From NCBI RefSeq assembly GCF_014642075.1, contig NZ_BMIK01000003.1, positions 248,001 to 312,000 of the forward strand: a DNA stretch of 64,000 nucleotides, in the 5' to 3' direction. Both the position numbers and the translations under genes were made by a program. The notes under the pieces are model-generated. The model did not search any database, had not been told where the DNA came from, and was given only the letters and a program-made list of their open reading frames with translations. Shown piece by piece: positions 1 to 64,000 of this stretch; the first letter of the stretch is position 1, and the number at the start of each line of letters is the position of its first letter. The stretch is from Parapedobacter defluvii. GTDB taxonomy: Bacteria > Bacteroidota > Bacteroidia > Sphingobacteriales > Sphingobacteriaceae.

Positions 1-1297
1 CGTTAAACGCTCCCGACCAGTTCGGGCTTCCCCCACTGTACTGTTGAGTCCCCTCTTGGGCAAAGCAGATGTAAGTATACGGCGAGGTCATGTTGTCCTC
101 GGGTTTGTAAGTGAGCGGCGAAGAGTTTACCAACTCACCATCCTGATAGACACGGCATTCCTTGGTTTTGTCAAACGTCACCGCCAGGTGATGCCAGCGA
201 CCGTCCTCGATCGGCTTGCTCGAACCGATGTCATACCGCTCGCTTTTCTGGTTGGCAAAATTGATTTTCCAGGTGGATCCGCTCCGACAAAGGATAAACC
301 CGGGATTGCCTCCAGAATCCCAATCTTTATCGCCCATAATGGATGGGTCGCTGCTGTTATCACTGCCTGCTTTCACCCAAAGCTCAATCGTATACCGCTC
401 CATCCCCTGCAAGGCGGTTCCTGCAATGGGAACCCGGATGTAGGTACGATCGCCCGACGGGTTTTTACGAATGTCCAGTACATTGTCTGCATTTTCGCGG
501 GGGCTCAATGCTGTGCCGACCAGCTCCTTGTTATCCAGATTGGCACCCGAAAGAATGATGGGTACATTGATCTCTTCTTCGCTGTTATTGGTGTATGCAC
601 CGGATTCTGTTCCGCCATGGGACGACACTAGAAAAATGGCCCAATCCTCATCCGCATAATTTTGCCGCGATTGGATGGCCGCATGCAGCTTCGAAACATA
701 TTCGTCGATCTTTTGGATCGCCTGCACGTACCGCGCCTCCCGTAGTTGGAATCCCGCATCTTCGCCGACTTCCTCCGGACTGCTGAATTGCACAAACAGC
801 ACATCGACACCGGCCTGTTGCAACAGCTCTTCCGATTTGGCAAAGACCTCCTCGTCGGAAGCGAAATGAAACTTTTCGTCGGCCGCGCCATTCAGTAAAT
901 CGTTGATCGATGCGTTACGTACAACGGACGCTACCGAAATACCGGGATTGGCCGACTTGATACGGGTTACCACCGATGGGTAAAGGTTGAACTGGTTGCC
1001 TTCAAAAGAGTGATTCGAAGCCACCTGGTGTTTGCCTACCGAAACCCCGGTCAGCAGTGTGGCCCAACCCGTCGACGCATAGGCCGGTACGCCGCTGAAG
1101 CCATTCATGCTATAAGAGGCATCGGCAATCAATTTGTCAATACCGGGTGTTGTCGCATAGTCTATGGCGGTATTGATGATTCCATCGACGCCAATCACCA
1201 AAATTTTCTTTGTTCCATTGGTTTGCGCCCATGATACCCCGGATATCCCGATACTCAAGGTCAGTGCCACCATGGAAAATCTCAAAAACGTTCTCAT
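1..1297 (-). CDS. Exported phosphodiesterase/alkaline-phosphatase-superfamily protein with LamG domain (3' end outside window)
   Basis: The frame is open from an ATG at 1297 to the left edge (432 codons), so the C-terminus is missing. Residues 1-24 form a signal peptide ending near SWAQ. Residues about 30-230 resemble type I phosphodiesterase/alkaline phosphatase-superfamily enzymes: VIGVDGII supplies a likely metal-binding Asp, STGWATLLTGVSVGKH is the nucleophile-region loop, and LVSSHGGTESG is the late metal motif. This motif usually reads SDHG, so the Ser in place of Asp is odd and may affect metal binding. Residues from about 255 (TALQGMERYTIELWVKAG) form a LamG/concanavalin-A-like domain. 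Proteins of this type in Bacteroidota often carry a further C-terminal domain (DUF4983), which would lie outside the window. It is the last visible gene of the SusCD operon starting at 11210, 10 bp after its neighbour. A phosphorylated or sulfated substrate is possible but unproven. Confidence 0.75.
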   Translation of the reverse strand, partial: MRTFLRFSMVALTLSIGISGVSWAQTNGTKKILVIGVDGIINTAIDYATTPGIDKLIADASYSMNGFSGVPAYASTGWATLLTGVSVGKHQVASNHSFEGNQFNLYPSVVTRIKSANPGISVASVVRNASINDLLNGAADEKFHFASDEEVFAKSEELLQQAGVDVLFVQFSSPEEVGEDAGFQLREARYVQAIQKIDEYVSKLHAAIQSRQNYADEDWAIFLVSSHGGTESGAYTNNSEEEINVPIILSGANLDNKELVGTALSPRENADNVLDIRKNPSGDRTYIRVPIAGTALQGMERYTIELWVKAGSDNSSDPSIMGDKDWDSGGNPGFILCRSGSTWKINFANQKSERYDIGSSKPIEDGRWHHLAVTFDKTKECRVYQDGELVNSSPLTYKPEDNMTSPYTYICFAQEGTQQYSGGSPNWSGAFN

Positions 1298-1307
1298 TCC
1301 GTGATAT

Positions 1308-2159
1308 TTATTTATATAGCCGAATTACATAACTTCCCTCGCGACCCAACACGAAATTGAATTCCGCATTTTCATACGTATCGGTCTCGGCCCCCCCTTC
1401 GTTTGTCGTGACTTTCCAATTGCAGTAGGTCGTGGACTCCTTGACGGGAAAGTCGACGTTCCAGATTTCACCTTGTTCGGTATCGTCCACGAAGGTTCCT
1501 TTAAATCCCAATGCCCGGCTTTGGGTAAAATCAATCCGGTTGCCGTGGAGGGGTACACCATCCCGGTAACCGACAAACAGGATCTGATTGGGGGCATCGC
1601 CAACGCGTTCGATCTCCGGAGCCTTTGTCATTCCCGACCAGGATTTCAGCTCATATTCGGCAAACTCAATGACGAGTGCGTCCTTCAACAGCCTTGTCCC
1701 AGATGAATTGGACACTTTGATATCGAAATGATATTCCCCTGCCCGGATGTTATTCCCTTCCAGGATCTGGAGGCGTCCGGTGTGCTGATTAATGGTAACC
1801 GCCGGAACCCGCGCCGTGTCTGTCTTAAGGGCAAGCTCTTCGTCCGTCTCGTCGCCGACGATGGGTTTGGTATACTGGATTACCGGAATTTCCTGTAGCA
1901 GGGCCGATACGTCGTTGCCATTCGTTTCGGTGATGTTCGCGATCTCGAAATACAGCGGTAACGTCGATGTAGATACCTGAAAATCCCCGATTGACTGCGC
2001 CAGCCCTGCCACGGCCTGTTGCTTTCGGTTCCGGTAGTTGATGTCAGGGGCAATGCTCCCTTCTTTGGGGATGTCTACACAACTAACCATCATAAACAGC
2101 CCGAACGTAAACAGCGTGCCGCTGTAGAGCCGATTTATTATTTTTTTAGTGCTTTGCAT
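1308..2159 (-). CDS. DUF5007-like surface/periplasmic lipoprotein
   Basis: This 283-residue protein has a lipoprotein signal: hydrophobic residues 12-26, then Cys27 in MMVSCVDIP. The rest is beta-rich with no catalytic motif that I can see. The order SusD, FAS1 lipoprotein, this protein, phosphodiesterase/LamG and the sequence after the Cys (SIAPDINYRNR) resemble DUF5007 lipoproteins of Bacteroidota. That assignment is from memory. The region around residues 95-165 looks like a cadherin or Ig-like fold (NQHTGRLQILEG, AGEYHFDIKVSNSSG). It probably serves as an accessory glycan- or ligand-binding lipoprotein of the SusCD complex, by position analogous to SusE/SusF. The gene starts 8 bp after the FAS1 gene stop and ends 10 bp before the next start, so the genes are co-transcribed. 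Confidence 0.6.
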   Translation of the reverse strand: MQSTKKIINRLYSGTLFTFGLFMMVSCVDIPKEGSIAPDINYRNRKQQAVAGLAQSIGDFQVSTSTLPLYFEIANITETNGNDVSALLQEIPVIQYTKPIVGDETDEELALKTDTARVPAVTINQHTGRLQILEGNNIRAGEYHFDIKVSNSSGTRLLKDALVIEFAEYELKSWSGMTKAPEIERVGDAPNQILFVGYRDGVPLHGNRIDFTQSRALGFKGTFVDDTEQGEIWNVDFPVKESTTYCNWKVTTNEGGAETDTYENAEFNFVLGREGSYVIRLYK

Positions 2160-2167
2160 TCGTTCGA

Positions 2168-2815
2168 TTAATTAAACCCAAAAATGTGCGTATCCGAATC
2201 CAATACCTGAATCACCCCATTCGCTGACTGCAAGTCTGACACGACCACGCGTACCGATTGATACTGTTCCTTCTGACCTTCTTCTGCCACATTCAGGGAA
2301 AACACGATGGCCTGTGCGCCCATGTTGACATTTCCCAGGTAATCCTCACGGACCAGGTTAAACCGGGCCTTACCCCCGCCATAGGTGGGTATGTAGCTAT
2401 AAGATGTCTGCAAATCGCTCCGGATGATTTTCCGGTCAGGGATGATGTAGTTTTTGATAGTTTGTCCGATCTCCGTAAGGTCTTCGGCACCGATATCGGA
2501 AAGGGATGCCGGCCAGGCATCCAATTCTGCAAACTTCAGCTTGAAATAGTTATGGATGGAATAATCCTTGGGCGCCAGAAAGGTATTTCCTTCCTGATTT
2601 ATCGCATTTTCCAACCCACATAACCTGATCAATGTAGCCAGTGTGTCAAATGTTTCCGGGTGGCTTTCCAGGTATTCCAGGGTCGACCCTTCAAAAACAC
2701 CGGCATTTTCCGGAGATACTCCGCCGTCTGCGAAATAGTCGTCGCTGCAACCGGATACAGAAAGGACTGCGAGGACTACCAAGGGCAAGAATGATTTCGT
2801 GATATAATGTACCAT
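2168..2815 (-). CDS. FAS1 (fasciclin)-domain lipoprotein
   Basis: This is a 215-residue lipoprotein with Cys23 in SVSGCSDDY. A single fasciclin-like domain covers most of the mature protein. STLEYLESHPETFDTLATLI and NTFLAPKDYSIHNYF match the H1-type start of FAS1 domains, and the C-terminal VVVSDLQSANGVIQVLDS with a following His matches the H2-type motif (normally NG.IHVID..L). FAS1 domains mediate adhesion or ligand binding. In Bacteroidota they are often encoded within SusCD operons and act at the outer membrane. The gene lies 6 bp after the SusD stop and 8 bp before the next gene, so it is co-transcribed. The ligand cannot be told from the sequence. Confidence 0.75.
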   Translation of the reverse strand: MVHYITKSFLPLVVLAVLSVSGCSDDYFADGGVSPENAGVFEGSTLEYLESHPETFDTLATLIRLCGLENAINQEGNTFLAPKDYSIHNYFKLKFAELDAWPASLSDIGAEDLTEIGQTIKNYIIPDRKIIRSDLQTSYSYIPTYGGGKARFNLVREDYLGNVNMGAQAIVFSLNVAEEGQKEQYQSVRVVVSDLQSANGVIQVLDSDTHIFGFN

Positions 2816-2821
2816 CGTATG

Positions 2822-4348
2822 CTATTGATTAAATTGCCAATACTCCGTCTGTGTCATATTTGGGTTGTTTGCAAAAGCTTCTCTGCTAACCGGAACGAAG
2901 CCTGCTCCGATCTGCTCGTCGGCTTCACTGATGTATGGATTGAATTCGTGCAACCGACCCAAACGGACCAAGTCATATACCCGGTGATATTCGCCGATCA
3001 GTTCCCGGCGGCGCTCCTCCAGCACTTCTTCGATCACGAGCGGTTGATCAATCCGGTCGAATGTGCCAAGGCCGGCGCGTTGGCGAATCGCATTTAAGTT
3101 GGCTAATGCATCGGGAATCCGGTTCAGTCTTGCATCGGCCTCGGCCTTCAGCAACAGTACATCGGCATACCGGAAAACGGGAATCGGCGCATCCATACGA
3201 CTATACGACAAGTTTTTGGGCTTCCTGAATTTGGCAAACATGATCTCCCGTTCTCCATTCTGCAACGGATCTGCAAGGATGGGCCGCAACTCCGTGCCAC
3301 TCACGGAGAAATCGACGCTCTCGAAGAACGCCGCTACCCGCTTGTCCGAGCGGTCGCGCGCATAGTCGGGATAAATCTGTAAGATACGCTCCCTCGGCAC
3401 AGCCAGGGTCAAATTAGTCCGGTCTGTATAGGGATTGGTCAGATAATAAGTCATGATATGACCATAGTAATCCGAAAATTCGCCCTTGCTTTCGTCATAG
3501 TACAGGTGAAAAATAGTTTCATCCGAATTCCCGGTATCGAACAATGCACGGAACTCATCGACGGCCACCAACCGGAAGACTTTCGAATCGATCACCTCCT
3601 GGAGCGTATTAGACGCCTCTTCATATTCTTTCAGCCACATGTGTGCATGTGCCTTTAACGTCAACGCGGCTCCCTTGGTTCCTCTGGACATTACAGTTTT
3701 CCGGGTACCTTCATATTCCCAGGGGAGATCCTCGGCTGCGGCGGCTGCTTCTTCAACGACCATGTGCATCACTGCATCAAGGGGCTCGCGTCCCAAAGGT
3801 TCCACATTGCGGGCCGTCAGGTTGATTGGCACGTCTCCCCACACGCGGGCGGCGTAAAAATGGGCCATGGCCCGCAGGAACCGTGCCTCCGCCAGCAACT
3901 GCTTTTTACGCGCTTCCGGGAAATTTTCGGTTATTTTCGGCAACTCCTCCAAGGCAAGATTGCATTGCTCGATCGTCCGGTAAAACAACCGCCAATTGGT
4001 CAGCGGTTCCAGCTCTGTACGTTGGATTAGCCGATTTTCAAACGTAGCCTGCCAATCACCGTCATTATTTGGTGTAATCCAGTCACCCGAACGGCCATCG
4101 CCCCAGAAATAATGGTCTCCCCACGCACCGTTGCGTGTAGTGGCGGGGGTATCGTCTTTCGTAAGTCCCGCCAATGCCCTGCGGAAAATGGCAAATGCCG
4201 CCGCCAGTGCGCCCTCGGCGTCACTTCCGTTTTGCCACGCTTGGTCTTCAGTCACCGTATTCAGCGGCAGTTCATCCAGCCAATTCTGGCAGCTTCCGGT
4301 CATCAATACCAACCCGGCCAAGCATACAATCAATTGTCTTCGTCTCAT
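2822..4348 (-). CDS. RagB/SusD-family nutrient-binding lipoprotein
   Basis: This 508-residue lipoprotein has Cys20 in LMTGSCQNWLDELP, the usual SusD-type start. The body contains TPR-like helices (AEARFLRAMAHFYAARVWGD, the family hallmark near residue 150). The C-terminal family motif follows the pattern 'R..EL.GE..R..DL.R', here RRRELIGEYHRVYDLVRLGR. SusD-family proteins sit on the cell surface as a lid over a SusC porin and capture the ligand. This one directly follows its SusC partner (33 bp gap) and forms the second pair of a tandem SusCD arrangement. The substrate is unknown. Confidence 0.92.
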   Translation of the reverse strand: MRRRQLIVCLAGLVLMTGSCQNWLDELPLNTVTEDQAWQNGSDAEGALAAAFAIFRRALAGLTKDDTPATTRNGAWGDHYFWGDGRSGDWITPNNDGDWQATFENRLIQRTELEPLTNWRLFYRTIEQCNLALEELPKITENFPEARKKQLLAEARFLRAMAHFYAARVWGDVPINLTARNVEPLGREPLDAVMHMVVEEAAAAAEDLPWEYEGTRKTVMSRGTKGAALTLKAHAHMWLKEYEEASNTLQEVIDSKVFRLVAVDEFRALFDTGNSDETIFHLYYDESKGEFSDYYGHIMTYYLTNPYTDRTNLTLAVPRERILQIYPDYARDRSDKRVAAFFESVDFSVSGTELRPILADPLQNGEREIMFAKFRKPKNLSYSRMDAPIPVFRYADVLLLKAEADARLNRIPDALANLNAIRQRAGLGTFDRIDQPLVIEEVLEERRRELIGEYHRVYDLVRLGRLHEFNPYISEADEQIGAGFVPVSREAFANNPNMTQTEYWQFNQ

Positions 4349-4381
4349 TTTTTTGATTTTCTTTAATACCCCTCGAAATTT

Positions 4382-7300
4382 TTACAATCCAAATGAAATC
4401 CCGAACAGCACCATCCTGCGCATCGGATAACCCGAAGAGTTGTCAAATCCATCGACGGTCATCAGTTCGGCATCGGGGCCGCTATACCGCTGGAACGTGA
4501 CGATGTTATCCACTGTGCAGTACACACGTGCTCTATCAACCGGGATGCGCCCAAGGAGCTTTTTGTCTAGGCGATAAGACAGTGTGGCCGTTTTTATTTT
4601 GAAGTACGAGCCATCCTCAATGTACTCCGAATCATACCTGACGATCTGGGAGGCATCATTCCAGGGGTTCAATGTCGGATAAGTTGCAATGTCGCCGCTT
4701 TTTTCCCAGATGGCGTAATTATCAAAATTGGGAAGCGATCCGTTACCGGCGAATTCCTTACCCAGGCTAAGCCTATCCAATAGTTCGGTGTTGATTACGT
4801 CGCGTCCGATCATAAATGCTGAAATGACGCTCAGGCCAAAATTCTTATACGTAAAATCGTTGGTCCACCCACCGGTCCACTTCGGATTCGGGTCACCGGC
4901 ATAAATACGGTCCTGCACGTCGATCATATAGTCGCCATTCTGGTCCCTGAAGTTCCGGTCACCTACGGCCAACTTCTTGTTCTGAAGACCTACTAGCCGC
5001 CGTCCGGTATTCGGATTCACCGGGATTTCATGTTCCGTTTGATAAATGCCCTGTGATTCGTAGAAAAAGAAGCCATTGAGGGGTGTTCCTACCCGGATGA
5101 TGGAACCGAAGTCCTGCCCCGATGTACTGGTCTTGACGATATCGGCATTTCCGTCGGGGAGTCCCACCACCCGGTTTTGGTTGTAGGCAAAATTGAGTCC
5201 CATATTCCACTGGAAGCTCGATTGTCTTCCAAAGTTGGTATTTACGGTAAATTCCAGGCCACGGTTAAGCACGTCGGCCGCATTCCGGTATACTTCGTTG
5301 TAACCCGAGGTGGTAGGCAGGGCTGTGGTGAGCAAGAGTCCCTTGGTCAATTTCTCGTAGGCGTCAAATACAAACCCGATCTTGCCCTTAAACAACGACA
5401 GGTCCACGCCGATATTCGTCATCTGGCTTTTTACCCAGGTCAGGTTCTCGTTTTTAAAGCCGTCGTACCAGGTAGGGGTAAAGCCGGCTACCCCGCCATA
5501 GGTAATTTCCAGTAAGGAGCTATATTGGTCGAGCGAACCGCCGTCCATCACGCCCAGTGCCAGGTAATTATTATCCCAGGTGGTGCCTGAAATGCCGTAG
5601 CTGCCTCTCAGTTTACCACTTTCCAGCCAATCTGAACCGGCAAACAGGGCTTCATCAGAAAAATTCCATCCGGCCGATACGGAGGGGAATATTCCCCAGC
5701 GGTTTGCCTGACCGAACTTGGACGAGCCGTCTGCACGAAGCGATGCGCCGAACAGGTACCGCTGCTTGTAGGCGTAGTCCAGACGGCTAAAGTAAGACAA
5801 GAGCGTCGAGGCCGTATAATCACTGGAGCCAATGCTATTGTCGCCCGACCAATTGACTGCGTGCGAAAGGGTAGGTACAGCCGCCACGCTATTGACCTTC
5901 GTGATTTTTGACTCGATCTTTTCAGCGCTTTGACCGACCAGCAAACTGATGCTATGATCGTCGCCAAACTTAGGTGCATATGTCAATGTATTTTGAAATA
6001 GCAGGTTGGCGTTTTCTCCCACACCGCTATTATTTGACGCCCGCAGGGTACGCCTGGATTCGCTGTACGAATCCTGCATGGACCGGGTGTACTCCAGACT
6101 TAAACTGACTTTGTAGGTCAGGTCGTTCAAGATTTTCAGGGTGATATCCGGGCTGAACCGGATCCGGTCGTTGACATTGGCGTTGTATCCTACCCCATAA
6201 ACATCGGCACCTTTCACCAGCGGACTGTTTGGTAGCGGCAACAAGGTTGAGTAGTTACTTGAAAGCACATCTGGATTCCGGCTTTGGTCCGTCCGCGACA
6301 GGGCTAGGGTATTATTGATTACTAACCGGCTATTCAACGCGTTGAAGCTGGTATTGGTCATCGCACTGTACCGTTTGAACCCGGTATTGAATAGAATTCC
6401 TTCGTTGTCCATGTATCCCAGGCTCACGCTGTACTGCCCGAAGTCACCCGCTCCACGGATGGATCCATTATAATCCTGTGTCAGCGACGTGTTATACAGG
6501 TAGTCCTGCCAATCGGATGAATTTTTGTAAAATGGATTGGTCACATCGGTATACATGCTCGGTGCGGAAACACCGTAGGGCGCATACAGTTCATACAGCC
6601 GCAATACCTGGTCACGTTCCTTCACCCCACCGGCTACATCGCGCAGTTGCGGTACGAGGTTTACGCCGTTGCGCACATTGAAATCAATCTGGGGCTTTCC
6701 GCGCTTCCCTTTCCGGGTGGTGACCAGGATAACCCCGTTGGCCGCGCGGGATCCGTAAATTGCAGCGGCCGATGCGTCTTTCAATACGACCACCTCTTCG
6801 ATATCACTGGGGTTCAGATCGGCAAGTACGTTTGTACTCGTAATCGCAAATTCATCACTGGACCGCGAGATGATGGGCACACCATCCACCACATACAGCG
6901 GTTCCGATACCGCCGAGGCGTCGTCGCGGCTCACGGCTGCCAATCCACGGATGATGATCGTGGGTGTTGCGCCAGGCTCACCGGAATTCAGCTGGATATT
7001 GACCCCTGCAACCCGTCCCTGCAACATCGATTCAAACGACTCGGCCACCTGCCCTTCGGTCAGCTGTTCCATCTGCACCGTCGCTACCGACCCGGTGACC
7101 TCCTGCTTTTTCTGTGAGCCATAGCCCACTACGACGACATCGTCCAGCAACTGGCTGTCCGGCTCTAGCCGGACGGCGAGATCCGTCGCATTGTTAAATG
7201 TCACTTCCCGGGTCTTATAGCCGATAAACGAATAGACCAATACGTCTCCGGCCCTGAGCCGAAGCCTAAATGTTCCGGTTTCGTCGGTTACCGTTGCCTG

Positions 7301-7450
7301 GCTTGTGCCCTTAACCTTGATTGTAACGCCCCCAATGGGAGCTCCCTGCGGATCACTCACTGTTCCCGTCCGAAGCTCCTGGCTCCAGACCAGTGCCGGT
7401 AACAAGACCACTGCGAAGAAGAAACCAAGCCGCGTTATTATTGTCTTCAT
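4382..7450 (-). CDS. SusC/RagA-family TonB-linked outer-membrane protein
   Basis: This 1022-residue protein has a signal peptide ending near LVWSQ. A carboxypeptidase-regulatory-like beta-sandwich covers residues about 24-105 (GTVSDPQGAPIGGVTIKVKG, then VLVYSFIGYKTREV). The SusC-type junction LDDVVVVGYGSQKKQEVTGS follows, then the plug domain (LQGRVAGVNIQLNSGEPGA and AAIYGSRAANGVILVTTRKG) and a C-terminal 22-strand-type barrel ending in an aromatic-rich strand (MVLFGISFGL). It imports oligomers or other nutrients across the outer membrane, powered by TonB-ExbBD. It is full length for the family and pairs with the SusD at 2822-4348. It is the second TonB-dependent receptor of this operon; the first is shorter. 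Confidence 0.95.
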   Translation of the reverse strand: MKTIITRLGFFFAVVLLPALVWSQELRTGTVSDPQGAPIGGVTIKVKGTSQATVTDETGTFRLRLRAGDVLVYSFIGYKTREVTFNNATDLAVRLEPDSQLLDDVVVVGYGSQKKQEVTGSVATVQMEQLTEGQVAESFESMLQGRVAGVNIQLNSGEPGATPTIIIRGLAAVSRDDASAVSEPLYVVDGVPIISRSSDEFAITSTNVLADLNPSDIEEVVVLKDASAAAIYGSRAANGVILVTTRKGKRGKPQIDFNVRNGVNLVPQLRDVAGGVKERDQVLRLYELYAPYGVSAPSMYTDVTNPFYKNSSDWQDYLYNTSLTQDYNGSIRGAGDFGQYSVSLGYMDNEGILFNTGFKRYSAMTNTSFNALNSRLVINNTLALSRTDQSRNPDVLSSNYSTLLPLPNSPLVKGADVYGVGYNANVNDRIRFSPDITLKILNDLTYKVSLSLEYTRSMQDSYSESRRTLRASNNSGVGENANLLFQNTLTYAPKFGDDHSISLLVGQSAEKIESKITKVNSVAAVPTLSHAVNWSGDNSIGSSDYTASTLLSYFSRLDYAYKQRYLFGASLRADGSSKFGQANRWGIFPSVSAGWNFSDEALFAGSDWLESGKLRGSYGISGTTWDNNYLALGVMDGGSLDQYSSLLEITYGGVAGFTPTWYDGFKNENLTWVKSQMTNIGVDLSLFKGKIGFVFDAYEKLTKGLLLTTALPTTSGYNEVYRNAADVLNRGLEFTVNTNFGRQSSFQWNMGLNFAYNQNRVVGLPDGNADIVKTSTSGQDFGSIIRVGTPLNGFFFYESQGIYQTEHEIPVNPNTGRRLVGLQNKKLAVGDRNFRDQNGDYMIDVQDRIYAGDPNPKWTGGWTNDFTYKNFGLSVISAFMIGRDVINTELLDRLSLGKEFAGNGSLPNFDNYAIWEKSGDIATYPTLNPWNDASQIVRYDSEYIEDGSYFKIKTATLSYRLDKKLLGRIPVDRARVYCTVDNIVTFQRYSGPDAELMTVDGFDNSSGYPMRRMVLFGISFGL

Positions 7451-7483
7451 TGGATCAAATTTTTCACTATTCAGTTGTGTTGA

Positions 7484-8803
7484 TTATTCATGTGACCAGT
7501 AGGAATGTTGGGTCAATCCGTTTCCGTTGAGGCTTCGTTGGGCGAGCGGCCAATAAGCCGCGCCATTTTGGATATCGGCCTCCGAAAAAACAGGGAGATA
7601 GGCACTGACCTTGTTAAATCGCTTCAAGTCAAAGAAGCGTTGTCCGCTTCCGATCAGGATCCGTTGCCGTTCGCGCAGCAGTGCATCCGCAAACTCCCCC
7701 TCGCCCAGTTCACTATAGTCTTCCGTTGCCCCATCGGCGGCTTCCATCAGCCGGATTCTGGCTTCCTCCAACTTACCGGTTTTCCAAGCCGCCTCGGCCA
7801 ACAGCAGGTAGCATTCATTTTTCGTCAACAGATCGAGGCGCTCCTGGTCTCTGACAATAAATGTCGCTTTCTTTTCATCGGCCGATAGGCGGAATAAGGT
7901 TCCCTGCCTTGCATCACCTGCTGGATAAATAGCAGCCAGGTTGGCTGCGGATATACTGACCATGCTGCTACCCAGTGGGTCCTCTGTGATGTTTTCCCGC
8001 TCATCTTTGCCCATCGCTAGACCAAAGTCCGACAGACTGTCTGCCCGCTCTTCGATCGCCAGGCCGGCCATCACTTCGTATGCCTCTACGTCGTTGTCAA
8101 GCCATAAATTTTCCTGCGTTAACAAGATTGCGGCCGCTGTTTTATTAAACCTTACCGCAGTAACCGCGGCGCTTTCAATTTGGTCATCGTTAAGTAGCAT
8201 CCAGGGCAACAACCCGTACGCCTCGCGGGCAAATCCTGCTGCGCGTTCAACCGCCGATGTCTCATCCATTGGCTGACCGAAATCGGACTTCTCAGCCGAC
8301 GGAACGATGCCCCAGATCCGGGCAATGTAAAAGTAAGCCATCGATTTAAGCGCCAAGGCTTCTCCTTTAAACAGGTTATAGTGGTAAGTCGACAATACGT
8401 CACTGTTCACCTCATCGATCAGGCGCAATACTTCGTTGGCATCGTATACGACATCGTAGAAATATTCCCAATCCGCTAGCCGGGCAAGCTGCCGGTCGGC
8501 AACGGTCAGTTGCTGGTTGGCCACCATCGGGTAATAAGCCACCTCAACCTGCAACTCCCCTGCCCTGGCTTCGCCGTACATCAACCAAGCATGGTTGGTC
8601 AGCAGCGCCCGTCGCAGATCAACATAACCGCCGATGACCGCTTGCTCGACCCGTTGGGTCGACGTATAGTATCCCTCAGCGACCGTGCGATTATCCAATT
8701 CATCCAGTGTCAGGTAATCACTGCACGAAGCCAGTGTTCCTAACAAGAGCAGCCCAATCGGCCAATACGTTATACGTTGTTTCGTTTTGTTCATCATATT
8801 CAT
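7484..8803 (-). CDS. RagB/SusD-family lipoprotein, short
   Basis: The protein has 439 residues, slightly short for SusD. The lipoprotein Cys27 lies in LLGTLASCSDYLTLDELDN. SusD-like helices follow, including EALALKSMAYFYIARIWGI near residue 150 and the C-terminal ALLRERQRILIGSGQRFFDL (the RQ.EL..E..R.FDL-type motif). There are several alternative start Met codons within the first four residues, and I keep the longest. It is separated by 1 bp from the preceding SusC-like gene, so this is a coupled SusCD pair. It is probably a surface ligand-binding subunit. Its pairing with an N-terminally shortened SusC suggests a specialised or accessory uptake complex. Confidence 0.88.
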   Translation of the reverse strand: MNMMNKTKQRITYWPIGLLLLGTLASCSDYLTLDELDNRTVAEGYYTSTQRVEQAVIGGYVDLRRALLTNHAWLMYGEARAGELQVEVAYYPMVANQQLTVADRQLARLADWEYFYDVVYDANEVLRLIDEVNSDVLSTYHYNLFKGEALALKSMAYFYIARIWGIVPSAEKSDFGQPMDETSAVERAAGFAREAYGLLPWMLLNDDQIESAAVTAVRFNKTAAAILLTQENLWLDNDVEAYEVMAGLAIEERADSLSDFGLAMGKDERENITEDPLGSSMVSISAANLAAIYPAGDARQGTLFRLSADEKKATFIVRDQERLDLLTKNECYLLLAEAAWKTGKLEEARIRLMEAADGATEDYSELGEGEFADALLRERQRILIGSGQRFFDLKRFNKVSAYLPVFSEADIQNGAAYWPLAQRSLNGNGLTQHSYWSHE

Positions 8804-8804
8804 C

Positions 8805-11210
8805 TTAAAGCACCAGTTTTAAACCCAATACAACCGATGACGGCAGCGGCATACCTGTGCTGGAAAGGTCGATACGCCGGATACCGGTTATGTTTTCTTC
8901 CGGATTAAATCCACTATAGGTACTCCATGTCAACAGGTTGTCTCCCCGCACGAATAGTTCGGCCTGCCGAATAGGTAAGCCACGAAGGAGGGATTGCAAT
9001 TGATACGACACCACGGCTCTGCTCAACCGGATGAAACTGCCGTCTTCAATGGACCGGATGCCTTGATAGACGGTGTTGCCCCCGGCATCCTCCTCCACAA
9101 AATAATACGGTGTCTCCGCGGTTTTCAAGGGGAAGACACCATCTACCTGCGATGCCGTATAACGACTGGAAAACGATTCGGCTGCTACGTCTGCATTCAG
9201 CGCATAGTTGATTCCAACGCCCAATGTAAATCCTTTGTACCTGAACGTGTTGGTGAGCCCGCCGAACAGACTGGCTTCGCTATTGCCGATCACTTTGGCC
9301 TGCTGTCCTTCCGTTGCAATAATCGATGTAAGGGCATCTCCGGATTTCAGTGCTTGCAGGTATGCAAAACTTGTATTTCCAAGATCTTCCGGCAAGGCTT
9401 CTACGGTGTTGCGGTAGGATGCCAGGTTGATATTGGCGGTCCATTGGAATCGATCGTTTTGGATCAGGTTACCATCCAGCTCCACTTCCACCCCCGATAA
9501 GGCCAGTTTCCCGCCGGTTTCGTACCGGTAGTCCAGGCCATGTATGTTGGATAGGTACCTCCGATAGGTAAAATCCGAATAACGCTTATCAAAGTAGTTG
9601 ACAGACAAAACCAGTGCATCTTTAATCGCATAACTGATGCCGGCGTCAACTTGGAAAACATCGATACTTTTGGCATCCTCGAATGCCGCGTACAGCTTAC
9701 CGATCCCCAGCTCATTGCCACTGAAATAGTCACCAAAGGCCGTCAATTCGCCCCGGTATACTTCCGGACGGGACAATATCCCCGTCTTACCCACCGAAGC
9801 ACTAACGGTCAACGGCAATTCCAACGTGTTTTTAAAGCTATAACTTGCTCCCGCGGCCGGATAAAAGCCCCATTTCCGGTCATACAATGAACTTGCATCT
9901 GCACGCAATGCCGCATTCACTTTCAGGTCCTGGTTGAAATCAACATTCCACAAACCGTAGAAAGAAAGAAGGTTCTCCCGATCGTGACCCGACCAGGCAT
10001 CGGTCTGACCAGCGTTATAACCGGTCACCACTTTTACGAAATTAGACCCTCCATACTCCAAACTCCGGCTCCCATCAACAGACGTGATGCGGTTGTCCAG
10101 AGTCCGTACCTCATTACCCAACGTCATGGAAAGCCCCAACCGATCGGAAAAACGGTGCCGATAGTTTACTGTCGTGTTGACGGAAATCAACTGCCGTTTT
10201 ACGGCGGCACTAGCCGCGCGGACAGATCCGTCCAAAACGTCTGAAGGGATAAAGAAATCACGTTTAGCACCTTCGTAGGATATGCCCGCCAAGGACGAAA
10301 CAGACCACGCAGGAGCCAGCTGATAGCTTAAATGCAGCGAGGAAAGCTGAGCCGTATTTTTATTGTCGTCCATAAAAAACGCCTCATCCCTCAGTACCGG
10401 CCGAGGTAGCCCGCGTTCGTATTCGCCGGCGTAGCGACCCTTCCGGTTCGCTAATGTCAAATTGCTGTAAAACTGAGCTTTAAGCTGATTGGAAATGTGA
10501 TAGGTAGCGTTTAGAAACAAAGATTGCTGGGTAAACTTTGTCTCCGCTGCGGCACCGTTATCCTGGTAATTCGTAACCCCAAACAAATACGATCCGAAGT
10601 CTCCGCCACCGTCAATGATGGCCTGTTGGCTGTGTGTGATTTCCCGCCGGTATACTTCCCGTCGTGCCGTTGTGTTGAAATCGTAGAACGCGTCCGTCCG
10701 ATAGTTGAAATCATTTAAGTAATTGGTCCCGGCAAATGCGGATGCCGTTACGTTTAATGGTCCGGTATGCCCTTCTTTCAGCACGATGTTGATGGCACCA
10801 TTTGCCGCCAATACACCATAAGCCGCCAGTTGATCGATCGATTTGATGATTTCAATGCGTTCAATTTGATCCGGTGTGTAATAACTCAACGGATTAATCG
10901 CCGTCACGCTGGAAGGACTCGCAACGATTGGTACGCCGTTGACCATCATCATCGGCATCGTTGACTCGTCGGTCGGATCCATACTCAGTCCGCGAAGATT
11001 GAGGGTTGATTGTATACCTGCCTCGCCTGACCAACTTTTCACACGAAGACCGGCCGTACTGCCCTGTAAAAGATTTTCTACCCCATTCCGCACCGGCCAC
11101 AGCACACTGTCTACCTGGACGACCTCTTGTGCATCAACCTTCATCAAGCCTGCGGGAAGCACAATGACGCTGAAAATCGTTTTCCAAAAGAATTTTGGGA
11201 ATAATTCCAT
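8805..11210 (-). CDS. SusC-like TonB-dependent receptor lacking the N-terminal beta-sandwich domain
   Basis: At 801 residues this protein is about 200 shorter than a typical SusC. A signal peptide ends near KVDAQ (residue about 28). The mature protein goes almost directly into the plug (GVENLLQGSTAGLRVKSWSG and TPDQIERIEIIKSIDQLAAY), with no carboxypeptidase-regulatory-like domain and no recognisable 'DEVVVVGYG' junction. The plug motif that usually reads AAIYGSRAANGVI is degenerate here (AAYGVLAANGAINIVLKEG). The beta-barrel strands are otherwise intact and the C-terminus ends in VVLGLKLVL. It is the first gene of the operon; the SusD partner starts 1 bp later. Whether it still interacts with TonB is uncertain because no clear TonB box is visible. 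Confidence 0.88.
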   Translation of the reverse strand: MELFPKFFWKTIFSVIVLPAGLMKVDAQEVVQVDSVLWPVRNGVENLLQGSTAGLRVKSWSGEAGIQSTLNLRGLSMDPTDESTMPMMMVNGVPIVASPSSVTAINPLSYYTPDQIERIEIIKSIDQLAAYGVLAANGAINIVLKEGHTGPLNVTASAFAGTNYLNDFNYRTDAFYDFNTTARREVYRREITHSQQAIIDGGGDFGSYLFGVTNYQDNGAAAETKFTQQSLFLNATYHISNQLKAQFYSNLTLANRKGRYAGEYERGLPRPVLRDEAFFMDDNKNTAQLSSLHLSYQLAPAWSVSSLAGISYEGAKRDFFIPSDVLDGSVRAASAAVKRQLISVNTTVNYRHRFSDRLGLSMTLGNEVRTLDNRITSVDGSRSLEYGGSNFVKVVTGYNAGQTDAWSGHDRENLLSFYGLWNVDFNQDLKVNAALRADASSLYDRKWGFYPAAGASYSFKNTLELPLTVSASVGKTGILSRPEVYRGELTAFGDYFSGNELGIGKLYAAFEDAKSIDVFQVDAGISYAIKDALVLSVNYFDKRYSDFTYRRYLSNIHGLDYRYETGGKLALSGVEVELDGNLIQNDRFQWTANINLASYRNTVEALPEDLGNTSFAYLQALKSGDALTSIIATEGQQAKVIGNSEASLFGGLTNTFRYKGFTLGVGINYALNADVAAESFSSRYTASQVDGVFPLKTAETPYYFVEEDAGGNTVYQGIRSIEDGSFIRLSRAVVSYQLQSLLRGLPIRQAELFVRGDNLLTWSTYSGFNPEENITGIRRIDLSSTGMPLPSSVVLGLKLVL

Positions 11211-11516
11211 AATACTAATACCAAAGGTTACTCAATGGGATAATTGCTACATGGGGTTTTATTGCCGTGAAGCGGCCCCGTTTTTTCGTTAATAAATAAT
11301 TCATATGTATCCGCCAATCGTTTACAAATATTAATCGTATCGATACTTAACTACCAAAGTACCATTGTCTTGTTTAGAAAAGTTAAGCAATACTAAACAA
11401 TGTTTATTAAGTCAATAAACCCGGAAAATTAAAAAATCATTAAACCGGCATCGCCGGTTGAGGTCCTGAAATGCGGGAAAGGAAAGGTTTAAGGCGTTGG
11501 GGTTGTGCTTAGCTGG
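11211..11516. other. Intergenic region upstream of the tandem SusCD operon
   Basis: This AT-rich stretch holds the promoter of the operon starting at 11210 (minus strand) and the terminator of the XRE regulator gene. A weak minus-strand -7 candidate, AATATTTG, lies at 11325-11332 with a TTTG 22 bp further upstream. The perfect palindrome GTATCGATAC lies between them (near 11337-11346) and could be an operator, though the palindrome is short. Nothing coding is visible. Confidence 0.3.
11430..11460 (-). terminator. Intrinsic terminator of the XRE-cupin regulator gene
   Basis: Read on the minus strand there is a perfect 7-bp stem, AACCGGC/GCCGGTT (11443-11449 with 11453-11459), and a 3-base loop. 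It is followed by a T-rich tract (TGATTTTTTAATTTT). It starts about 60 bp after the regulator stop codon at 11517. This is the expected form of a Rho-independent terminator and would insulate the regulator from the SusCD operon downstream. Confidence 0.65.
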
Positions 11517-12089
11517 TTAATTTTCAAAGAAATAGATAACCAACATGACGGCATTGTAGGCTCCGATATTTTTAGGCGTATGTGGAATACGGCCGTCGAA
11601 CAACATCGAGTCGCCAGCGCCTAACCGAATGTTTTCGTGTTCAAACTGGTACTCGATTTCGCCCGATAACACGTATTTGTATTCAAAGGCCTCGGTTTCC
11701 ACCATGGGTCGTTTGGCATTCGGTTCAAGTTCAAGCAGGACAATATCCACCGTCGATTTTTCGATGTTCCGGGTAAATATCCGATGATACCGGAAGCCCA
11801 ATGCCTGTTCTTTTTCAAAATAGTAATATTCATCCCGGCGTTTAACCAGAATGGTTTTTGTCGACTCCGCAGTATCAATTTCTTTGAAAAAAACATTTAG
11901 GTCGACGTCCAGGGCCTTGACAATTGCTATTAATACAATTAAGGACGGAACGGCCCGACTATTTTCAATCTGAGAAATCAGGCCTTTACTTACGGACGCA
12001 CGCTCTGCGAGTTCCTGCACAGTAATTCCTTTGCTTTTTCTACGTTCTTTGATCTGATTCGCGATCTGTATGAGAATATCTTCTTTCAT
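11517..12089 (-). CDS. XRE-family transcriptional regulator with cupin domain
   Basis: This 190-residue cytoplasmic DNA-binding protein has residues 1-65 forming an XRE helix-turn-helix (ITVQELAERASVSKGLISQI is the two-helix core). Residues about 110-185 form a cupin sensor domain (KYVLSGEIEYQFEHENIRL and GDSMLFDGRIPHTPKN). XRE-cupin regulators usually respond to a small metabolite. Candidate targets are the SusCD operon immediately downstream or the divergent gene at 12478. A consensus Bacteroidota promoter is present directly upstream (12107-12137) and a terminator follows the gene. Confidence 0.88.
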   Translation of the reverse strand: MKEDILIQIANQIKERRKSKGITVQELAERASVSKGLISQIENSRAVPSLIVLIAIVKALDVDLNVFFKEIDTAESTKTILVKRRDEYYYFEKEQALGFRYHRIFTRNIEKSTVDIVLLELEPNAKRPMVETEAFEYKYVLSGEIEYQFEHENIRLGAGDSMLFDGRIPHTPKNIGAYNAVMLVIYFFEN

Positions 12090-12106
12090 GTGCCTGCTCT
12101 TGGGCG

Positions 12107-12137
12107 CAAAGATATTTCATTTCCACCGAACACCAAA
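12107..12137 (-). promoter_or_regulatory. Bacteroidota-type promoter of the XRE-cupin gene
   Basis: On the minus strand, TTTG (12134-12137), exactly 19 bp, then TATCTTTG (12107-12114). This fits the -33 TTTG / -7 TAnnTTTG consensus. The start codon of the regulator lies 17 bp downstream of the -7 box. The same element order and 19-bp spacing occurs at the Rrf2 promoter in this window. Confidence 0.75.
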
Positions 12138-12183
12138 TAAACCGTCGTCATATGAGTGCACAACAGATTTCCATTTTTCATTT

Positions 12184-12238
12184 TTTCTCGCAAAGGCGCA
12201 GAGCCGCGAAGTGACTTTCTTAGCGTCTTAGCGAGAAA
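12184..12238. repeat. Imperfect inverted repeat (20-bp arms, 15-bp loop) in a divergent intergenic region
   Basis: The left arm is 12184-12203 and the right arm 12219-12238. They are complementary at 16 of 20 positions and both contain TTTCTCGC-type ends with AAGnCGCnnAG inside. The shape suggests a REP-like intergenic palindrome. I recall similar 'cgcaaaggcgca / cttagcgtcttagcgag' elements scattered in Bacteroidota genomes, but cannot check copy number here. A second small perfect hairpin, GCTCGC-TTC-GCGAGC, follows at 12256-12270. The rest of 12090-12477 holds no gene; it must contain the promoter for the plus-strand gene at 12478. Confidence 0.6.
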
Positions 12239-12477
12239 CTATTTTAAGCCGCAAGGCTCGCTTCGCGAGCAACAACGGATTTTTCGTTACCTGCTTGTTT
12301 TTAGCGGTACTCAAGCTTGCTTCACAGGTACCTTCGGTGAGCACTTCCTTTGGTTTTACTTCGTAGAACCTTTCAGGATTTTGTCGTATTGTAAAAATCA
12401 CATTAACTATTCGCTCATTTCCCGATCATCCTTATATTAGCGACGCTATCCAAAGAAATGTTAAGACCACAATTGTT

Positions 12478-15400
12478 ATGAACAAAATCGCCGTTATCTT
12501 TTTTGCAGCAACCTTGGCATGGGCATGTAAAAACCAAACGTCCCACCTTCCTGTTAAGGAGATGGATCCAGCCCGTACCGCTGAGCTTGCGCGGGCGATC
12601 GAAACCCAAATCAGCCCCGAATTGGACAGCGGCCTTACCCTGAAACTGTGGGGTATTGATTCCTTGGTCATTTCGCCGATTGCAATTGATGTAGACGATC
12701 ACGGCCGATTGTTTTATACCACCACAGACCGGCAGAAAAATTCTGAATTTGACATCCGGGGCCACCGCGATTGGGAAATACCTTCCATTAGCCTGCAAAC
12801 TGTAGAAGATCGCCGGAATTTTCTGCGCCACGAATTATCTCCCGAAAACAGCAACCGCAATACCTGGCTTGCCGACCTCAATGGCGATGGCTCGCACGAT
12901 TGGCGCGACCTTACCGTGGAACGGGAGAAAGTATACCGGGTGGAGGATCTTTCTGGGGATGGGGTGGCCGACCGTTCGCAACTGGTGGTGGATGATTTCC
13001 ACGAGGAAGTGACCGATGTTGCCGGGGGTGTCTTTGCGGATGGAAGCGATCTTTACGTAACTGTAGCCCCGGACCTGTGGCGGCTCACGGATAAAAATGG
13101 GGACGGCATCCCCGATGAAAAGGAATCCATTTCACATGGTTATGGCATACACGTTGGTTTTTCCGGCCACGGCATGTCCGGTGTAAAGATGGGGCCCGAT
13201 GGGCGCCTATACTGGCAAATCGGCGACATTGGTTTTAACGGAACCGGACCCGATGGGCAAAAATGGGAATATCCTAACTGCGGCGTCATTGCCCGTGCCA
13301 ATCCCGATGGCAGCGATTTCGAGATTTTTGCCCATGGCCTGCGCAATACACACCAATTTGTGTTTGACGAATACGGGAACATCATCAGTGAAGACAACGA
13401 CGGAGATCATCCCGGTGAAAAAGAACGCTTGGTTTATATCGTCAATGGCTCGGACGCTGGCTGGCGCAGCAACTGGCAATATGGCAAATACCGTGATCCC
13501 GATAATAACAGCTATAAAGTTTGGATGGATGAACGGATGTATCTTCCCCGCTTTGAGGGACAAGCTGCCTACATCACGCCGTGTATCAATAATTTTGTAA
13601 GCGGGCCTACCGGACTGGTTTATAATCCCGGAACGGCACTCAGCCCTAACTACAAAAACACCTTCCTGATTGCCGAATTTGTCGGAAGCCCTTCCAACTC
13701 CGGGATTCACAGTTTCAAACTGAAGCCCAAAGGCGCTACATTCGAATTGGGCGAACATAAAAAGATTTTAGGCGGTATATTGGCCACCGGCCTGGACTTC
13801 GGACCGGACGGTTCGCTGTATGTGGCCGATTGGATAGATGGATGGGACACACACAATTATGGCCGTATCTGGAAGATGGACGACGAAAGCGGTGCTTCAG
13901 CTGCCATCCGCGAAGAAGTAAAAAGCCTGTTAGCGATAGACTTTGCCGAAAAGGATGATACCGAGTTGGGCAACCTTCTTGGGCATGACGATATGCGTAT
14001 CCGGCAAAAAGCCCAATTTGCGCTCGCAAAACGAGGAAAAAAAGGATTGGAAATCTTCAAACAGGCACTGACACAGGCCGACCATCAATTGGCCCGTGTG
14101 CACGCGATCTGGGGAATCAGCCAACTGGCACGGACAGACATGCAATATGCCAGCTTGCTGCTGCCACTGCTCAAAGATGCCGATCCGGAGATACGCGCCC
14201 AAGCCGCCAAGTGGCTGGGTGATATGCGTTATGCTGCTGCCGGAGAAGAGCTCTTACCTTTGTTAAGCGACGAAAATAGCCGGGGGCGATTTTTTGCGGC
14301 CGAGGCCTTGGGACGAATTCAATATGGACCTGCCATTGCCCCCATCATCGCCATGCTGGAAGCAAATAACGACGAGGACGCCTTTTTACGTCATGCCGGT
14401 ACGCTGGCATTGGCACGTATCGGCAAACCGGAGCCCATCGTTGCGCTGGCAGGTAATTCTTCCCGGGCGCTACGCATCGCCGCTGTCGTGACATTACGAC
14501 GCATGAGCGATCCCGGCATTGCCCGTTTTCTCAACGATTCCGATGAATTCGTTGTAACGGAAGCCGCACGCGCGATTAATGACGATCTGTCTATCAAAGA
14601 TGCTTTGCCTGCGCTCGCCGATTTACTAGGCAAAACTCCGTATACCAATGAAGCGCTGATCCGCAGGGCAATTAATGCCAATCTCCGGGTAGGTCAGCCT
14701 GACAACTTGCAACATCTTATTCAATATGCACAAGGGAATGCCCATCCGGCCACCATGCGTAAGGAAGCACTGGATGCCATCAGCACCTGGGCAAAGCCTT
14801 CCGTGGTAGATCGCGTGGACGGGCGCTACAGAGGTCCCATTGAACGGGACATGAACGCGTTACGGGAACAAACTGCCGATGTCTTCACCCGACTGCTCAC
14901 GGATGCCGAATTGAGCGTCAAATTGAGTGCCGCCAAGGCCATCGGTAAACTCCAAATCCGTCAAGCGGCTGATGAACTGGCGGCTGGCCTACAACAGGAC
15001 CGGGAGGCATCCATGCGGGTGGAGTGCCTGAAAGCGCTTGTGGCACTTGAAGCCCCACAACAGGAACAGGCAATTAAATGGGCTCTTGCCGACCGTGAGA
15101 AAGCCGTACGTGTGGCCGGTTTGGACTTATTGGAAAACATGACGATTTCCAAACCTGTGATGGTGGACTTATTAACCAACGTCATTGCGACCAAAACAAC
15201 GGAGGAAAAACAAGCCGCAATTCTTACCTTGGGTAAAATGCCCCTTGAAAACTCCCAAACCACGTTCAGTAGCTTGTTGGATCAAATGGAAAAGGGTCAG
15301 CTGAGCCGCGATGTTTCCCTGGAATTGGGTGAAGCCATAGACAGTACCCACTCCGAAGCGCTGATGGCACGTTATGCTTCTGTTAGTCAGCATTTCTCTC

Positions 15401-15864
15401 CCGATGAGCTGCTGGCATCCTATGCGAGCAGCCTCCAGGGTGGTAATCCGGAGCGGGGACGGACGATTTTCTTCCAGCATCCCCAGGCACAATGCATGAG
15501 ATGCCACTCGTACGACGATCGCGGAGGTAATGCGGGTCCGCGTCTCAACGGGGTTGCAAACCGTCTGACACATGAGCAGCTGCTTGAGTCAATTATCGAT
15601 CCTGGCCGCCGCATCGCACCGGGATTTGGTGTGGTTGTGCTGGAACTAAACGATGGACAAACCCTATCCGGCATCTTCCAAGGTGAGGATGAGCGCGGTG
15701 TAAAAATCCGGAAGGGGCAGGGGCCCGATCAGCTAATTCCGCAAAACCAAATTCAAAAGAAAACCTTTTCTCCATCAAGCATGCTCGATATGAAAACTAT
15801 TCTTTCGAAACGTGAAATCCGTGATGTGGTAAGCTTTTTAGCTACCCTTACGGCAGACGATTAA
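12478..15864 (+). CDS. Sorbosone-dehydrogenase-like propeller + HEAT repeat + cytochrome c lipoprotein
   Basis: This 1128-residue protein has a short signal sequence with Cys17 (LAWACKNQ), probably a lipoprotein. Residues about 40-470 look like the beta-propeller of PQQ-dependent sugar/sorbosone dehydrogenases (GVKMGPDGRLYWQIGDIGFN, HGLRNTHQFVFDEYGNI, GLDFGPDGSLYVADWIDGWD). Residues about 480-950 are HEAT repeats. The C-terminal 130 residues form a cytochrome c domain with the heme motif C1006-M-R-C1009-H1010 and the downstream block GPRLNGVANRLTHEQLLESI. This architecture is known from PVC-group and Bacteroidota 'membrane-bound dehydrogenase/heme-binding CxxCH' proteins. The substrate is unknown. 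It is probably a periplasmic oxidoreductase that passes electrons to its own heme. Its stop codon overlaps the stop of the convergent gene, the two sharing TTAA at 15861-15864. Confidence 0.82.
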   Translation: MNKIAVIFFAATLAWACKNQTSHLPVKEMDPARTAELARAIETQISPELDSGLTLKLWGIDSLVISPIAIDVDDHGRLFYTTTDRQKNSEFDIRGHRDWEIPSISLQTVEDRRNFLRHELSPENSNRNTWLADLNGDGSHDWRDLTVEREKVYRVEDLSGDGVADRSQLVVDDFHEEVTDVAGGVFADGSDLYVTVAPDLWRLTDKNGDGIPDEKESISHGYGIHVGFSGHGMSGVKMGPDGRLYWQIGDIGFNGTGPDGQKWEYPNCGVIARANPDGSDFEIFAHGLRNTHQFVFDEYGNIISEDNDGDHPGEKERLVYIVNGSDAGWRSNWQYGKYRDPDNNSYKVWMDERMYLPRFEGQAAYITPCINNFVSGPTGLVYNPGTALSPNYKNTFLIAEFVGSPSNSGIHSFKLKPKGATFELGEHKKILGGILATGLDFGPDGSLYVADWIDGWDTHNYGRIWKMDDESGASAAIREEVKSLLAIDFAEKDDTELGNLLGHDDMRIRQKAQFALAKRGKKGLEIFKQALTQADHQLARVHAIWGISQLARTDMQYASLLLPLLKDADPEIRAQAAKWLGDMRYAAAGEELLPLLSDENSRGRFFAAEALGRIQYGPAIAPIIAMLEANNDEDAFLRHAGTLALARIGKPEPIVALAGNSSRALRIAAVVTLRRMSDPGIARFLNDSDEFVVTEAARAINDDLSIKDALPALADLLGKTPYTNEALIRRAINANLRVGQPDNLQHLIQYAQGNAHPATMRKEALDAISTWAKPSVVDRVDGRYRGPIERDMNALREQTADVFTRLLTDAELSVKLSAAKAIGKLQIRQAADELAAGLQQDREASMRVECLKALVALEAPQQEQAIKWALADREKAVRVAGLDLLENMTISKPVMVDLLTNVIATKTTEEKQAAILTLGKMPLENSQTTFSSLLDQMEKGQLSRDVSLELGEAIDSTHSEALMARYASVSQHFSPDELLASYASSLQGGNPERGRTIFFQHPQAQCMRCHSYDDRGGNAGPRLNGVANRLTHEQLLESIIDPGRRIAPGFGVVVLELNDGQTLSGIFQGEDERGVKIRKGQGPDQLIPQNQIQKKTFSPSSMLDMKTILSKREIRDVVSFLATLTADD

Positions 15865-16460
15865 CTGTAGCGAATACCGGCTTTGCTCTCTTTTCCTTTG
15901 ATTTTTCCGGTTTTCAACAAGTGATTCAGCCGGAAAGCCACCACTTTTCTGAGTTTGGAAAGCCCATAATCAGGTTCCAAACCGTTGAGGTATTCAATCA
16001 GTTCTTCTTTAGTGCTGTTGCGTTTTTGACCCAATGCATAACGGATTTTTTCGTCCATCGTACTAGTTGGATCGAAAGCAGGAGCATGTGACTTTTTCTC
16101 CTCTTCCACAACAGCCGGAACAGTGGTCACCGCAGAAGCGCTCGCGGGCTTACTTGCAACGCGTGGTTTGCGGATCTTTTTGGTATCGGGAACAGGAACA
16201 ACTTCGGCAGCATCAATCGCGGCCGACTTCGAGACGCTTTTAACTCCGTCAATAGCTTCTGCTACCTTCTTTCGGATTGCCTTTACGGCCTTCTCGAGCT
16301 TCTTTTTATTTTTCTTTTTGCCCTTCTTATCAGACGGCTTTTCTTCGACATCAATTGAACTCAATACTTTTTCTACCTCCGCTAACTCCTTCTTCAGTGA
16401 TTTCTTTCGCTCTTGAAGGTAGGTGAGTATTTCGCTGTTTGAAACTTTTGACTTCGCCAT
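15861..16460 (-). CDS. Lysine-rich coiled-coil protein with C-terminal winged-helix-like domain, function unknown
   Basis: The better start is the ATG at 16460 (MAKSKVSNSEILTYLQ...), giving 199 residues; an upstream ATG at 16484 would add eight residues. Residues about 8-45 form a coiled coil (ERKKSLKKELAEVEKVLS), then a strongly basic stretch (KKGKKKNKKKLEKAVKAIRK) and a Pro/Ala/Lys-rich linker. The last 60 residues (about 140-199: MDEKIRYALGQKRNSTKEEL ... GKIKGKESKAGIRYS) look like a small winged helix. The basic tail and fold suggest a nucleoid- or DNA-binding protein, but no known family was recognised. It has no signal peptide. Its stop overlaps the convergent stop of the upstream plus-strand gene. 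Confidence 0.72.
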   Translation of the reverse strand: MAKSKVSNSEILTYLQERKKSLKKELAEVEKVLSSIDVEEKPSDKKGKKKNKKKLEKAVKAIRKKVAEAIDGVKSVSKSAAIDAAEVVPVPDTKKIRKPRVASKPASASAVTTVPAVVEEEKKSHAPAFDPTSTMDEKIRYALGQKRNSTKEELIEYLNGLEPDYGLSKLRKVVAFRLNHLLKTGKIKGKESKAGIRYS

Positions 16461-16539
16461 ATTATTTACAATTGCTTTTGTCAAAAGTATTCATTTTTAA
16501 CTAAATAAAAAATCTGCAAATACGAAATAGGTGCTCGTA

Positions 16540-17256
16540 CTAAATCTTCTCCGCCGCAGCTTCATCCACAAACCAGGTGATCCGATCGCCTGTAGTAGGA
16601 AGGAGTTGAGCGGGATACTGTTCAGCATTCCGTTCACCCCGTAAAACTTCATATAATGCATTCGCTTTATTTGCGCCATAGGCAATGACAATGATCTGAT
16701 TTGCCCGGTTGACCAACGGCACGGTGAGCGTGATGCGGTACATATCCTGGGCATTCAGGTAATAGGCCGCCACCCATTTGTCGTATTCATGCAGTACCCC
16801 TGTATGTGGAAACCAAGATGCCGTGTGACCGTCAGCCCCCATACCCAACAAAACCAGGTCAAAACTCCCCTCGGAAGAAAGATGCAGCCGTAACAATTGC
16901 TCATATTCCCTCGCAAAGTCATCAGGAGAGATGCCATCGGCCCACATAGGAAAAATCTGAGATTGAGGGATAGGAACATGCGACAGCAGCGTTTCGAAAG
17001 CCATCTGTGCATTGCTCCGCTCATCATCAAGTGGCACCCAGCGTTCGTCGCCCCAAAAAATGTAAACCTGTTCCCACCGTACCTGGTCGCGATAAGGCGA
17101 CGAAGCCAATAACCGATATAAACCAGCGGGAGAAGTCCCTCCGGTGAGTGCCACGGTAAAACGGCCGTGTTGTGCGATGGCAGTTTGCGCGGCCCTCACA
17201 AAAAGTTCTGCGGCTTCGGTATTCAGTTGTTGTAAATCGTTGAATTTTCTAACCAT
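16540..17256 (-). CDS. pgl: 6-phosphogluconolactonase
   Basis: This cytoplasmic enzyme hydrolyses 6-phosphogluconolactone to 6-phosphogluconate in the oxidative pentose-phosphate pathway. Family motifs are clear: VALTGGTSPAGLYRLLA (phosphate-binding), IFWGDERWVPLDDERSN and LLGMGADGHTASWFP. Starting at the ATG at 17256 (MVRKFNDLQQ) gives 238 residues, the usual length; an ATG at 17280 would add eight atypical residues. The gene follows zwf by 31 bp in the rpiB-zwf-pgl cluster, so it acts directly on the product of its neighbour. Confidence 0.93.
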   Translation of the reverse strand: MVRKFNDLQQLNTEAAELFVRAAQTAIAQHGRFTVALTGGTSPAGLYRLLASSPYRDQVRWEQVYIFWGDERWVPLDDERSNAQMAFETLLSHVPIPQSQIFPMWADGISPDDFAREYEQLLRLHLSSEGSFDLVLLGMGADGHTASWFPHTGVLHEYDKWVAAYYLNAQDMYRITLTVPLVNRANQIIVIAYGANKANALYEVLRGERNAEQYPAQLLPTTGDRITWFVDEAAAEKI

Positions 17257-17287
17257 TTTTTCTTTTTTGCAAATCAGCAATATCTAT

Positions 17288-18790
17288 CTACGTATGCAGA
17301 TTCAACGCCCAGATATGTCCCTGACGGGCAATTAACGCCTCGGCGCTTTCAGGCCCCCAGGATCCGGCGGCATAATTGGGAAAATCCAGCGAATCTCTGC
17401 TTTCCCAGGTCTCCAATATGGGGGTAATTACATCCCACGCTTCTTCCACCTGGTCCGATCGCATATACAAGGTGGTATCACCCCGCATCGCGTCCAATAG
17501 GAGCGTCTCATAGGCTTCCGGTGTCTGGGTTGAACAGGTATCGTAGTTAAATACCATTTCCGCTGGATTGAGGCTCATCTCCAGGCCCTGCTTTTTTGCG
17601 GTAAATCGCAGCCGGATATCCATCGTTGGCTGAATATTAATGGTTAACCGGTTAGGCATCAGGTTACCTGCCTGCGATGCGGAAAATGTCGAATGCGGCA
17701 CCGGCCGGAACTGGATCGTGATGGACGATGTTTTTTCCTGCATCCGTTTGCCGGTACGCAAGTAAAAGGGCACACCCTGCCATCGCCAATTGTCGATATA
17801 AAGCTGTACCGCCGCGTAAGTTTCAACATTTGAACGGGGATCCACTCCCTCCTCTTCGCGGTAACCGGGTACTTTCTTGCCATTGATCCAACCTGCACCA
17901 TACTGCCCCCGCACGGCATATTTATGTACCTCTTCGTGCCGTAGCCGACGGATCGCCCGCATCACATCCACTTTCCGGTTGCGTATCTCCTCAGCCTGAA
18001 AGGAAATAGGTGGTTCCATGGCGACCATACACAGCACCTGCAACAGGTGGTTCTGGATCATGTCGCGTAAGGCACCTGAGTTTTCAAAATAACTTCCCCG
18101 GTCTTCCACCCCCACCTGCTCGGCCACGGTTATCTGGATGTAATCAATATAATTGCGGTTCCAAAGCGGTTCGAAGAGCGCATTGGCAAAGCGAAAAGCC
18201 AGAATATTCTGTACGGTTTCCTTGCCTAAATAGTGGTCTATGCGATAGATCTGCTCTTCCTGAAAGGTACGGCCCAGCAATTGATTGAGTGCTACGGCTG
18301 TCTGTTTATTATAACCAAAAGGCTTTTCAACGACGATACGGTCGGACGCCGGCACATTGGCCAATTTGTGTTTGCTGATGTTGAGAGTAGCCGTCTCAAT
18401 AAACTGCGGAGCAATTGATAGGTAAAACAATCGATTAGCCCGTATTCCCCATTCCTTATCCAGCGCATCCAGTTTGGCTGCCAAACCTTTGTAGGCGGCC
18501 TCATCGTTAATGTTCGACTCAAAATAGGAAATGGTGGGCTTGAACTGATCCCATTGCCCATCATCAGGTTTCCCCTTGCGGGAAAATTCGACCAGCCCTT
18601 CATATAGGTGCCCCTTGTAATCTTCGTCGTTCAGCTTGGTTCTGCCGAGTCCAATGATCGCAAACTTCTCGGGCATCCACCCGTCGATAGATAGATTGTA
18701 AAAAGCGGGTATCAGTTTTCGCTTGGTAAGGTCTCCTGTTCCGCCGAAAATCACGATAATTGTGGGGGATAGTTTTCTACTTGACTTCAT
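17288..18790 (-). CDS. zwf: Glucose-6-phosphate 1-dehydrogenase
   Basis: The 500 residues match the family length. The N-terminal Rossmann motif is [13 protein letters not shown] (residues 14-26), followed by VVEKPFG (153-159) and the substrate-site/catalytic motif RIDHYLGKE (183-191, with the catalytic-dyad His in the family pattern). It oxidises glucose 6-phosphate with NAD(P)+ in the cytoplasm. It lies between rpiB (45 bp gap) and pgl, so one transcript would supply three pentose-phosphate steps. No gnd gene is present in the cluster within this window. Confidence 0.96.
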
Positions 18791-18835
18791 TTTTGGTTTA
18801 AAACATGTTCTTCATTACGCTACCTGGCTGTTTCC

Positions 18836-19297
18836 TCATTGACCGGAGCGATTTTCCAATGCGATCACTTTTTGCAGACGTCGTTCAAAACGCTCGCCTC
18901 CATCGTAGTTAGCACGTAGAAATGCACTCACCAATTCCCAGATCAACATCGGCCCAATGACACGTCCACCCACACAAAGCAGGTTCATGTCATCGTGTTC
19001 TACGCCTTGATGAGCCGAATAGGTATCGGTGACGAGTGCTGCACGCACCCCTGGTATTTTATTGGCTGCAATGGACACACCTACGCCACTGCCGCACACT
19101 GCAATGCCGCGTACCACTTCTTTGTTGACTATTGCATTGGCCAACGGCACGATGATATCCGGATAATCGTCTGCCGGATCGTATTCTAACGCTCCGTAGT
19201 CATGCACGTCATAACCTGCTTCGACAAGCTGACGGATTAAATCGCGCTTATGATCAAAACCGGCATGATCGGCCGCAATACCTATTTTCATTGCCAT
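18836..19297 (-). CDS. rpiB: Ribose-5-phosphate isomerase B
   Basis: This 153-residue protein (or 151 from the ATG at 19291, MKIGIAADHAGFDHKR, which is the more typical start) belongs to the LacA/RpiB family. GIAADHAGF at the N-terminus and GIAVCGSGVGVSIAANK with the active-site Cys are diagnostic. GVRAALVTD and DDMNLLCVGGRVIGP are the phosphate-binding and dimer-interface stretches. It interconverts ribose 5-phosphate and ribulose 5-phosphate. It is the first gene of the rpiB-zwf-pgl group. A weak promoter, TTAATTTG with TTG 17 bp upstream, lies in the 140-bp gap that separates it from the preceding PUL operon. Confidence 0.94.
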   Translation of the reverse strand: MAMKIGIAADHAGFDHKRDLIRQLVEAGYDVHDYGALEYDPADDYPDIIVPLANAIVNKEVVRGIAVCGSGVGVSIAANKIPGVRAALVTDTYSAHQGVEHDDMNLLCVGGRVIGPMLIWELVSAFLRANYDGGERFERRLQKVIALENRSGQ

Positions 19298-19437
19298 ACG
19301 GTATATCGATTAACTAGCAATTTGTCACCTTAAATCTGACATCAAATTAAAGGCGGGTCAAGTTAGCCAAAAAATCCATACCGTGTTTAACTGTTGTGTC
19401 AAAAATTGCAACAACGAAAACCGGCCGTGTAAAGTGT

Positions 19438-20703
19438 TTATCGCTGGGGCCGCTTTATACCATATCCTTCGTTCCCGCGAATCCACGCTCCTGCCTGACC
19501 AGCAAGCCACAAATAATGATCGGTAGGTAAATCGTCTTCAATCCCGACAAAACGGAGTCCCTCGTTGCCATTGAGGGGTGTATCTTTTTCATTTGCCGTT
19601 TTAAAAATCGCTGTACCTTCGTCAATCTCATCAAACATCGCAATATAGAGCGATTTGGCTCCAGCCTGCTTCGCAGCAACCACCTGTTGCCAGAAAAAGT
19701 CACCTTTCAATCGGGGAATCTGATGATATATCTTTGGATCGTGATGCATGTTGCCCCAGGTGAACCCGGCGAAGACCAATGGTACGTAATCCACGTCATT
19801 GGCGGCACACCAAGCAATGTCGTCGGCTACCACTGATGGTTTGAATGTCTCGCTATTGTAGCGCCCCACAGCCCATGGCATTACGATATCTGCTTTCTTG
19901 ATGAGCGTATGCAACGCCGCGGAAGGTTCGGTGTCCCGGCCGAGGCTGCTCCAATAGTAGGGTACACCCAGCATGATGGAAACGTTATGCTCGGGCGACT
20001 TCAACCGATCGACCAGCCGATCCACGTCGGCGATGGTATAGCGCCTGCGGTCGTTGAATCCCACACCCCAGATGGTCATCATCGGTTTTCCCCGGTGCCA
20101 GAGGTAGGTAGGATTGACCGAAGGATCTGTCAACTGGAAGGTCTTCACCAGCTCTTTCCAATCGGCCTCCACCAATGCGATGTCTTCACCGCGGCAACCG
20201 CTCAGGTCATACATCACACTGATCGCCCTGCCATATTTCTTTGCTGCCTTCAGCGCATTTTCAAGCACTTTATTGAAATGCCTTTTCCCGGATGGGTTTT
20301 TGATTTCACCCACAAAACGCTGCATATGTACCCCATCGATGCCATATTCTTTCATCCACTTAAAATGCAGATCTACGCTTTCTTCGTCATACGGACTGTA
20401 CAAATAAGCGTCCCGTCCATCTGCAAACTTAAATGGTGATTTATACGTCTTCGTATATTCGCGTATATCAGGCCAAAAATCCACATTGGTATTTCCCGGT
20501 TCAAAAACACCGCCCCTACCGCGGTAATGGTACCATCCCCGATTGGAATCATCCCCCTCCGCAGCAAACCACCCTTGGTAACCAGCCATCACCAATCCGG
20601 TATAGGATGAATAAATAGGTTTAGCTTCGTTCGTTGTTTTAGCAACCAGCCCCTGGAAAGCAACTAAAAGAGCCAGCATATTGATCAGAAATCCCTTCTT
20701 CAT
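19438..20703 (-). CDS. GH71/99-like exported glycosidase (paralogue 1)
   Basis: This 421-residue protein has an N-terminal signal peptide ending near LVAK. A TIM-barrel enzyme related to GH99/GH71 follows: GLVMAGYQGWFAAEGDDSNR, DLHFKWMKEYGIDGVHMQRF and VSIMLGVPYYW are the strand/loop motifs. The C-terminal AMFDEIDEGTAIF carries an E-x-x-E pair (Glu359, Glu362) with the same spacing as the catalytic pair in GH99 endo-alpha-mannosidases. It is the last gene of the PUL operon. Co-occurrence with GH92 suggests alpha-mannan or a similar alpha-linked glycan. It is closely similar to 25557-26900 (the same motif order, often the same words) and more distant from 46619-47926. Confidence 0.85.
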   Translation of the reverse strand: MKKGFLINMLALLVAFQGLVAKTTNEAKPIYSSYTGLVMAGYQGWFAAEGDDSNRGWYHYRGRGGVFEPGNTNVDFWPDIREYTKTYKSPFKFADGRDAYLYSPYDEESVDLHFKWMKEYGIDGVHMQRFVGEIKNPSGKRHFNKVLENALKAAKKYGRAISVMYDLSGCRGEDIALVEADWKELVKTFQLTDPSVNPTYLWHRGKPMMTIWGVGFNDRRRYTIADVDRLVDRLKSPEHNVSIMLGVPYYWSSLGRDTEPSAALHTLIKKADIVMPWAVGRYNSETFKPSVVADDIAWCAANDVDYVPLVFAGFTWGNMHHDPKIYHQIPRLKGDFFWQQVVAAKQAGAKSLYIAMFDEIDEGTAIFKTANEKDTPLNGNEGLRFVGIEDDLPTDHYLWLAGQAGAWIRGNEGYGIKRPQR

Positions 20704-20708
20704 AACGT

Positions 20709-21947
20709 CTATTTATTGGGTTGAATGATTCGGTTATACAGTTCTTCGGCATGGTCTACACAGGCAACTGCCTGTATGACAGCATTCGGATTATCCACGG
20801 TCAACGGTTCGGCGGCGGTATAATTACGCATCCGGCATCCGAAGAGTGAAACGGTCAGCCGCTTGTCTCCCTTTACCCACAGAAAATCATACGACTTTTC
20901 AAGATTGGTGAGCGCGCCATTTCCCCCGGAGAATGCTTCCACATTTGAAATCGCTGTATGTCCCTGCCCTTCGATAATGATGGGGCGCGTTTCTTCCAGT
21001 GTATTTCCTGCATTGGCGATAATGGAACCCTGGGCAATCTGCCAATTCCGATTTTTGGTATTCGCACCCTCCTTATAAATGCCAACTGCAACACAATCCA
21101 AGTTGAAGTTGGTCAATTGGCCATAGCTTTCGCTGCCAAGATGGATGCCTCCCCAGGTGGCAAACGTAAACACATCCATTAATTGAGCGTTGTCGGTATG
21201 ATTAACGCTATAGGCAAAGGTTTTGCGATCCACTACCGAATCAATAACTGCCTTCGAAAACCGGTAACCGATTTCGCGCATGATAGCCGGATTGACGTGG
21301 CAATGCAAAAACCGCGGGATATCGTAGCAGTAGTCAATGCGGATAAATTCGCCGCTCAACGGATATCCGTAGCAGTGTTCGATCAGGATCAACTCGCACT
21401 TGAATTTGGGATCGGCGTTGAAGTCCATGGCAACATATTCGCCATAAAATGTCAAATCCGACAATTTAACTCCCTGCGTGAATGCCGTTTTATTTAACTG
21501 TATGGTTGGTGGATAAGGGATGATCTTAGCGGGATCTTCAAGCTCTTGCTCAGAATACCAAAACTGGATACCTTCAATACGCGTACCGGATTCAACCACA
21601 ATAAACGGCTGGCTGTCATCCGTAATGTTGAACACGCTGCCTACGGGTCGCTTGGCGTCCGGATGCCGGGTACCTCTCGGCGTGGGGCCATTGGCCCCCA
21701 CCAGTGAAACATTTTTCTTTAAGATAATACCCCCTTCAATCGGGTACGGCACTTCCACGGGTTCGATATACAGCGCTGCCCCGCTGGCCGTTGCCCAGTC
21801 AATGGCTTTTTGCAGGTTTTGTGCATTCACAGAAGCCTCATTGGTAGGAAGCACCCCAAATTCCTGGATACTTTTCATTTGTGCCCTAGCAGTTGATAAC
21901 ACACCAACTGTCAAAAAGAACATAAGTACAAAACGTGTTTGTTTCAT
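20709..21947 (-). CDS. Exported right-handed beta-helix (pectate-lyase-3-like) protein
   Basis: This 412-residue protein has a signal peptide ending near ARAQ (residue about 23). FGVLPTNEASVNAQNLQKAI and ALYIEPVEVPYPIEGGIIL are the usual opening of pectate-lyase-3/GH28-like beta-helix proteins. Repeating short strands follow throughout (SDLTFYGEYVAMDF, LTNFNLDCVAVGIY, AISNVEAFSGGNGAL). No catalytic triad of a known lyase or GH28 could be identified, so it may be an enzyme or a binding protein. It is encoded 5 bp upstream of the GH71/99-like gene in the PUL operon and is exported to the periplasm or surface. Confidence 0.7.
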   Translation of the reverse strand: MKQTRFVLMFFLTVGVLSTARAQMKSIQEFGVLPTNEASVNAQNLQKAIDWATASGAALYIEPVEVPYPIEGGIILKKNVSLVGANGPTPRGTRHPDAKRPVGSVFNITDDSQPFIVVESGTRIEGIQFWYSEQELEDPAKIIPYPPTIQLNKTAFTQGVKLSDLTFYGEYVAMDFNADPKFKCELILIEHCYGYPLSGEFIRIDYCYDIPRFLHCHVNPAIMREIGYRFSKAVIDSVVDRKTFAYSVNHTDNAQLMDVFTFATWGGIHLGSESYGQLTNFNLDCVAVGIYKEGANTKNRNWQIAQGSIIANAGNTLEETRPIIIEGQGHTAISNVEAFSGGNGALTNLEKSYDFLWVKGDKRLTVSLFGCRMRNYTAAEPLTVDNPNAVIQAVACVDHAEELYNRIIQPNK

Positions 21948-21973
21948 GGATCTGGTATTTGATTAACTGATTA

Positions 21974-23230
21974 CTAATTTTTCCAAATTTCTTTGATGGT
22001 GTTTTCCTGACTTTTACCTGTCGGGCAATCCGGACTTTGTGTATTTGCACGATAGCGATTTGTTTCTGCACCCGTGATAATACGGCTACCAGGCATCTGT
22101 AAAAATCCATAGGGATCGGTTTTTTTCACCCATTGGTGGGCATAACGAAGGAATTCATTCCGATATCCTTCGGGTTGTTTGGAAAACCACGTGATCTCGT
22201 CGTATCCCCACGCATAATGATCCTTCCGGTTGGGTTCATCGCGGTGCTTGCTGATGCCGAAATTATCAAATTCAACCAGGTACAAGCTCCGTTCGCAGCT
22301 CCACCCACTGGGTGTGATCCCACCTACGGTTTTCTGGTAGATACCGTCGAGATAACCTACTTCCAGTTCAACTTTCTGCGGTTCGTCGATGACTTCTTTC
22401 AGACGAAGCGGAAAAGAAACATAGTCAAACAGCAATTTACCGTTTAATACCATGCCCCCGTTGGGCAAATGGGAATCACAGATGATCGTGCCCCTGCGGG
22501 CGACAGTCAATGCCGACAGCCGGACCTTGTCAAGTAATTCCTTCCATGCGGCCAGCCCCGCTTCCCGATCGTCCATGGCCATCAATTGGGCTTGTCCAAA
22601 ATGGATCGCCTCAATGCCTATTTCCATATACCGACGGGCGAGGTAATAGAAAAACAACCTGGTCTCCCGTTGGGTAATATCGGGTACGCTGCTCCCCTTA
22701 CGCCAGTGATCCACCAGGTGCCCTTCGCTATTGAGCATCGCCTGATAGCCGAAATTCCGCTGCTCGACGGGCAGATCAAACGCCTCAAATACCCAAGCAG
22801 GTATGGGTATATCTTCCACTTTTTCGGTCACAATCTCGAAAATTGCGGCTTGGAAAACCACCGTGCTGTCATATGCGTGGTAGTCGTCGATTGCAGCTTT
22901 TGCGTTTGCCCAGAAGGAAGGCATCAAGTAGAAGTTTTCCTTACCCCAGGAATACACCGACCGGCCGATGAACTTTGCTCCGATGTTTTTCAGCATGCGG
23001 ATGTCGTCTTCCTTGTCCGGATAAGGTCCGTCATTATAGCAACCTTCGCTGGCTATTAATTCGGCTTGTGTAATGCTCCTGCTTAAATAGTTTGTCAGCA
23101 CCTGCCGGGATATGATGCCATTGGCAACATAGTACGACGAATCGCTATTCACGTTTGACGCATAGGTACATCCGTGCACTAATAACAATAGCAGGCAGGC
23201 GATCATCGGTATCCGTGTTGATCTGCTCAT
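21974..23230 (-). CDS. Exported lipoprotein of unknown function in the PUL
   Basis: The 418 residues start with a lipoprotein signal (LLLVHGCTYASN, Cys21). I do not recognise the family. Text such as DIRMLKNIGAKFIGRSVYSW near residue 77, RRYMEIGIEAIHFGQAQLMA and GTIICDSHLPNGGMVLNGKL reads like alternating strands and helices of a TIM barrel, so a glycosidase-like fold is plausible. Acidic residues that could be catalytic are present but cannot be assigned. It lies between the GH92 gene (11 bp gap) and the beta-helix gene (26 bp gap), so it is an integral member of the operon and a good candidate for a new carbohydrate-active enzyme. Confidence 0.6.
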   Translation of the reverse strand: MSRSTRIPMIACLLLLLVHGCTYASNVNSDSSYYVANGIISRQVLTNYLSRSITQAELIASEGCYNDGPYPDKEDDIRMLKNIGAKFIGRSVYSWGKENFYLMPSFWANAKAAIDDYHAYDSTVVFQAAIFEIVTEKVEDIPIPAWVFEAFDLPVEQRNFGYQAMLNSEGHLVDHWRKGSSVPDITQRETRLFFYYLARRYMEIGIEAIHFGQAQLMAMDDREAGLAAWKELLDKVRLSALTVARRGTIICDSHLPNGGMVLNGKLLFDYVSFPLRLKEVIDEPQKVELEVGYLDGIYQKTVGGITPSGWSCERSLYLVEFDNFGISKHRDEPNRKDHYAWGYDEITWFSKQPEGYRNEFLRYAHQWVKKTDPYGFLQMPGSRIITGAETNRYRANTQSPDCPTGKSQENTIKEIWKN

Positions 23231-23241
23231 ATTGCTTATTT

Positions 23242-25515
23242 TTATTCGTTTGGAACTTCAATCCCCCAAGAGGTATTGGCCTTATCACCCATTTCAAATT
23301 CCAGTGTCCCTCCCTGGCTCACGGCCTCATGCGAAATCCACGGCATAAGAAGCGGCTGGCCATTCAGTTTGGCAGACTGGATGTATTTGTTGGTTTCGGA
23401 CACGTTATTTGCAATCACTTCGAACGCCTTGCCGTTGGGCAGGTGGACGACTGCCCGCTCAAACGTAGGACTGCCGATTGAATAACTGGGAGTTCCCGGT
23501 GTGACGGGATAAAAACCCAGCTTCGAGAAGACGACAAATGCCGACATGCCCCCACCGTCTTCATCACCCGGTACACCCATCAGGTCGTTCCTGAACCATT
23601 GCTTGAGCAGCGTCCGGATCCGTTTCTGTGTTTTCCATGGCTGCCCGGCATAGTTGTAGAGATAAGGGATATGCAACGAGGGTTCATTCGCCATTGAAAA
23701 CTGGCCTACATTTCCCGTATGATCGGGCAATTGGGCATAAAAATCAGATTTCGATTTACCCAATGGCTGGTTGAACATGTCATCCAGGTTCTTAACAAAT
23801 GCTTCTTTGCCTCCCATAAGGGCAATCAGATCGGGAATATTGTGCTGCACGTCCCAACGGTAAACCCAGGCATTGTTTTCGCCATAGTACCCGCGGGCTC
23901 CCAGACCGCCGGAAAATACATAATCAAAAGGCTGGATAAACTCGCCTTTGGTGTCTTTCGGATGGAAGAAATGGGTTTCGGGGTTGAATAGATTCCGGTA
24001 ATTAAACGATTGCTGGAGGAAATATTCGTATTCGTCGTCTTTGCCCAATGCTTTGGCCAGTTGGGCAAGACACCAGGTGTCGTATGACGTACCCAGGGTC
24101 ACAGCAACCGGCTGTCGTCGCTCAAAGCCATTCACCTCCGGAATTGTCTCTTCCTCTCCTTCACGCAAAGCGGGAATGTATCCGTGCTCTTTGTAAAACC
24201 GATCCAGCTCACCCGCTGGAGCGCCTGACCAGGGAGCCAACGTCTTTTCGGTAATTCCTTTCTTGGCGGCCTCGTACGCTTTTTCCAAGTCAAATCCCTT
24301 CACCCCTTTTACATAAGCATCAAGCAGGGTCGCCACGCCGTGATTGGAGTTCATCCGGCGGCTGTCGCCGGTAATCTCGGGGAAGGTAGGCAACCAGAAA
24401 TGCTCCATCTGACTGGCCATCGTGATGAATGAATGGACAATGTGGGATTCTTTTTCCGTATCGATCAGCACGTTCAGTGGATGATGCGCACGGTACGCAT
24501 CCCAGATCCAATCATCCGTGTAAAAAGGAATACCTTCATCGTTGTGTACCTTACCATCAAAAGCGCTGAAATAGCGACCGTCTTCGGAAATGTTCACGGG
24601 CCGCTCGAACGTGCGGTATAAGGAGGTGTAAAAGACTGCTTGGTCATCCGGACTTCCCCCTGCGACCTGAATTTTACCCAGTGCTTCGTTCCATGCCTCA
24701 CGTCCCGCGTTCTTCAAAGCGGCGAGATCATAGTCCTTAATTTCTCGGCGCAGGTTTTCACGCGCCTGGGTTTCATCAATGAAGGAAATGCCGTAACGCA
24801 AACCCAGTTGACGGACGCCGTCCGCGAATTGCAGCACCATCGCGGCATTCCGTCCTTCGGCTTCATTACCGTCTACCAACGCGTTATCCTGTAACACGGC
24901 AGCTTTAACCGGGGCCTCCGCAGTTTCCAAATAAATGTAAACTTTCGTATGGTTGGCGAGCGACTGATGACCGGACAGTGCTTTGCCATCCCAGCGTAAT
25001 GCTCCATTACGAGAACTGACAACAATCGATATGGGACTGTTTTGCTCAAAATCAAGCTGGTACAGCGCCGATTGATGTGAAGGAGCAAAGTCGACGCCGA
25101 CTTTCTGTTCATCAAGATAGACGGAGTAGGCATAGGGTTTGATTACCTCTTTGTCGTAGCTGTAGGAGATAACCGGCTGTAGATCTGCTGTATTTCCTTG
25201 AAAAGGGCTTAGGTTGAAAGCCGAGCTACCGCGGTGGCTGGTGACAATGAGCGGAAGGCCATGTAACCGGTCGCCGGTATAATCATGCCGTTCGGGATAA
25301 ACGCGCAGGAAACTATTGGGAAGATGAACCGTGGGATAGGTAGGCACCAGCAAATGACTGATGTTACCCATATAGGGGTTTACGTAATCTACCGGCTCCT
25401 TGCTGGGCGCGTCAGCATGACTACATGCAGCTGTTCCGGCAATGGCGAGGACTGCTAAGCCTGTGTAAGAAATAATCGAATTTACCTTTTTCTTGATTCC
25501 TTTAGCATCTATCAT
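23242..25515 (-). CDS. GH92-family alpha-mannosidase
   Basis: The 757 residues match GH92 length. A lipoprotein-type signal is present (AIAGTAACSHA). Family features are PTVHLPNSFLRVYP at the N-domain; the (alpha/alpha)6 barrel blocks FYTDDWIWDAYRAHHPL and MNSNHGVATLLDAYVKG; and the C-terminal GDEDGGGMSAFVVFSKLGFY, typical of GH92 and including acidic active-site residues. GH92 enzymes are Ca2+-dependent exo-alpha-mannosidases with inverting mechanism. Together with GH71/99-like enzymes (endo-acting on mannans in known cases) it points to alpha-mannoside breakdown in the periplasm. It lies within the PUL operon. Confidence 0.9.
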   Translation of the reverse strand: MIDAKGIKKKVNSIISYTGLAVLAIAGTAACSHADAPSKEPVDYVNPYMGNISHLLVPTYPTVHLPNSFLRVYPERHDYTGDRLHGLPLIVTSHRGSSAFNLSPFQGNTADLQPVISYSYDKEVIKPYAYSVYLDEQKVGVDFAPSHQSALYQLDFEQNSPISIVVSSRNGALRWDGKALSGHQSLANHTKVYIYLETAEAPVKAAVLQDNALVDGNEAEGRNAAMVLQFADGVRQLGLRYGISFIDETQARENLRREIKDYDLAALKNAGREAWNEALGKIQVAGGSPDDQAVFYTSLYRTFERPVNISEDGRYFSAFDGKVHNDEGIPFYTDDWIWDAYRAHHPLNVLIDTEKESHIVHSFITMASQMEHFWLPTFPEITGDSRRMNSNHGVATLLDAYVKGVKGFDLEKAYEAAKKGITEKTLAPWSGAPAGELDRFYKEHGYIPALREGEEETIPEVNGFERRQPVAVTLGTSYDTWCLAQLAKALGKDDEYEYFLQQSFNYRNLFNPETHFFHPKDTKGEFIQPFDYVFSGGLGARGYYGENNAWVYRWDVQHNIPDLIALMGGKEAFVKNLDDMFNQPLGKSKSDFYAQLPDHTGNVGQFSMANEPSLHIPYLYNYAGQPWKTQKRIRTLLKQWFRNDLMGVPGDEDGGGMSAFVVFSKLGFYPVTPGTPSYSIGSPTFERAVVHLPNGKAFEVIANNVSETNKYIQSAKLNGQPLLMPWISHEAVSQGGTLEFEMGDKANTSWGIEVPNE

Positions 25516-25556
25516 ATGATTGTATTGTATTTGTATTTTTTAAGAAGCAGTAAACA

Positions 25557-26900
25557 CTATCGATTTGGCTTGGTAGATCCATAACCCGATTCGCCATGGA
25601 ACCAATTGGCCGCCTGGCCGGTAAGCCAAAGGTAATGGTCTGACGGCAAATCTTGCTCGATTCCCATAAATTGGAGCGGACCATTAAGTGGTACCTCGTT
25701 CTCGCGTGCGCATTTAAAAATGGCAGTCCCCTCATCCACCTCATCAAACATGGCAACATACAAGGATGCTGCACCTGCCCCTTTGGCCCCGGCTACCTGC
25801 TTCCATAGGAAATCTCCTTTTAACCGTGGGATTGAATTATAGAGTGATGGATCATTGTGCATATTCCCCCAGCTGAACCCCGGGAATACCAGGGGTACAT
25901 AATCTACACCGTTTTGCTTACACCACATCAAGTCCGTGACCATCGTCCCCGCCGCGTTGTTGTAGCTATTATTATCGTATCGCCCCACCGCCCAGGGCAT
26001 GATGATATCCACTTTTTTGATCAATTCAAGTAATGCAGGATCATTCTCGGTATCCCGGTCCAGCGTACGCCAATAATACGGTACGCCCAGCATAATGGAC
26101 ACCTTGTTGGATGGTCCTTTCAGGCGGTCGACCAACCGGCTTACGTCGCTGATGGAGTATTGCCGGTTATCATTGAATCCTACGCCCCATATGGTCATAA
26201 GGGGTTTTCCGTTGTGCCGCAGATACGTGGGATGTTCGAAATTATTAAACAGATCAAATGTTTGCTGCAATTCATTCCAATCCTGTTCCAGATACGCGAC
26301 ATCTTCGCTGTTCGAACCGCTCAGGTCATACATCACGCTGATCGCCTGCTCGTATTTCTTGGCGGCCTTCAAGGCATTGGCCAACACCTGATTGAAATGT
26401 CTTTTTCCGGCTGCATTGGATGGTTTGATCTCTCCCACAAACCGTTGCATGTGCACACCATCCAATCCGTATTCTTTCATCCATTTGAAGTGGAGGTCTA
26501 CACTCTCTTCGTCATAGGGGCTGTACAGGTACGCATCCGAGCCATCTGCATATTGAAAGGGGGATTTATAAGTCTTGGTGTATTCCGTAACATCCGGCCA
26601 AAAGTCGATGTTGGTGATCCCTGGTTTAAAGGTGTTGTTAGGCCCTTGGTAATGATACCATCCGCGGTTTGAACCATCGCCTTCCGCGGCGAACCAGCCT
26701 TGGTATCCAGCCATCACTAATCCCGTATAGGACGTGTATAAACATCCCGTTTCATCGTAAACAGCTTCAGGAACTTCTTCTTCGGGCTCCTCATCGGAAT
26801 CTTTAATCGGATTGTTGTCTTTTGAACAGGCAATCCATAAAAAAAATGAACAAACAAGGAGGGCAAGGTTGAAAAATCTGTTGTATTGGACAATCATCAT
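25557..26900 (-). CDS. GH71/99-like lipoprotein glycosidase (paralogue 2)
   Basis: This 447-residue protein has a lipoprotein signal with Cys25 (FFLWIACSKDNN) and an acidic Glu/Pro-rich linker (DSDEEPEEEVPE), which fits surface exposure. The catalytic part closely matches paralogue 1: GLVMAGYQGWFAAEGDGSNR, GLDGVHMQRFVGEIK and VSIMLGVPYYW. The C-terminal AMFDEVDEGTAIF carries the E-x-x-E pair Glu387/Glu390. The acidic tether suggests it works on the cell surface on large glycan, while paralogue 1 without a lipobox probably works in the periplasm; this is inference. It follows the GH43 gene by 33 bp. Confidence 0.87.
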   Translation of the reverse strand: MMIVQYNRFFNLALLVCSFFLWIACSKDNNPIKDSDEEPEEEVPEAVYDETGCLYTSYTGLVMAGYQGWFAAEGDGSNRGWYHYQGPNNTFKPGITNIDFWPDVTEYTKTYKSPFQYADGSDAYLYSPYDEESVDLHFKWMKEYGLDGVHMQRFVGEIKPSNAAGKRHFNQVLANALKAAKKYEQAISVMYDLSGSNSEDVAYLEQDWNELQQTFDLFNNFEHPTYLRHNGKPLMTIWGVGFNDNRQYSISDVSRLVDRLKGPSNKVSIMLGVPYYWRTLDRDTENDPALLELIKKVDIIMPWAVGRYDNNSYNNAAGTMVTDLMWCKQNGVDYVPLVFPGFSWGNMHNDPSLYNSIPRLKGDFLWKQVAGAKGAGAASLYVAMFDEVDEGTAIFKCARENEVPLNGPLQFMGIEQDLPSDHYLWLTGQAANWFHGESGYGSTKPNR

Positions 26901-26933
26901 AATAGAAAAATAATTGATATTTTGGTCTTCCGA

Positions 26934-27932
26934 CTATTTCGCTATCATGCCGGTTTGTTTAACTTTCTGAATAGTTCCATCCGTATTGTAAAACAGTTTA
27001 TCCACGCAGACTGACCGCAGCCAGTCATTAAATTCACCATTCGCCTCAGATAATTCACTGGTATGGTAGAACGCATACCATTGCCCTTTGTATTCCACAA
27101 TGGAACCGTGATTTGTATAACTGTTGGTTGGATCCATATAGATACCCACCGATTTCCATGGTCCCAACGGACGATCGCTGACTGCATACCGCATGCGATT
27201 ATCGCCTTTGACGCCGTCGTTCCAATTGTTATCGTGGTTATCGGAATATGACAGGTAATATTTTCCGTTGTATTTATGTACCCAGGTTGCTTCGTGAAAA
27301 TCTTCCAAGCCTTCCATCACAGCAAGCTCTCCCTCAATTTCTACCATGTTATCTTTCAGCTTCCCTCCTTTGCATACGCCGCCACCGCCCTGATAAAAAT
27401 AAGCCTGTCCGTCATCATCGATGAAGACATGTGGATCGATCAATGCATCGACATTTTCTAAATAGCCCTGAACTTTGAAGTCTTTTGCCGGATTTTTACT
27501 GGTAGCAATTCCTATTTTCCAGGTTTGGTTCCAATCATCGCCACTGGGATGCGGAAAATAGAAATAGTACGTTCCATCCTTGTACACACAATCGGGTGCC
27601 CACATAAACCCGCCGTCTTTGCGGCCCCAGGGTACATCACTGGCTCGTAAGATTTCTCCGTGATCTTTCCAATGCACCATATCATCTGTCGAGAAGACAT
27701 GATACTGGTCCATCAGGTCACAGCCTCTCGGCGGTGCAATATCGTGTGAGGCGTAGACATATAACCGGCCGTCGTTCCACACTCTTGCCGAGGGATCAGC
27801 TGTATACATATGCCGGATGATGGGATTTTCTTTGGTTTGTGCAACGCTATGGAAGATGCTGACAATGCCAATTCCGGCTGCCGTAACCATTCCTTTCCAA
27901 TTCATCCTACATTGGATTCTTTCGTTCTTCAT
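26934..27932 (-). CDS. GH43-family exported glycosidase
   Basis: The 332 residues form a signal peptide (to about residue 32, SVAQ) and a single five-bladed propeller. The three family acidic residues are visible: base Asp46 in MYTADPSARV, the pKa-modulating Asp166 in DALIDPHVF and acid Glu214 in DFHEATWVHK. Members act on arabinofuranosides, xylosides or galactans; the exact substrate cannot be told. No carbohydrate-binding module is fused. It is the first enzyme gene after the intra-operon terminator at 27941-27983. Confidence 0.88.
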   Translation of the reverse strand: MKNERIQCRMNWKGMVTAAGIGIVSIFHSVAQTKENPIIRHMYTADPSARVWNDGRLYVYASHDIAPPRGCDLMDQYHVFSTDDMVHWKDHGEILRASDVPWGRKDGGFMWAPDCVYKDGTYYFYFPHPSGDDWNQTWKIGIATSKNPAKDFKVQGYLENVDALIDPHVFIDDDGQAYFYQGGGGVCKGGKLKDNMVEIEGELAVMEGLEDFHEATWVHKYNGKYYLSYSDNHDNNWNDGVKGDNRMRYAVSDRPLGPWKSVGIYMDPTNSYTNHGSIVEYKGQWYAFYHTSELSEANGEFNDWLRSVCVDKLFYNTDGTIQKVKQTGMIAK

Positions 27933-27940
27933 TACTTTAT

Positions 27941-27983
27941 TAAAGAAAAAGGGTTGTCCATCACTTTCGTGATGAACAACCTT
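27941..27983 (-). terminator. Strong intrinsic terminator inside the PUL operon
   Basis: On the minus strand, an approximately 13-bp stem with a GAAA tetraloop: GGTTGT + CATCAC pairing with GTGATG + ACAACC (27952-27964 with 27969-27981, one T-G wobble). It is followed directly by CTTTTTCTTT. It lies in the 60-bp gap between the DUF3823 gene and GH43. It should stop a fraction of transcripts, so susCD-DUF3823 would be expressed more than the enzymes. Confidence 0.85.
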
Positions 27984-27992
27984 AAATGCTGA

Positions 27993-28733
27993 TTATCGGG
28001 GAACGTCTACCCTAACAATCTCGGTATAATTATATTTCCGGTTTGCATCATTCACGTTAGCCCCCAAACGGACGTAATATGTATACCCCGCTTTTACCGG
28101 CAATGGGCCGATGGTATACACATTACTGGTTTCGGAATCACCCACCTCGTCTTGCCAAGATTTGTTGATTTGTATCCGTTTGTTGGAATACTCACCAATG
28201 TCAATGTTACTATTCGCACCTGCACCGCAAAACGTCGTGAGGCTCAGGAATGGCTTGATCTCAACGAGATTCGGCAATCCCGTACGAATCGGAGCCTTGA
28301 GCCGGCATTTCATGGTCAAGTTCAATCCGTCCAATGACGTTTCAAAATCGAGCAATTGCAGGTACGGCGTTACGGTGAAATCCTGTTCCGTCGTTCCGTT
28401 AAATACGACGTTTTTTGCCGTATCCGTAACCGGCCAGAACGGGCCGCCGTAGGGAAGCATGTCGTAGGTTCCGGCAAACAGTTTACTGTTGTTATAGGAA
28501 CCATCCTGCTTCACCGGCAAATTTTGGTTGGTCGGCTCCGAGGCCGTCCAGCTTCGTTCCCAGATACGGATACTCCAGTCGTTTTGCGAGGAGAGCAGGT
28601 TTTCCCCGGTGTATGAATCAATGACACGTCCGTGGATACGTGCACTCGGAGCATCCCAGTTGTCGGCCTTGTAACACGAGGTAACCGACAATAGCATTAC
28701 GCCTAAAATTGAATAGATGATTAACTTCTTCAT
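27993..28733 (-). CDS. DUF3823-type lipoprotein
   Basis: This 246-residue lipoprotein (Cys20 in LLSVTSCYKADNWDAP) has an N-terminal carboxypeptidase-regulatory-like beta-sandwich (ARIHGRVIDSYTGENLLSSQ, then KLFAGTYDMLPYGGPFWPV) and a second Ig-like half. This matches DUF3823 proteins, which are encoded directly after SusCD in many Bacteroidota operons. They are thought to be surface glycan-binding accessory proteins. It is 22 bp after the SusD gene and is followed by the intra-operon terminator. Confidence 0.8.
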   Translation of the reverse strand: MKKLIIYSILGVMLLSVTSCYKADNWDAPSARIHGRVIDSYTGENLLSSQNDWSIRIWERSWTASEPTNQNLPVKQDGSYNNSKLFAGTYDMLPYGGPFWPVTDTAKNVVFNGTTEQDFTVTPYLQLLDFETSLDGLNLTMKCRLKAPIRTGLPNLVEIKPFLSLTTFCGAGANSNIDIGEYSNKRIQINKSWQDEVGDSETSNVYTIGPLPVKAGYTYYVRLGANVNDANRKYNYTEIVRVDVPR

Positions 28734-28755
28734 AATACTTGTATCAACACGTTAA

Positions 28756-30690
28756 CTAATAAAGCGGATTCTGTGGCAGCAAGTTATTGTTCTTGCCAAT
28801 TTCACCCCAGGGAATCGGTTCATAATAACAACTCTTGGAGGCATTCCATTGGCGGTTAAACCGGTTGTCTTCGTCGAGGTAAATGTATTTCCCTTCGTCG
28901 GCCACATAATAACAGCTCAGTAGCCGTTGCCGGAAATTGTTCAGGATCTGGTCGGCCGTCCGCCAGCGGCGGATGTCCCACCACCAGTGGTTTTCAGCAT
29001 ACAGCTCGCGCTGGCGCTCGTCGCGGATAAACTGCAACGATTTTTCCAGCGAATAGGTGTAGTTCGCCTTGTTGATGGAACCGACGTTCGTCATCGTCAT
29101 GTCAATGGCCGGGCGAACCACCTTGGCACCTGCCCGTTCGCGGATCTTCGCGATGTAATCGAAGGCTTCCTCGCGTTGACCCAATTCATACAGCGCCTCT
29201 GCGGTATTCAGGTAAACCTCACCCAAACGAAAAACCACCCAAGACTGATCGCTTCTCCAGTCCCGGACATCAGCGGTCGCCATGTCGGGGTTGATGTACT
29301 TGCGGATAAACGCCGATCCGAACGCATTATTCTCGCCGCCTTGATCCTCGAAATTTCCATGTGCACCGGTAATGGTATAGGTCACGCCGTTGATTTCGGT
29401 AGTCCAGCCCTTACCGCCCAAAATGCGGTTGCCGTTGCTGTTGATCGGTGCCGAGTTCACACCACGTTGGATATCAGTGGCGACACCGTCGAATGTCCGG
29501 TAGATGCCGCGCTGGATGCTGAACGTTTTTCCCCGCAACTCATCCCCGTCCAGGTACATGGTACCACGCGCACGGGGTTCCATTCCATCGCGGATGTCAC
29601 CCCGGCTGTCAAAGCGAACGGGGGTTCCGTCCGGATTGGTGTAGGCCGGCATGTCGTACAATTCCATGAAGTCGAGTGGCACGAAGCTTTCTGCACCGAC
29701 AAAGGAGGACATATCGGGTGCCGGAGACATCAATGCGTCGTAATTATGCTGCAACGCGTTGCCACGCGGCGAATTTCTATTGTATTCTTTGAGAAAAATG
29801 GTTTCCGGCGAACTATCGTCAAGGAACAGCCTGGCAAAATTGGTTGCTTTATCTTCAAGTTTGTTATACAGCGAATAAGGACCCGTTTCTACCACTTTCC
29901 CGGCTGCTACCGCATACTCGAAGAACTCATTTGCCTGTGAAGGCTCCATGCCTGCCAAGCCTTGCTGGGTAGCAAGTTCAGTGGCCTTAAATCCCAGTGA
30001 TTCGGTATATTTTGCAACGGAACCGGCGTACAACATCGCGCGAGACATCAAGGCGGCGGCTACGTATTTATTGGCACGGCCGGTTTCTTTTGTATCGCTT
30101 AACATGTTATCAATCGCAAATTGCAGGTCGTCGTGAATGAATTTCCATGTATCGTACTCCGTATTACGTGACACGTTCAATACCTCAGAACTTGCCAGCG
30201 GATCCTGGACTTCGGTTACGATCGGAACCCCGCCGTAACGCTTCGCCATGCCGAAATAGAAATAAGCCCGCAGGAAATGGGCTTCGCCCATCAACTTATT
30301 AAACGTCTCGTCGGGGAACTTGTCTTTATAGTTCGGGAAACTTTGGATAAAGTTATTCACTTCGCGGATGCGGTCGTACGGCCAGTAGCCGAACCCATCG
30401 TTATCGACACTGATCCAGGTATTGAAATACTCGCCGCTCATGGCACCCTGGCTGTTTTTCTCCGTAGCCCAGTCATTTTTACGGTAGCCGTCGTTCGCGT
30501 AATACTGAAAATCTTCAATGGGCAGCCAATTGTAAAGCCCGGTGAAGTACATCTTTACGCCGTATTCGGTTCCGAAAAGTTCCGGCTCACCCATGATCCC
30601 TTTCGGCTCCAAATCCAATTGCCGGCATTGGGAGAATACGAGCGCACCTAACAGTGCGATATATGCTAACAATCTCTTTTTCATCTTCAT
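28756..30690 (-). CDS. RagB/SusD-family nutrient-binding lipoprotein
   Basis: This 644-residue lipoprotein has Cys22 in VFSQCRQLDLEPKG. TPR-like helices include LMGEAHFLRAYFYFGMAKRY (family hallmark). The C-terminal SLQFIRDERQRELYAENHWW gives the E(R/K)xxELxxE-type motif. It captures ligand on the cell surface and forms a lid over the SusC encoded 5 bp upstream. It is rather long for the family because of loop insertions in the middle (residues about 300-420). The start could also be at the second or third codon (MKKRLL). Confidence 0.93.
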   Translation of the reverse strand: MKMKKRLLAYIALLGALVFSQCRQLDLEPKGIMGEPELFGTEYGVKMYFTGLYNWLPIEDFQYYANDGYRKNDWATEKNSQGAMSGEYFNTWISVDNDGFGYWPYDRIREVNNFIQSFPNYKDKFPDETFNKLMGEAHFLRAYFYFGMAKRYGGVPIVTEVQDPLASSEVLNVSRNTEYDTWKFIHDDLQFAIDNMLSDTKETGRANKYVAAALMSRAMLYAGSVAKYTESLGFKATELATQQGLAGMEPSQANEFFEYAVAAGKVVETGPYSLYNKLEDKATNFARLFLDDSSPETIFLKEYNRNSPRGNALQHNYDALMSPAPDMSSFVGAESFVPLDFMELYDMPAYTNPDGTPVRFDSRGDIRDGMEPRARGTMYLDGDELRGKTFSIQRGIYRTFDGVATDIQRGVNSAPINSNGNRILGGKGWTTEINGVTYTITGAHGNFEDQGGENNAFGSAFIRKYINPDMATADVRDWRSDQSWVVFRLGEVYLNTAEALYELGQREEAFDYIAKIRERAGAKVVRPAIDMTMTNVGSINKANYTYSLEKSLQFIRDERQRELYAENHWWWDIRRWRTADQILNNFRQRLLSCYYVADEGKYIYLDEDNRFNRQWNASKSCYYEPIPWGEIGKNNNLLPQNPLY

Positions 30691-30695
30691 AATTT

Positions 30696-33600
30696 TTAGA
30701 ATTTAATGCTTGCACCAAACGTGTACGTTTTATTGTTCGGATAATTGTACAAGTCAACATCACCCACCCCGGGTTCGTTGTTGATCCGTTGACCCGGACG
30801 TTCCGGATCCATGTGATCAAGCCCCGTAAACGTCAGCAGGTTGTATCCGCTGAAATAAATCCGCAGGTTCTTTACCCCTGCTTTCGACACCCAACGATCA
30901 GGCAATGTGTACCCCAATTCGGCGGTTTTCAGCCGCATATACGCTGCGCTCTGAATCCCGTTCGTTCCGGTGCGGCGACCATCGTGGCCGGTAACCGGGA
31001 AAAATCCGGGGACCCATTCTGTGCTTGCGTCAAAATAATCGGCGTTCGGATCAACCGGACGCCAGCGGTCCATGAAAAACGACAGCGTATTTTGTTCGCC
31101 GAAGGGTAACGCCTCAACCAGCAGCTCGTTGTACTTCACGAAGACACCATGTACCCCCTGGAAATCGAGCGCAAGATCGATCCCCCTCCACGAAGCACCC
31201 AGGGAAATCCCGTAGTTGAATACCGGTAATCCGATGGAGGCGATGGGATGGTTATCCTGATCGTTAATGACTCCGTCTTCGTTCCAGTCGTTCAGGTACC
31301 AGTCGCCCGGCAGCGCACCCTGTCCCTGAGGGACGGAGAAATTGCGGATGTCCTCATAATTGGTGAACATGCCGCCCGATTCCGTTCCCCACCAGATATT
31401 GGTGAAACGGCCTGCGGTGCGGTTCCGCCAATAATCATATGAATTGTTGGCTGGCGTTTCAAGCCAATCAGTTCTTTTTATTCTGGTGGCAGAAATCTGG
31501 CCGCCTACGTTGTAATAAAATTCATTGACCCGGCTGCGGTAGTCCAGCGAAACCTCATACCCGTAGTTCCGGTCGCCATTGAGGTTTTCCTGTGGCAAAT
31601 TGGCCCCTACGGTCGCCGGAATCACTGCACCGCTGGTGGCCAGCAGCCCCGAACGATCACGCTGGAACAGGTCGAACGTAGCATTCAGTTTGTTCTGCAG
31701 GAAACTTACATCCAAGCCAACATTATACGATTTGATTTGATACCATGTTAAATTGGGATTCGGGATGGGTTGCGTGGTAACCCCTCCTTGAAGACCGCCA
31801 TTAAACACCCATCCAACCGCGTTGGGGTCAAGGTTGTAACCCAGTGTCGGCGGATAGTTTCCTGCCGCATTGTCGTCACCCATCTCTCCGTACGAAGCGC
31901 GGATCTTCAATTCATTCACGAAGTCCACATTGTCTTTCATGAAATTCTCCTGGCTGACGCGCCAAGCGCCTGAAACCGACGGGAAGAATCCGAAACGCTT
32001 TCCTTCGGGGAAGCGGGACGATCCATCGTACCGGAATTTGAAGGCGAACATGTACTTAGACGCATAGTTATAATCGATCTGGCCGACCATCGATTTGCTG
32101 GAACGGTCGCCTACACCGCCGCCCTGCGCACGCTGATTGGCGTCTGCTCCTGCAAACAGGTATTCCGAATCGACGTGCATTTCCCGGAACGCACTGAAGC
32201 TATCCCAATTGCTGTAGGTTTCTTCGTAAAGCAGGAAGTTGTTAAAGTTATGCAAGCCAAAAGACTTGTTGTAAAACAGACCTAACTGCATGTTGGTATT
32301 GTTGTTAATGTTGACACCCCGAGTGACAGTGGCCGGTGTGCCTTTTTGAATGGGCGAATAGGTATCGCTATCCCGATTATACTGATAGACGGTGAACACA
32401 CGGTGGTAGTTATGGTAATCGGGCAAGCTAACCGCGTAATCATACGATCCTTTTGCTGACAGGCCATCCACTCCCGGAATCTGATATTCCAGCTGGAACG
32501 TTCCGTTGAACCGGCGATCCTTATTGAGGTTGTACCCTACGTAATCGGCATCGGTCTGTACCATCGGGTTCACACTTTCGTTCAGCACCTGAGGATCACC
32601 ATTGGGATAAAGCGGGTTGTCGTTCGCATAGAAAGACGCATTCGGGCGGGTCAGCCATGTGTTTTTATAAGCCGTCCAATCGACGCCATTCGGCTTCGTG
32701 GTATTGAGCATGATGCCGCCGAGGGATACCCGGGCTTTCAACCGTTTGGTAATCTGTGCATCAATATTCGAACGCATGTTCCAACGATCGGAATTGTAAT
32801 CGTCGCTTCGATAAGAACCGGATTGCTTTGAATAACCGAGGTTAAAAAAATACTGTATTTTGTCGCTGCCTCCATTTACACTCAGGTTATGTTGGGATTG
32901 CGGCGTGGTTTTCTTAAATACCTTGTCCATCCAGTTGTAGGAGGTCAATGTGCCGTCCAGGTAAGGTTGGAATTGTTCCTCGGGTACAAGGGGATTGCGG
33001 CGCACCATGTAATTGCCCCCGAAATCCTGCCAGTTTCTCTCGTTTCTTAACGTAAAATAGTCAATGGCATTGGTCGTTTGGGGAACATTCAGAAACTGTT
33101 GCAGGGAAGTGTTGGTGCTGAACGTAATGTCTACCTTTCCGCCCATGTCTCCGCCGCTTTTGGTGGTTACCAAAATGACCCCGTTGGCAGCACGCAAACC
33201 ATAGATTGCGGCCGTACCGTCTTTCAAAACCGATACGCTCTCAATTTCATCACCGCTCATCCGTGAAAAATAATCTTTGTCGCGGGGAATACCATCCACC
33301 ACCACCAACGGATCACCCATGCCGCGTATATCGAGACGCGTGCTGTAATCGCCCGGCGCGCTGCTTCGCTGTTGAACACGCAAGCCCGGTACTTTACCGG
33401 TCAGCATGTTTACCACGTTTTCGTTTTTCGTACGGATCATGTCGTCGCCGCCGATGGAGGATACCGCACCGGTCAGGGTTGCCTTGGTCGTTGTGGAGTA
33501 ACCGGTAACGATTACTTCATCCAGTTGCCCTGCGTCGCTTTCCAGTTGGACGGATATGGATGTCCGGTTACCGATCTGTTCAGTCAGTGTCGTTTTGCCC

Positions 33601-33839
33601 ACGTATGCGAATACCAGGGTTGTTGCATTTTCGGATACCTGGATCCGATAGGCACCGCTTTCATCCGTAGACGTGGCTTGTTCACGTCCGGTAGCCGTGT
33701 TGGCCACCACACTCGCGCCTGCCAGCGCCTCGCCGGTTTGGGCATCGGTTACCCGCCCTTGAATGGTCCGCGTCTGGGCCAAGCCATACAGCGGGACAAG
33801 CATGATCAAATAAATAAAAAAGTAAGTTAATTTTTTCAT
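30696..33839 (-). CDS. SusC/RagA-family TonB-linked outer-membrane protein
   Basis: This 1047-residue protein has a signal peptide to about residue 22 (GLAQ) and an N-terminal carboxypeptidase-regulatory-like domain (TIQGRVTDAQTGEALAGAS). The SusC junction is LDEVIVTGYSTTTKATLTGA, followed by the plug (MLTGKVPGLRVQQRSSAPGD, AAIYGLRAANGVILVTTKSG) and a full-length barrel ending in YTFGASIKF. It is the outer-membrane importer of the PUL and the first gene of the nine-gene operon 33839-19438. An approximately 320-nt leader lies between a likely transcription start (near 34157) and its start codon. Confidence 0.95.
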   Translation of the reverse strand: MKKLTYFFIYLIMLVPLYGLAQTRTIQGRVTDAQTGEALAGASVVANTATGREQATSTDESGAYRIQVSENATTLVFAYVGKTTLTEQIGNRTSISVQLESDAGQLDEVIVTGYSTTTKATLTGAVSSIGGDDMIRTKNENVVNMLTGKVPGLRVQQRSSAPGDYSTRLDIRGMGDPLVVVDGIPRDKDYFSRMSGDEIESVSVLKDGTAAIYGLRAANGVILVTTKSGGDMGGKVDITFSTNTSLQQFLNVPQTTNAIDYFTLRNERNWQDFGGNYMVRRNPLVPEEQFQPYLDGTLTSYNWMDKVFKKTTPQSQHNLSVNGGSDKIQYFFNLGYSKQSGSYRSDDYNSDRWNMRSNIDAQITKRLKARVSLGGIMLNTTKPNGVDWTAYKNTWLTRPNASFYANDNPLYPNGDPQVLNESVNPMVQTDADYVGYNLNKDRRFNGTFQLEYQIPGVDGLSAKGSYDYAVSLPDYHNYHRVFTVYQYNRDSDTYSPIQKGTPATVTRGVNINNNTNMQLGLFYNKSFGLHNFNNFLLYEETYSNWDSFSAFREMHVDSEYLFAGADANQRAQGGGVGDRSSKSMVGQIDYNYASKYMFAFKFRYDGSSRFPEGKRFGFFPSVSGAWRVSQENFMKDNVDFVNELKIRASYGEMGDDNAAGNYPPTLGYNLDPNAVGWVFNGGLQGGVTTQPIPNPNLTWYQIKSYNVGLDVSFLQNKLNATFDLFQRDRSGLLATSGAVIPATVGANLPQENLNGDRNYGYEVSLDYRSRVNEFYYNVGGQISATRIKRTDWLETPANNSYDYWRNRTAGRFTNIWWGTESGGMFTNYEDIRNFSVPQGQGALPGDWYLNDWNEDGVINDQDNHPIASIGLPVFNYGISLGASWRGIDLALDFQGVHGVFVKYNELLVEALPFGEQNTLSFFMDRWRPVDPNADYFDASTEWVPGFFPVTGHDGRRTGTNGIQSAAYMRLKTAELGYTLPDRWVSKAGVKNLRIYFSGYNLLTFTGLDHMDPERPGQRINNEPGVGDVDLYNYPNNKTYTFGASIKF

Positions 33840-34163
33840 CCTAAAATAGATAATTGGTTAAATAATTGCTGATTAGGTGGTATCTGAGCACGATTCCCGT
33901 TTTCTATGATTTGCCCAGATAAGTCTTGCATCGCAAAAAGCAAGGCTACGTCGGTGGTGGTGGATCATTGTTTGTTGTTTTCATCATTATTAGTTTTAAT
34001 TCAAATTTCCCTGCTTACCAATTTCGAGGCGTCTACGCAACAGCTAATGCTGCTCGAAACGAGGATGCAAAAAAGCCTCACATCCATACCGGAAACTAAC
34101 TCGTAATTGACATCAAAAATTTATAATTGCATGCATTGGTTACCGCAGTTCATAAAGCCGTTT
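33840..34163 (-). other. Long 5' leader of the PUL operon
   Basis: No gene is visible here. On the minus strand this would be transcribed as a leader if the promoter at site A (34164-34218) is used. It contains a two-part hairpin: outer stem TTTCGAG/CTCGAAA (34022-34028 with 34053-34059) and inner stem CAGC/GCTG (34041-34044 with 34049-34052). A GAGG/CCTC stem with an intervening T6 run lies near 34060-34080. These could be termination or post-transcriptional control elements, but no known riboswitch was recognised. Confidence 0.35.
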
Positions 34164-34218
34164 CAAGGATACATGTATAGCCATAACAAATAATTAACAA
34201 AAGATTAACAAGATTAAT
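34164..34218 (-). promoter_or_regulatory. TTAAC-array promoter, site A (upstream of SusC)
   Basis: Plus-strand words: ATAAC at 34183, TTAAC at 34194, TTAAC at 34205, TTAAT at 34214 (intervals 11, 11, 9). On the minus strand, the direction of transcription, the array is followed after exactly 11 bp by TATCCTTG (34164-34171), one base off the TAnnTTTG -7 consensus. Positions 34179-34210 match 39586-39617 at 28 of 32 bases. Direct repeats at one helical turn ending just upstream of the -7 box are typical of SARP/OmpR-type activator sites. Confidence 0.6.
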
Positions 34219-34247
34219 ACAATGGACATTTAACACATAATACACTG

Positions 34248-36200
34248 TTAATCAATACCTTTATTCCAAAAAATAAACGTACCCCGATTCGTAGATGAAA
34301 CGATCTCCAGCTTACCATCTCCATTCAAATCGACGGCTAATAAATCGGATCCTGCCCCCGATCGGTTATGCACCAGCTCCGGTTCAAAGCGTGCCCCGCC
34401 CGGTGCGTTTGCATCGCGGACTGTCCGGAAGCAATACAATACAGCAGATCCCTGTGGATCGGGGTCAAGGTGCGTATCCAAATGCGACCAGTAACGCTTA
34501 CCGGCAATGAAGTCAGGGATACCGTCGCCATCGATATCGGCAAACGTTGTTCCGTGCAGCTGGGAAAACGTTACGTCCCCCGCATTTTCTGTCGAATAAT
34601 CATCCATAATCATATGCCGTGTAAACTGTACGGCTCCGGATGCGTCCTGCTGCTGTTCGTACCAGGCCAAACCAAAACCATGCGCATTCAAACTGGTTAC
34701 CACATCGTTCCTGCCATCTCCATTGACATCGTATACCGCCATGACGCTACCGCCCATTCCCCCACCACGGTGACCATAACGGCCAAATGCAACGGGATGG
34801 TAAACCCAGGTTTTTCCTGCATCCAGCTCTCCGGGTTGCTCCCACCAACCATTTGGATTGATGATATCCGGACGGCCGTCGCCATTGATATCCCCCACTC
34901 CAAATCCGTGGGCGGTATAATATCCCGTTTCCGAAACCACGTATACTTTCCAGGGTTTGCTCGGATCGGCGGGGTCAAACTTGGAGTACTTCAATGTCTG
35001 GTCGCCACTGGTCCCATATACGATCTCAGGCCGCCCGTCACCATCAATGTCTGTGAAAACTGTAACTTCTGAGTTTATATTACCCGGAATGACCGCATGC
35101 ATCTCCCAGCGGCGAGATGCTCCTTTGGGGTTGATATAAAGACGGCCGAATGGCGACGCCGAAAATACATCCGGCCAACCGTCTCCATTGAAATCAAAGG
35201 TATATTGACAGTTTACTTCGGAAAATTGCTGGGAAGGATTATAGGTAACTCCTTGAAATATCTCGCGGTACGAGGTAAAATCCGGACCGTAATAAACGTG
35301 GGGGCCAGCCACCACATCCATGATACCATCCTGGTTGATATCGGCCGCCGCCGAACTGAACGAATAGTACATATCGCTCAGTTGCTGTACATCATACCGA
35401 GCGGAAGTTTCTTCCTTTGGCGTAAAGCGAAGCGCAAGATCCTTGTATTTGAAATCTTTGTACCGTACCTCCGCTTTTCCCTTTACATATAATGCGATGG
35501 GTCCATATTCACCAAAATCTTCATCCGCTGCGCCGCCGGGGCCGTTGCCATCGTTAATGAATCCTCTTAAGATATTCATATCCAACACACACTCCAACTG
35601 GTTCCATCCATTTACCTGAAAAGCCGTCTCGGGCTGGGGGATGGGCAACAACGGCCCTGTATGCTCCCGGCTACGGTTTGGTTGCCGTTGCCTTCCCTGC
35701 TGATTGCCGTCGGATGAATGGGCCGTTTTGGGATCTGCCGGTGGTGCCACCCGCATCATTCCCCCGGCACGCCGCAACATCATACGGCTTACTTCGTTTC
35801 CCTTGTCGTCCAATACCAATCCATATGCGGCCGATTCGTCGTTCTTCAACGAAACCAAGACACCTTTCCATCCGCTGCCTGTTTTTTCAAGCCGGAGCAA
35901 AACGCCTGCTTCTCCGTCGCCTTCCATCTTCACCAGCGTGTTGAACGTCACATCCTGAAAAGACTGATCCAATAACAGCAGACTGGCTGTTGTATCGGTT
36001 GATTTGCCTATCAACTCACCATTCTCCGCACGCCAATCGGCAGTGCCGATGGGTTTCCAACGTGTCAGACTCGTCCCTTTAAATTGATAATCGGGCTTGA
36101 AGCTAAGGCCCCTCCCGTTGGTTTCACCCGCTTGCTGGCCATAGGACATTCCTGTTCCGCAGACAAAGACGAATAATATGATTAACATTCTTTTCATCAC
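34248..36200 (-). CDS. Exported DUF1080 + FG-GAP/VCBS-repeat protein
   Basis: The 650 residues comprise a signal peptide (to about residue 21, MSYGQ), a jelly-roll DUF1080-like (3-keto-disaccharide hydrolase) domain at about 35-258 (FKGTSLTRWKPIGTADWRAE, GEAGVLLRLEKTGSGWKGVL), and seven FG-GAP-type calcium-binding repeats from about 286 to the end (DINQDGIMDVV, DFNGDGWPDVF, DIDGDGRPEIV, DINGDGRPDII, DVNGDGRNDVV, DIDGDGIPDFI, DLNGDGKLEIV), forming a beta-propeller. A low-complexity linker rich in Gly/Arg/Gln lies at 145-185. DUF1080 domains occur in 3-ketoglycoside cleavage enzymes, but other members only bind. It is the last gene of the operon 39417-34248, 10 bp after the isomerase-like gene. 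Confidence 0.8.
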   Translation of the reverse strand: MMKRMLIILFVFVCGTGMSYGQQAGETNGRGLSFKPDYQFKGTSLTRWKPIGTADWRAENGELIGKSTDTTASLLLLDQSFQDVTFNTLVKMEGDGEAGVLLRLEKTGSGWKGVLVSLKNDESAAYGLVLDDKGNEVSRMMLRRAGGMMRVAPPADPKTAHSSDGNQQGRQRQPNRSREHTGPLLPIPQPETAFQVNGWNQLECVLDMNILRGFINDGNGPGGAADEDFGEYGPIALYVKGKAEVRYKDFKYKDLALRFTPKEETSARYDVQQLSDMYYSFSSAAADINQDGIMDVVAGPHVYYGPDFTSYREIFQGVTYNPSQQFSEVNCQYTFDFNGDGWPDVFSASPFGRLYINPKGASRRWEMHAVIPGNINSEVTVFTDIDGDGRPEIVYGTSGDQTLKYSKFDPADPSKPWKVYVVSETGYYTAHGFGVGDINGDGRPDIINPNGWWEQPGELDAGKTWVYHPVAFGRYGHRGGGMGGSVMAVYDVNGDGRNDVVTSLNAHGFGLAWYEQQQDASGAVQFTRHMIMDDYSTENAGDVTFSQLHGTTFADIDGDGIPDFIAGKRYWSHLDTHLDPDPQGSAVLYCFRTVRDANAPGGARFEPELVHNRSGAGSDLLAVDLNGDGKLEIVSSTNRGTFIFWNKGID

Positions 36201-36210
36201 TCTTTTCGAT

Positions 36211-37122
36211 TTATTTAATGTGGCTCTTTACATGTTCAATGCCCCACCTGGCCACGTCGTCGTAATTAATGTCCTGGAATTTGCCACTCCATTGCGCAAT
36301 AACATAAGTCCCCTTGAAGCCCATTTTTTCCGCCAGCTGCACGCATCTGTCAAAGTCGTAGGTAGTGTGTTCCATTTGATCGTTAAAATCGACCATTTTC
36401 GCCGAGACAACATGTGCATAAGGCAGGATTTTTTCCAGCGACTGCATCATCACCTCAGCAGAATATTGCGGTATATAATTTCCAAAGTCAGGTTCTGTAT
36501 AAACATGGGCACCGGTTGCTATCCGGACATGTTTATCCGCATCCATTTCGATTCCGAAGTGGTTTGCAGTGATAATCGTGAGTTTCTTGGATTTGGCGTA
36601 GGCGTTCAGTTCGGTAAGCGATTGGATACTTTTCTCGACGGAACCACTCGGTACACCCGGATTAATTCGTACACACGTTGAGCCTAGAAATGCTGCGGCA
36701 TCCATCCACAATTTAACGTCGTTGATGCTCTTTGTGCGTTCCGACTCATCGGTGGATGCCAGGTTGTAAGAAATCCGGTCGATTTGAACATTTAACAATT
36801 CGCTCTTTGCCGCTTTAATTTTATCACGAACCCGGGCAAGGTAATCCGGTTCCAACGACTCAAAGTGTTCGTTCCAAAACTCAATTTTGCGAATGCCGAA
36901 TTTATCCCGGTGGTGCTGTGGTACGTCCAACAATGTTAATTCGTCTTTAATGGTATCCCATTCCTTCGGTTTTGTCCGTTGAAACCGGTACCTAAACAAT
37001 AGGGTACCGAGTGCTAAGCGATCCATTTTATCTTTTGAACTGGCAATGCTGCCCAGTATCGGCATCATTCCAACGGAAAGGGCAAGCCCCCCTGCTTTTA
37101 CCACAAACTCTCGTCTTTTCAT
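36211..37122 (-). CDS. Exported sugar phosphate isomerase/epimerase-fold (AP endonuclease family 2-like) protein
   Basis: This 303-residue protein has a Tat-like N-terminus (MKRREFVVKAGGLALSVGMM) with the twin Arg and hydrophobic core, so it is probably exported folded, with its metal. The body is a TIM barrel of the xylose-isomerase-like superfamily: FGIRKIEFWNEHFESL, STCVRINPGVPSG, LTIITANHFGIEMD and AHVVSAKMVDFND carry the usual His/Glu/Asp metal ligands. It is encoded between a quinoprotein dehydrogenase and a DUF1080 protein. In known 3-keto-sugar pathways, members of this fold isomerise or epimerise the oxidised sugar; that role here is inference. Confidence 0.8.
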   Translation of the reverse strand: MKRREFVVKAGGLALSVGMMPILGSIASSKDKMDRLALGTLLFRYRFQRTKPKEWDTIKDELTLLDVPQHHRDKFGIRKIEFWNEHFESLEPDYLARVRDKIKAAKSELLNVQIDRISYNLASTDESERTKSINDVKLWMDAAAFLGSTCVRINPGVPSGSVEKSIQSLTELNAYAKSKKLTIITANHFGIEMDADKHVRIATGAHVYTEPDFGNYIPQYSAEVMMQSLEKILPYAHVVSAKMVDFNDQMEHTTYDFDRCVQLAEKMGFKGTYVIAQWSGKFQDINYDDVARWGIEHVKSHIK

Positions 37123-37188
37123 TCGTAAATAGTTATTGTTAACAGCCTCGTGAAACCTGCATTTTATTGACCTGTAAAACCCATGATA

Positions 37189-39417
37189 TCATAATTTCTG
37201 ATCGGGCAGCGCATATACCAGGTAGCCCTTGGGCACGTCAGTTTCATCTTTTGATTTATCTTTAAGTCCTCCAACCGAACACACCACCAAATACTGCCGT
37301 CCGTTTACCTGGTACATGGCGGGTAAGCCAAATGGATTCATCCTGCCCAGATCGGTAGACCACAGTATATTCCCGTTGTCCGTATCGTATGCATAGATTC
37401 TTCCGTCCAAACACGTAGAGAAAAGCAAACCGGTTGACGTAACCACCATGCCTTTTCCCTGGGAGCCATTCGGCATGCTGAGATTCTTGCTGCCGGGAAT
37501 ACGATCGTCATTCCCCAACGGAATCTTCCATTTGATTTTTCCCTCGTTCAGGTCATAAGCAACGATCAGCGACCATGGCGGGGTCAATAGGTTGGGAACA
37601 CCCAACCCCCAGTTATTGGTTTCGACATACTCCACTTTCGGGCCGGTGTACTCGATGGGATAGTCCGTCATACGCCCCCCTATAGGCGGAGACTCAATGG
37701 GAACGCCACCTGATGCAACGACAGGGCCTTCAGGCAGTTCGGGTTCACCTCCACGTCCACCCGGACCCCGTTGTGCCTCGGGAGTCAGGTATGCATAAAT
37801 ATCCGAAACCTCTGTCTCCGTAAGGTGCGGGAAACCGGGCATCCGCCCTTTACCGACGGCCATAACAGCTTTGAATGCCTCTGCGTTTACCCGGGCGTTC
37901 AGGTTAACGAGAGTTGCTCCTAAACCGTTAATACCCGCGCGATCCTCCCCGTGGCACGTTTGACAATTTTGTGTATACAGGGCTTTTCCCCGGGCAAGCA
38001 TTTGGGGTGAGTTTCCTCCCCGCGGAGAAGTGGGTTCCCGATTTTTAAGACTATAAAAATCAGCAAGTTCCTGCGTCTGCACATACACGATCCCATTCTT
38101 GGGATCCGCGGCGGTGTTCCCATAGTTGGCCCCACCAACCGCACCCGGATTGGTAACCACCTCATAATTATCTGAAAGCGGCTGAAACAATCCATTCTTG
38201 GCGGCGGCCACACGTGTGGTCCACTTTTCTTTTTCTTCGGGGGAAAAATAGGGGTTAATGTCATCCACGGTAACAATCTGCCTGTTAAAGGGAGGCACCA
38301 CGGTTGGGAATGGTTGCGTGGGCCAGGCGTGTTCATTCGGCATGTCGCTCGCAGGTACAGGCCTTTCCTCAATCGGCCACAAGGGTTCGCCCGTGACGCG
38401 GTCGAATACAAAGAGAAATCCGTGCTTGGACGCAACCGCTACTGCATCAATTTTTTTTCCATCGTGGTTGACAGTGATCAACTGCGGTGCGGCGGTCAGG
38501 TCATAGTCCCAAATATCGTGGTGCACGGTCTGAAAATGCCACAGCCGCTTTCCGGTACGTGCATCTAACGCTAAAATGCAATTGCCAAACAAATTGCTTC
38601 CCGGTCTATCTGCACCATCGTAGTCATAAGTTGGGGAACCGATCGGGAAATAAGCAATGCCACGGTCGTCATCCACGGAAATTTCTCCCCACGTATTTGT
38701 GCCCCCAACGTATTTATATGCTTCTTCCGGCCACGTGTCATAGCCATATTCTCCCGGGTGCGGAATGGTGTGAAACACCCAAACCAATTCTCCCGTGATA
38801 ACATGGTATGCACGGAGGTGACCGGGGCCCGAAAATAAATTTTCACCGGGCGCAGACCCCAGAATAATCAAGTCTTCAAAAACCTTACCCGGGGTGGTCG
38901 ATGTTGCCCGGCCAAAGGTAGATGGATCGCGATCCAAATCTTGTTTGAGGTCTACATATCCATTCGTACCGAAGGTCGTGATGGATTTGCCTGTGTTTGC
39001 ATCAATGGCCTGTAAGGTATTGTTGAGACAAATCAGCAACCGCTTTTCCTTTTTATCCTTGCTTTGCCAAAAATTAACGCCCCGCTGAATAATCCCACGC
39101 AAGTTGGCATGAATCCATAGCTCTTTCCCACTGGTTGCATCGATCGCCACCAGCGAGTTATTCTTTGCCAACACATACATGATCCCATCGACAATAATGG
39201 GATTAAACTTGTAGCCTACGTTATCGTCGGTAGGATAAAAGAATGCGAGTTCAAGTTGGTTTACATTTTCTTTTGTAATCTGCTTAAAGTCTACGTACTT
39301 CGAATGATCCGGCCCACCGCCATAGTCATTCCATTCCTTGTACTTTGTCTGGGTGCCTGACTGGCATCCCCACACAACACCACTCAGTAAAACAATAAAA
39401 ATAAAGGTTCTAAGCAT
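37189..39417 (-). CDS. PQQ-type quinoprotein dehydrogenase with inserted cytochrome c domain, lipoprotein
   Basis: This 742-residue protein has a lipoprotein signal with Cys18 (GVVWGCQSG). The eight-bladed quinoprotein propeller shows TSGKELWIHANLRGIIQRGV, DARTGKRLWHFQTVHHDIWD and DTDNGNILWSTDLGRMNPFG, which match glucose/quinate-type PQQ dehydrogenases. A cytochrome c domain is inserted near the middle with heme motif C485-Q-T-C488-H489. The propeller resumes after it (NNWGLGVPNLLTPPWSLIVA). It would oxidise a sugar or alcohol in the periplasm and pass electrons through its own heme. No PQQ biosynthesis gene is seen in the window, so the cofactor may come from elsewhere. It is the first gene of a three-gene operon driven by site B. 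Confidence 0.85.
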   Translation of the reverse strand: MLRTFIFIVLLSGVVWGCQSGTQTKYKEWNDYGGGPDHSKYVDFKQITKENVNQLELAFFYPTDDNVGYKFNPIIVDGIMYVLAKNNSLVAIDATSGKELWIHANLRGIIQRGVNFWQSKDKKEKRLLICLNNTLQAIDANTGKSITTFGTNGYVDLKQDLDRDPSTFGRATSTTPGKVFEDLIILGSAPGENLFSGPGHLRAYHVITGELVWVFHTIPHPGEYGYDTWPEEAYKYVGGTNTWGEISVDDDRGIAYFPIGSPTYDYDGADRPGSNLFGNCILALDARTGKRLWHFQTVHHDIWDYDLTAAPQLITVNHDGKKIDAVAVASKHGFLFVFDRVTGEPLWPIEERPVPASDMPNEHAWPTQPFPTVVPPFNRQIVTVDDINPYFSPEEKEKWTTRVAAAKNGLFQPLSDNYEVVTNPGAVGGANYGNTAADPKNGIVYVQTQELADFYSLKNREPTSPRGGNSPQMLARGKALYTQNCQTCHGEDRAGINGLGATLVNLNARVNAEAFKAVMAVGKGRMPGFPHLTETEVSDIYAYLTPEAQRGPGGRGGEPELPEGPVVASGGVPIESPPIGGRMTDYPIEYTGPKVEYVETNNWGLGVPNLLTPPWSLIVAYDLNEGKIKWKIPLGNDDRIPGSKNLSMPNGSQGKGMVVTSTGLLFSTCLDGRIYAYDTDNGNILWSTDLGRMNPFGLPAMYQVNGRQYLVVCSVGGLKDKSKDETDVPKGYLVYALPDQKL

Positions 39418-39570
39418 ACTATCTTTCGTTATAATTGGTTTTAATTTTTGGCTAGCAATTATTATTAAATCGATTTAGTGAATCACGTATCCCAACGAGG
39501 ATATCAAAGAAACTTTCACGCCTATTTTAGAGAACCGGAATGAATATAATTGGCCGTCAAAAATTTAAGT

Positions 39571-39626
39571 CAAGATTAATCTGACAGCCATAATAAATCA
39601 TTAACAAAGCATTAACACCTGTTAAC
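39571..39626 (-). promoter_or_regulatory. TTAAC-array promoter, site B (upstream of the quinoprotein dehydrogenase)
   Basis: Plus-strand words: ATAAT at 39590, TTAAC at 39601, TTAAC at 39612, TTAAC at 39622 (intervals 11, 11, 10). The minus-strand -7 candidate TAATCTTG (39571-39578) follows the array after exactly 11 bp, as at site A. The leader to the ATG at 39417 is about 147 nt. The rest of 39418-39810 has no gene. A 6-bp stem GTCTCA/TGAGAC at 39720-39739, downstream of the regulator gene, lacks a T tract. Confidence 0.6.
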
Positions 39627-39810
39627 AAATATTAGATTGAAAAGCAATAAACTGATTATCAATAAGATTAAGACAAAGGAAGCGAAGTAACTTTATTGTT
39701 AACTATCCTTCAAGCTGTCGTCTCAATGCATAATGAGACACTGAGGTGTTGGGAAAACTGAATGGGGAATAAACGGCTGTAACAAATCAACTAACAAGTA
39801 CCCGAAAAAG

Positions 39811-42366
39811 CTACGAAAGGATTGTCTTGTAGTCTTTGCCAAATTCCTCCCCATAAATATGGCGGTATTCGTTACAGAAATTTTCGAAAGTCTGCGTGGC
39901 GAGTGAGTGGTTGCCCATATAGGCAAGGGCCCTACACTTGATGGACATGGCCTCCTCGTGAACAGGGTCGAAATAAAAGATGTTATTGGCAAGCTCAACC
40001 ATAAATTCCGGATCATCCGAGATTTGGGCATTTTCCGCAAAACGCATGTAGGTATTGATCACCTGGATGGAAACCTCGGCCTTAAATGAGTCGAGCCACT
40101 CATAGTCTGTCTCGGAAAGAAACCCACCCCGTTGGACAATGGCTGACAATTCTTTAATTCGCTCTTTATCTAACCAATCTTTGTTGGTGACAATAGAAAG
40201 GTAATTTTTGTAGTCGATGTAAACATCACTATCTGCCTGGAATCTCCAATATCCGGTCTCTTTAGAGATCTTTGTGTTTCCCAACCGTTCCAGAATGGTA
40301 TTAATTTTTGCAATGTTGACCGAGCGGTTGTTGCGGGCACTCTCAGCAGATTTATCAAACCAGAATTGTTCGGTTAATTTTTCCGAGCTGATACCCCGAC
40401 CCCGTCGTAACGTATGAAGTAAAACCACCAGGAATATTTCTTTGATAAGTGGCGTGAAACTACGGGTCATGTCTACACCTTCGGAATCAAAGAGCTGCAA
40501 ATCTCCACCAAAAAGAAATATGCTGTTTTTGTCCTGCTCTTCTTCCACCACGATTGGATGATGAGGCGCTACCTCACCCTTCAGTTCCGCCATCGTGCCG
40601 GACCTGGATACCTGCTTCGCTTTTACACGCCCTTTCCGTATAAAAATGTATGCAGTCAACAACCCAAGTATACCCAATGTAATGTAGAATAAACTTCCCA
40701 CACCTCGCCCCTTCGGTAAGACGTTATTCGCGGCATCATAAGGAAGTGGTGGACTAAATAACGAATAAACTTTGGCGATAGTGATAATATCTCTTTCGTC
40801 ATAATACAGCGTAACCGCCGCAAAACGCCTGCTATTGGGGCAATAATATAAATCAGAAAAGGACTGGATGTCATGGAAGGCATACGGAATGGGAGCAGCC
40901 AGTTCCTTCAAATCGGGCTGGGTCAACGAACCGACCACCAACTGTAAATTTGCATTGTATTTGTGTTTGGGAAATACAAGTCCGTAGTACTGCCCCGCCC
41001 CCTCATTAACCACCAACGAATTGGCCCACACAAAATCTTCTTCGTCCGGATTAAGTTCATAGATTTTCGACAGCGTCTTGTTTCTGACGTCAAAGAAAAC
41101 CAAATCGTAAATATTCTTTGGATTGAGCATTTGCTGGCCCGAGACACTCCCGTAGCCTCCCAGAATGTATGCCCCGTTTGGTGTGGCCCCCAATGCCGCA
41201 AGGTAACGTGGAGTAAACGGCTCCCCGCCAACGGCAACCGGCTGCCAAGTGCCATCAGGTGCATACCGTTGTATTTCGTTTTTGAAAAGAAAATGACCAT
41301 ACCCTCCAACAAAATACAAACTGCTATCCACGGGTGAGCTGAATTTGTTAAAATGAAGGTAACTCGTACCGGCCCCGGGATAGATAAAGTTTTCTGACCA
41401 TTTTTGTGATGCAAAATCAAAAACTGAAATGGTTTTTTGATCGATGCATATGTTCAACAGTTGATTGTTTAATGTGTCAAAAAAAGACTGATTCCCATTC
41501 ACTAACAACAACGGTCCGGATTGATATTTGAAAACACTGCGTTGGCCCGTTGGGATATGGATTTTTAACAGGGAGTCCCTTCCAACGATGAATACACTTT
41601 CTGTCCGGGGATCAAATGCTGTACTGGCCTGTCCGTTTATTTTAACATCCTGAAGCAATCCCCACTCGTAATGTAATCGCTTGATCCATTGAGGATTGAT
41701 AGCCAAAGCAGTCATCCCTTTTATCACATCATTTATTTCGGTGCCTTTATCGTCGTCCAACGGCCAATGGTGCAATAAGCGTTTCCCGTCCCGGATCTGA
41801 ACATTCCGTATCTTCATCGCCGGCACATCGGTGGTCTTGAACTCCTTGTAATCGTTGTATCCAAACAAGACTTTCAAACAACTGCGCGCATCGATAGCCA
41901 ACTTCTCGGTATAAATACGATCGCCACATTTCACTGTGATTAAATGGGTATGCGCATCTAGTTTGATCGCAATGGGAATCCACTCGTTAAAAAGTTTGGC
42001 AGAGTCGATGTTAAAGGCGATGTCGGAAAATTTTCCACCCAATACGATTTTAAAATGTTTCTCTACATTCAGCGAACGATCATAAAGCAAATCAATATTT
42101 GTTTTATCATCGGCAATGATCCGTACAACGTAACCGAAATAATCCGAACGGTTGGGCATGAACGAGAGCTCGAATGATAACTCGGCTTCGTCATCCAGAC
42201 ATATCTGCCTATCCTTGCTTAAATCCAATCCCGTCCGTTGATCCAGAACGGCTTCGTGGCTGGCAAAACCTAATCCGTATTGGGCATTAACCGCTAAGGG
42301 AAATACAACTACACTTCCCAGGATACAACAGATTACATAAAAAGCCCACGGTTTCAATGCCCACAT
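39811..42366 (-). CDS. Membrane-tethered regulator: periplasmic LamG-like + propeller sensor, TM helix, SARP-like DNA-binding domain
   Basis: The 851 residues comprise: a signal/anchor at 1-28; a LamG-like beta-sandwich at about 30-210 (ending RNVQIRDGKRLLHHWPLDDD); a kelch/galactose-oxidase-like propeller at about 225-545 (YFVGGYGHFLFKNEIQRYAP, GAYILGGYGSVSGQQ); one membrane helix at about 558-576 (SLFYITLGILGLLTAYIFI) followed by basic residues (positive-inside); a winged helix at about 617-715 (SFTPLIKEIFLVVLLHTLRR, NRSVNIAKINTILERLG, GYWRF wing); and a TPR/BTAD-like C-terminus. The winged helix fits the SARP/OmpR layout. So a periplasmic signal would act directly on a cytoplasmic DNA-binding domain in one protein, without phosphorelay. 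It is flanked by the three operons carrying TTAAC arrays. Its own promoter may be GATATTTG at 42458-42465. Confidence 0.78.
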   Translation of the reverse strand: MWALKPWAFYVICCILGSVVVFPLAVNAQYGLGFASHEAVLDQRTGLDLSKDRQICLDDEAELSFELSFMPNRSDYFGYVVRIIADDKTNIDLLYDRSLNVEKHFKIVLGGKFSDIAFNIDSAKLFNEWIPIAIKLDAHTHLITVKCGDRIYTEKLAIDARSCLKVLFGYNDYKEFKTTDVPAMKIRNVQIRDGKRLLHHWPLDDDKGTEINDVIKGMTALAINPQWIKRLHYEWGLLQDVKINGQASTAFDPRTESVFIVGRDSLLKIHIPTGQRSVFKYQSGPLLLVNGNQSFFDTLNNQLLNICIDQKTISVFDFASQKWSENFIYPGAGTSYLHFNKFSSPVDSSLYFVGGYGHFLFKNEIQRYAPDGTWQPVAVGGEPFTPRYLAALGATPNGAYILGGYGSVSGQQMLNPKNIYDLVFFDVRNKTLSKIYELNPDEEDFVWANSLVVNEGAGQYYGLVFPKHKYNANLQLVVGSLTQPDLKELAAPIPYAFHDIQSFSDLYYCPNSRRFAAVTLYYDERDIITIAKVYSLFSPPLPYDAANNVLPKGRGVGSLFYITLGILGLLTAYIFIRKGRVKAKQVSRSGTMAELKGEVAPHHPIVVEEEQDKNSIFLFGGDLQLFDSEGVDMTRSFTPLIKEIFLVVLLHTLRRGRGISSEKLTEQFWFDKSAESARNNRSVNIAKINTILERLGNTKISKETGYWRFQADSDVYIDYKNYLSIVTNKDWLDKERIKELSAIVQRGGFLSETDYEWLDSFKAEVSIQVINTYMRFAENAQISDDPEFMVELANNIFYFDPVHEEAMSIKCRALAYMGNHSLATQTFENFCNEYRHIYGEEFGKDYKTILS

Positions 42367-42553
42367 AGATTTATAGATTGCAGTTCATCGATAGCCAAAG
42401 ACATCGTAAATCATGGGATGCATTGTGGATATCAATCAGCGATTATATTTAGCCTTCCAAATATCGATAAACTTGCTAACATCTGCAATGGATGCATCTC
42501 AAATTGTCAACGTGAGCAATTTGACTGAAACGCTGATTGCGACGCCTATTCGT
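42367..42553. other. Intergenic region upstream of the membrane-tethered regulator
   Basis: A minus-strand promoter candidate is TTG-N20-GATATTTG, with the -7 box at 42458-42465. A hairpin CAAATTG/CAATTTG (42500-42506 with 42517-42523), extended inward by TCA/TGA, has no T run. A single CTAAC word sits 10 bp from the -7 box, but there is no array as at sites A-C. Nothing coding is visible. Confidence 0.35.
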
Positions 42554-42739
42554 TTATAAGGATTTTGAACCCCATTTGTTGCTACCCGAAGGATCATTTC
42601 TTTTGAGGTGGATGACCTTATAGGGGGTCTCCCTATTGATAGCTGGATAAATGAATCCTTTACCATTGTGATCCATCACTTCTATTAAATACATCAGATC
42701 GTATTGCGGATCAATCTGATCGGCAGGTATGGTTTTCTT
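42554..42739 (-). pseudogene. Remnant 3' end of a lost gene
   Basis: After the GH95 stop codon, the minus strand keeps an open frame of 61 codons without its own plausible start, bounded by a TGA just upstream and a TAA at 42554-42556. The product contains PADQIDPQYDLMYLIEVMDH, then GFIYPAINRETPYKVIHLKR and a basic end. It reads like a genuine protein C-terminus rather than random frame: balanced composition and codons like its neighbours. I recall similar C-termini in Bacteroidota exported proteins but cannot name the family. It probably marks a deletion that removed most of a gene following the GH95 enzyme. Confidence 0.5.
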
Positions 42740-42768
42740 TCAACTTTATTCTTCGGCCAATCCTTACG

Positions 42769-45700
42769 CTACATACGCGCACGCTTCAGCGCGCCGGTCA
42801 ACTGGAGCGTCTTTCCCATTTTAGTATTGAAACTCGCCGTATGATCACCGATCCGCAGTGTCAACTTTCCTCCTTTTTCTGAAAAGACGCGTACTTCCGT
42901 CAGCTTTCCATCTTCCCAAGAAAGATCAATCACAAAACCACCGCGCGCACGAAGCCCTTTTACTGTCCCGGTTGTCAAAGCGGAAGGCAATGAGGGCAAC
43001 AATTGTACCTCAAAGCGGTTGCGCTTCAGCGGGACATGGCTTTGCAGCAGCATTTCCGCAATTGCAGCCGTCGCACCGAAATTCCCGTCAATCTGGAAAG
43101 GGGGATGATTATCAAACAAGTTCGGTAATGTCTTCTCTCGCAACAATACACCCAAAAGCTTGTAGGCATGATCGCCATCGTGCAAGCGATTCCACATATT
43201 AATCTTCCATGCCAATCCCCAGCCGGTACCGTCATCTCCCCGGGCAATCAGGGTCTTTTTGGCAGCTTCCGCGAGTTCAGGCGTACCAGTCACCGATATT
43301 TGATTACCGGGATGGAGGGCAAACAAATGGGAGGTGTGCCGATGGTGCGGTTCTACTTCCTTGTAATCTTCCACCCATTCCATTACTCTACCGGTTGTTT
43401 CACTGATCCGAATGGGTGCCAAACGTGAAAGTGTTTTCAGGCACGTATCCCGGAAACCCTTATCGACACTTAGAATCTTCGTGGCAGCGATACAGTTTGT
43501 CAACAGGTCATGGATAATTTCCAAGTCCATGGTTGCACCATAAGTAAATACAGAATGCTCACCGTTCGGCAGGATAAATGCGTTTTCCGGCGAATAAGAA
43601 GGGTTTGTCACCAACTTTCCGGCTACGGGCGTTCCCGCTGGTGCCTCTACCAAGAAATCCAAAATAAATTCAGCAGCTCCCTTCATGAGCGGATATGCAC
43701 GTTGCCGTAGAAACGCCGTATCCAATGTATAGCAGTAATGCTCCCAGGGATGCTGGGCTAACCAAGCGGCCCCCACCGGCCAGATACCCTGCGGGCCGTC
43801 TGCGGGTGCGGTGAACCCCCATGCATCGGTCAGGTGATGTACCACCCAGCCGTCAGCGCCATACAATGCCCTGGCGGTACGTTCGCCGGGTTTCACCAAG
43901 GCCTCCGTAAGATCAAACAGTGGCAGGTGCATTTCTGAAAGGTTCGTAATTTCTGCCGGCCAATAGTTCATTTGCAGGTTAATATTGGTGTGGTAATCCG
44001 CATTCCAAGGTGGATTCATCTGCCATGCCCACAATCCCTGCAAGTTAGCGGGCATCGTGCCCGGCCGGGAACTGGAAATAAGCAGGTACCGTCCATATTG
44101 GAAGAATGTCTCGACCAAACGAGGCGGCAATTCACCGGTCTTTTTCGCTTCCTCCAACAGCTCGTCCGTAGCCAGTTGTTCGGCTTTTGCGGTCTGCGAG
44201 GTGCCCAACGCAAGCTGCACCCGGTTATAGTAAGCCTGGTGTTCGTTGACGTGTGCAGTTTTGGCTACGTCATAAGATCGAAGCATGGCCCGTGCAATCC
44301 GGGTGGCACAGGTATCTTCGGGCCGCCCCGGGAAATCCAGCACTTTTTCATCCAGGTGCCTCAGTCCGGGATAGTTGGTCGCACCCGCTATATACAAGGT
44401 CAATGTATCCGCACCGGCTACGGATAACACATCGTTGTTCAATTGAAGTTCACCACCTACAGCCACCGCCTTGACCTGTGCCGCAAAACGCAGGCCTCTT
44501 GTGTTACCCTGGGCATCCTTGATCGGGAGTCTGCCTTTCAAGATCAACGACGATTTGTCTGTCGGGTGAGGCATTACCTCGGCATCCTGCTGGCGACGGA
44601 GTGTAAACGAGCTGCTTATCTTTCCGGCACCATCCGCTGTAAACCGGACGATGATGACATCGTCTTCGGTAGACGCAAAGCTCTCCCTTGTATACCACGT
44701 CCCTTTATGCTGATACCGAACGGAAGCGATACCGGTGGCGAGGTCAAGACTTCGGGTATAATGATCAGGGTTAAGATGCGGCGTGTCAAACCAAAGTTCG
44801 CCCAATGATTGATAAGGTTTTACTCCCCGGGGGCGCCCCATCATGGTTTGCTCGGCCAATTTCACAGCCTCGTTATTTTTATCTTCGAAGAGTAAACGAC
44901 GTACTTCGGGCAGCGTTTCCAGCGATTCGGGATTGTTAGGATCAAGCGTATAGCCATCCCAAAGCGAGCTCTCATTGAGTTGGATCCGTTCATCCGCAAC
45001 ACCCCCAAACACCATGGCACCCAGTCGCCCGTTGCCGATGGGCAGTGCCTCCTCCCATACGCGGGCCGACTGCTTATACCAAAGAACATTCCTCCCCTCG
45101 GGTTGTTCTCCTCCGTCCGAGAATCTCGCCCGGTCCATCCAATCTGCCCGGATCTCTCCCGTACGCGAGCTGGCAACAGAAGTCTTTGCCGCGGCGTTCA
45201 ACATAAAATCAACGAGGAGCGCCGGATTGGGAAAGCTGTGGGGATGGTGCTTGAACCCATGTTTCATCAGCACCGTGATATCACCGCCTGCGGATCTAAT
45301 TTTTTTCTCAAAGGCAAGGGTTTGTGTCTCCGGATCAACGGCCTCATCTTCATCGGCACAGAGCACCAATATCGGATACGCACCCGTAACAATGTCGGCG
45401 ATTTTATCCATGGGACTTCCGTTAAACGATTCAATTGACTGACTACCGTCAAGGCCGTACGCCTTGCGGATATCTCCCGAAAGTGGACGTCCCTGCTGAG
45501 CATATGCCCGCATGTCAAGCAATGGATTATCTATATATACACCAGCGACCTTATCCGGATTGGCGGCCGCCCAATTCAATGCGTATACGGCACCTCGGCT
45601 CATCCCTTCCAAAAGCGCCTTACGGTTCAATCCCGCACGATAAAGTAAGGTATGAAACGTATTCCACAACGAAATCGCCTCTTTATTGCCCAACAGCTCA

Positions 45701-46581
45701 GCCGCATCGCAGTAAGCGATATGAAAACCACGCTCCAGCAATGCGATGTCGGCTTGGGGCTCATGACCCCAAAAACGGGCCCGCCATACCCAAGGTCGGT
45801 TGTCAGCAACCCGTTTGGGCTTCACAACCGTGCATGCCCGGCCATTCAATGAAAAATCAGCCGCAGCGTATCCATAAAAAGAACCGGGTGTAAAGGACTG
45901 ATCCAGGTGTTCAAAGAGATCGTAGGTTGTATCAAACTGCTGTGTGACCTGCTGCGATAGCCGTTTGGCAATGATACCCGCGGCTTCTTCGCCCGGATGA
46001 ATCTTGTCGATGTACAGATCCGGCCTGTCTACCAATAAGGAATGCATATCGAGCACCTCAATCCCTTCTTCCCATGCAACACGTTGCATACGCGGGATAA
46101 TCTCCCGGACCAGAATGGGATCCCATATCTGACTGGTATCCGTTTCAAAAGATTTGAACGGTAACATCAATATAACCCGGGGATGCGATGGCAACCGGGA
46201 AAATGACCGTACCAGTTCACGGCAATCATCGACAAACTCGCCATAGTGGGGGCGATTGATTGCTTTGGCATCGTTACCCCCCAAGTCAATGAATACAATA
46301 TCGGGATTGAACTTCAATGCGTCTTGATAAGCTTGGGTTTTCCAATACGGTGAGTCGCCCTTTCGAAGCAGCGTAGTACCCCCGATGCCGAAATTCGACA
46401 CCTGATAACGTCTGCCCAGTAAGGTTTGCAACTGGCCGGGATAAGCACGTTCGGCGGGATTTGTTATCCCGTGTCCACCCGTAATGCTGGCGCCGATACA
46501 TGCCACCCGTACCTGGGCTGAAGCAAAAAAGCTAATGAGTAAAAAGAAAAGGGTGAGTAAGGACGTTGCCTGTTTCATCAT
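42769..46581 (-). CDS. Three-module exported enzyme: SGNH hydrolase + alpha/beta hydrolase + GH95 alpha-L-fucosidase-like
   Basis: The 1270 residues start with a signal peptide, 1-22. Module 1 (about 22-215) is an SGNH/GDSL hydrolase: GASITGG with Ser32, FGIGG, GGND (101-104) and DKIH with Asp192/His195. Module 2 (about 220-470) is an alpha/beta hydrolase: nucleophile Ser328 in EGMSRGA, acid in CADEDEAVDPE (about 408-418), His in MKHGFKHHPHSF. Module 3 (about 499-1265) is GH95: LWYKQSARVWEEALPIGNGR, NINLQMNYWPAEITNL, HHRHTSHLFALHPGNQI and DGNFGATAAIAEMLL are family-conserved blocks. GH95 enzymes remove alpha-1,2-L-fucose or L-galactose. The fused esterase modules suggest removal of acyl groups from the same decorated glycan (for example acetylated fucosylated xyloglucan or pectin side chains). 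It is encoded 37 bp after GH71/99-like paralogue 3. Confidence 0.88.
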   Translation of the reverse strand: MMKQATSLLTLFFLLISFFASAQVRVACIGASITGGHGITNPAERAYPGQLQTLLGRRYQVSNFGIGGTTLLRKGDSPYWKTQAYQDALKFNPDIVFIDLGGNDAKAINRPHYGEFVDDCRELVRSFSRLPSHPRVILMLPFKSFETDTSQIWDPILVREIIPRMQRVAWEEGIEVLDMHSLLVDRPDLYIDKIHPGEEAAGIIAKRLSQQVTQQFDTTYDLFEHLDQSFTPGSFYGYAAADFSLNGRACTVVKPKRVADNRPWVWRARFWGHEPQADIALLERGFHIAYCDAAELLGNKEAISLWNTFHTLLYRAGLNRKALLEGMSRGAVYALNWAAANPDKVAGVYIDNPLLDMRAYAQQGRPLSGDIRKAYGLDGSQSIESFNGSPMDKIADIVTGAYPILVLCADEDEAVDPETQTLAFEKKIRSAGGDITVLMKHGFKHHPHSFPNPALLVDFMLNAAAKTSVASSRTGEIRADWMDRARFSDGGEQPEGRNVLWYKQSARVWEEALPIGNGRLGAMVFGGVADERIQLNESSLWDGYTLDPNNPESLETLPEVRRLLFEDKNNEAVKLAEQTMMGRPRGVKPYQSLGELWFDTPHLNPDHYTRSLDLATGIASVRYQHKGTWYTRESFASTEDDVIIVRFTADGAGKISSSFTLRRQQDAEVMPHPTDKSSLILKGRLPIKDAQGNTRGLRFAAQVKAVAVGGELQLNNDVLSVAGADTLTLYIAGATNYPGLRHLDEKVLDFPGRPEDTCATRIARAMLRSYDVAKTAHVNEHQAYYNRVQLALGTSQTAKAEQLATDELLEEAKKTGELPPRLVETFFQYGRYLLISSSRPGTMPANLQGLWAWQMNPPWNADYHTNINLQMNYWPAEITNLSEMHLPLFDLTEALVKPGERTARALYGADGWVVHHLTDAWGFTAPADGPQGIWPVGAAWLAQHPWEHYCYTLDTAFLRQRAYPLMKGAAEFILDFLVEAPAGTPVAGKLVTNPSYSPENAFILPNGEHSVFTYGATMDLEIIHDLLTNCIAATKILSVDKGFRDTCLKTLSRLAPIRISETTGRVMEWVEDYKEVEPHHRHTSHLFALHPGNQISVTGTPELAEAAKKTLIARGDDGTGWGLAWKINMWNRLHDGDHAYKLLGVLLREKTLPNLFDNHPPFQIDGNFGATAAIAEMLLQSHVPLKRNRFEVQLLPSLPSALTTGTVKGLRARGGFVIDLSWEDGKLTEVRVFSEKGGKLTLRIGDHTASFNTKMGKTLQLTGALKRARM

Positions 46582-46618
46582 AATGGGTTTATTATTGTGT
46601 TATGAAGTTGATATGCTG

Positions 46619-47926
46619 TTAATTTACTCCTTCCGCCTTGCGCACGGGCAATTTTAGGGACAATGGCACTTCATTGCGCAGCACTTTGGCCGCTTCACCC
46701 GTCAACCAGAGATAATGATCGGAGGGCAATCCTTCCATACCCAAAAATGAGGTTGTCTGGCTAACCGGCGGCGTATCCGTCGTTTTGAAAATTGCAGTGG
46801 CTTCATTTACCTCGTCAAACATGGCTACGTACAGCATCGGTGCACCCAATCGTAATACGGTGGATATCTGCTGCCAATAGAATTTGCCACCCATGCGTGG
46901 AATGGAGCCGACAGGTTTGATATCATCCGGGAATTCGTATTTACTGAGATTATGCCAGCTGAAGCCCGGATAAACGCATGGAACATATTCAACACCGTTC
47001 TCTCTACACCATTTCATATCATCCAGGGTATTGTCCCGCAAACGGTCCATGTCGTTATGCAACAGCGGACTGTAACGCTGTACCGTCCAGGGCAACACAA
47101 TATCTGCCATCCGGATCAGTTCGTGCAGGTATGGATCATTCAAACAGTCGGCGTTAAGCTGCCGGAACGCGGTGGGTACGCCGAGCATTACCGTACATCC
47201 CCCATATACGGGATCGTTCTTCAGAAAATCGATCAACCGCTCCAGTCCGATGTTCCGGATGTTATAAGGCCGGTCGGGGAAACCTACCCCCCAAATGGCA
47301 ACTACCGGCTTTCCATTGTGATGCAGGTACGTTTTCTTGCCGGCTTGGTTGGTCACTTTTAATTCATCCACCAAATACTTCCAGTCGTCAATAATCGCGG
47401 AACAATCTTCTCCTTTTGCACGCAGGCCAGACAGGTCATACATCACCGCTATTGCACGATCATACGTGGAAGCCGCGTCAAAAGCGTTTTTCAAAATCGT
47501 TGCTGCCGCATTCGTCCGGTTTTCGGGCCTCGCATTGCTGAAAAACCGTTGCATGAATACCCCATCCACCCCATAGTCGTGCATCCACTTAAAATGGAGA
47601 TCCACCGTACTTTGATCATACGAACTGAAAAACCGGGCGGACGCTCCATTCGGAAGTTTGAATGGAGTTGGGTAGGTTTTTTTATATTCGGATACATCCG
47701 GCCACATGTCGATACCTGTCCGATCTTCATTTCCATAACTATAGCCCTTGGCGCCCGATCCATCCCCTTCTGCCCGGAACCAGCCCTGGTAACCCGCCAT
47801 AACAAGTCCCTTGTAAGAAGGGTAGGCAGTTTGGTCACTGTGCTTGGTCTGTGCCATGGCGGCGAATGCAGTGAAGTAAAACAAAGCGGCAAAAAGATAG
47901 CTTTTTAATTTTAATGGAAATATCAT
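46619..47926 (-). CDS. GH71/99-like exported glycosidase (paralogue 3)
   Basis: This 435-residue protein has a signal peptide ending near AMAQ (residue about 25). The fold motifs are shared with the other two copies (GLVMAGYQGWFRAEGDGSGA, DLHFKWMHDYGVDGVFMQRF, VMLGVPTAF) but it is clearly more diverged. The C-terminal AMFDEVNEATAIF keeps the E-x-x-E spacing (Glu372, Glu375), with Ala replacing the Gly that follows in the other copies. It heads an operon with the SGNH/GH95 enzyme, under site C. This suggests a different, fucosylated substrate from that of paralogues 1 and 2; the substrate is not known. Confidence 0.85.
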   Translation of the reverse strand: MIFPLKLKSYLFAALFYFTAFAAMAQTKHSDQTAYPSYKGLVMAGYQGWFRAEGDGSGAKGYSYGNEDRTGIDMWPDVSEYKKTYPTPFKLPNGASARFFSSYDQSTVDLHFKWMHDYGVDGVFMQRFFSNARPENRTNAAATILKNAFDAASTYDRAIAVMYDLSGLRAKGEDCSAIIDDWKYLVDELKVTNQAGKKTYLHHNGKPVVAIWGVGFPDRPYNIRNIGLERLIDFLKNDPVYGGCTVMLGVPTAFRQLNADCLNDPYLHELIRMADIVLPWTVQRYSPLLHNDMDRLRDNTLDDMKWCRENGVEYVPCVYPGFSWHNLSKYEFPDDIKPVGSIPRMGGKFYWQQISTVLRLGAPMLYVAMFDEVNEATAIFKTTDTPPVSQTTSFLGMEGLPSDHYLWLTGEAAKVLRNEVPLSLKLPVRKAEGVN

Positions 47927-47952
47927 CGTCTACACGTTTATAATTAGTGCCG

Positions 47953-48007
47953 CTAAAATAGCCGCTCCCATTAAAAAAAGCTTAATAAAGCATTAACCAC
48001 ATTTAAT
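47953..48007 (-). promoter_or_regulatory. TTAAC-array promoter, site C (upstream of GH71/99-like paralogue 3)
   Basis: Plus-strand words: TTAAA at 47971, TTAAT at 47982, TTAAC at 47993, TTAAT at 48003 (intervals 11, 11, 10, identical to site B). TTAAYAAAGCATTAAC is shared with site B. The minus-strand -7 candidate TATTTTAG (47953-47960) follows after 10 bp. The predicted leader is only about 20 nt to the ATG at 47926. Confidence 0.58.
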
Positions 48008-48190
48008 TATCACTGCCAAAACACCATGACAACCATTTAATTCGTTACAAATGGATTTACACGAATCGGCACCTGTTTATTAAAATTCCCTTAATTCGCC
48101 CTCGGCAATCGGTTTTTTGGGAAAGGATACTTGCCCGAAGGGTAACATTCGCTTTACAAACCACCATCTCAGTAGCCGTCTGCGCTACAA

Positions 48191-49471
48191 CTAAAAATCT
48201 GTAAAATCCCATGGTGCCCGGTATGGCCGTGACAGCATCAGGTTTGCGGCGGCATCATCAAACACTTCTTTTTTCGGATTCCACGTTACATCACGCTGCA
48301 ATTCATACACAATATTCACTGCATTGCACACCGATGCGGTACGATGTCCAATTTCGACATCGGCTACGGGGCGGCTCCTTTTTTTGATGGCGTCTATCCA
48401 GTCCTGATAATGGTTATCGCTTTGGTAAAGCCGTTTGTCGGAAGGTTTGAGCGTTTGTTCAACGATCGTCTCCGGTGTCGATCGTAAAAAACTTCGCGAC
48501 ACTTCGATGGTTCCCTCTGTACCAATAAATTGTATAGCATTTCCCGGGCCCCAAAGTTTATGGTGTACCGTTACGCCGTTAGCGTAACGAAACGAGGCAC
48601 CCTCCTCTGCCAATGGATCCTGCGGTGCATGAAAGGAAACGGGCCCTGAATCATCCATCCCCAATGCCCATTGGACAATGTCAAACATGTGGGCACCCCA
48701 GTCGGTAATGAAACCACCGCCAAAACCATGATAATTCCGCCAGCCCGCCCAATCCTTATCGTTTTCGATGGGGGGCGCTAATACAGGATGATAGCCGCGA
48801 TAAAGCGACGGCCCGATCCACCTATTCCAGTCGAGCTCACCGGGTATGGGTTGCGAAGGAAGGTCGCATTGCCGAACTGGCCCTCCAACAGACACATTGA
48901 TTTCCTTAATATCACCAATATAGCCATTTGTTATCAATTCACAGGCGTGGCGAAAGGGCTTCCAGGAGCGCTGCATACTGCCCGTCTGTAAGACACGCTT
49001 GTACTTTCTCACTGCATTGACCATCGCCCGGCCTTCGGCAATCGTCAATGCCAAAGGCTTTTCGCAATACATATCTTTGCCCATTTTGGCGGCATCAATG
49101 CAGATTTGCGCATGCCAGTGGTCCGGTGTAGCCACTACTACCGCATCAATATCCTTTCGCTCCAACAATTCACGGTATTGGGCGTAGCCCGCCACTTGCG
49201 TTGCTACCTTCTTTGTGTTGGCTGCTGTGGCACGTTCCATAAAGCGGGCTTGCTTTTTTGAGTCCACATCGCTTACTGCCAATACGATTGTTTCCGGACA
49301 ATCATTGATGCTGCCCAATAGTCCAAGTGCTTGTTTGCCAACACCGATATAACCCAGCGTTATGCGGTCACTCGGAGCAAGAAATCCTTTTCCTCCCAAC
49401 ACATGCCTCGGTAATACGGTAAAGGCAGCGGCACCCAATGCCATGTTTTTGATAAATGTTTTTCTTTCCAT
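48191..49471 (-). CDS. Gfo/Idh/MocA-family oxidoreductase, exported
   Basis: This 426-residue protein has a Tat-like leader (MERKTFIKNMALGAAAFTVL, with RK rather than RR) ending about residue 28. The Rossmann nucleotide-binding loop is GYIGVGKQALG. VVATPDHWHAQICIDAAKMG and CEKPLALTIAEG (the EKP motif, catalytic Lys) are diagnostic of the family. The C-terminal sheet domain contains GGGFITDWGAHMFDIVQWAL. Such exported members often carry bound NAD and act on sugars or aminosugars (some are GH109 alpha-N-acetylgalactosaminidases). The substrate is not clear. It is a single-gene unit upstream of site C; a -7 candidate TATCTTTA lies at 49538-49545. Confidence 0.85.
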   Translation of the reverse strand: MERKTFIKNMALGAAAFTVLPRHVLGGKGFLAPSDRITLGYIGVGKQALGLLGSINDCPETIVLAVSDVDSKKQARFMERATAANTKKVATQVAGYAQYRELLERKDIDAVVVATPDHWHAQICIDAAKMGKDMYCEKPLALTIAEGRAMVNAVRKYKRVLQTGSMQRSWKPFRHACELITNGYIGDIKEINVSVGGPVRQCDLPSQPIPGELDWNRWIGPSLYRGYHPVLAPPIENDKDWAGWRNYHGFGGGFITDWGAHMFDIVQWALGMDDSGPVSFHAPQDPLAEEGASFRYANGVTVHHKLWGPGNAIQFIGTEGTIEVSRSFLRSTPETIVEQTLKPSDKRLYQSDNHYQDWIDAIKKRSRPVADVEIGHRTASVCNAVNIVYELQRDVTWNPKKEVFDDAAANLMLSRPYRAPWDFTDF

Positions 49472-49887
49472 TATTCTGTTACTCTATGTATACAAAGTGG
49501 TTAAGCGTATGCCGATTGCGTCTATAATCAATAGCCGTAAAGATAACATTTATCGTTAAAAAATAGGGGAAGCGAATAACCCAAATTCATGGGTTCACAC
49601 CCATCCCTTTGCGTAATCAAAACATACACAAAAACTACCTATCACACTAAAATAAGGCAGCTAAAATTTTGATTTTACTTTTAGTTTATTCGGTTAATTA
49701 CCGGATAAACTCCGAACGAACTCCGAATGAAATACGATTTAATACCAAGTAAATAAGGGGGTATGTGTAAGGGATTGCTAACCCAATCCATTGCCTTTAC
49801 AAGAATAAGGGCGGTTAAAATTTATGTATGGGCGTAGCTTTTAGGTGCTCATGAGCTCTTTTATTTGGTCAAAACTGTATTCAATTG
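49472..49887. other. Intergenic region between Gfo/Idh/MocA and GH20 genes
   Basis: No gene is visible. It holds the minus-strand promoter for 49471 (TATCTTTA at 49538-49545, no clear -33), a perfect hairpin ATGGGT-TCAC-ACCCAT (49589-49604) and two direct copies of AACTCCGAAYG exactly 11 bp apart (49708-49718, 49719-49729). A small palindrome GCTCATGAGC lies 30-50 bp after the GH20 stop. No T-rich terminator was found. Confidence 0.4.
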
Positions 49888-51738
49888 TCATTCGGTTTCT
49901 CCGAAATGCACCATCGAGCGTATACTCACTGGACTAACCCGTTTGCCATTTTTAAAAGTAGCCGCCCGTACTGTGGTGTATTGGGGTACCTCAAAGGCAC
50001 CTTCATAGCTTGGCGACTTCGCCGACGGTTCGGTACCATCCAGGGTGTAATGGATTTCCGGTTGGTAGCTGTCCGTTTTCAACGTAACGGTTGATTTCTT
50101 ACCCACCGTATCGTCAGTCACCTCAAAATAGACCTGGTATGCGCTTTGTGCATAGTTGATCCCCATTTGTTCATACCGTGTGTACTGGGTCTCCAATCGC
50201 CGGGTGAAGTCAACCCAATCTTTACGATCGGGGGTGCTCCATCCAATCTCCGCTACGGCGGCACCCCGGGGATATGTCATGTAATCCACTTTCTCCGGAG
50301 CATGTATGTACTCGCACCAAATATTGCCCTGAACACCTAGGATAAATTCACGTTCTTTGCCAACCAGCTCTTCGGGTATGGGTTCAAACGAATAGACCTT
50401 ACGCAAAGGCAGGAATCCACCGATGCCGCTAGGTTCTAAATAAGGTTCCCCCTGGAAATAGTCAAGATACATATAGGTTGTGGGCGTCATCACCACCGGA
50501 TGATGCATCCGGGCTGCCTCGATTCCGCCCTCGGTGCCCCGCCATGACATCACTGCCGCATTGGGCGCAAGCCCTCCTTCCAGTATCTCATCCCACCCGA
50601 TGATGCGTTTGCCTTTGCTGTTTAAAAATTTTTCAATACGGGTAATGAAGTAGCTTTGCAATTCGTGCTCATCCTTTAATCCTTCGTCCTTAATTCGTTT
50701 CTGGCAATGCGGGCAAGCTTCCCAACGATCTTTAGGCGCTTCGTCGCCGCCAATGTGGATGATCTCACTCGGGAAAAGTTCAGCAACTTCCCCCAACACA
50801 CCTTCTAAGAAAGTGAATACTTCCTCTTTGCCCGCACAATAAATGTCTTTTTGAATAGCCCACTGTTCGGGGATTTCAAAAGGCCCACCGGTGCAAGACA
50901 ATTCGGGGTAGGCCACCAGTGCAGACAGCACGTGTCCGGGGAGCTCGATTTCAGGAACCACCGTAACATACCTCGATTGTGCATACGCAACCACTTCTTT
51001 TACTTGTTCCTGCGTATAAAAACCCCCATGTGGGTTGAGGTTGATGTATGATCCGCGCTGAAAATTGGTACTGGGCCGCCAAGCGCTTACATCGGTCAAC
51101 TGTGGATACTTCTTGATTTCAATGCGCCACCCGTGATCTTCGACCAAATGCCAGTGAAATACGTTCATTTTGTGCATGGCAAGGTAATCGATGTATTTTT
51201 TGATATAATCCACCGAATAAAAATACCGGCCTACGTCCAGCATCAACCCGCGCCAGCCAAATCTGGGTTTGTCTGTAATCTCTACCGCAGGGATGGCAAC
51301 TCCTGAATCAGTGGTTCGCTCAACCGGCAATAACTGATAAATAGACTGTATGGCATAAAACAGTCCGTTTGCCTTCCGCGCCTGCGCAATAATGCCTTTT
51401 TCACTTACAGAGAGGCGATAGCCTTCATCTCCTAGCAGCGTGTCGGAAACCAATTGCAGCACAATGGTCGCCGTCGTTCCGTTGTCCGCTCGCGACGGCA
51501 CCAAGGATAAACGTGTGCCGGTTCGCTCAAACAGCCCTTGTACCAGCAATTCACCCAATGCCTTTAATTCTGTATTGCCATTATCCACTTGGATAAACGC
51601 CTTTTCGGTTAGTACGTAAGCACCTTGCTTTTGCTCCAACTGCAAAGGCTGTGGAATGATAGAAACTTCACTTTGCGCATATAGGTTTGTTGACAACAAT
51701 AAAGCAACGGCGACAGCTAATCGGGTTAGTTTAATCAT
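49888..51738 (-). CDS. GH20 beta-N-acetylhexosaminidase
   Basis: The 616 residues comprise a signal peptide to about residue 22 (LYAQ), a GH20b-type N-domain at about 25-155 and a catalytic TIM barrel at about 156-500. RGLMLDVGRYFYSVDYIKKY and HIGGDEAPKDRWEAC give the catalytic Asp332-Glu333 pair of substrate-assisted catalysis. AVMSWRGTEGGIEAA and YMYLDYFQG supply the Trp/Tyr sugar-binding residues. A chitobiase-C-like domain closes the protein (PEIHYTLDGTEPSAKSPSYE). It removes terminal GlcNAc/GalNAc in the periplasm. A -7 element TATGTTTG (51758-51765, minus) lies 19 bp upstream. Confidence 0.94.
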   Translation of the reverse strand: MIKLTRLAVAVALLLSTNLYAQSEVSIIPQPLQLEQKQGAYVLTEKAFIQVDNGNTELKALGELLVQGLFERTGTRLSLVPSRADNGTTATIVLQLVSDTLLGDEGYRLSVSEKGIIAQARKANGLFYAIQSIYQLLPVERTTDSGVAIPAVEITDKPRFGWRGLMLDVGRYFYSVDYIKKYIDYLAMHKMNVFHWHLVEDHGWRIEIKKYPQLTDVSAWRPSTNFQRGSYINLNPHGGFYTQEQVKEVVAYAQSRYVTVVPEIELPGHVLSALVAYPELSCTGGPFEIPEQWAIQKDIYCAGKEEVFTFLEGVLGEVAELFPSEIIHIGGDEAPKDRWEACPHCQKRIKDEGLKDEHELQSYFITRIEKFLNSKGKRIIGWDEILEGGLAPNAAVMSWRGTEGGIEAARMHHPVVMTPTTYMYLDYFQGEPYLEPSGIGGFLPLRKVYSFEPIPEELVGKEREFILGVQGNIWCEYIHAPEKVDYMTYPRGAAVAEIGWSTPDRKDWVDFTRRLETQYTRYEQMGINYAQSAYQVYFEVTDDTVGKKSTVTLKTDSYQPEIHYTLDGTEPSAKSPSYEGAFEVPQYTTVRAATFKNGKRVSPVSIRSMVHFGETE

Positions 51739-51757
51739 AATCAGTATATCTGTTGGA

Positions 51758-51765
51758 CAAACATA
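51758..51765 (-). promoter_or_regulatory. -7 element of the GH20 promoter
   Basis: TATGTTTG on the minus strand fits TAnnTTTG exactly and ends 19 bp upstream of the GH20 start codon. A convincing -33 TTTG is missing at the usual distance. The same 159-bp gap must also serve the divergent TonB receptor. A near-palindromic CTTATTTAAATTAAG close to 51875-51890 could be an iron-responsive operator, but the match to any known box is weak. Confidence 0.4.
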
Positions 51766-51897
51766 CTAAACCCCTCAGACAATAATCCGCGCAATCGATT
51801 GAGCGAATTTTAAAAAAAGTGATTCCTCTTCAATTAGTTTTGATTTTAACGATTATTTCTCTTAAAATTGCAGCTTATTTAAATTAAGTCCAAATAT

Positions 51898-54354
51898 ATG
51901 CAAAATAATTTACGGTTAATTCTTATTACTATACTTTGCATTTGGTATTCCTCCCAAAGTAATGCGCAAAGTAGTTCACTTTCCGGCAAGGTTGTGTCAA
52001 TCTCGGATCATATACCGCTGCGGGGAGTTACTGTGCGGATAAACGAATTGTCCATTCAGCAGGTTACGAATGCAAACGGAAATTTTCAATTTAACAACTT
52101 GCCCATCGGACGTTATATACTCAGTTTTTCGATGGTAGGTTTTGAATCGAAGAAAATTGAAACGTCAATTCCTGTTTCAACGGATGATCTATTTTTAATT
52201 GAGTTGCAACCCAGTGAGACGGTGCTACAGACCGTGGAGATTCTCGGCCGAGATGAACAATCGTACAAAAACACCTCTTCATTCGTGGGTACCAAGACCG
52301 AAACTCCCATTAAGGATGATCCCCAAGCGATCAGCTATGTCACAAAAGAGCTTATAGACGATCAACAAGCTTTCAAGCCCAGCGATATCTTGAAAAACAT
52401 CAGTAGTGTCAATACTTATTCCTATTATAACAACGACATTTCCATCCGTGGATTCCGTGCGGGCGGAGCATTGGTCAACGGACTTCGCAGCCCCACGAAC
52501 AGTTGGTCTCAGACGTTGCTTGCCAATGTGGAACGTGTCGAAGTGGTCAAAGGCCCATCTTCTATTTTTTACGGCGACAGTGACCCGGGCGGAACGGTCA
52601 ATACTGTAACTAAAAAACCGCTAGTGGAAAACCGGAAATCCGTTGACTTCTCCACAGGTAGCTATAACACGTTCCGACTCAAAAGCGATTTTACGGGTCC
52701 GATGAACGAACAGAAAACACTGCTTTACCGTTTGAACCTGGCCTACCAAAACGCAGAGTCATTCCGGGTATTGCAAGGTGGCGAAGATATGTTGATTGCT
52801 CCATCCTTTTCCTTCTTACCAAATGACCGTACTCGCGTCAATGTTGATTTTGTGTATTCCAAAGCCAAGTCTCGCTTAGACCGTGGGCAACCAATATTCG
52901 GTGGCTCAGCGGGTACCCAGCTTAACTCGACACCTATTTCCTTTGCCATTGCAAAGCAGAACGATTTCATGCACGAACTGAACATGAACTCGACGCTCTC
53001 CATCCAGCACAAGTTTTCAGATCATGTCTCCATCAATGCGTCGTATATGAAGGTGCTATACGATGAAGATCTGTTGGAACACCGTACCTCTAACAATTAT
53101 GCAGTGGATGAAGCTGGTCAGGAAATCCCTACTCTGATGCAAATGCAAACTATCCGGCGAAAGCGCAAAAGCTTCAACGACAATATTTCTCTCTATTTAG
53201 TGAACCGTTTTAAAACCGGCCCGCTGGAACACCGCATGACGGCGGGATACGATTACATCCAGAACGTGGTGCCCATTGGCGGATCTACCTTCAATGCAGC
53301 AGGCTACCGCAATGCGGATAACACCGGGGTGATCAGTCGCTATAATAAAGACAAACCTGAACTTTACCTGATTGAAGATGGCATGCCCGTGCCAAACGTG
53401 CCGCACTTTGATCTCACCGATCCGGATTATTCGATCTCGGAAATTTCGTCTTATATCAACGATCCCAACTCGCAATCTGCAGCAAGGACTTTTCAACACG
53501 GTATTTTTTTCCAGGATCAGATCGCTTGGGGGCCGGTCAAGGCGGTCCTTGCACTTCGCCAAGGATACTACACCAATGTACGAGATTACAAACAGGACGA
53601 TGAGAACTTGGTAAGACAACGGAAATTCATCCCACGAATCGGACTGGTATACACGCCGATCCAACCGGTCAGTATCTATGCCAACTATACGCAGGGATAT
53701 CAGCCGCAGAGCGCAAACATCGTGGCTGATCCGGAGCGTTACGGCGGACCGTTCGAACCGATGACCAGCAAGTCTTTCGAGGGCGGCGTGAAAACTGAAT
53801 TCTTCAATAAACTGCTAGCCATTAATACCGCAATTTATCATATTGAGAAAAATAATATTTTGATTGACGCCAATGATGATGTCAATCCCGATCTGCGTCG
53901 ACAAATTGGGCAACAACGCTCTCGCGGCATCGAGTTGGATGTGAATGGGCAGATACTTTCGAATTTAAGTATAACAGCAAACGTCGCCATCAATAATACG
54001 GTTATCACCAAGAGCGACGATCCAGCGGAAGAAGGCAAACGCATGCCGAACGCCCCTAAACATAAGGGCGGCATTTGGGCGAAATATACCTTTAAGCTAC
54101 CCGCGTTGAATGGGGTCGGAATTGCTGCGGGCGCAAACTACATCAGTGAACGGAATACGCAAAATGCAGCTCTTATCCTTCCTAGTTACGTAGTTGCCGA
54201 TGCGGCACTGTATTACGCGTTTGATAAATTCCGGATTACGGCAAACCTAAACAATGTATTTAACAAAACCCATTGGGTAGGTGGATACGATTACAACAGG
54301 TTGTTCCCCGGTACACCCAGAAATTTCTTGGTAGGCGTAGGTTATACCTTTTAA
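51898..54354 (+). CDS. TonB-dependent siderophore receptor
   Basis: This 818-residue outer-membrane receptor has a signal peptide to about residue 24 (SNAQ), a carboxypeptidase-regulatory-like domain at about 28-105 (SLSGKVVSISDHIPLRGVTV, MVGFESKKIE), a plug with IKDDPQAISYVTKELIDDQQ, DISIRGFRAGGALVNGLRSP and VEVVKGPSSIFYGDSDPGGT, and a barrel ending in FLVGVGYTF. The plug motifs are those of ferric-siderophore receptors (FhuA/FhuE type) rather than SusC. The neighbouring PepSY membrane protein supports a role in iron uptake. Confidence 0.92.
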   Translation: MQNNLRLILITILCIWYSSQSNAQSSSLSGKVVSISDHIPLRGVTVRINELSIQQVTNANGNFQFNNLPIGRYILSFSMVGFESKKIETSIPVSTDDLFLIELQPSETVLQTVEILGRDEQSYKNTSSFVGTKTETPIKDDPQAISYVTKELIDDQQAFKPSDILKNISSVNTYSYYNNDISIRGFRAGGALVNGLRSPTNSWSQTLLANVERVEVVKGPSSIFYGDSDPGGTVNTVTKKPLVENRKSVDFSTGSYNTFRLKSDFTGPMNEQKTLLYRLNLAYQNAESFRVLQGGEDMLIAPSFSFLPNDRTRVNVDFVYSKAKSRLDRGQPIFGGSAGTQLNSTPISFAIAKQNDFMHELNMNSTLSIQHKFSDHVSINASYMKVLYDEDLLEHRTSNNYAVDEAGQEIPTLMQMQTIRRKRKSFNDNISLYLVNRFKTGPLEHRMTAGYDYIQNVVPIGGSTFNAAGYRNADNTGVISRYNKDKPELYLIEDGMPVPNVPHFDLTDPDYSISEISSYINDPNSQSAARTFQHGIFFQDQIAWGPVKAVLALRQGYYTNVRDYKQDDENLVRQRKFIPRIGLVYTPIQPVSIYANYTQGYQPQSANIVADPERYGGPFEPMTSKSFEGGVKTEFFNKLLAINTAIYHIEKNNILIDANDDVNPDLRRQIGQQRSRGIELDVNGQILSNLSITANVAINNTVITKSDDPAEEGKRMPNAPKHKGGIWAKYTFKLPALNGVGIAAGANYISERNTQNAALILPSYVVADAALYYAFDKFRITANLNNVFNKTHWVGGYDYNRLFPGTPRNFLVGVGYTF

Positions 54355-54363
54355 CTTTGTCTC

Positions 54364-55719
54364 ATGGCCAAACAATCCGGCAAGGCTGAGCGCAATGGAA
54401 AGAAATGGTTCTGGCAGCTCCACCATTGGGTGGGGCTGTATACGGGCATTCTGATCGGAGTGCTTAGCCTTACCGGTGCCGTTGCTGTATTCATTCCTGA
54501 AATAGATGGACTAATCCAACGTTACCATTACAATGCCCTGTCATCGGCTCCATCTAATGGCTTACCGCAATTCAGTAAATCGATCGACTCCCTGACTCGT
54601 CAGTTTCCCGATTACCGATCGTGGTCAATCCGCTTGCCCCACAACCCGAGACATGCGGCGGTTTTAGATATGACCATCAGACCCAAAACCGGGAGGACCC
54701 AACGTATGGAGTTCTTCATCGATATAGGTAAAGATCGCGTGCTCGGCCATCGTAAGTGGCAAAATTCACTTGCAAACTACCTCCGTCAAATCCATGTACG
54801 GCTTTACGACGGTATTTGGGGACGTCAATTGGTAGGTATCGGCGGTATTGCACTGGCCTTTGTAGCCCTTACCGGGCTGCTTATTTATGGTAATTTTATG
54901 AAAAAGCAGGCTTGGCCGAACTTCCGAAAAACGTTAGATACACGCATACGGATGGCCGACTGGCATAAAATACTCGGGATGAGTGCTCTTGCTTTTAACC
55001 TCGTAATTGCACTTACAGGAGCATGGCTTGGTCTGCAGCCTTGGCTTGCACGATGGTTCGACATTTCTGCACCACGAAAGTATAAGTCCGAAATTCTGAT
55101 GGAGGCAAAAGATGACAAGGAAATCGTTGTTGATTGGGATGTTGCTCTACGTGCCAGCCACGAGGCCTTTCCTGACCTCAAGCCACTGCAACTACTTGTC
55201 TCTTCAAATGGTGCAGGCACTATTACGCTGCGAGGTAACATTCCAGGCACCATATACGAACGCGACGTCAATATGATCGTTCTATCCAAAATAGATTATA
55301 AGCCGCTGTTCAAATACGATTTACGCGAACAACCGATCAGCCATCAACTTTATTATATACAGGAGGCGTTGCACTTTGGAGACTTCGGAGGATTACCGCT
55401 CAAAGTGTTGTATGCAATTCTTGGCCTTACAAGTGGATTTCTTTCTATCAGCGGCTTTGTCATCTTCTTGTTCAGACGAAAAAAGAAAATGCGAAAAACG
55501 GATAATCCATGGAAAGCTATCATCGTCTACACTTTGTTGACCATACTCTTCCTCTCTTTTATTGCATTTATCACCTTTACCATCGGATATAACCTTGCGT
55601 CAACCATCGCGGAAATCGTAATCAATACGTTGTTAATAGGTCTCATAAGCTATGCGTTGGTCCGCTTTTCCATCAAAAAATTCTCACAAAAACGACAGTT
55701 TACTTCAACAAGCAAGTAA
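54364..55719 (+). CDS. PepSY-associated transmembrane protein (siderophore-iron reductase-like)
   Basis: This 451-residue inner-membrane protein has about four to five membrane segments. WFWQLHHWVGLYTGILIGVL at the N-terminus carries the His-His-x-x-x-G signature of PepSY_TM proteins. Further segments are at about 155-175 (IGGIALAFVALTGLLIYG), 205-225, 345-365 and two near the C-terminus. A periplasmic PepSY-like region lies between. Members next to siderophore receptors are thought to reduce or release iron from siderophores. It starts 9 bp after the receptor stop. Shortly after its stop, an inverted repeat AAACTTGT/ACAAGTTT (55718-55725 with 55743-55750) may be a weak terminator. Confidence 0.88.
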   Translation: MAKQSGKAERNGKKWFWQLHHWVGLYTGILIGVLSLTGAVAVFIPEIDGLIQRYHYNALSSAPSNGLPQFSKSIDSLTRQFPDYRSWSIRLPHNPRHAAVLDMTIRPKTGRTQRMEFFIDIGKDRVLGHRKWQNSLANYLRQIHVRLYDGIWGRQLVGIGGIALAFVALTGLLIYGNFMKKQAWPNFRKTLDTRIRMADWHKILGMSALAFNLVIALTGAWLGLQPWLARWFDISAPRKYKSEILMEAKDDKEIVVDWDVALRASHEAFPDLKPLQLLVSSNGAGTITLRGNIPGTIYERDVNMIVLSKIDYKPLFKYDLREQPISHQLYYIQEALHFGDFGGLPLKVLYAILGLTSGFLSISGFVIFLFRRKKKMRKTDNPWKAIIVYTLLTILFLSFIAFITFTIGYNLASTIAEIVINTLLIGLISYALVRFSIKKFSQKRQFTSTSK

Positions 55720-55778
55720 ACTTGTGGGAGTCGTAGACAAATACAAGTTTTGTCACCGTTGTAAACAAATAAACGCCG

Positions 55779-56033
55779 ATGAAAAAAACCGCAAAACAAT
55801 TTGATGTAACAGCCGAACATTACTACGTACCCGCCGCTTTATTTTTGCTTAATATCAATGTCGTTCACTTAATCTACGCGTATGCAACATTTCCCATGGA
55901 AAATCGGTGGGAGCAGCTGACACTGATTTCGTTCGCTGCAATAGCACTAACAGGTAGCATAGTGGCGAAAAACAAATTATGTTTATTGGGAGCGATGGCT
56001 TTCTATCTTTTCGTATTGATAGCTGCCTTTTAA
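55779..56033 (+). CDS. Small membrane protein, unknown function
   Basis: The 84 residues contain about three predicted membrane helices (YVPAALFLLNINVVHLIYAY, LTLISFAAIALTGSIVA, CLLGAMAFYLFVLIAAF). No family was recognised. It follows the PepSY gene by 59 bp on the same strand and may belong to the iron-uptake unit. Its stop is only 2 bp from the convergent eda stop. The codon use and frame look real, but the assignment rests on context. Confidence 0.6.
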   Translation: MKKTAKQFDVTAEHYYVPAALFLLNINVVHLIYAYATFPMENRWEQLTLISFAAIALTGSIVAKNKLCLLGAMAFYLFVLIAAF

Positions 56034-56035
56034 CT

Positions 56036-56680
56036 CTATCGTGCTGCTATCCAACCCATCAAGTCGTGAGCTCGGTCTGATAACCATTCGTAACCTGTGG
56101 CGCCTGCAGGTCTCGCGAACAACTTGGAACCCAATCCCACGGCACTCACACCGGCGTCAAACCATCCGGAAATGCTTTCCCTGGTCGGATTTACACCACC
56201 CGTTGGCATAAACCGCATGGCTGGAAATAGCGGTTTAATACCCTTTAGAAAACCGGTTCCCAATGTATCGCCCGGAAAGAGTTTGACCAGGGGAGCCCCA
56301 AGGTCTTCGGCTAGACTGATTTCCGTAGGTGTCATACAACCAGGGACCCACAGGATGTTTTTCTCGAGCGTCACCTCAGCAATTTCGGCCTTTACTACCG
56401 GGCTTACGATAAATTTTGCCCCCATTGCAATATAAGCCGAGGCCATCGCCGCGGTTTTAATCGTACCGATGCCCAACAAAAGGTCCGGCCAATTTTCTTT
56501 TTGGAATGACAGCAACTGGGCGAAGTTCTTCGGCGCTTTATTGCCCCGGTTTACAAATTCAAAAACCCGGATGCCCCCCTGATAACAAGCATTTACCACC
56601 TCCGTACAGGTTTGGATATCATCGTCATAATACACCGGAAGGACCGGATAGTTGAGAATATGTTTGAGTGTATTTTCCAT
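56036..56680 (-). CDS. eda: KDPG/KHG aldolase
   Basis: This 214-residue cytoplasmic TIM-barrel class I aldolase has Schiff-base Lys133 in PLVKLFPGDTLG, Glu41 and Arg45 in FEFVNRG, and the phosphate-binding FMPTGGVNP. It cleaves 2-keto-3-deoxy-6-phosphogluconate to pyruvate and glyceraldehyde 3-phosphate. It is encoded 34 bp after kdgK on the same strand, so the two genes take KDG from uronate or sugar-acid breakdown into glycolysis. Confidence 0.94.
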   Translation of the reverse strand: MENTLKHILNYPVLPVYYDDDIQTCTEVVNACYQGGIRVFEFVNRGNKAPKNFAQLLSFQKENWPDLLLGIGTIKTAAMASAYIAMGAKFIVSPVVKAEIAEVTLEKNILWVPGCMTPTEISLAEDLGAPLVKLFPGDTLGTGFLKGIKPLFPAMRFMPTGGVNPTRESISGWFDAGVSAVGLGSKLFARPAGATGYEWLSDRAHDLMGWIAAR

Positions 56681-56714
56681 TTGTATTTAAGATATGAGAT
56701 TTCCGGACTTCTCC

Positions 56715-57707
56715 CTACAAATCCCCGTTGCCGAAGTCGCCTTTGACAAAAAGTTTCTTGAAACCCGCAGCGGTCGCCGTATCGATCACTTTCTGGCCCT
56801 CCTTTCCATCCACCAATGCATAAATCAAGCCAGCCATGAAGGCATCGCCGCTGCCAATGCGATCAATTACACGATCTGTTTCATTTATAGACGATATAAA
56901 ATCAGCTTCCCGTGTATGGTAGGTGCCGTACAGTAAATTATGCGTAGCGGTATCCATAAACCGGAACGTATAAGCGATGTGTTGACATTGTGGCAAGAGA
57001 TCGAATATTTCCTGAGCAGATTCCTTGGCATGTTCAAAATATATGTCTGCCGCAGTGTCCCTTCCAAGCGTGTCCAATACAGACGTACCAAGCATCTTAT
57101 TGGCTGCCCAGATATTGCCCATTACCACATTGCAGTATTGAAGCAAAGCAGGCATTACCTCGATGGGATTCTTCCCATAGTTCCAAAGCCGGTTACGGTA
57201 ATTGAGATCGACCGATACAACCAATCCCTTTGCATTTGCCACGGTCAATGCTTCCCGGCAAACTTCTGCGAGGGATTCACTCAAAGCCGGGGTGAGTGCA
57301 CTCCAATGAAACCAGGTATAACCGTCCAATACACGATCCCAATCGATCATGCCGGGTTTTAATTGACTAAAAGCCGAGTATTTCCGGTCATATACCACCT
57401 CCCCCTTACTAAGTCCATTCGCCGAGAGTAGGAAGTACAAACCCAGTCGGTCGCCTTCCAGCAACGAGGATGACACATCCACTCCGAGGCTTGTCAACGT
57501 AGACAGAATCTGTGAAGTTAGGTCATTATCAGGAATGCGGCTCAGGTAGCTGCACGGAATCCCCCACTGCCCCAATGAGGCCGCCACATTAGCTTCTGAA
57601 CCACCCGGAAAAACAACCACCTGACCATCTTCTCCTAAAAACGATTCGCCGGATGAACTCAGCCGCAAGAGCAATTCGCCAAATGATAATATTTTATGTT
57701 TAGTCAT
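56715..57707 (-). CDS. kdgK: 2-keto-3-deoxygluconate kinase (PfkB family)
   Basis: This 330-residue ribokinase-fold sugar kinase has the N-terminal motif VVFPGGSEANVAASLGQWG (residues 31-49). The second PfkB signature is DRIGSGDAFMAGL with catalytic base Asp288. Its partner is eda, directly downstream, which strongly favours KDG as substrate over other sugars. Its start codon abuts a 75-bp element bounded by the perfect inverted repeat GGTTGGCTAA/TTAGCCAACC (57708-57782), which lies where its promoter should be. Confidence 0.88.
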   Translation of the reverse strand: MTKHKILSFGELLLRLSSSGESFLGEDGQVVVFPGGSEANVAASLGQWGIPCSYLSRIPDNDLTSQILSTLTSLGVDVSSSLLEGDRLGLYFLLSANGLSKGEVVYDRKYSAFSQLKPGMIDWDRVLDGYTWFHWSALTPALSESLAEVCREALTVANAKGLVVSVDLNYRNRLWNYGKNPIEVMPALLQYCNVVMGNIWAANKMLGTSVLDTLGRDTAADIYFEHAKESAQEIFDLLPQCQHIAYTFRFMDTATHNLLYGTYHTREADFISSINETDRVIDRIGSGDAFMAGLIYALVDGKEGQKVIDTATAAGFKKLFVKGDFGNGDL

Positions 57708-57782
57708 GGTTGGCTAAAATACCATTTTAAGTACGAGATACGAAATTTAGGTACGAAATACGAGGTACGAAGTTAGCCAACC
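57708..57782. repeat. 75-bp inverted-repeat element with heptamer repeats
   Basis: Perfect 10-bp inverted ends GGTTGGCTAA (57708-57717) and TTAGCCAACC (57773-57782) enclose a heptamer-like tandem array of TACGARR units (57732-57772: TACGAGA, TACGAAA, TACGAAA, TACGAGG, TACGAAG, with one short interruption). It touches the kdgK start codon. It may be a miniature mobile element or a palindromic repeat of the genome. I recall similar TACGAGRTACGA intergenic arrays in Bacteroidota but cannot verify this. Confidence 0.6.
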
Positions 57783-57793
57783 TATTAATTAAA

Positions 57794-57817
57794 ATAAAAG
57801 AGTTTTTTGTCTTTTAT
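57794..57817. promoter_or_regulatory. Candidate Rrf2 operator, copy 1 (autoregulatory)
   Basis: Perfect inverted repeat ATAAAAGA-N8-TCTTTTAT. On the minus strand its right part reads ATAAAAGACAAAAA, the same 14-bp word found in plus orientation in front of the oxidase gene (58302-58315). Overlap with the -33 box suggests autorepression. Confidence 0.55.
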
Positions 57818-57836
57818 ATAAAAACAGTTACCTTTG
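57806..57836 (+). promoter_or_regulatory. Promoter of the Rrf2 gene
   Basis: TTTG (57806-57809), exactly 19 bp, then TACCTTTG (57829-57836). This fully matches the -33/-7 consensus seen also at 12107-12137. The start codon at 57854 lies 17 bp after the -7 box. The -33 box overlaps the inverted repeat at 57794-57817, a favourable position for repression. Confidence 0.8.
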
Positions 57837-57853
57837 TACCATACTAAAACTGG

Positions 57854-58288
57854 ATGTTTTCGAAAACCTGCGAATATGCGATACGGGCAGTAATGTTCAT
57901 CACACGCGAAACCAAAGACGGTAGGCGCGTGGGAGTCAAGGAAATCGCGGAGGGCATTGATTCGCCGGTATATTTTATCGCAAAGATTTTGCAGGAACTG
58001 AGTAAACGGGGAATTGTCCAGTCACTGAAAGGTCCTACGGGAGGTTTTTTTATGGATGGAAATTCATTGAACCATACTGTGGCCGACGTGGTGATGGCCA
58101 TCGATGGCGATAAATTGTTCCACGGGTGCATTCTCGGGTTAAGCGAGTGCTCGGAGAAGCAACCTTGTCCGCTACATGCAGAGTTTAAGAAAATCCGGAA
58201 AGAACTACGTGAATTGCTCACACAAACCAAGCTGGGAGAGCTGCAGGACAAATTTGACGTCGCCACATTTTACCTGAGCAGGCGGTAA
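57854..58288 (+). CDS. Rrf2-family transcriptional regulator (Fe-S/NO-sensing type)
   Basis: This 144-residue cytoplasmic winged-helix protein has YAIRAVMFITRE at the N-terminus and VGVKEIAEGIDSPVYFIAKI as recognition region. GPTGGFFM is the wing. Three cysteines (Cys92, Cys99, Cys105) lie in the position of the Fe-S ligands of IscR/NsrR, although the spacing is C-x6-C-x5-C. It likely senses NO, oxygen or Fe-S status. The downstream genes for an oxidase, truncated hemoglobin and hemerythrin support a nitrosative or redox role. It is distinct from Isc/Suf-type loci, as no isc/suf genes are nearby. Confidence 0.88.
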   Translation: MFSKTCEYAIRAVMFITRETKDGRRVGVKEIAEGIDSPVYFIAKILQELSKRGIVQSLKGPTGGFFMDGNSLNHTVADVVMAIDGDKLFHGCILGLSECSEKQPCPLHAEFKKIRKELRELLTQTKLGELQDKFDVATFYLSRR

Positions 58289-58301
58289 TTTTTTTAGATT
58301 A

Positions 58302-58315
58302 ATAAAAGACAAAAA
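58302..58315 (+). promoter_or_regulatory. Candidate Rrf2 operator, copy 2 (before the oxidase gene)
   Basis: ATAAAAGACAAAAA, identical over 14 bp to the inverted word at 57804-57817. It lies 16 bp before the start codon at 58332, in the 43-bp gap after the Rrf2 gene. The second half-site is imperfect (GGTATTAAAAT). No clear -7 element is visible between the two genes, so it may act as an internal control or boundary site. Confidence 0.5.
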
Positions 58316-58331
58316 GGTATTAAAATCGTTT

Positions 58332-60410
58332 ATGGAAGAGGTGTCTAACATTTATTCGCTGCAACTTGGCTGGCAAGAAGTGATCATGGTCTCGTTTATT
58401 GCATTGCTTCTCACCTTGCTGGGTGTATTGTTATCGCTGTATCACCGGGTTTTGAACATCCGGAATACCACATACGGCGGGCCTGATTTGCGTATCAAAC
58501 GGCATATCGAGCAGCTCAGTAGCGAGCAACTGGATACGTTATTACAGTATAAAAAATACAGAATAGCGAAGCGGAAAGTATCATCGGTATCGAAAAAAGC
58601 CGTTATGTCCATCGTTGCGCTCTCCGCCTGCTTACCTCTCTTTGCCCAAGAAACTACGGCAACTGGCATCGACTGGGGGAATGCAGGCATCGTCATCACC
58701 ATTATACTGATCCTTATCCCGGTACTGTGCGGTCTCGTGTTGATGGTCGTCAAAATCCGGCGTACCTTATCCCGCTATCAACAGCGCCAGAATGACGCAA
58801 TGGCGAATGAACTGGCACAATACCTTGGTGGGCTATCGGACCCGGAAGTGCTCGATAACCTGGAGGAGCGAAAAGCCGCACTCGAATATGGATTGACACA
58901 CACCGAACTAGCGGGTAACATCCAGGTACATGACAGGCGCGGTTTGATTGCATCCACGCGCAGCGATGTCAATCTTCCCATCGCCGCATTAAAGAAACGT
59001 GCAGTGCGGCGCCCCAACATCGACAGCCGATTAGCCAAACTGGTGTTATGGTACATCGGTACGGCAGCATTCTGGCTGCTGTTTGGCACTTCGGTAGGTC
59101 AATACCTCGGTATCAAATTTGTCGCACCGGATGTAGACCAAATCAGTTGGCTGAGTTTTGGTCGCCTACGGCCGGTGCATACCAATGCGGTATTCTGGGG
59201 CTGGGCGTCACTGGGCATGCTGGGGTTGGGGCACTATATCGTCCCCCGTGTAAGCAATGTACCGTTGGCTAGCCTCCGGTATGGTTGGTATTCGCTCATC
59301 CTGATCAATGCTACCGTACTTGTCGGCACCATCAGCCTAATGGCCGGCATCAACAACGGAGGTGGTGAATACCGCGAATACATTTGGCCCATCATGCTGC
59401 CCTTTGCGGTAGCATTGGCGCTTACACTGGTTAATTTCCTGAAAACCATTGCACGCCGGAAAACCGCGGAAATCTATATTTCCAATTGGTATATGGTCTC
59501 TGCCATCATCTTCACCATCGTCATTGCGCTGGTTGCCTACCTCCCGTTTTGGCAGAACGGGCTTGGAGAGATCATTGCACAGGGCTATTATATGCATCAG
59601 GGCGTAGGGATGTGGTTTATGCTTTTCACACTGGGTGTAGTTTATTATTTTTTGCCCCAACAGCTCAATAAACCCATCTATTCCTACAGCCTCGGTATAC
59701 TGGCCTTCTGGACACAGATTCTATTTTATACGCTCATTGGAACACACCACTTTATCTTTAGTGCGATACCCTGGTGGTTGCAAACCGTGGCCATCGTGGG
59801 CAGTGCCGGGATGGCTATCCCCGTGATCGCGGGTACCACCAATTTCTTGCTCACCTTCCGCGGAGCCTGGTACAAAGTAAAGGATAGTTATACGCTTCCC
59901 TTTTTCCTCGCCGGTGTCATCTTTTATTTCACCGGATCTATGCAGGGCACTGCAGAGGCATTTCGCTACACAAATCTCGTGTGGCATTTTACGGACTTTA
60001 CGGTTGCCCACTCGCACTTAACCATGTATGGCATCATCTCATTTCTGCTGTGGGGCAGCATATATGCCGTTGTCCCCCGCCTGACCGGCCAGGAACCCCC
60101 ACAGCTAACTGTGGGAGCACACTTCTGGTTTGCACTGATCGGCCTGCTGTTCTATACGGTTCCGCTGATGTATGGCAGTACGTTGAAAGGCCTCCTATGG
60201 ATGGAAGGAAAACCATTTATCGACAGCGTAGTCCTTATGGCTCCCTACTGGCTTTGGCGGGCTATCGGGGGAAGCCTCATGTGGCTCTCGCATCTTCTGT
60301 TTGCATACAACCTCTATAAGATGTTCCGCACAGGGCCGCGGTCCAACATTGTAGAAGCAGCTTTAGCAAAATTAACGAACGACACAGCTCCAACTGCAGA
60401 GACAAGGTAA
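58332..60410 (+). CDS. ccoN: cbb3-type heme-copper oxidase catalytic subunit with N-terminal membrane extension
   Basis: At 692 residues it is longer than usual CcoN (about 470). The core from about 235 has low-spin heme His283 (RLRPVHTNAVFWGW), CuB ligand His422 (YYMHQGVGM), CuB ligands His472/His473 (IGTHHF), and high- and low-spin heme ligands His560 and His562 (TVAHSHLTMYG). Tyr466 lies 44 residues after His422 and six before His472, the spacing of the cross-linked Tyr in cbb3 enzymes, so oxygen reduction is expected. The extra 230 residues carry membrane helices at about 17-38 and 118-141, a signal-like segment at 90-105 and a charged coil at 145-235. It appears in place of a canonical ccoNOQP set and is followed by a fused diheme subunit. 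Confidence 0.88.
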   Translation: MEEVSNIYSLQLGWQEVIMVSFIALLLTLLGVLLSLYHRVLNIRNTTYGGPDLRIKRHIEQLSSEQLDTLLQYKKYRIAKRKVSSVSKKAVMSIVALSACLPLFAQETTATGIDWGNAGIVITIILILIPVLCGLVLMVVKIRRTLSRYQQRQNDAMANELAQYLGGLSDPEVLDNLEERKAALEYGLTHTELAGNIQVHDRRGLIASTRSDVNLPIAALKKRAVRRPNIDSRLAKLVLWYIGTAAFWLLFGTSVGQYLGIKFVAPDVDQISWLSFGRLRPVHTNAVFWGWASLGMLGLGHYIVPRVSNVPLASLRYGWYSLILINATVLVGTISLMAGINNGGGEYREYIWPIMLPFAVALALTLVNFLKTIARRKTAEIYISNWYMVSAIIFTIVIALVAYLPFWQNGLGEIIAQGYYMHQGVGMWFMLFTLGVVYYFLPQQLNKPIYSYSLGILAFWTQILFYTLIGTHHFIFSAIPWWLQTVAIVGSAGMAIPVIAGTTNFLLTFRGAWYKVKDSYTLPFFLAGVIFYFTGSMQGTAEAFRYTNLVWHFTDFTVAHSHLTMYGIISFLLWGSIYAVVPRLTGQEPPQLTVGAHFWFALIGLLFYTVPLMYGSTLKGLLWMEGKPFIDSVVLMAPYWLWRAIGGSLMWLSHLLFAYNLYKMFRTGPRSNIVEAALAKLTNDTAPTAETR

Positions 60411-60420
60411 ACACAGACAC

Positions 60421-61422
60421 ATGGAATTCTTCAACAATCATACAAAACTTTTCACCACTGCTTTTTTATTCTTTTTGGTACTGACATTGTTTGTGGTCAT
60501 TATCCCGGCCATCAGTAACCAACAGAACAATGCGCCATTGCCCAATGCGGTACCGCTCAGCGAGGATGCCCGGAAAGGCAAGGAGCTATTTATTGCCAAT
60601 GGCTGCGTGGCATGTCACACGCAACAAGTGCGCAACATCGATATGGACAGCCGTTGGGGTAAACGGCCGGGTATCGCAGCCGACTATGCAGACATGAAAC
60701 GCATGGACGTATGGCGCAATACCGCTACCTTGGCCGGGACCGAACGTACGGGGCCTGACCTAACCGATGTTGGAAACCGGCAGCCTAGTCTTGACTGGAA
60801 CCTTGTGCACCTCTACAACCCGCGCATTGTCGTCAAAGAGTCCGTGATGCCAGCTTACCCCTGGCTCTTCGAACGAAAAGCCATGCCAGCGGATAGCGAC
60901 GTAGTAGTCAATGTGCCCGAAGCTTTCCTTGGGGGCAAGCCGGGAAAAGTGGTTGCCGGGCAGGAAGCCCTGCAATTGGTGGCCTACCTGCAATCGCTCA
61001 AACAGGCAGAACTACCGGGCGAGAGCCGCGCTCCCGAGTTCTTATATAAAAAAGTGGTCAAGTCAACGGAAGAATCCGGCGGCTCTGAGAGCGGGGCAAA
61101 CGGGGCACTGCTGTATACCAACAATTGCCAGGCGTGCCATCAAGCCGATGGACAGGGGCTGCCCGGTGCATTCCCCCCACTGGCCAACAGTGAAGTGGTA
61201 AACGGAGATGACCTGTCTCTGTATATAGACATTATCATGAACGGCTACGATGCCCGGCCGGAATATGGCGCCATGCCGGGCGTGGGAACCATGATGGGTT
61301 TCACGGCAGACGAAGTGGCAGCGATCATCAACCACGAACGCACCAGTTGGGGCAATCAAGGTAAAGAAGTAACGGCAGAAGAAGTACAGGAAATCATCAA
61401 TATGCTGGAGGCAGAGAAATAA
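60421..61422 (+). CDS. Diheme cytochrome c subunit: CcoO-like domain fused to a second cytochrome c domain
   Basis: The 333 residues start with one membrane anchor at about 12-32 (TTAFLFFLVLTLFVVIIPAI). The first domain has heme motif C62-V-A-C65-H66 and the CcoO-like blocks TERTGPDLTDVGNRQPSLDW, NPRIVVKESVMPAYPWLF. The second has C236-Q-A-C239-H240 (TNNCQACHQADGQGLPGAFP) and a class I cytochrome c ending MMGFTADEVAAIINH. So it resembles a CcoO with a CcoP-like heme domain fused at its C-terminus, and would feed electrons to the catalytic subunit encoded 10 bp upstream. Confidence 0.87.
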   Translation: MEFFNNHTKLFTTAFLFFLVLTLFVVIIPAISNQQNNAPLPNAVPLSEDARKGKELFIANGCVACHTQQVRNIDMDSRWGKRPGIAADYADMKRMDVWRNTATLAGTERTGPDLTDVGNRQPSLDWNLVHLYNPRIVVKESVMPAYPWLFERKAMPADSDVVVNVPEAFLGGKPGKVVAGQEALQLVAYLQSLKQAELPGESRAPEFLYKKVVKSTEESGGSESGANGALLYTNNCQACHQADGQGLPGAFPPLANSEVVNGDDLSLYIDIIMNGYDARPEYGAMPGVGTMMGFTADEVAAIINHERTSWGNQGKEVTAEEVQEIINMLEAEK

Positions 61423-61697
61423 TGAAAGCAATTTTAGTTCTATTCACGTTGGTATTGTCTGCCCTCAGCGGCATAGCATGCCCGGTATGCGAACGGCAGC
61501 AGCCCAACGTGCTGCGGGGAATATCACACGGTACGGGACCGGCAAGTGATTGGGATTATATCATCATTTGGACGATGGTGGTTATTGTCGTCTTCACTTT
61601 GTACTTTTCCATCAAAATGTTGGTCAAGCCGGGCGAAAAAACCGGCAGCCATATCAAACGGATCATATTAAATTTGGAAGATGGCACCGAAAAGTAA
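61422..61697 (+). CDS. Small membrane protein of the oxidase operon
   Basis: The 91 residues comprise a signal-like first helix ending in SALSGIACPVCERQQP with a C-x-x-C pair, a short outer loop, then one membrane helix (DYIIIWTMVVIVVFTLYFSI) and a basic cytoplasmic tail. No family was recognised. A CxxC so close to the membrane could bind metal or take part in assembly of the oxidase. The ATG overlaps the stop of the preceding gene by one base, so translation is coupled. Confidence 0.62.
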   Translation: MKAILVLFTLVLSALSGIACPVCERQQPNVLRGISHGTGPASDWDYIIIWTMVVIVVFTLYFSIKMLVKPGEKTGSHIKRIILNLEDGTEK

Positions 61698-62088
61698 AAT
61701 TATCATCTATATCGACGACGAACCGGATCCGATTGCGGCTTTCGAAGCTCCGGTCAATTTTGAGCTGGATACGCGTAAGTTGGTCGACGGAGAGCACCTA
61801 CTCACCATTGTGAGTAAAGATCCATCGGGCAAAGAAGGAATCCGCAAAATTCCCTTTGAGGTACGGAATGGCCCTGCCATCAGTATCGAAGGGATCCGGG
61901 AAAATGCAGTGGTAGATGGCGTACTCCCCTTAATGATCAATGCCTATGGTAAGGGCGATCAAAAGGAATTTATCATTTCGGGCAGTGAAACACCCCAAAG
62001 TATACCTGCCTGGGTTTGGATTCTCATCATTGGCTTTGTAGGTTGGGCCCTATTTTACCTGGTCCGGTATTTCTCACTGCCCCTATAA
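61681..62088 (+). CDS. Ig-like, tail-anchored protein of the oxidase operon
   Basis: The 135 residues form an N-terminal beta-sandwich-like domain (PVNFELDTRKLVDGEHLLTI, GIRKIPFEVRNGPAISIEGI) with an 'increase/benefit'-type Ig pattern, followed by one C-terminal membrane helix at about 108-128 (VWILIIGFVGWALFYLV). There is no signal peptide, so its orientation is uncertain. It overlaps the previous reading frame by 17 bp, fitting co-translation. Probably an oxidase assembly or accessory subunit; the function is unknown. Confidence 0.6.
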   Translation: MAPKSKIIIYIDDEPDPIAAFEAPVNFELDTRKLVDGEHLLTIVSKDPSGKEGIRKIPFEVRNGPAISIEGIRENAVVDGVLPLMINAYGKGDQKEFIISGSETPQSIPAWVWILIIGFVGWALFYLVRYFSLPL

Positions 62089-62110
62089 CACGCTGTCACG
62101 ATAATAGGCT

Positions 62111-62506
62111 ATGGATACAAAGAAAGACATTGCAACAATAGACGACATCCGCTTACTGGTAGATACCTTTTACGGCAACGTCAGAAAGGACCCGTTGATC
62201 GGGCCTATCTTCAATGGCGTGATCGGCAACCGATGGCCGGAGCATCTCGAAAAAATGTACCGCTTCTGGCAGACCGTCCTGTTTGATGAACATACCTATT
62301 TCGGAAGCCCCTTCACCCCGCATGCACAACTACCGGTAGACCGGCAGCATTTCGATACCTGGCTGGGCCTTTGGCACGGTACCATTGACCAATTCTTCAT
62401 TGGAGAAAGAGCTGCCGAGGCGAAATGGCGTGGTGAAAAAATGGCCGGCATGTTCCTCACAAAAATCGAATACTACCAAAGCCGTTCTTCAACTCCACTG
62501 TTATGA
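62111..62506 (+). CDS. Group III truncated hemoglobin
   Basis: This 131-residue cytoplasmic globin has DIRLLVDTFYGNVRKDPLIG and FWQTVLFDEHTYFGSPFTPH as typical truncated-globin stretches. The proximal His is probably His80 in PVDRQHFDTWLGLW. Group III truncated hemoglobins bind O2 and NO. It is in the Rrf2/oxidase operon and overlaps the hemerythrin gene by 4 bp, suggesting a joint role in NO or oxygen handling. Confidence 0.88.
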   Translation: MDTKKDIATIDDIRLLVDTFYGNVRKDPLIGPIFNGVIGNRWPEHLEKMYRFWQTVLFDEHTYFGSPFTPHAQLPVDRQHFDTWLGLWHGTIDQFFIGERAAEAKWRGEKMAGMFLTKIEYYQSRSSTPLL

Positions 62507-62979
62507 ATACATCAATGAACGCCAATAAACCGTTAAAGCGGAGTCCGCACCTGAAAGCGATCAGCCGCGATCATCACCACGGACTACTCGTATGCTGGAA
62601 AATCCGGGAGGGATTTAAACGCAATATAGCCATTGAACGCATCAAGCGTTATACCGACTGGTTCTGGAAGACACAGCTTGCCGATCATTTCGAGGTAGAA
62701 GAAATTTATATTTTCCCCGTTTTGGGAAATGATCACGAACTGGTGAAGCGGGCGCTTACCGAGCATCGGCGGCTGAAACGGCTGTTCGAGCAGGAAACCG
62801 AGGCTTGGCGAACATTGAACCTCATCGAGGAAGAGCTGGATAGCCACATCCGCTTCGAAGAGCGGATACTATTTAACGAGGTGCAGCGGGTGGCCACCGA
62901 GCCGCAACTAGCGGCAATTGCAAAACACCACCGGCATCCAACGCAGTGCGAAAATTGGGACGATCTTTTTTGGGAGTGA
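62503..62979 (+). CDS. Hemerythrin-domain protein
   Basis: This 158-residue cytoplasmic four-helix bundle has the diiron-site pattern SRDHHHGLL, ADHFEVEEIYIFPVL, LTEHRRLKRLF and LDSHIRFEERILF, which supply the His/Glu ligands of the hemerythrin family. Such proteins repair Fe-S clusters damaged by NO or oxidants, or sense oxygen. It is the last gene of the Rrf2/oxidase group, with a 4-bp ATGA overlap with the globin gene. Its stop directly abuts the mfd stop. Confidence 0.88.
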   Translation: MNTSMNANKPLKRSPHLKAISRDHHHGLLVCWKIREGFKRNIAIERIKRYTDWFWKTQLADHFEVEEIYIFPVLGNDHELVKRALTEHRRLKRLFEQETEAWRTLNLIEEELDSHIRFEERILFNEVQRVATEPQLAAIAKHHRHPTQCENWDDLFWE

Positions 62980-64000
62980 TTACGCTGCCATGTCACTCAA
63001 TATACGGATGGCCTGTCCGATGTCGGGAACCTGTTCAAAGGCGATACGCAGCGAACCTTTTACTTCTTTAAGGTTGCAGATAGTTGGGTTTTGCTGCACA
63101 AATTGGAGTACCTTTCCAAAACGGTCACTTTCGAAATAACCGGGGTTAGTTGCGAAATAACCTCTCAGTATGTTTTTCTTGAAAGAAATTTTTTCAAAAC
63201 CGATTTCTTTGCCCAGCCATTGTAGCCGCAGGGTGTTGAGCAACTCTTCCACCGGATACGGCACCGGCCCGAAACGGTCCCGCAACGACTGCTTGAATGC
63301 ATTCAGCTCCGACTCGTTTTCCAGCTTGGCAATTTCATTGTAGAGATTATAGCGCTCAGCCACATTCGTGACGTATTCATCCGGAATAAGTACTTCCAAA
63401 TCCGTATCAATCTGAGTAAAAGGAACGAAATCCCGTGGTTTCACATCTTTGAAGAGATCTGAAAACTCATCGTCTTTCAATTCCTGTATAGCCTCATCCA
63501 GGATTTTATGATACATCTCGAAGCCAATCTCTGCGATAAAACCGCTCTGCTCCGCTCCCAACAGGTTACCGCTGCCCCGGATATCAAGGTCGCGCATGGC
63601 AACATTGAATCCACTCCCCAATTCCGAAAACTCCTCGATGGCACTGAGCCGCTTGTACGCCTCCGAGGTAAGTGTGGAAAGCGGCGGACTGAGCAGGTAA
63701 CAGAACGCTTTTTTATTGGTACGCCCCACACGGCCCCGCATCTGGTGCAGGTCGCTGAGACCGAACATATGAGCATGGTTGATGATGATTGTATTGGCAT
63801 TGGGAATGTCCAACCCCGCCTCGATAATGGTAGTAGCCACCAGCACATCGTACTCGTGGTTGATGAATTTAAGCATCACATCTTCGAGCGCATCGCCTTC
63901 CAGTTGCCCGTGGGCTACCCCTACCCGGGCATGCGGCACCAGCTTCTTGATGAGAACTCCCAATTGCGGCAGGTCGGCCACCCGGTTGTGTATAAAAAAC
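62980..64000 (-). CDS. mfd: Transcription-repair coupling factor, C-terminal part (5' end outside window)
   Basis: The last 339 codons are present, starting before FFIHNRVADLPQLG at the right edge. Helicase motifs are VLVATTIIEAGLDIPNANTI and HQMRGRVGRTNKKAFCYLL, then the TRCF-specific translocation region (AMRDLDIRGSGNLLGAEQSG) and the C-terminal TRCF domain (SLRDRFGPVPYPVEELLNTL). Mfd is a DNA translocase that removes stalled RNA polymerase and recruits UvrA. Convergent with the hemerythrin gene with no gap. Confidence 0.96.
   Translation of the reverse strand, partial: FFIHNRVADLPQLGVLIKKLVPHARVGVAHGQLEGDALEDVMLKFINHEYDVLVATTIIEAGLDIPNANTIIINHAHMFGLSDLHQMRGRVGRTNKKAFCYLLSPPLSTLTSEAYKRLSAIEEFSELGSGFNVAMRDLDIRGSGNLLGAEQSGFIAEIGFEMYHKILDEAIQELKDDEFSDLFKDVKPRDFVPFTQIDTDLEVLIPDEYVTNVAERYNLYNEIAKLENESELNAFKQSLRDRFGPVPYPVEELLNTLRLQWLGKEIGFEKISFKKNILRGYFATNPGYFESDRFGKVLQFVQQNPTICNLKEVKGSLRIAFEQVPDIGQAIRILSDMAA

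Follow-up and report, generated by a model that had tools for sequence, protein, structure and literature searches.

The locus raises the question of which protein controls its PUL operons, and in particular whether the 851-codon gene lying between them encodes that regulator and of what kind such a regulator would be. We examined this in the window, the whole 64,000 bp stretch of Parapedobacter defluvii DNA analysed here, and in related genomes. The SARP homology of the cytoplasmic part, a conserved membrane topology, repeat arrays that follow the regulator from genome to genome and the presence of few other regulators lead us to propose that the protein is a one-component, membrane-tethered SARP-type activator of PULs, a reading to which we assign a probability of roughly 0.78; its DNA binding, activation and glycan sensing are all inferred. 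The original prediction had likewise seen a SARP-type regulator here, and the same homology, topology and arrays support it; there are no binding, expression or ligand data. Table 1 lists the features concerned.

Table 1. Features of the regulator gene, arrays, promoter boxes and predicted target genes in the window
Feature	Position	Strand	Basis or remark
Regulator gene, 851 aa: signal peptide, ectodomain, one TM helix, cytoplasmic SARP-like module	39811..42366	-	
Signal peptide, residues ~1-28	42283..42366	-	Hydrophobic N-terminus; cleavage site by eye
LamG-like region, residues ~30-225, weak assignment	41692..42279	-	Laminin G matches few
Kelch propeller, residues ~230-545	40732..41679	-	Matches within residues 313-434; limits by eye
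Transmembrane helix, residues 558-576	40639..40695	-	Hydropathy, conserved topology
OmpR-type winged helix, residues ~613-719	40210..40530	-	Profile matches
BTAD-like helical region, residues ~720-851	39814..40209	-	Pfam BTAD and alignment with L161
Array before PQQ-dehydrogenase gene (start 39417): GTTAAT, GTTAAT, ATTATG, 11-bp period	39589..39616	-	
-7-like box TAATCTTG, 10 bp after PQQ-dehydrogenase array	39571..39578	-	
Array before SusC gene (start 33839)	34182..34209	-	
-7-like box TATCCTTG, 10 bp after SusC array	34164..34171	-	
Array before GH99-like gene 46619-47926	47970..47997	-	
-7-like box TATTTTAG, 9 bp after GH99-like array	47953..47960	-	
Predicted target: SusC and SusD genes	28756..33839	-	Operon membership inferred
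Predicted target: PQQ dehydrogenase/cytochrome c, TIM-barrel and DUF1080/FG-GAP genes	34248..39417	-	Operon membership inferred
Predicted target: GH99-like gene and GH95/esterase gene	42769..47926	-	Operon membership inferred

The ORF is a real protein-coding gene, as had been supposed, since it is open from its ATG and conserved both within Parapedobacter and more widely. Among named records, the nearest relatives are four from Parapedobacter, with 72-86% identity across residues 3-851 or more. Of 301 genomes searched in the family, 90 gave a match in a single-sequence search (E up to 1e-5), in most cases, though not all, near full length. The single-sequence search of a sample of the class matched 6 of 395 genomes (the own genome is counted, and one match is a short kelch match), and a profile of the cytoplasmic part matched 7 of 395. 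Thus, the regulator family is centred on Sphingobacteriaceae, and members elsewhere are rare. The homologues split into a group A (33-86% identity) and a group B (21-29%). In a tree of the cytoplasmic part, the 54 group-A members form a single clade (midpoint rooting, local support 0.75), and group B as labelled forms no clade under that rooting. We found no description of the family among the open-licence PubMed Central papers listed by our searches and no NCBIfam match for the window protein. Elsewhere in the own genome BTAD matches occur in L122, in L124, which is the genome's family-B copy, and in L123, in a protein that looks TPR-like by eye.

The membrane topology is well conserved. A hydrophobic N-terminus is present in 79 of 82 aligned homologues, and the segment ahead of the cytoplasmic part reaches the hydropathy threshold for a transmembrane helix in 80 of the 82. 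The mean net charge over 15 residues is +3.9 after this segment vs +0.4 before it, and the charge is higher after than before in 73 homologues. With the signal peptide and this charge bias, the ectodomain is therefore most likely periplasmic and the C-terminus cytoplasmic, and the single membrane helix of the original prediction holds, with its positive charge inside. The kelch ectodomain holds as well, as the kelch model has a match in every one of the 79 scanned ectodomains (E up to 0.1); the best E is 7.7e-23 and that of the window copy 5.9e-5. The LamG label given to the N-terminal region remains weak: at the same threshold Laminin_G_2 matches 5 and Laminin_G_3 only 2 of the 79, and hhalign against L159 gives a probability of 10% (E 0.003). 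This L159 protein (97-2208, plus strand) is itself a relative with two clear Laminin_G_3 domains, a transmembrane helix and a SARP-like module and without a kelch match, a sensor swap; the gene after it is sulfatase-like by eye. We also note that in three B loci that are among the most divergent (L098, L099, L121) a 357-aa gene with an array in front of it, LamG-like by eye in L098, is the neighbour of the regulator gene and precedes SusC.

The most conserved fifty residues of the regulator are those of the winged-helix stretch. A profile of residues 613-719 aligns with the OmpR-type winged helices of the own genome with an hhalign E of 2.8e-5 and a probability of 74%, which falls to 51% when the whole cytoplasmic part is the query; the same profile does not match the LuxR domains of that genome (probability 0.2%). 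BTAD is the commonest Pfam match of the cytoplasmic part: with E up to 1 allowed, 25 of 81 members have it, the best at 4.8e-5, and only 7 of the 81 have Trans_reg_C (best 0.02). A cytoplasmic profile aligns collinearly with L161 over 225 columns that include both winged helix and BTAD (hhalign probability 95.4%, E 1.9e-8). L161 (1420-2712, minus strand) carries BTAD at E 1.2e-26 and a Trans_reg_C match just under the cut-off. Because of the OmpR-type match and this collinear alignment, the cytoplasmic part is, as judged by profile comparison, SARP-like in both halves.

The predictions made for this part of the protein fared unequally. The SARP-type domain is borne out by the L161 alignment and the winged helix by its OmpR-type match, the latter without confirmation from a structure model: AlphaFold2 models were poor (mean pLDDT 38 for the full protein and 52 for the cytoplasmic part), and only five close sequences were admissible. 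The Pfam HMM comparison is weak by itself, for BTAD as well as for Trans_reg_C, and the window copy alone misses the cut-off with a BTAD E of 0.15. The region called TPR-like is better identified as BTAD-like. The matches of a PDB search with the cytoplasmic profile were a designed TPR protein at E 0.0024 and two others near E 1; none of them is a SARP. L161 has no TM-like segment and comes from another family of the class, so untethered SARP modules exist there too.

ToxR and CadC have an N-terminal cytoplasmic winged helix and a C-terminal periplasmic sensor, and they are known to activate while tethered to the membrane. The regulator is like them in being one protein with a periplasmic sensor, one transmembrane helix and a cytoplasmic winged helix of OmpR type; it differs in its reversed domain order (sensor first), its BTAD-like region and its kelch sensor. 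A membrane protease might instead cut the regulator and release the SARP module as a soluble factor. Conservation is lowest at residues 551-600 (mean 0.26 in family A), which comprise the transmembrane helix and the stretch behind it, as expected of a linker or cleavable region. However, for the 131 neighbour proteins of 20 A loci the 25 commonest families listed include no protease, and the precedent of ToxR and CadC also favours activation without release. We consider such cleavage unlikely, though not to be discounted.

The window has three arrays at a period of 11 bp and 0-1 at every other period from 8 to 22, and all three are accompanied by a TAnnTTTG-like box that matches at 5 of 6 letters and lies 9-10 bp past the last unit. 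The TTAAC arrays of the original prediction are thus real, and they are better described as three RTTAAT-like units 11 bp apart on the minus strand. Because TTAA is palindromic, an array could be assigned to either strand; at L167:5507-5620, arrays between divergent genes are readable on both strands, and one array might serve two promoters there.

The same period recurs across the family. With a seed (GTTAAT) and period taken from the three window promoters only, 53 family-A loci gave 60 arrays at period 11 vs 0-10 for each of the remaining periods between 8 and 22. Counted by locus, a period-11 array is present in 39 of 54 A loci (window included) vs 3 of 27 B loci (Fisher p 2e-7, a guide only since the loci are related), and other periods from 8 to 16 give arrays in 2-9 of the 54. 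A motif-free test of the A loci gave 11 perfect triple-hexamer hits at lag 11, and no other lag from 7 to 24 had more than one, overlapping hexamers being counted apart. T-tracts lie between the units at positions that were not used to find the arrays, and 24 of the 42 A arrays left after removal of redundancy have a TAnnTTTG-like box at offset 37 or 38, vs 0-5 at other offsets from 28 to 94. No array was found in 15 of the 54 A loci at the strict threshold, or in 10 of them at a looser threshold with the box required; under the latter setting other periods from 8 to 15 also give hits, in 4-18 of the 54.

This layout resembles that of the SARPs, actinobacterial activators such as AfsR and OtcR that likewise consist of an OmpR-type winged helix followed by BTAD and that are established by experiment to contact sigma region 4. 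According to two papers (PMC10936776, PMC4393881), SARP sites are direct repeats 11 bp (or 22) apart, the last of them 8 bp from the -10 element; here too the direct repeats are 11 bp apart and end close to a putative -10/-7 element. The regulator's arrays differ in having three units, AT-rich sites and 9-10 bp to the box rather than 8 bp, and the protein differs in that the module is fused behind a periplasmic sensor and transmembrane helix and is associated with Bacteroidota-type promoters. A protein bound just upstream of the -7 box could also block the polymerase, so that the regulator would repress from its arrays until ligand relieved the repression, but repeats one turn apart at a fixed spacing from the box fit the layout of a SARP activator, and we give little credence to repression.

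Genome-wide searches used a longer pattern with TTT linkers that had been refined on family-A loci, so the excess near regulators described below is not fully independent evidence; the window-seeded period test and the motif-free test are free of this circularity. With up to three mismatches the pattern had five matches in the 5.8-Mb own genome, representing four sites, three of which are the window promoters. The fourth (L164:7455-7482, on contig C1 of G000) precedes a 136-aa gene and a TonB-receptor gene, and its box spacing is unusual by eye. There were 209 matches in 40 genomes with a family-A gene (none in 3 of these) vs 57 in 40 without one, 24 of which carry group B only. The reversed pattern gave 71 vs 32 (p 0.008), so base composition accounts for some of the difference. 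Within the genus, the genomes with the gene have 5, 4, 5, 7 and 6 matches and those without it 0, 0, 0 and 1 (reversed pattern: 1, 1, 0, 1 and 1 vs 1, 0, 0 and 2). Of the 127 sites in 19 genomes, 36 are no more than 10 kb away from a family-A regulator where 0.65 would be expected, and 17 of the 19 contribute. On the period, reversed-pattern, group and motif-free controls we reject the view that the arrays are an artefact of AT-rich sequence. In genome G415 arrays are found on contig C1 and the two detected regulators on C20 and C21, which suggests that action at a distance is possible. These arrays (L165, C1:488000-507000) precede a SusC-like gene and a GH99-like gene that resembles the one at 46619 in the window.

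Group B has arrays of its own. TTAACC at period 12 occurs in 20 of 27 B loci vs 1 of 54 A loci (p 4e-12), and other periods give 0-7 arrays in the B loci. The B arrays (L103-L105, L107-L111, L114-L118 and others) usually stand before a SusC operon, and 16 of 21 three-unit B arrays have a TAnnTTTG-like box at offset 39 or 40. The A and B motifs share TTAA and partly cross-match (12 of 54 A loci have TTAACC at period 11, and 16 of 27 B loci have GTTAAT at period 12); thus, period separates the groups better than letters do. The recognition-helix region of the regulator differs between the groups as well. That array geometry is kept between A and B while the period changes with the protein is our strongest argument that the regulators read the repeats, although there are no binding data. 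The link between regulator and arrays drawn in the original prediction is strengthened accordingly, as both the presence of arrays and their period track the regulator group from one genome to the next.

Directly behind an A array and box we find 70 genes, 7 of which are the regulator itself. The other 63 include 17 TonB plug, 8 GH95, 8 GH99, 6 GH3 and 5 GH92 genes; from GH92, GH95 and GH99 one might guess that the ligands are alpha-mannoside- or fucose-bearing glycans. Other regulator types are sparse in the A loci examined. Among the 25 commonest families listed for the 131 neighbour proteins of 20 A loci there are 5 of AraC type, 3 of ECF-type sigma/sigma-70, 3 ROK and 2 LytTR, and the own-genome OmpR and LuxR profiles match only 2 and 4 genes, respectively, across all 54 A loci. 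These AraC-type, sigma and LytTR neighbours, together with the pattern matches in genomes that lack a family-A gene, leave room for the arrays to be bound by some other factor, for example of OmpR or AraC type, with the kelch protein controlling something else. Such a factor would have to be reconciled with the near absence of matches from congeneric genomes without the gene, with an array period that switches with the regulator group and with the few OmpR and LuxR matches, and we consider it very unlikely.

The regulator also differs from the PUL regulator types with which we compared it. It shares a periplasmic sensor and PUL context with the HTCS of Bacteroides PULs, whose sites average 21 bp apart according to PMC3878776. 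The window protein has no Pfam match to histidine kinase, receiver or AraC domains at E up to 5, and HTCS membership is rejected on these grounds; no sigma or FecR domain was matched at the same threshold, and membership of the ECF sigma/anti-sigma type is likewise not met. That the regulator is a divergent SusR-like protein is very unlikely: according to the same paper SusR is also a one-protein PUL regulator and binds maltose in the periplasm, but its sites are predicted to come in pairs separated by 67 or 77 bp, not as repeats at 11 or 12 bp, and its DNA-binding domain is described as unlike any other, whereas that of the regulator is OmpR/SARP-like (spacings above 30 bp and direct similarity to SusR lay outside the comparison).

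As a membrane-tethered SARP-type activator the regulator might work as follows. By sequence analysis, its signal peptide and single transmembrane helix place the kelch (and perhaps LamG-like) sensor in the periplasm and the SARP-like winged-helix/BTAD module in the cytoplasm. There the module is inferred to bind, most probably, RTTAAT repeats spaced by one turn of the DNA, the last one 9-10 bp from the putative -7 box. Protomers side by side on the DNA would then touch the sigma factor and so activate, as published for AfsR. The signal is inferred to be glycan fragments arriving via SusC/SusD, and the ligand could bring protomers together or alter their pose through the membrane. Since some arrays have no regulator close by, we infer that the same regulator may also act far from its own gene.

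More broadly, it seems reasonably likely that these proteins represent an undescribed class of PUL control, in which tethered SARP activators combine interchangeable periplasmic sensors (kelch, or two LamG in L159) with group-specific operator codes (RTTAAT at 11 bp, TTAACC at 12 bp). Regulons would then be readable from sequence in genomes whose PUL control is unknown. If the tethered-activator reading is right, it supplies a family of PUL regulators along with the probable layout of its operators and promoters, makes target operons predictable across Sphingobacteriaceae, including those distant from the regulator gene, and extends SARP-style activation to a membrane-tethered protein in Bacteroidota. 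Promoter search by a tethered factor would become directly testable, and groups A and B, with their different repeat periods, offer specificity swaps.

Finally, the window's DUF1080/FG-GAP, xylose-isomerase-like, PQQ dehydrogenase/cytochrome c and GFO/IDH/MocA genes lie close to one another (34248-39417 and 48191-49471), a gene set that we take to be reminiscent of oxidative 3-keto-glycoside breakdown.
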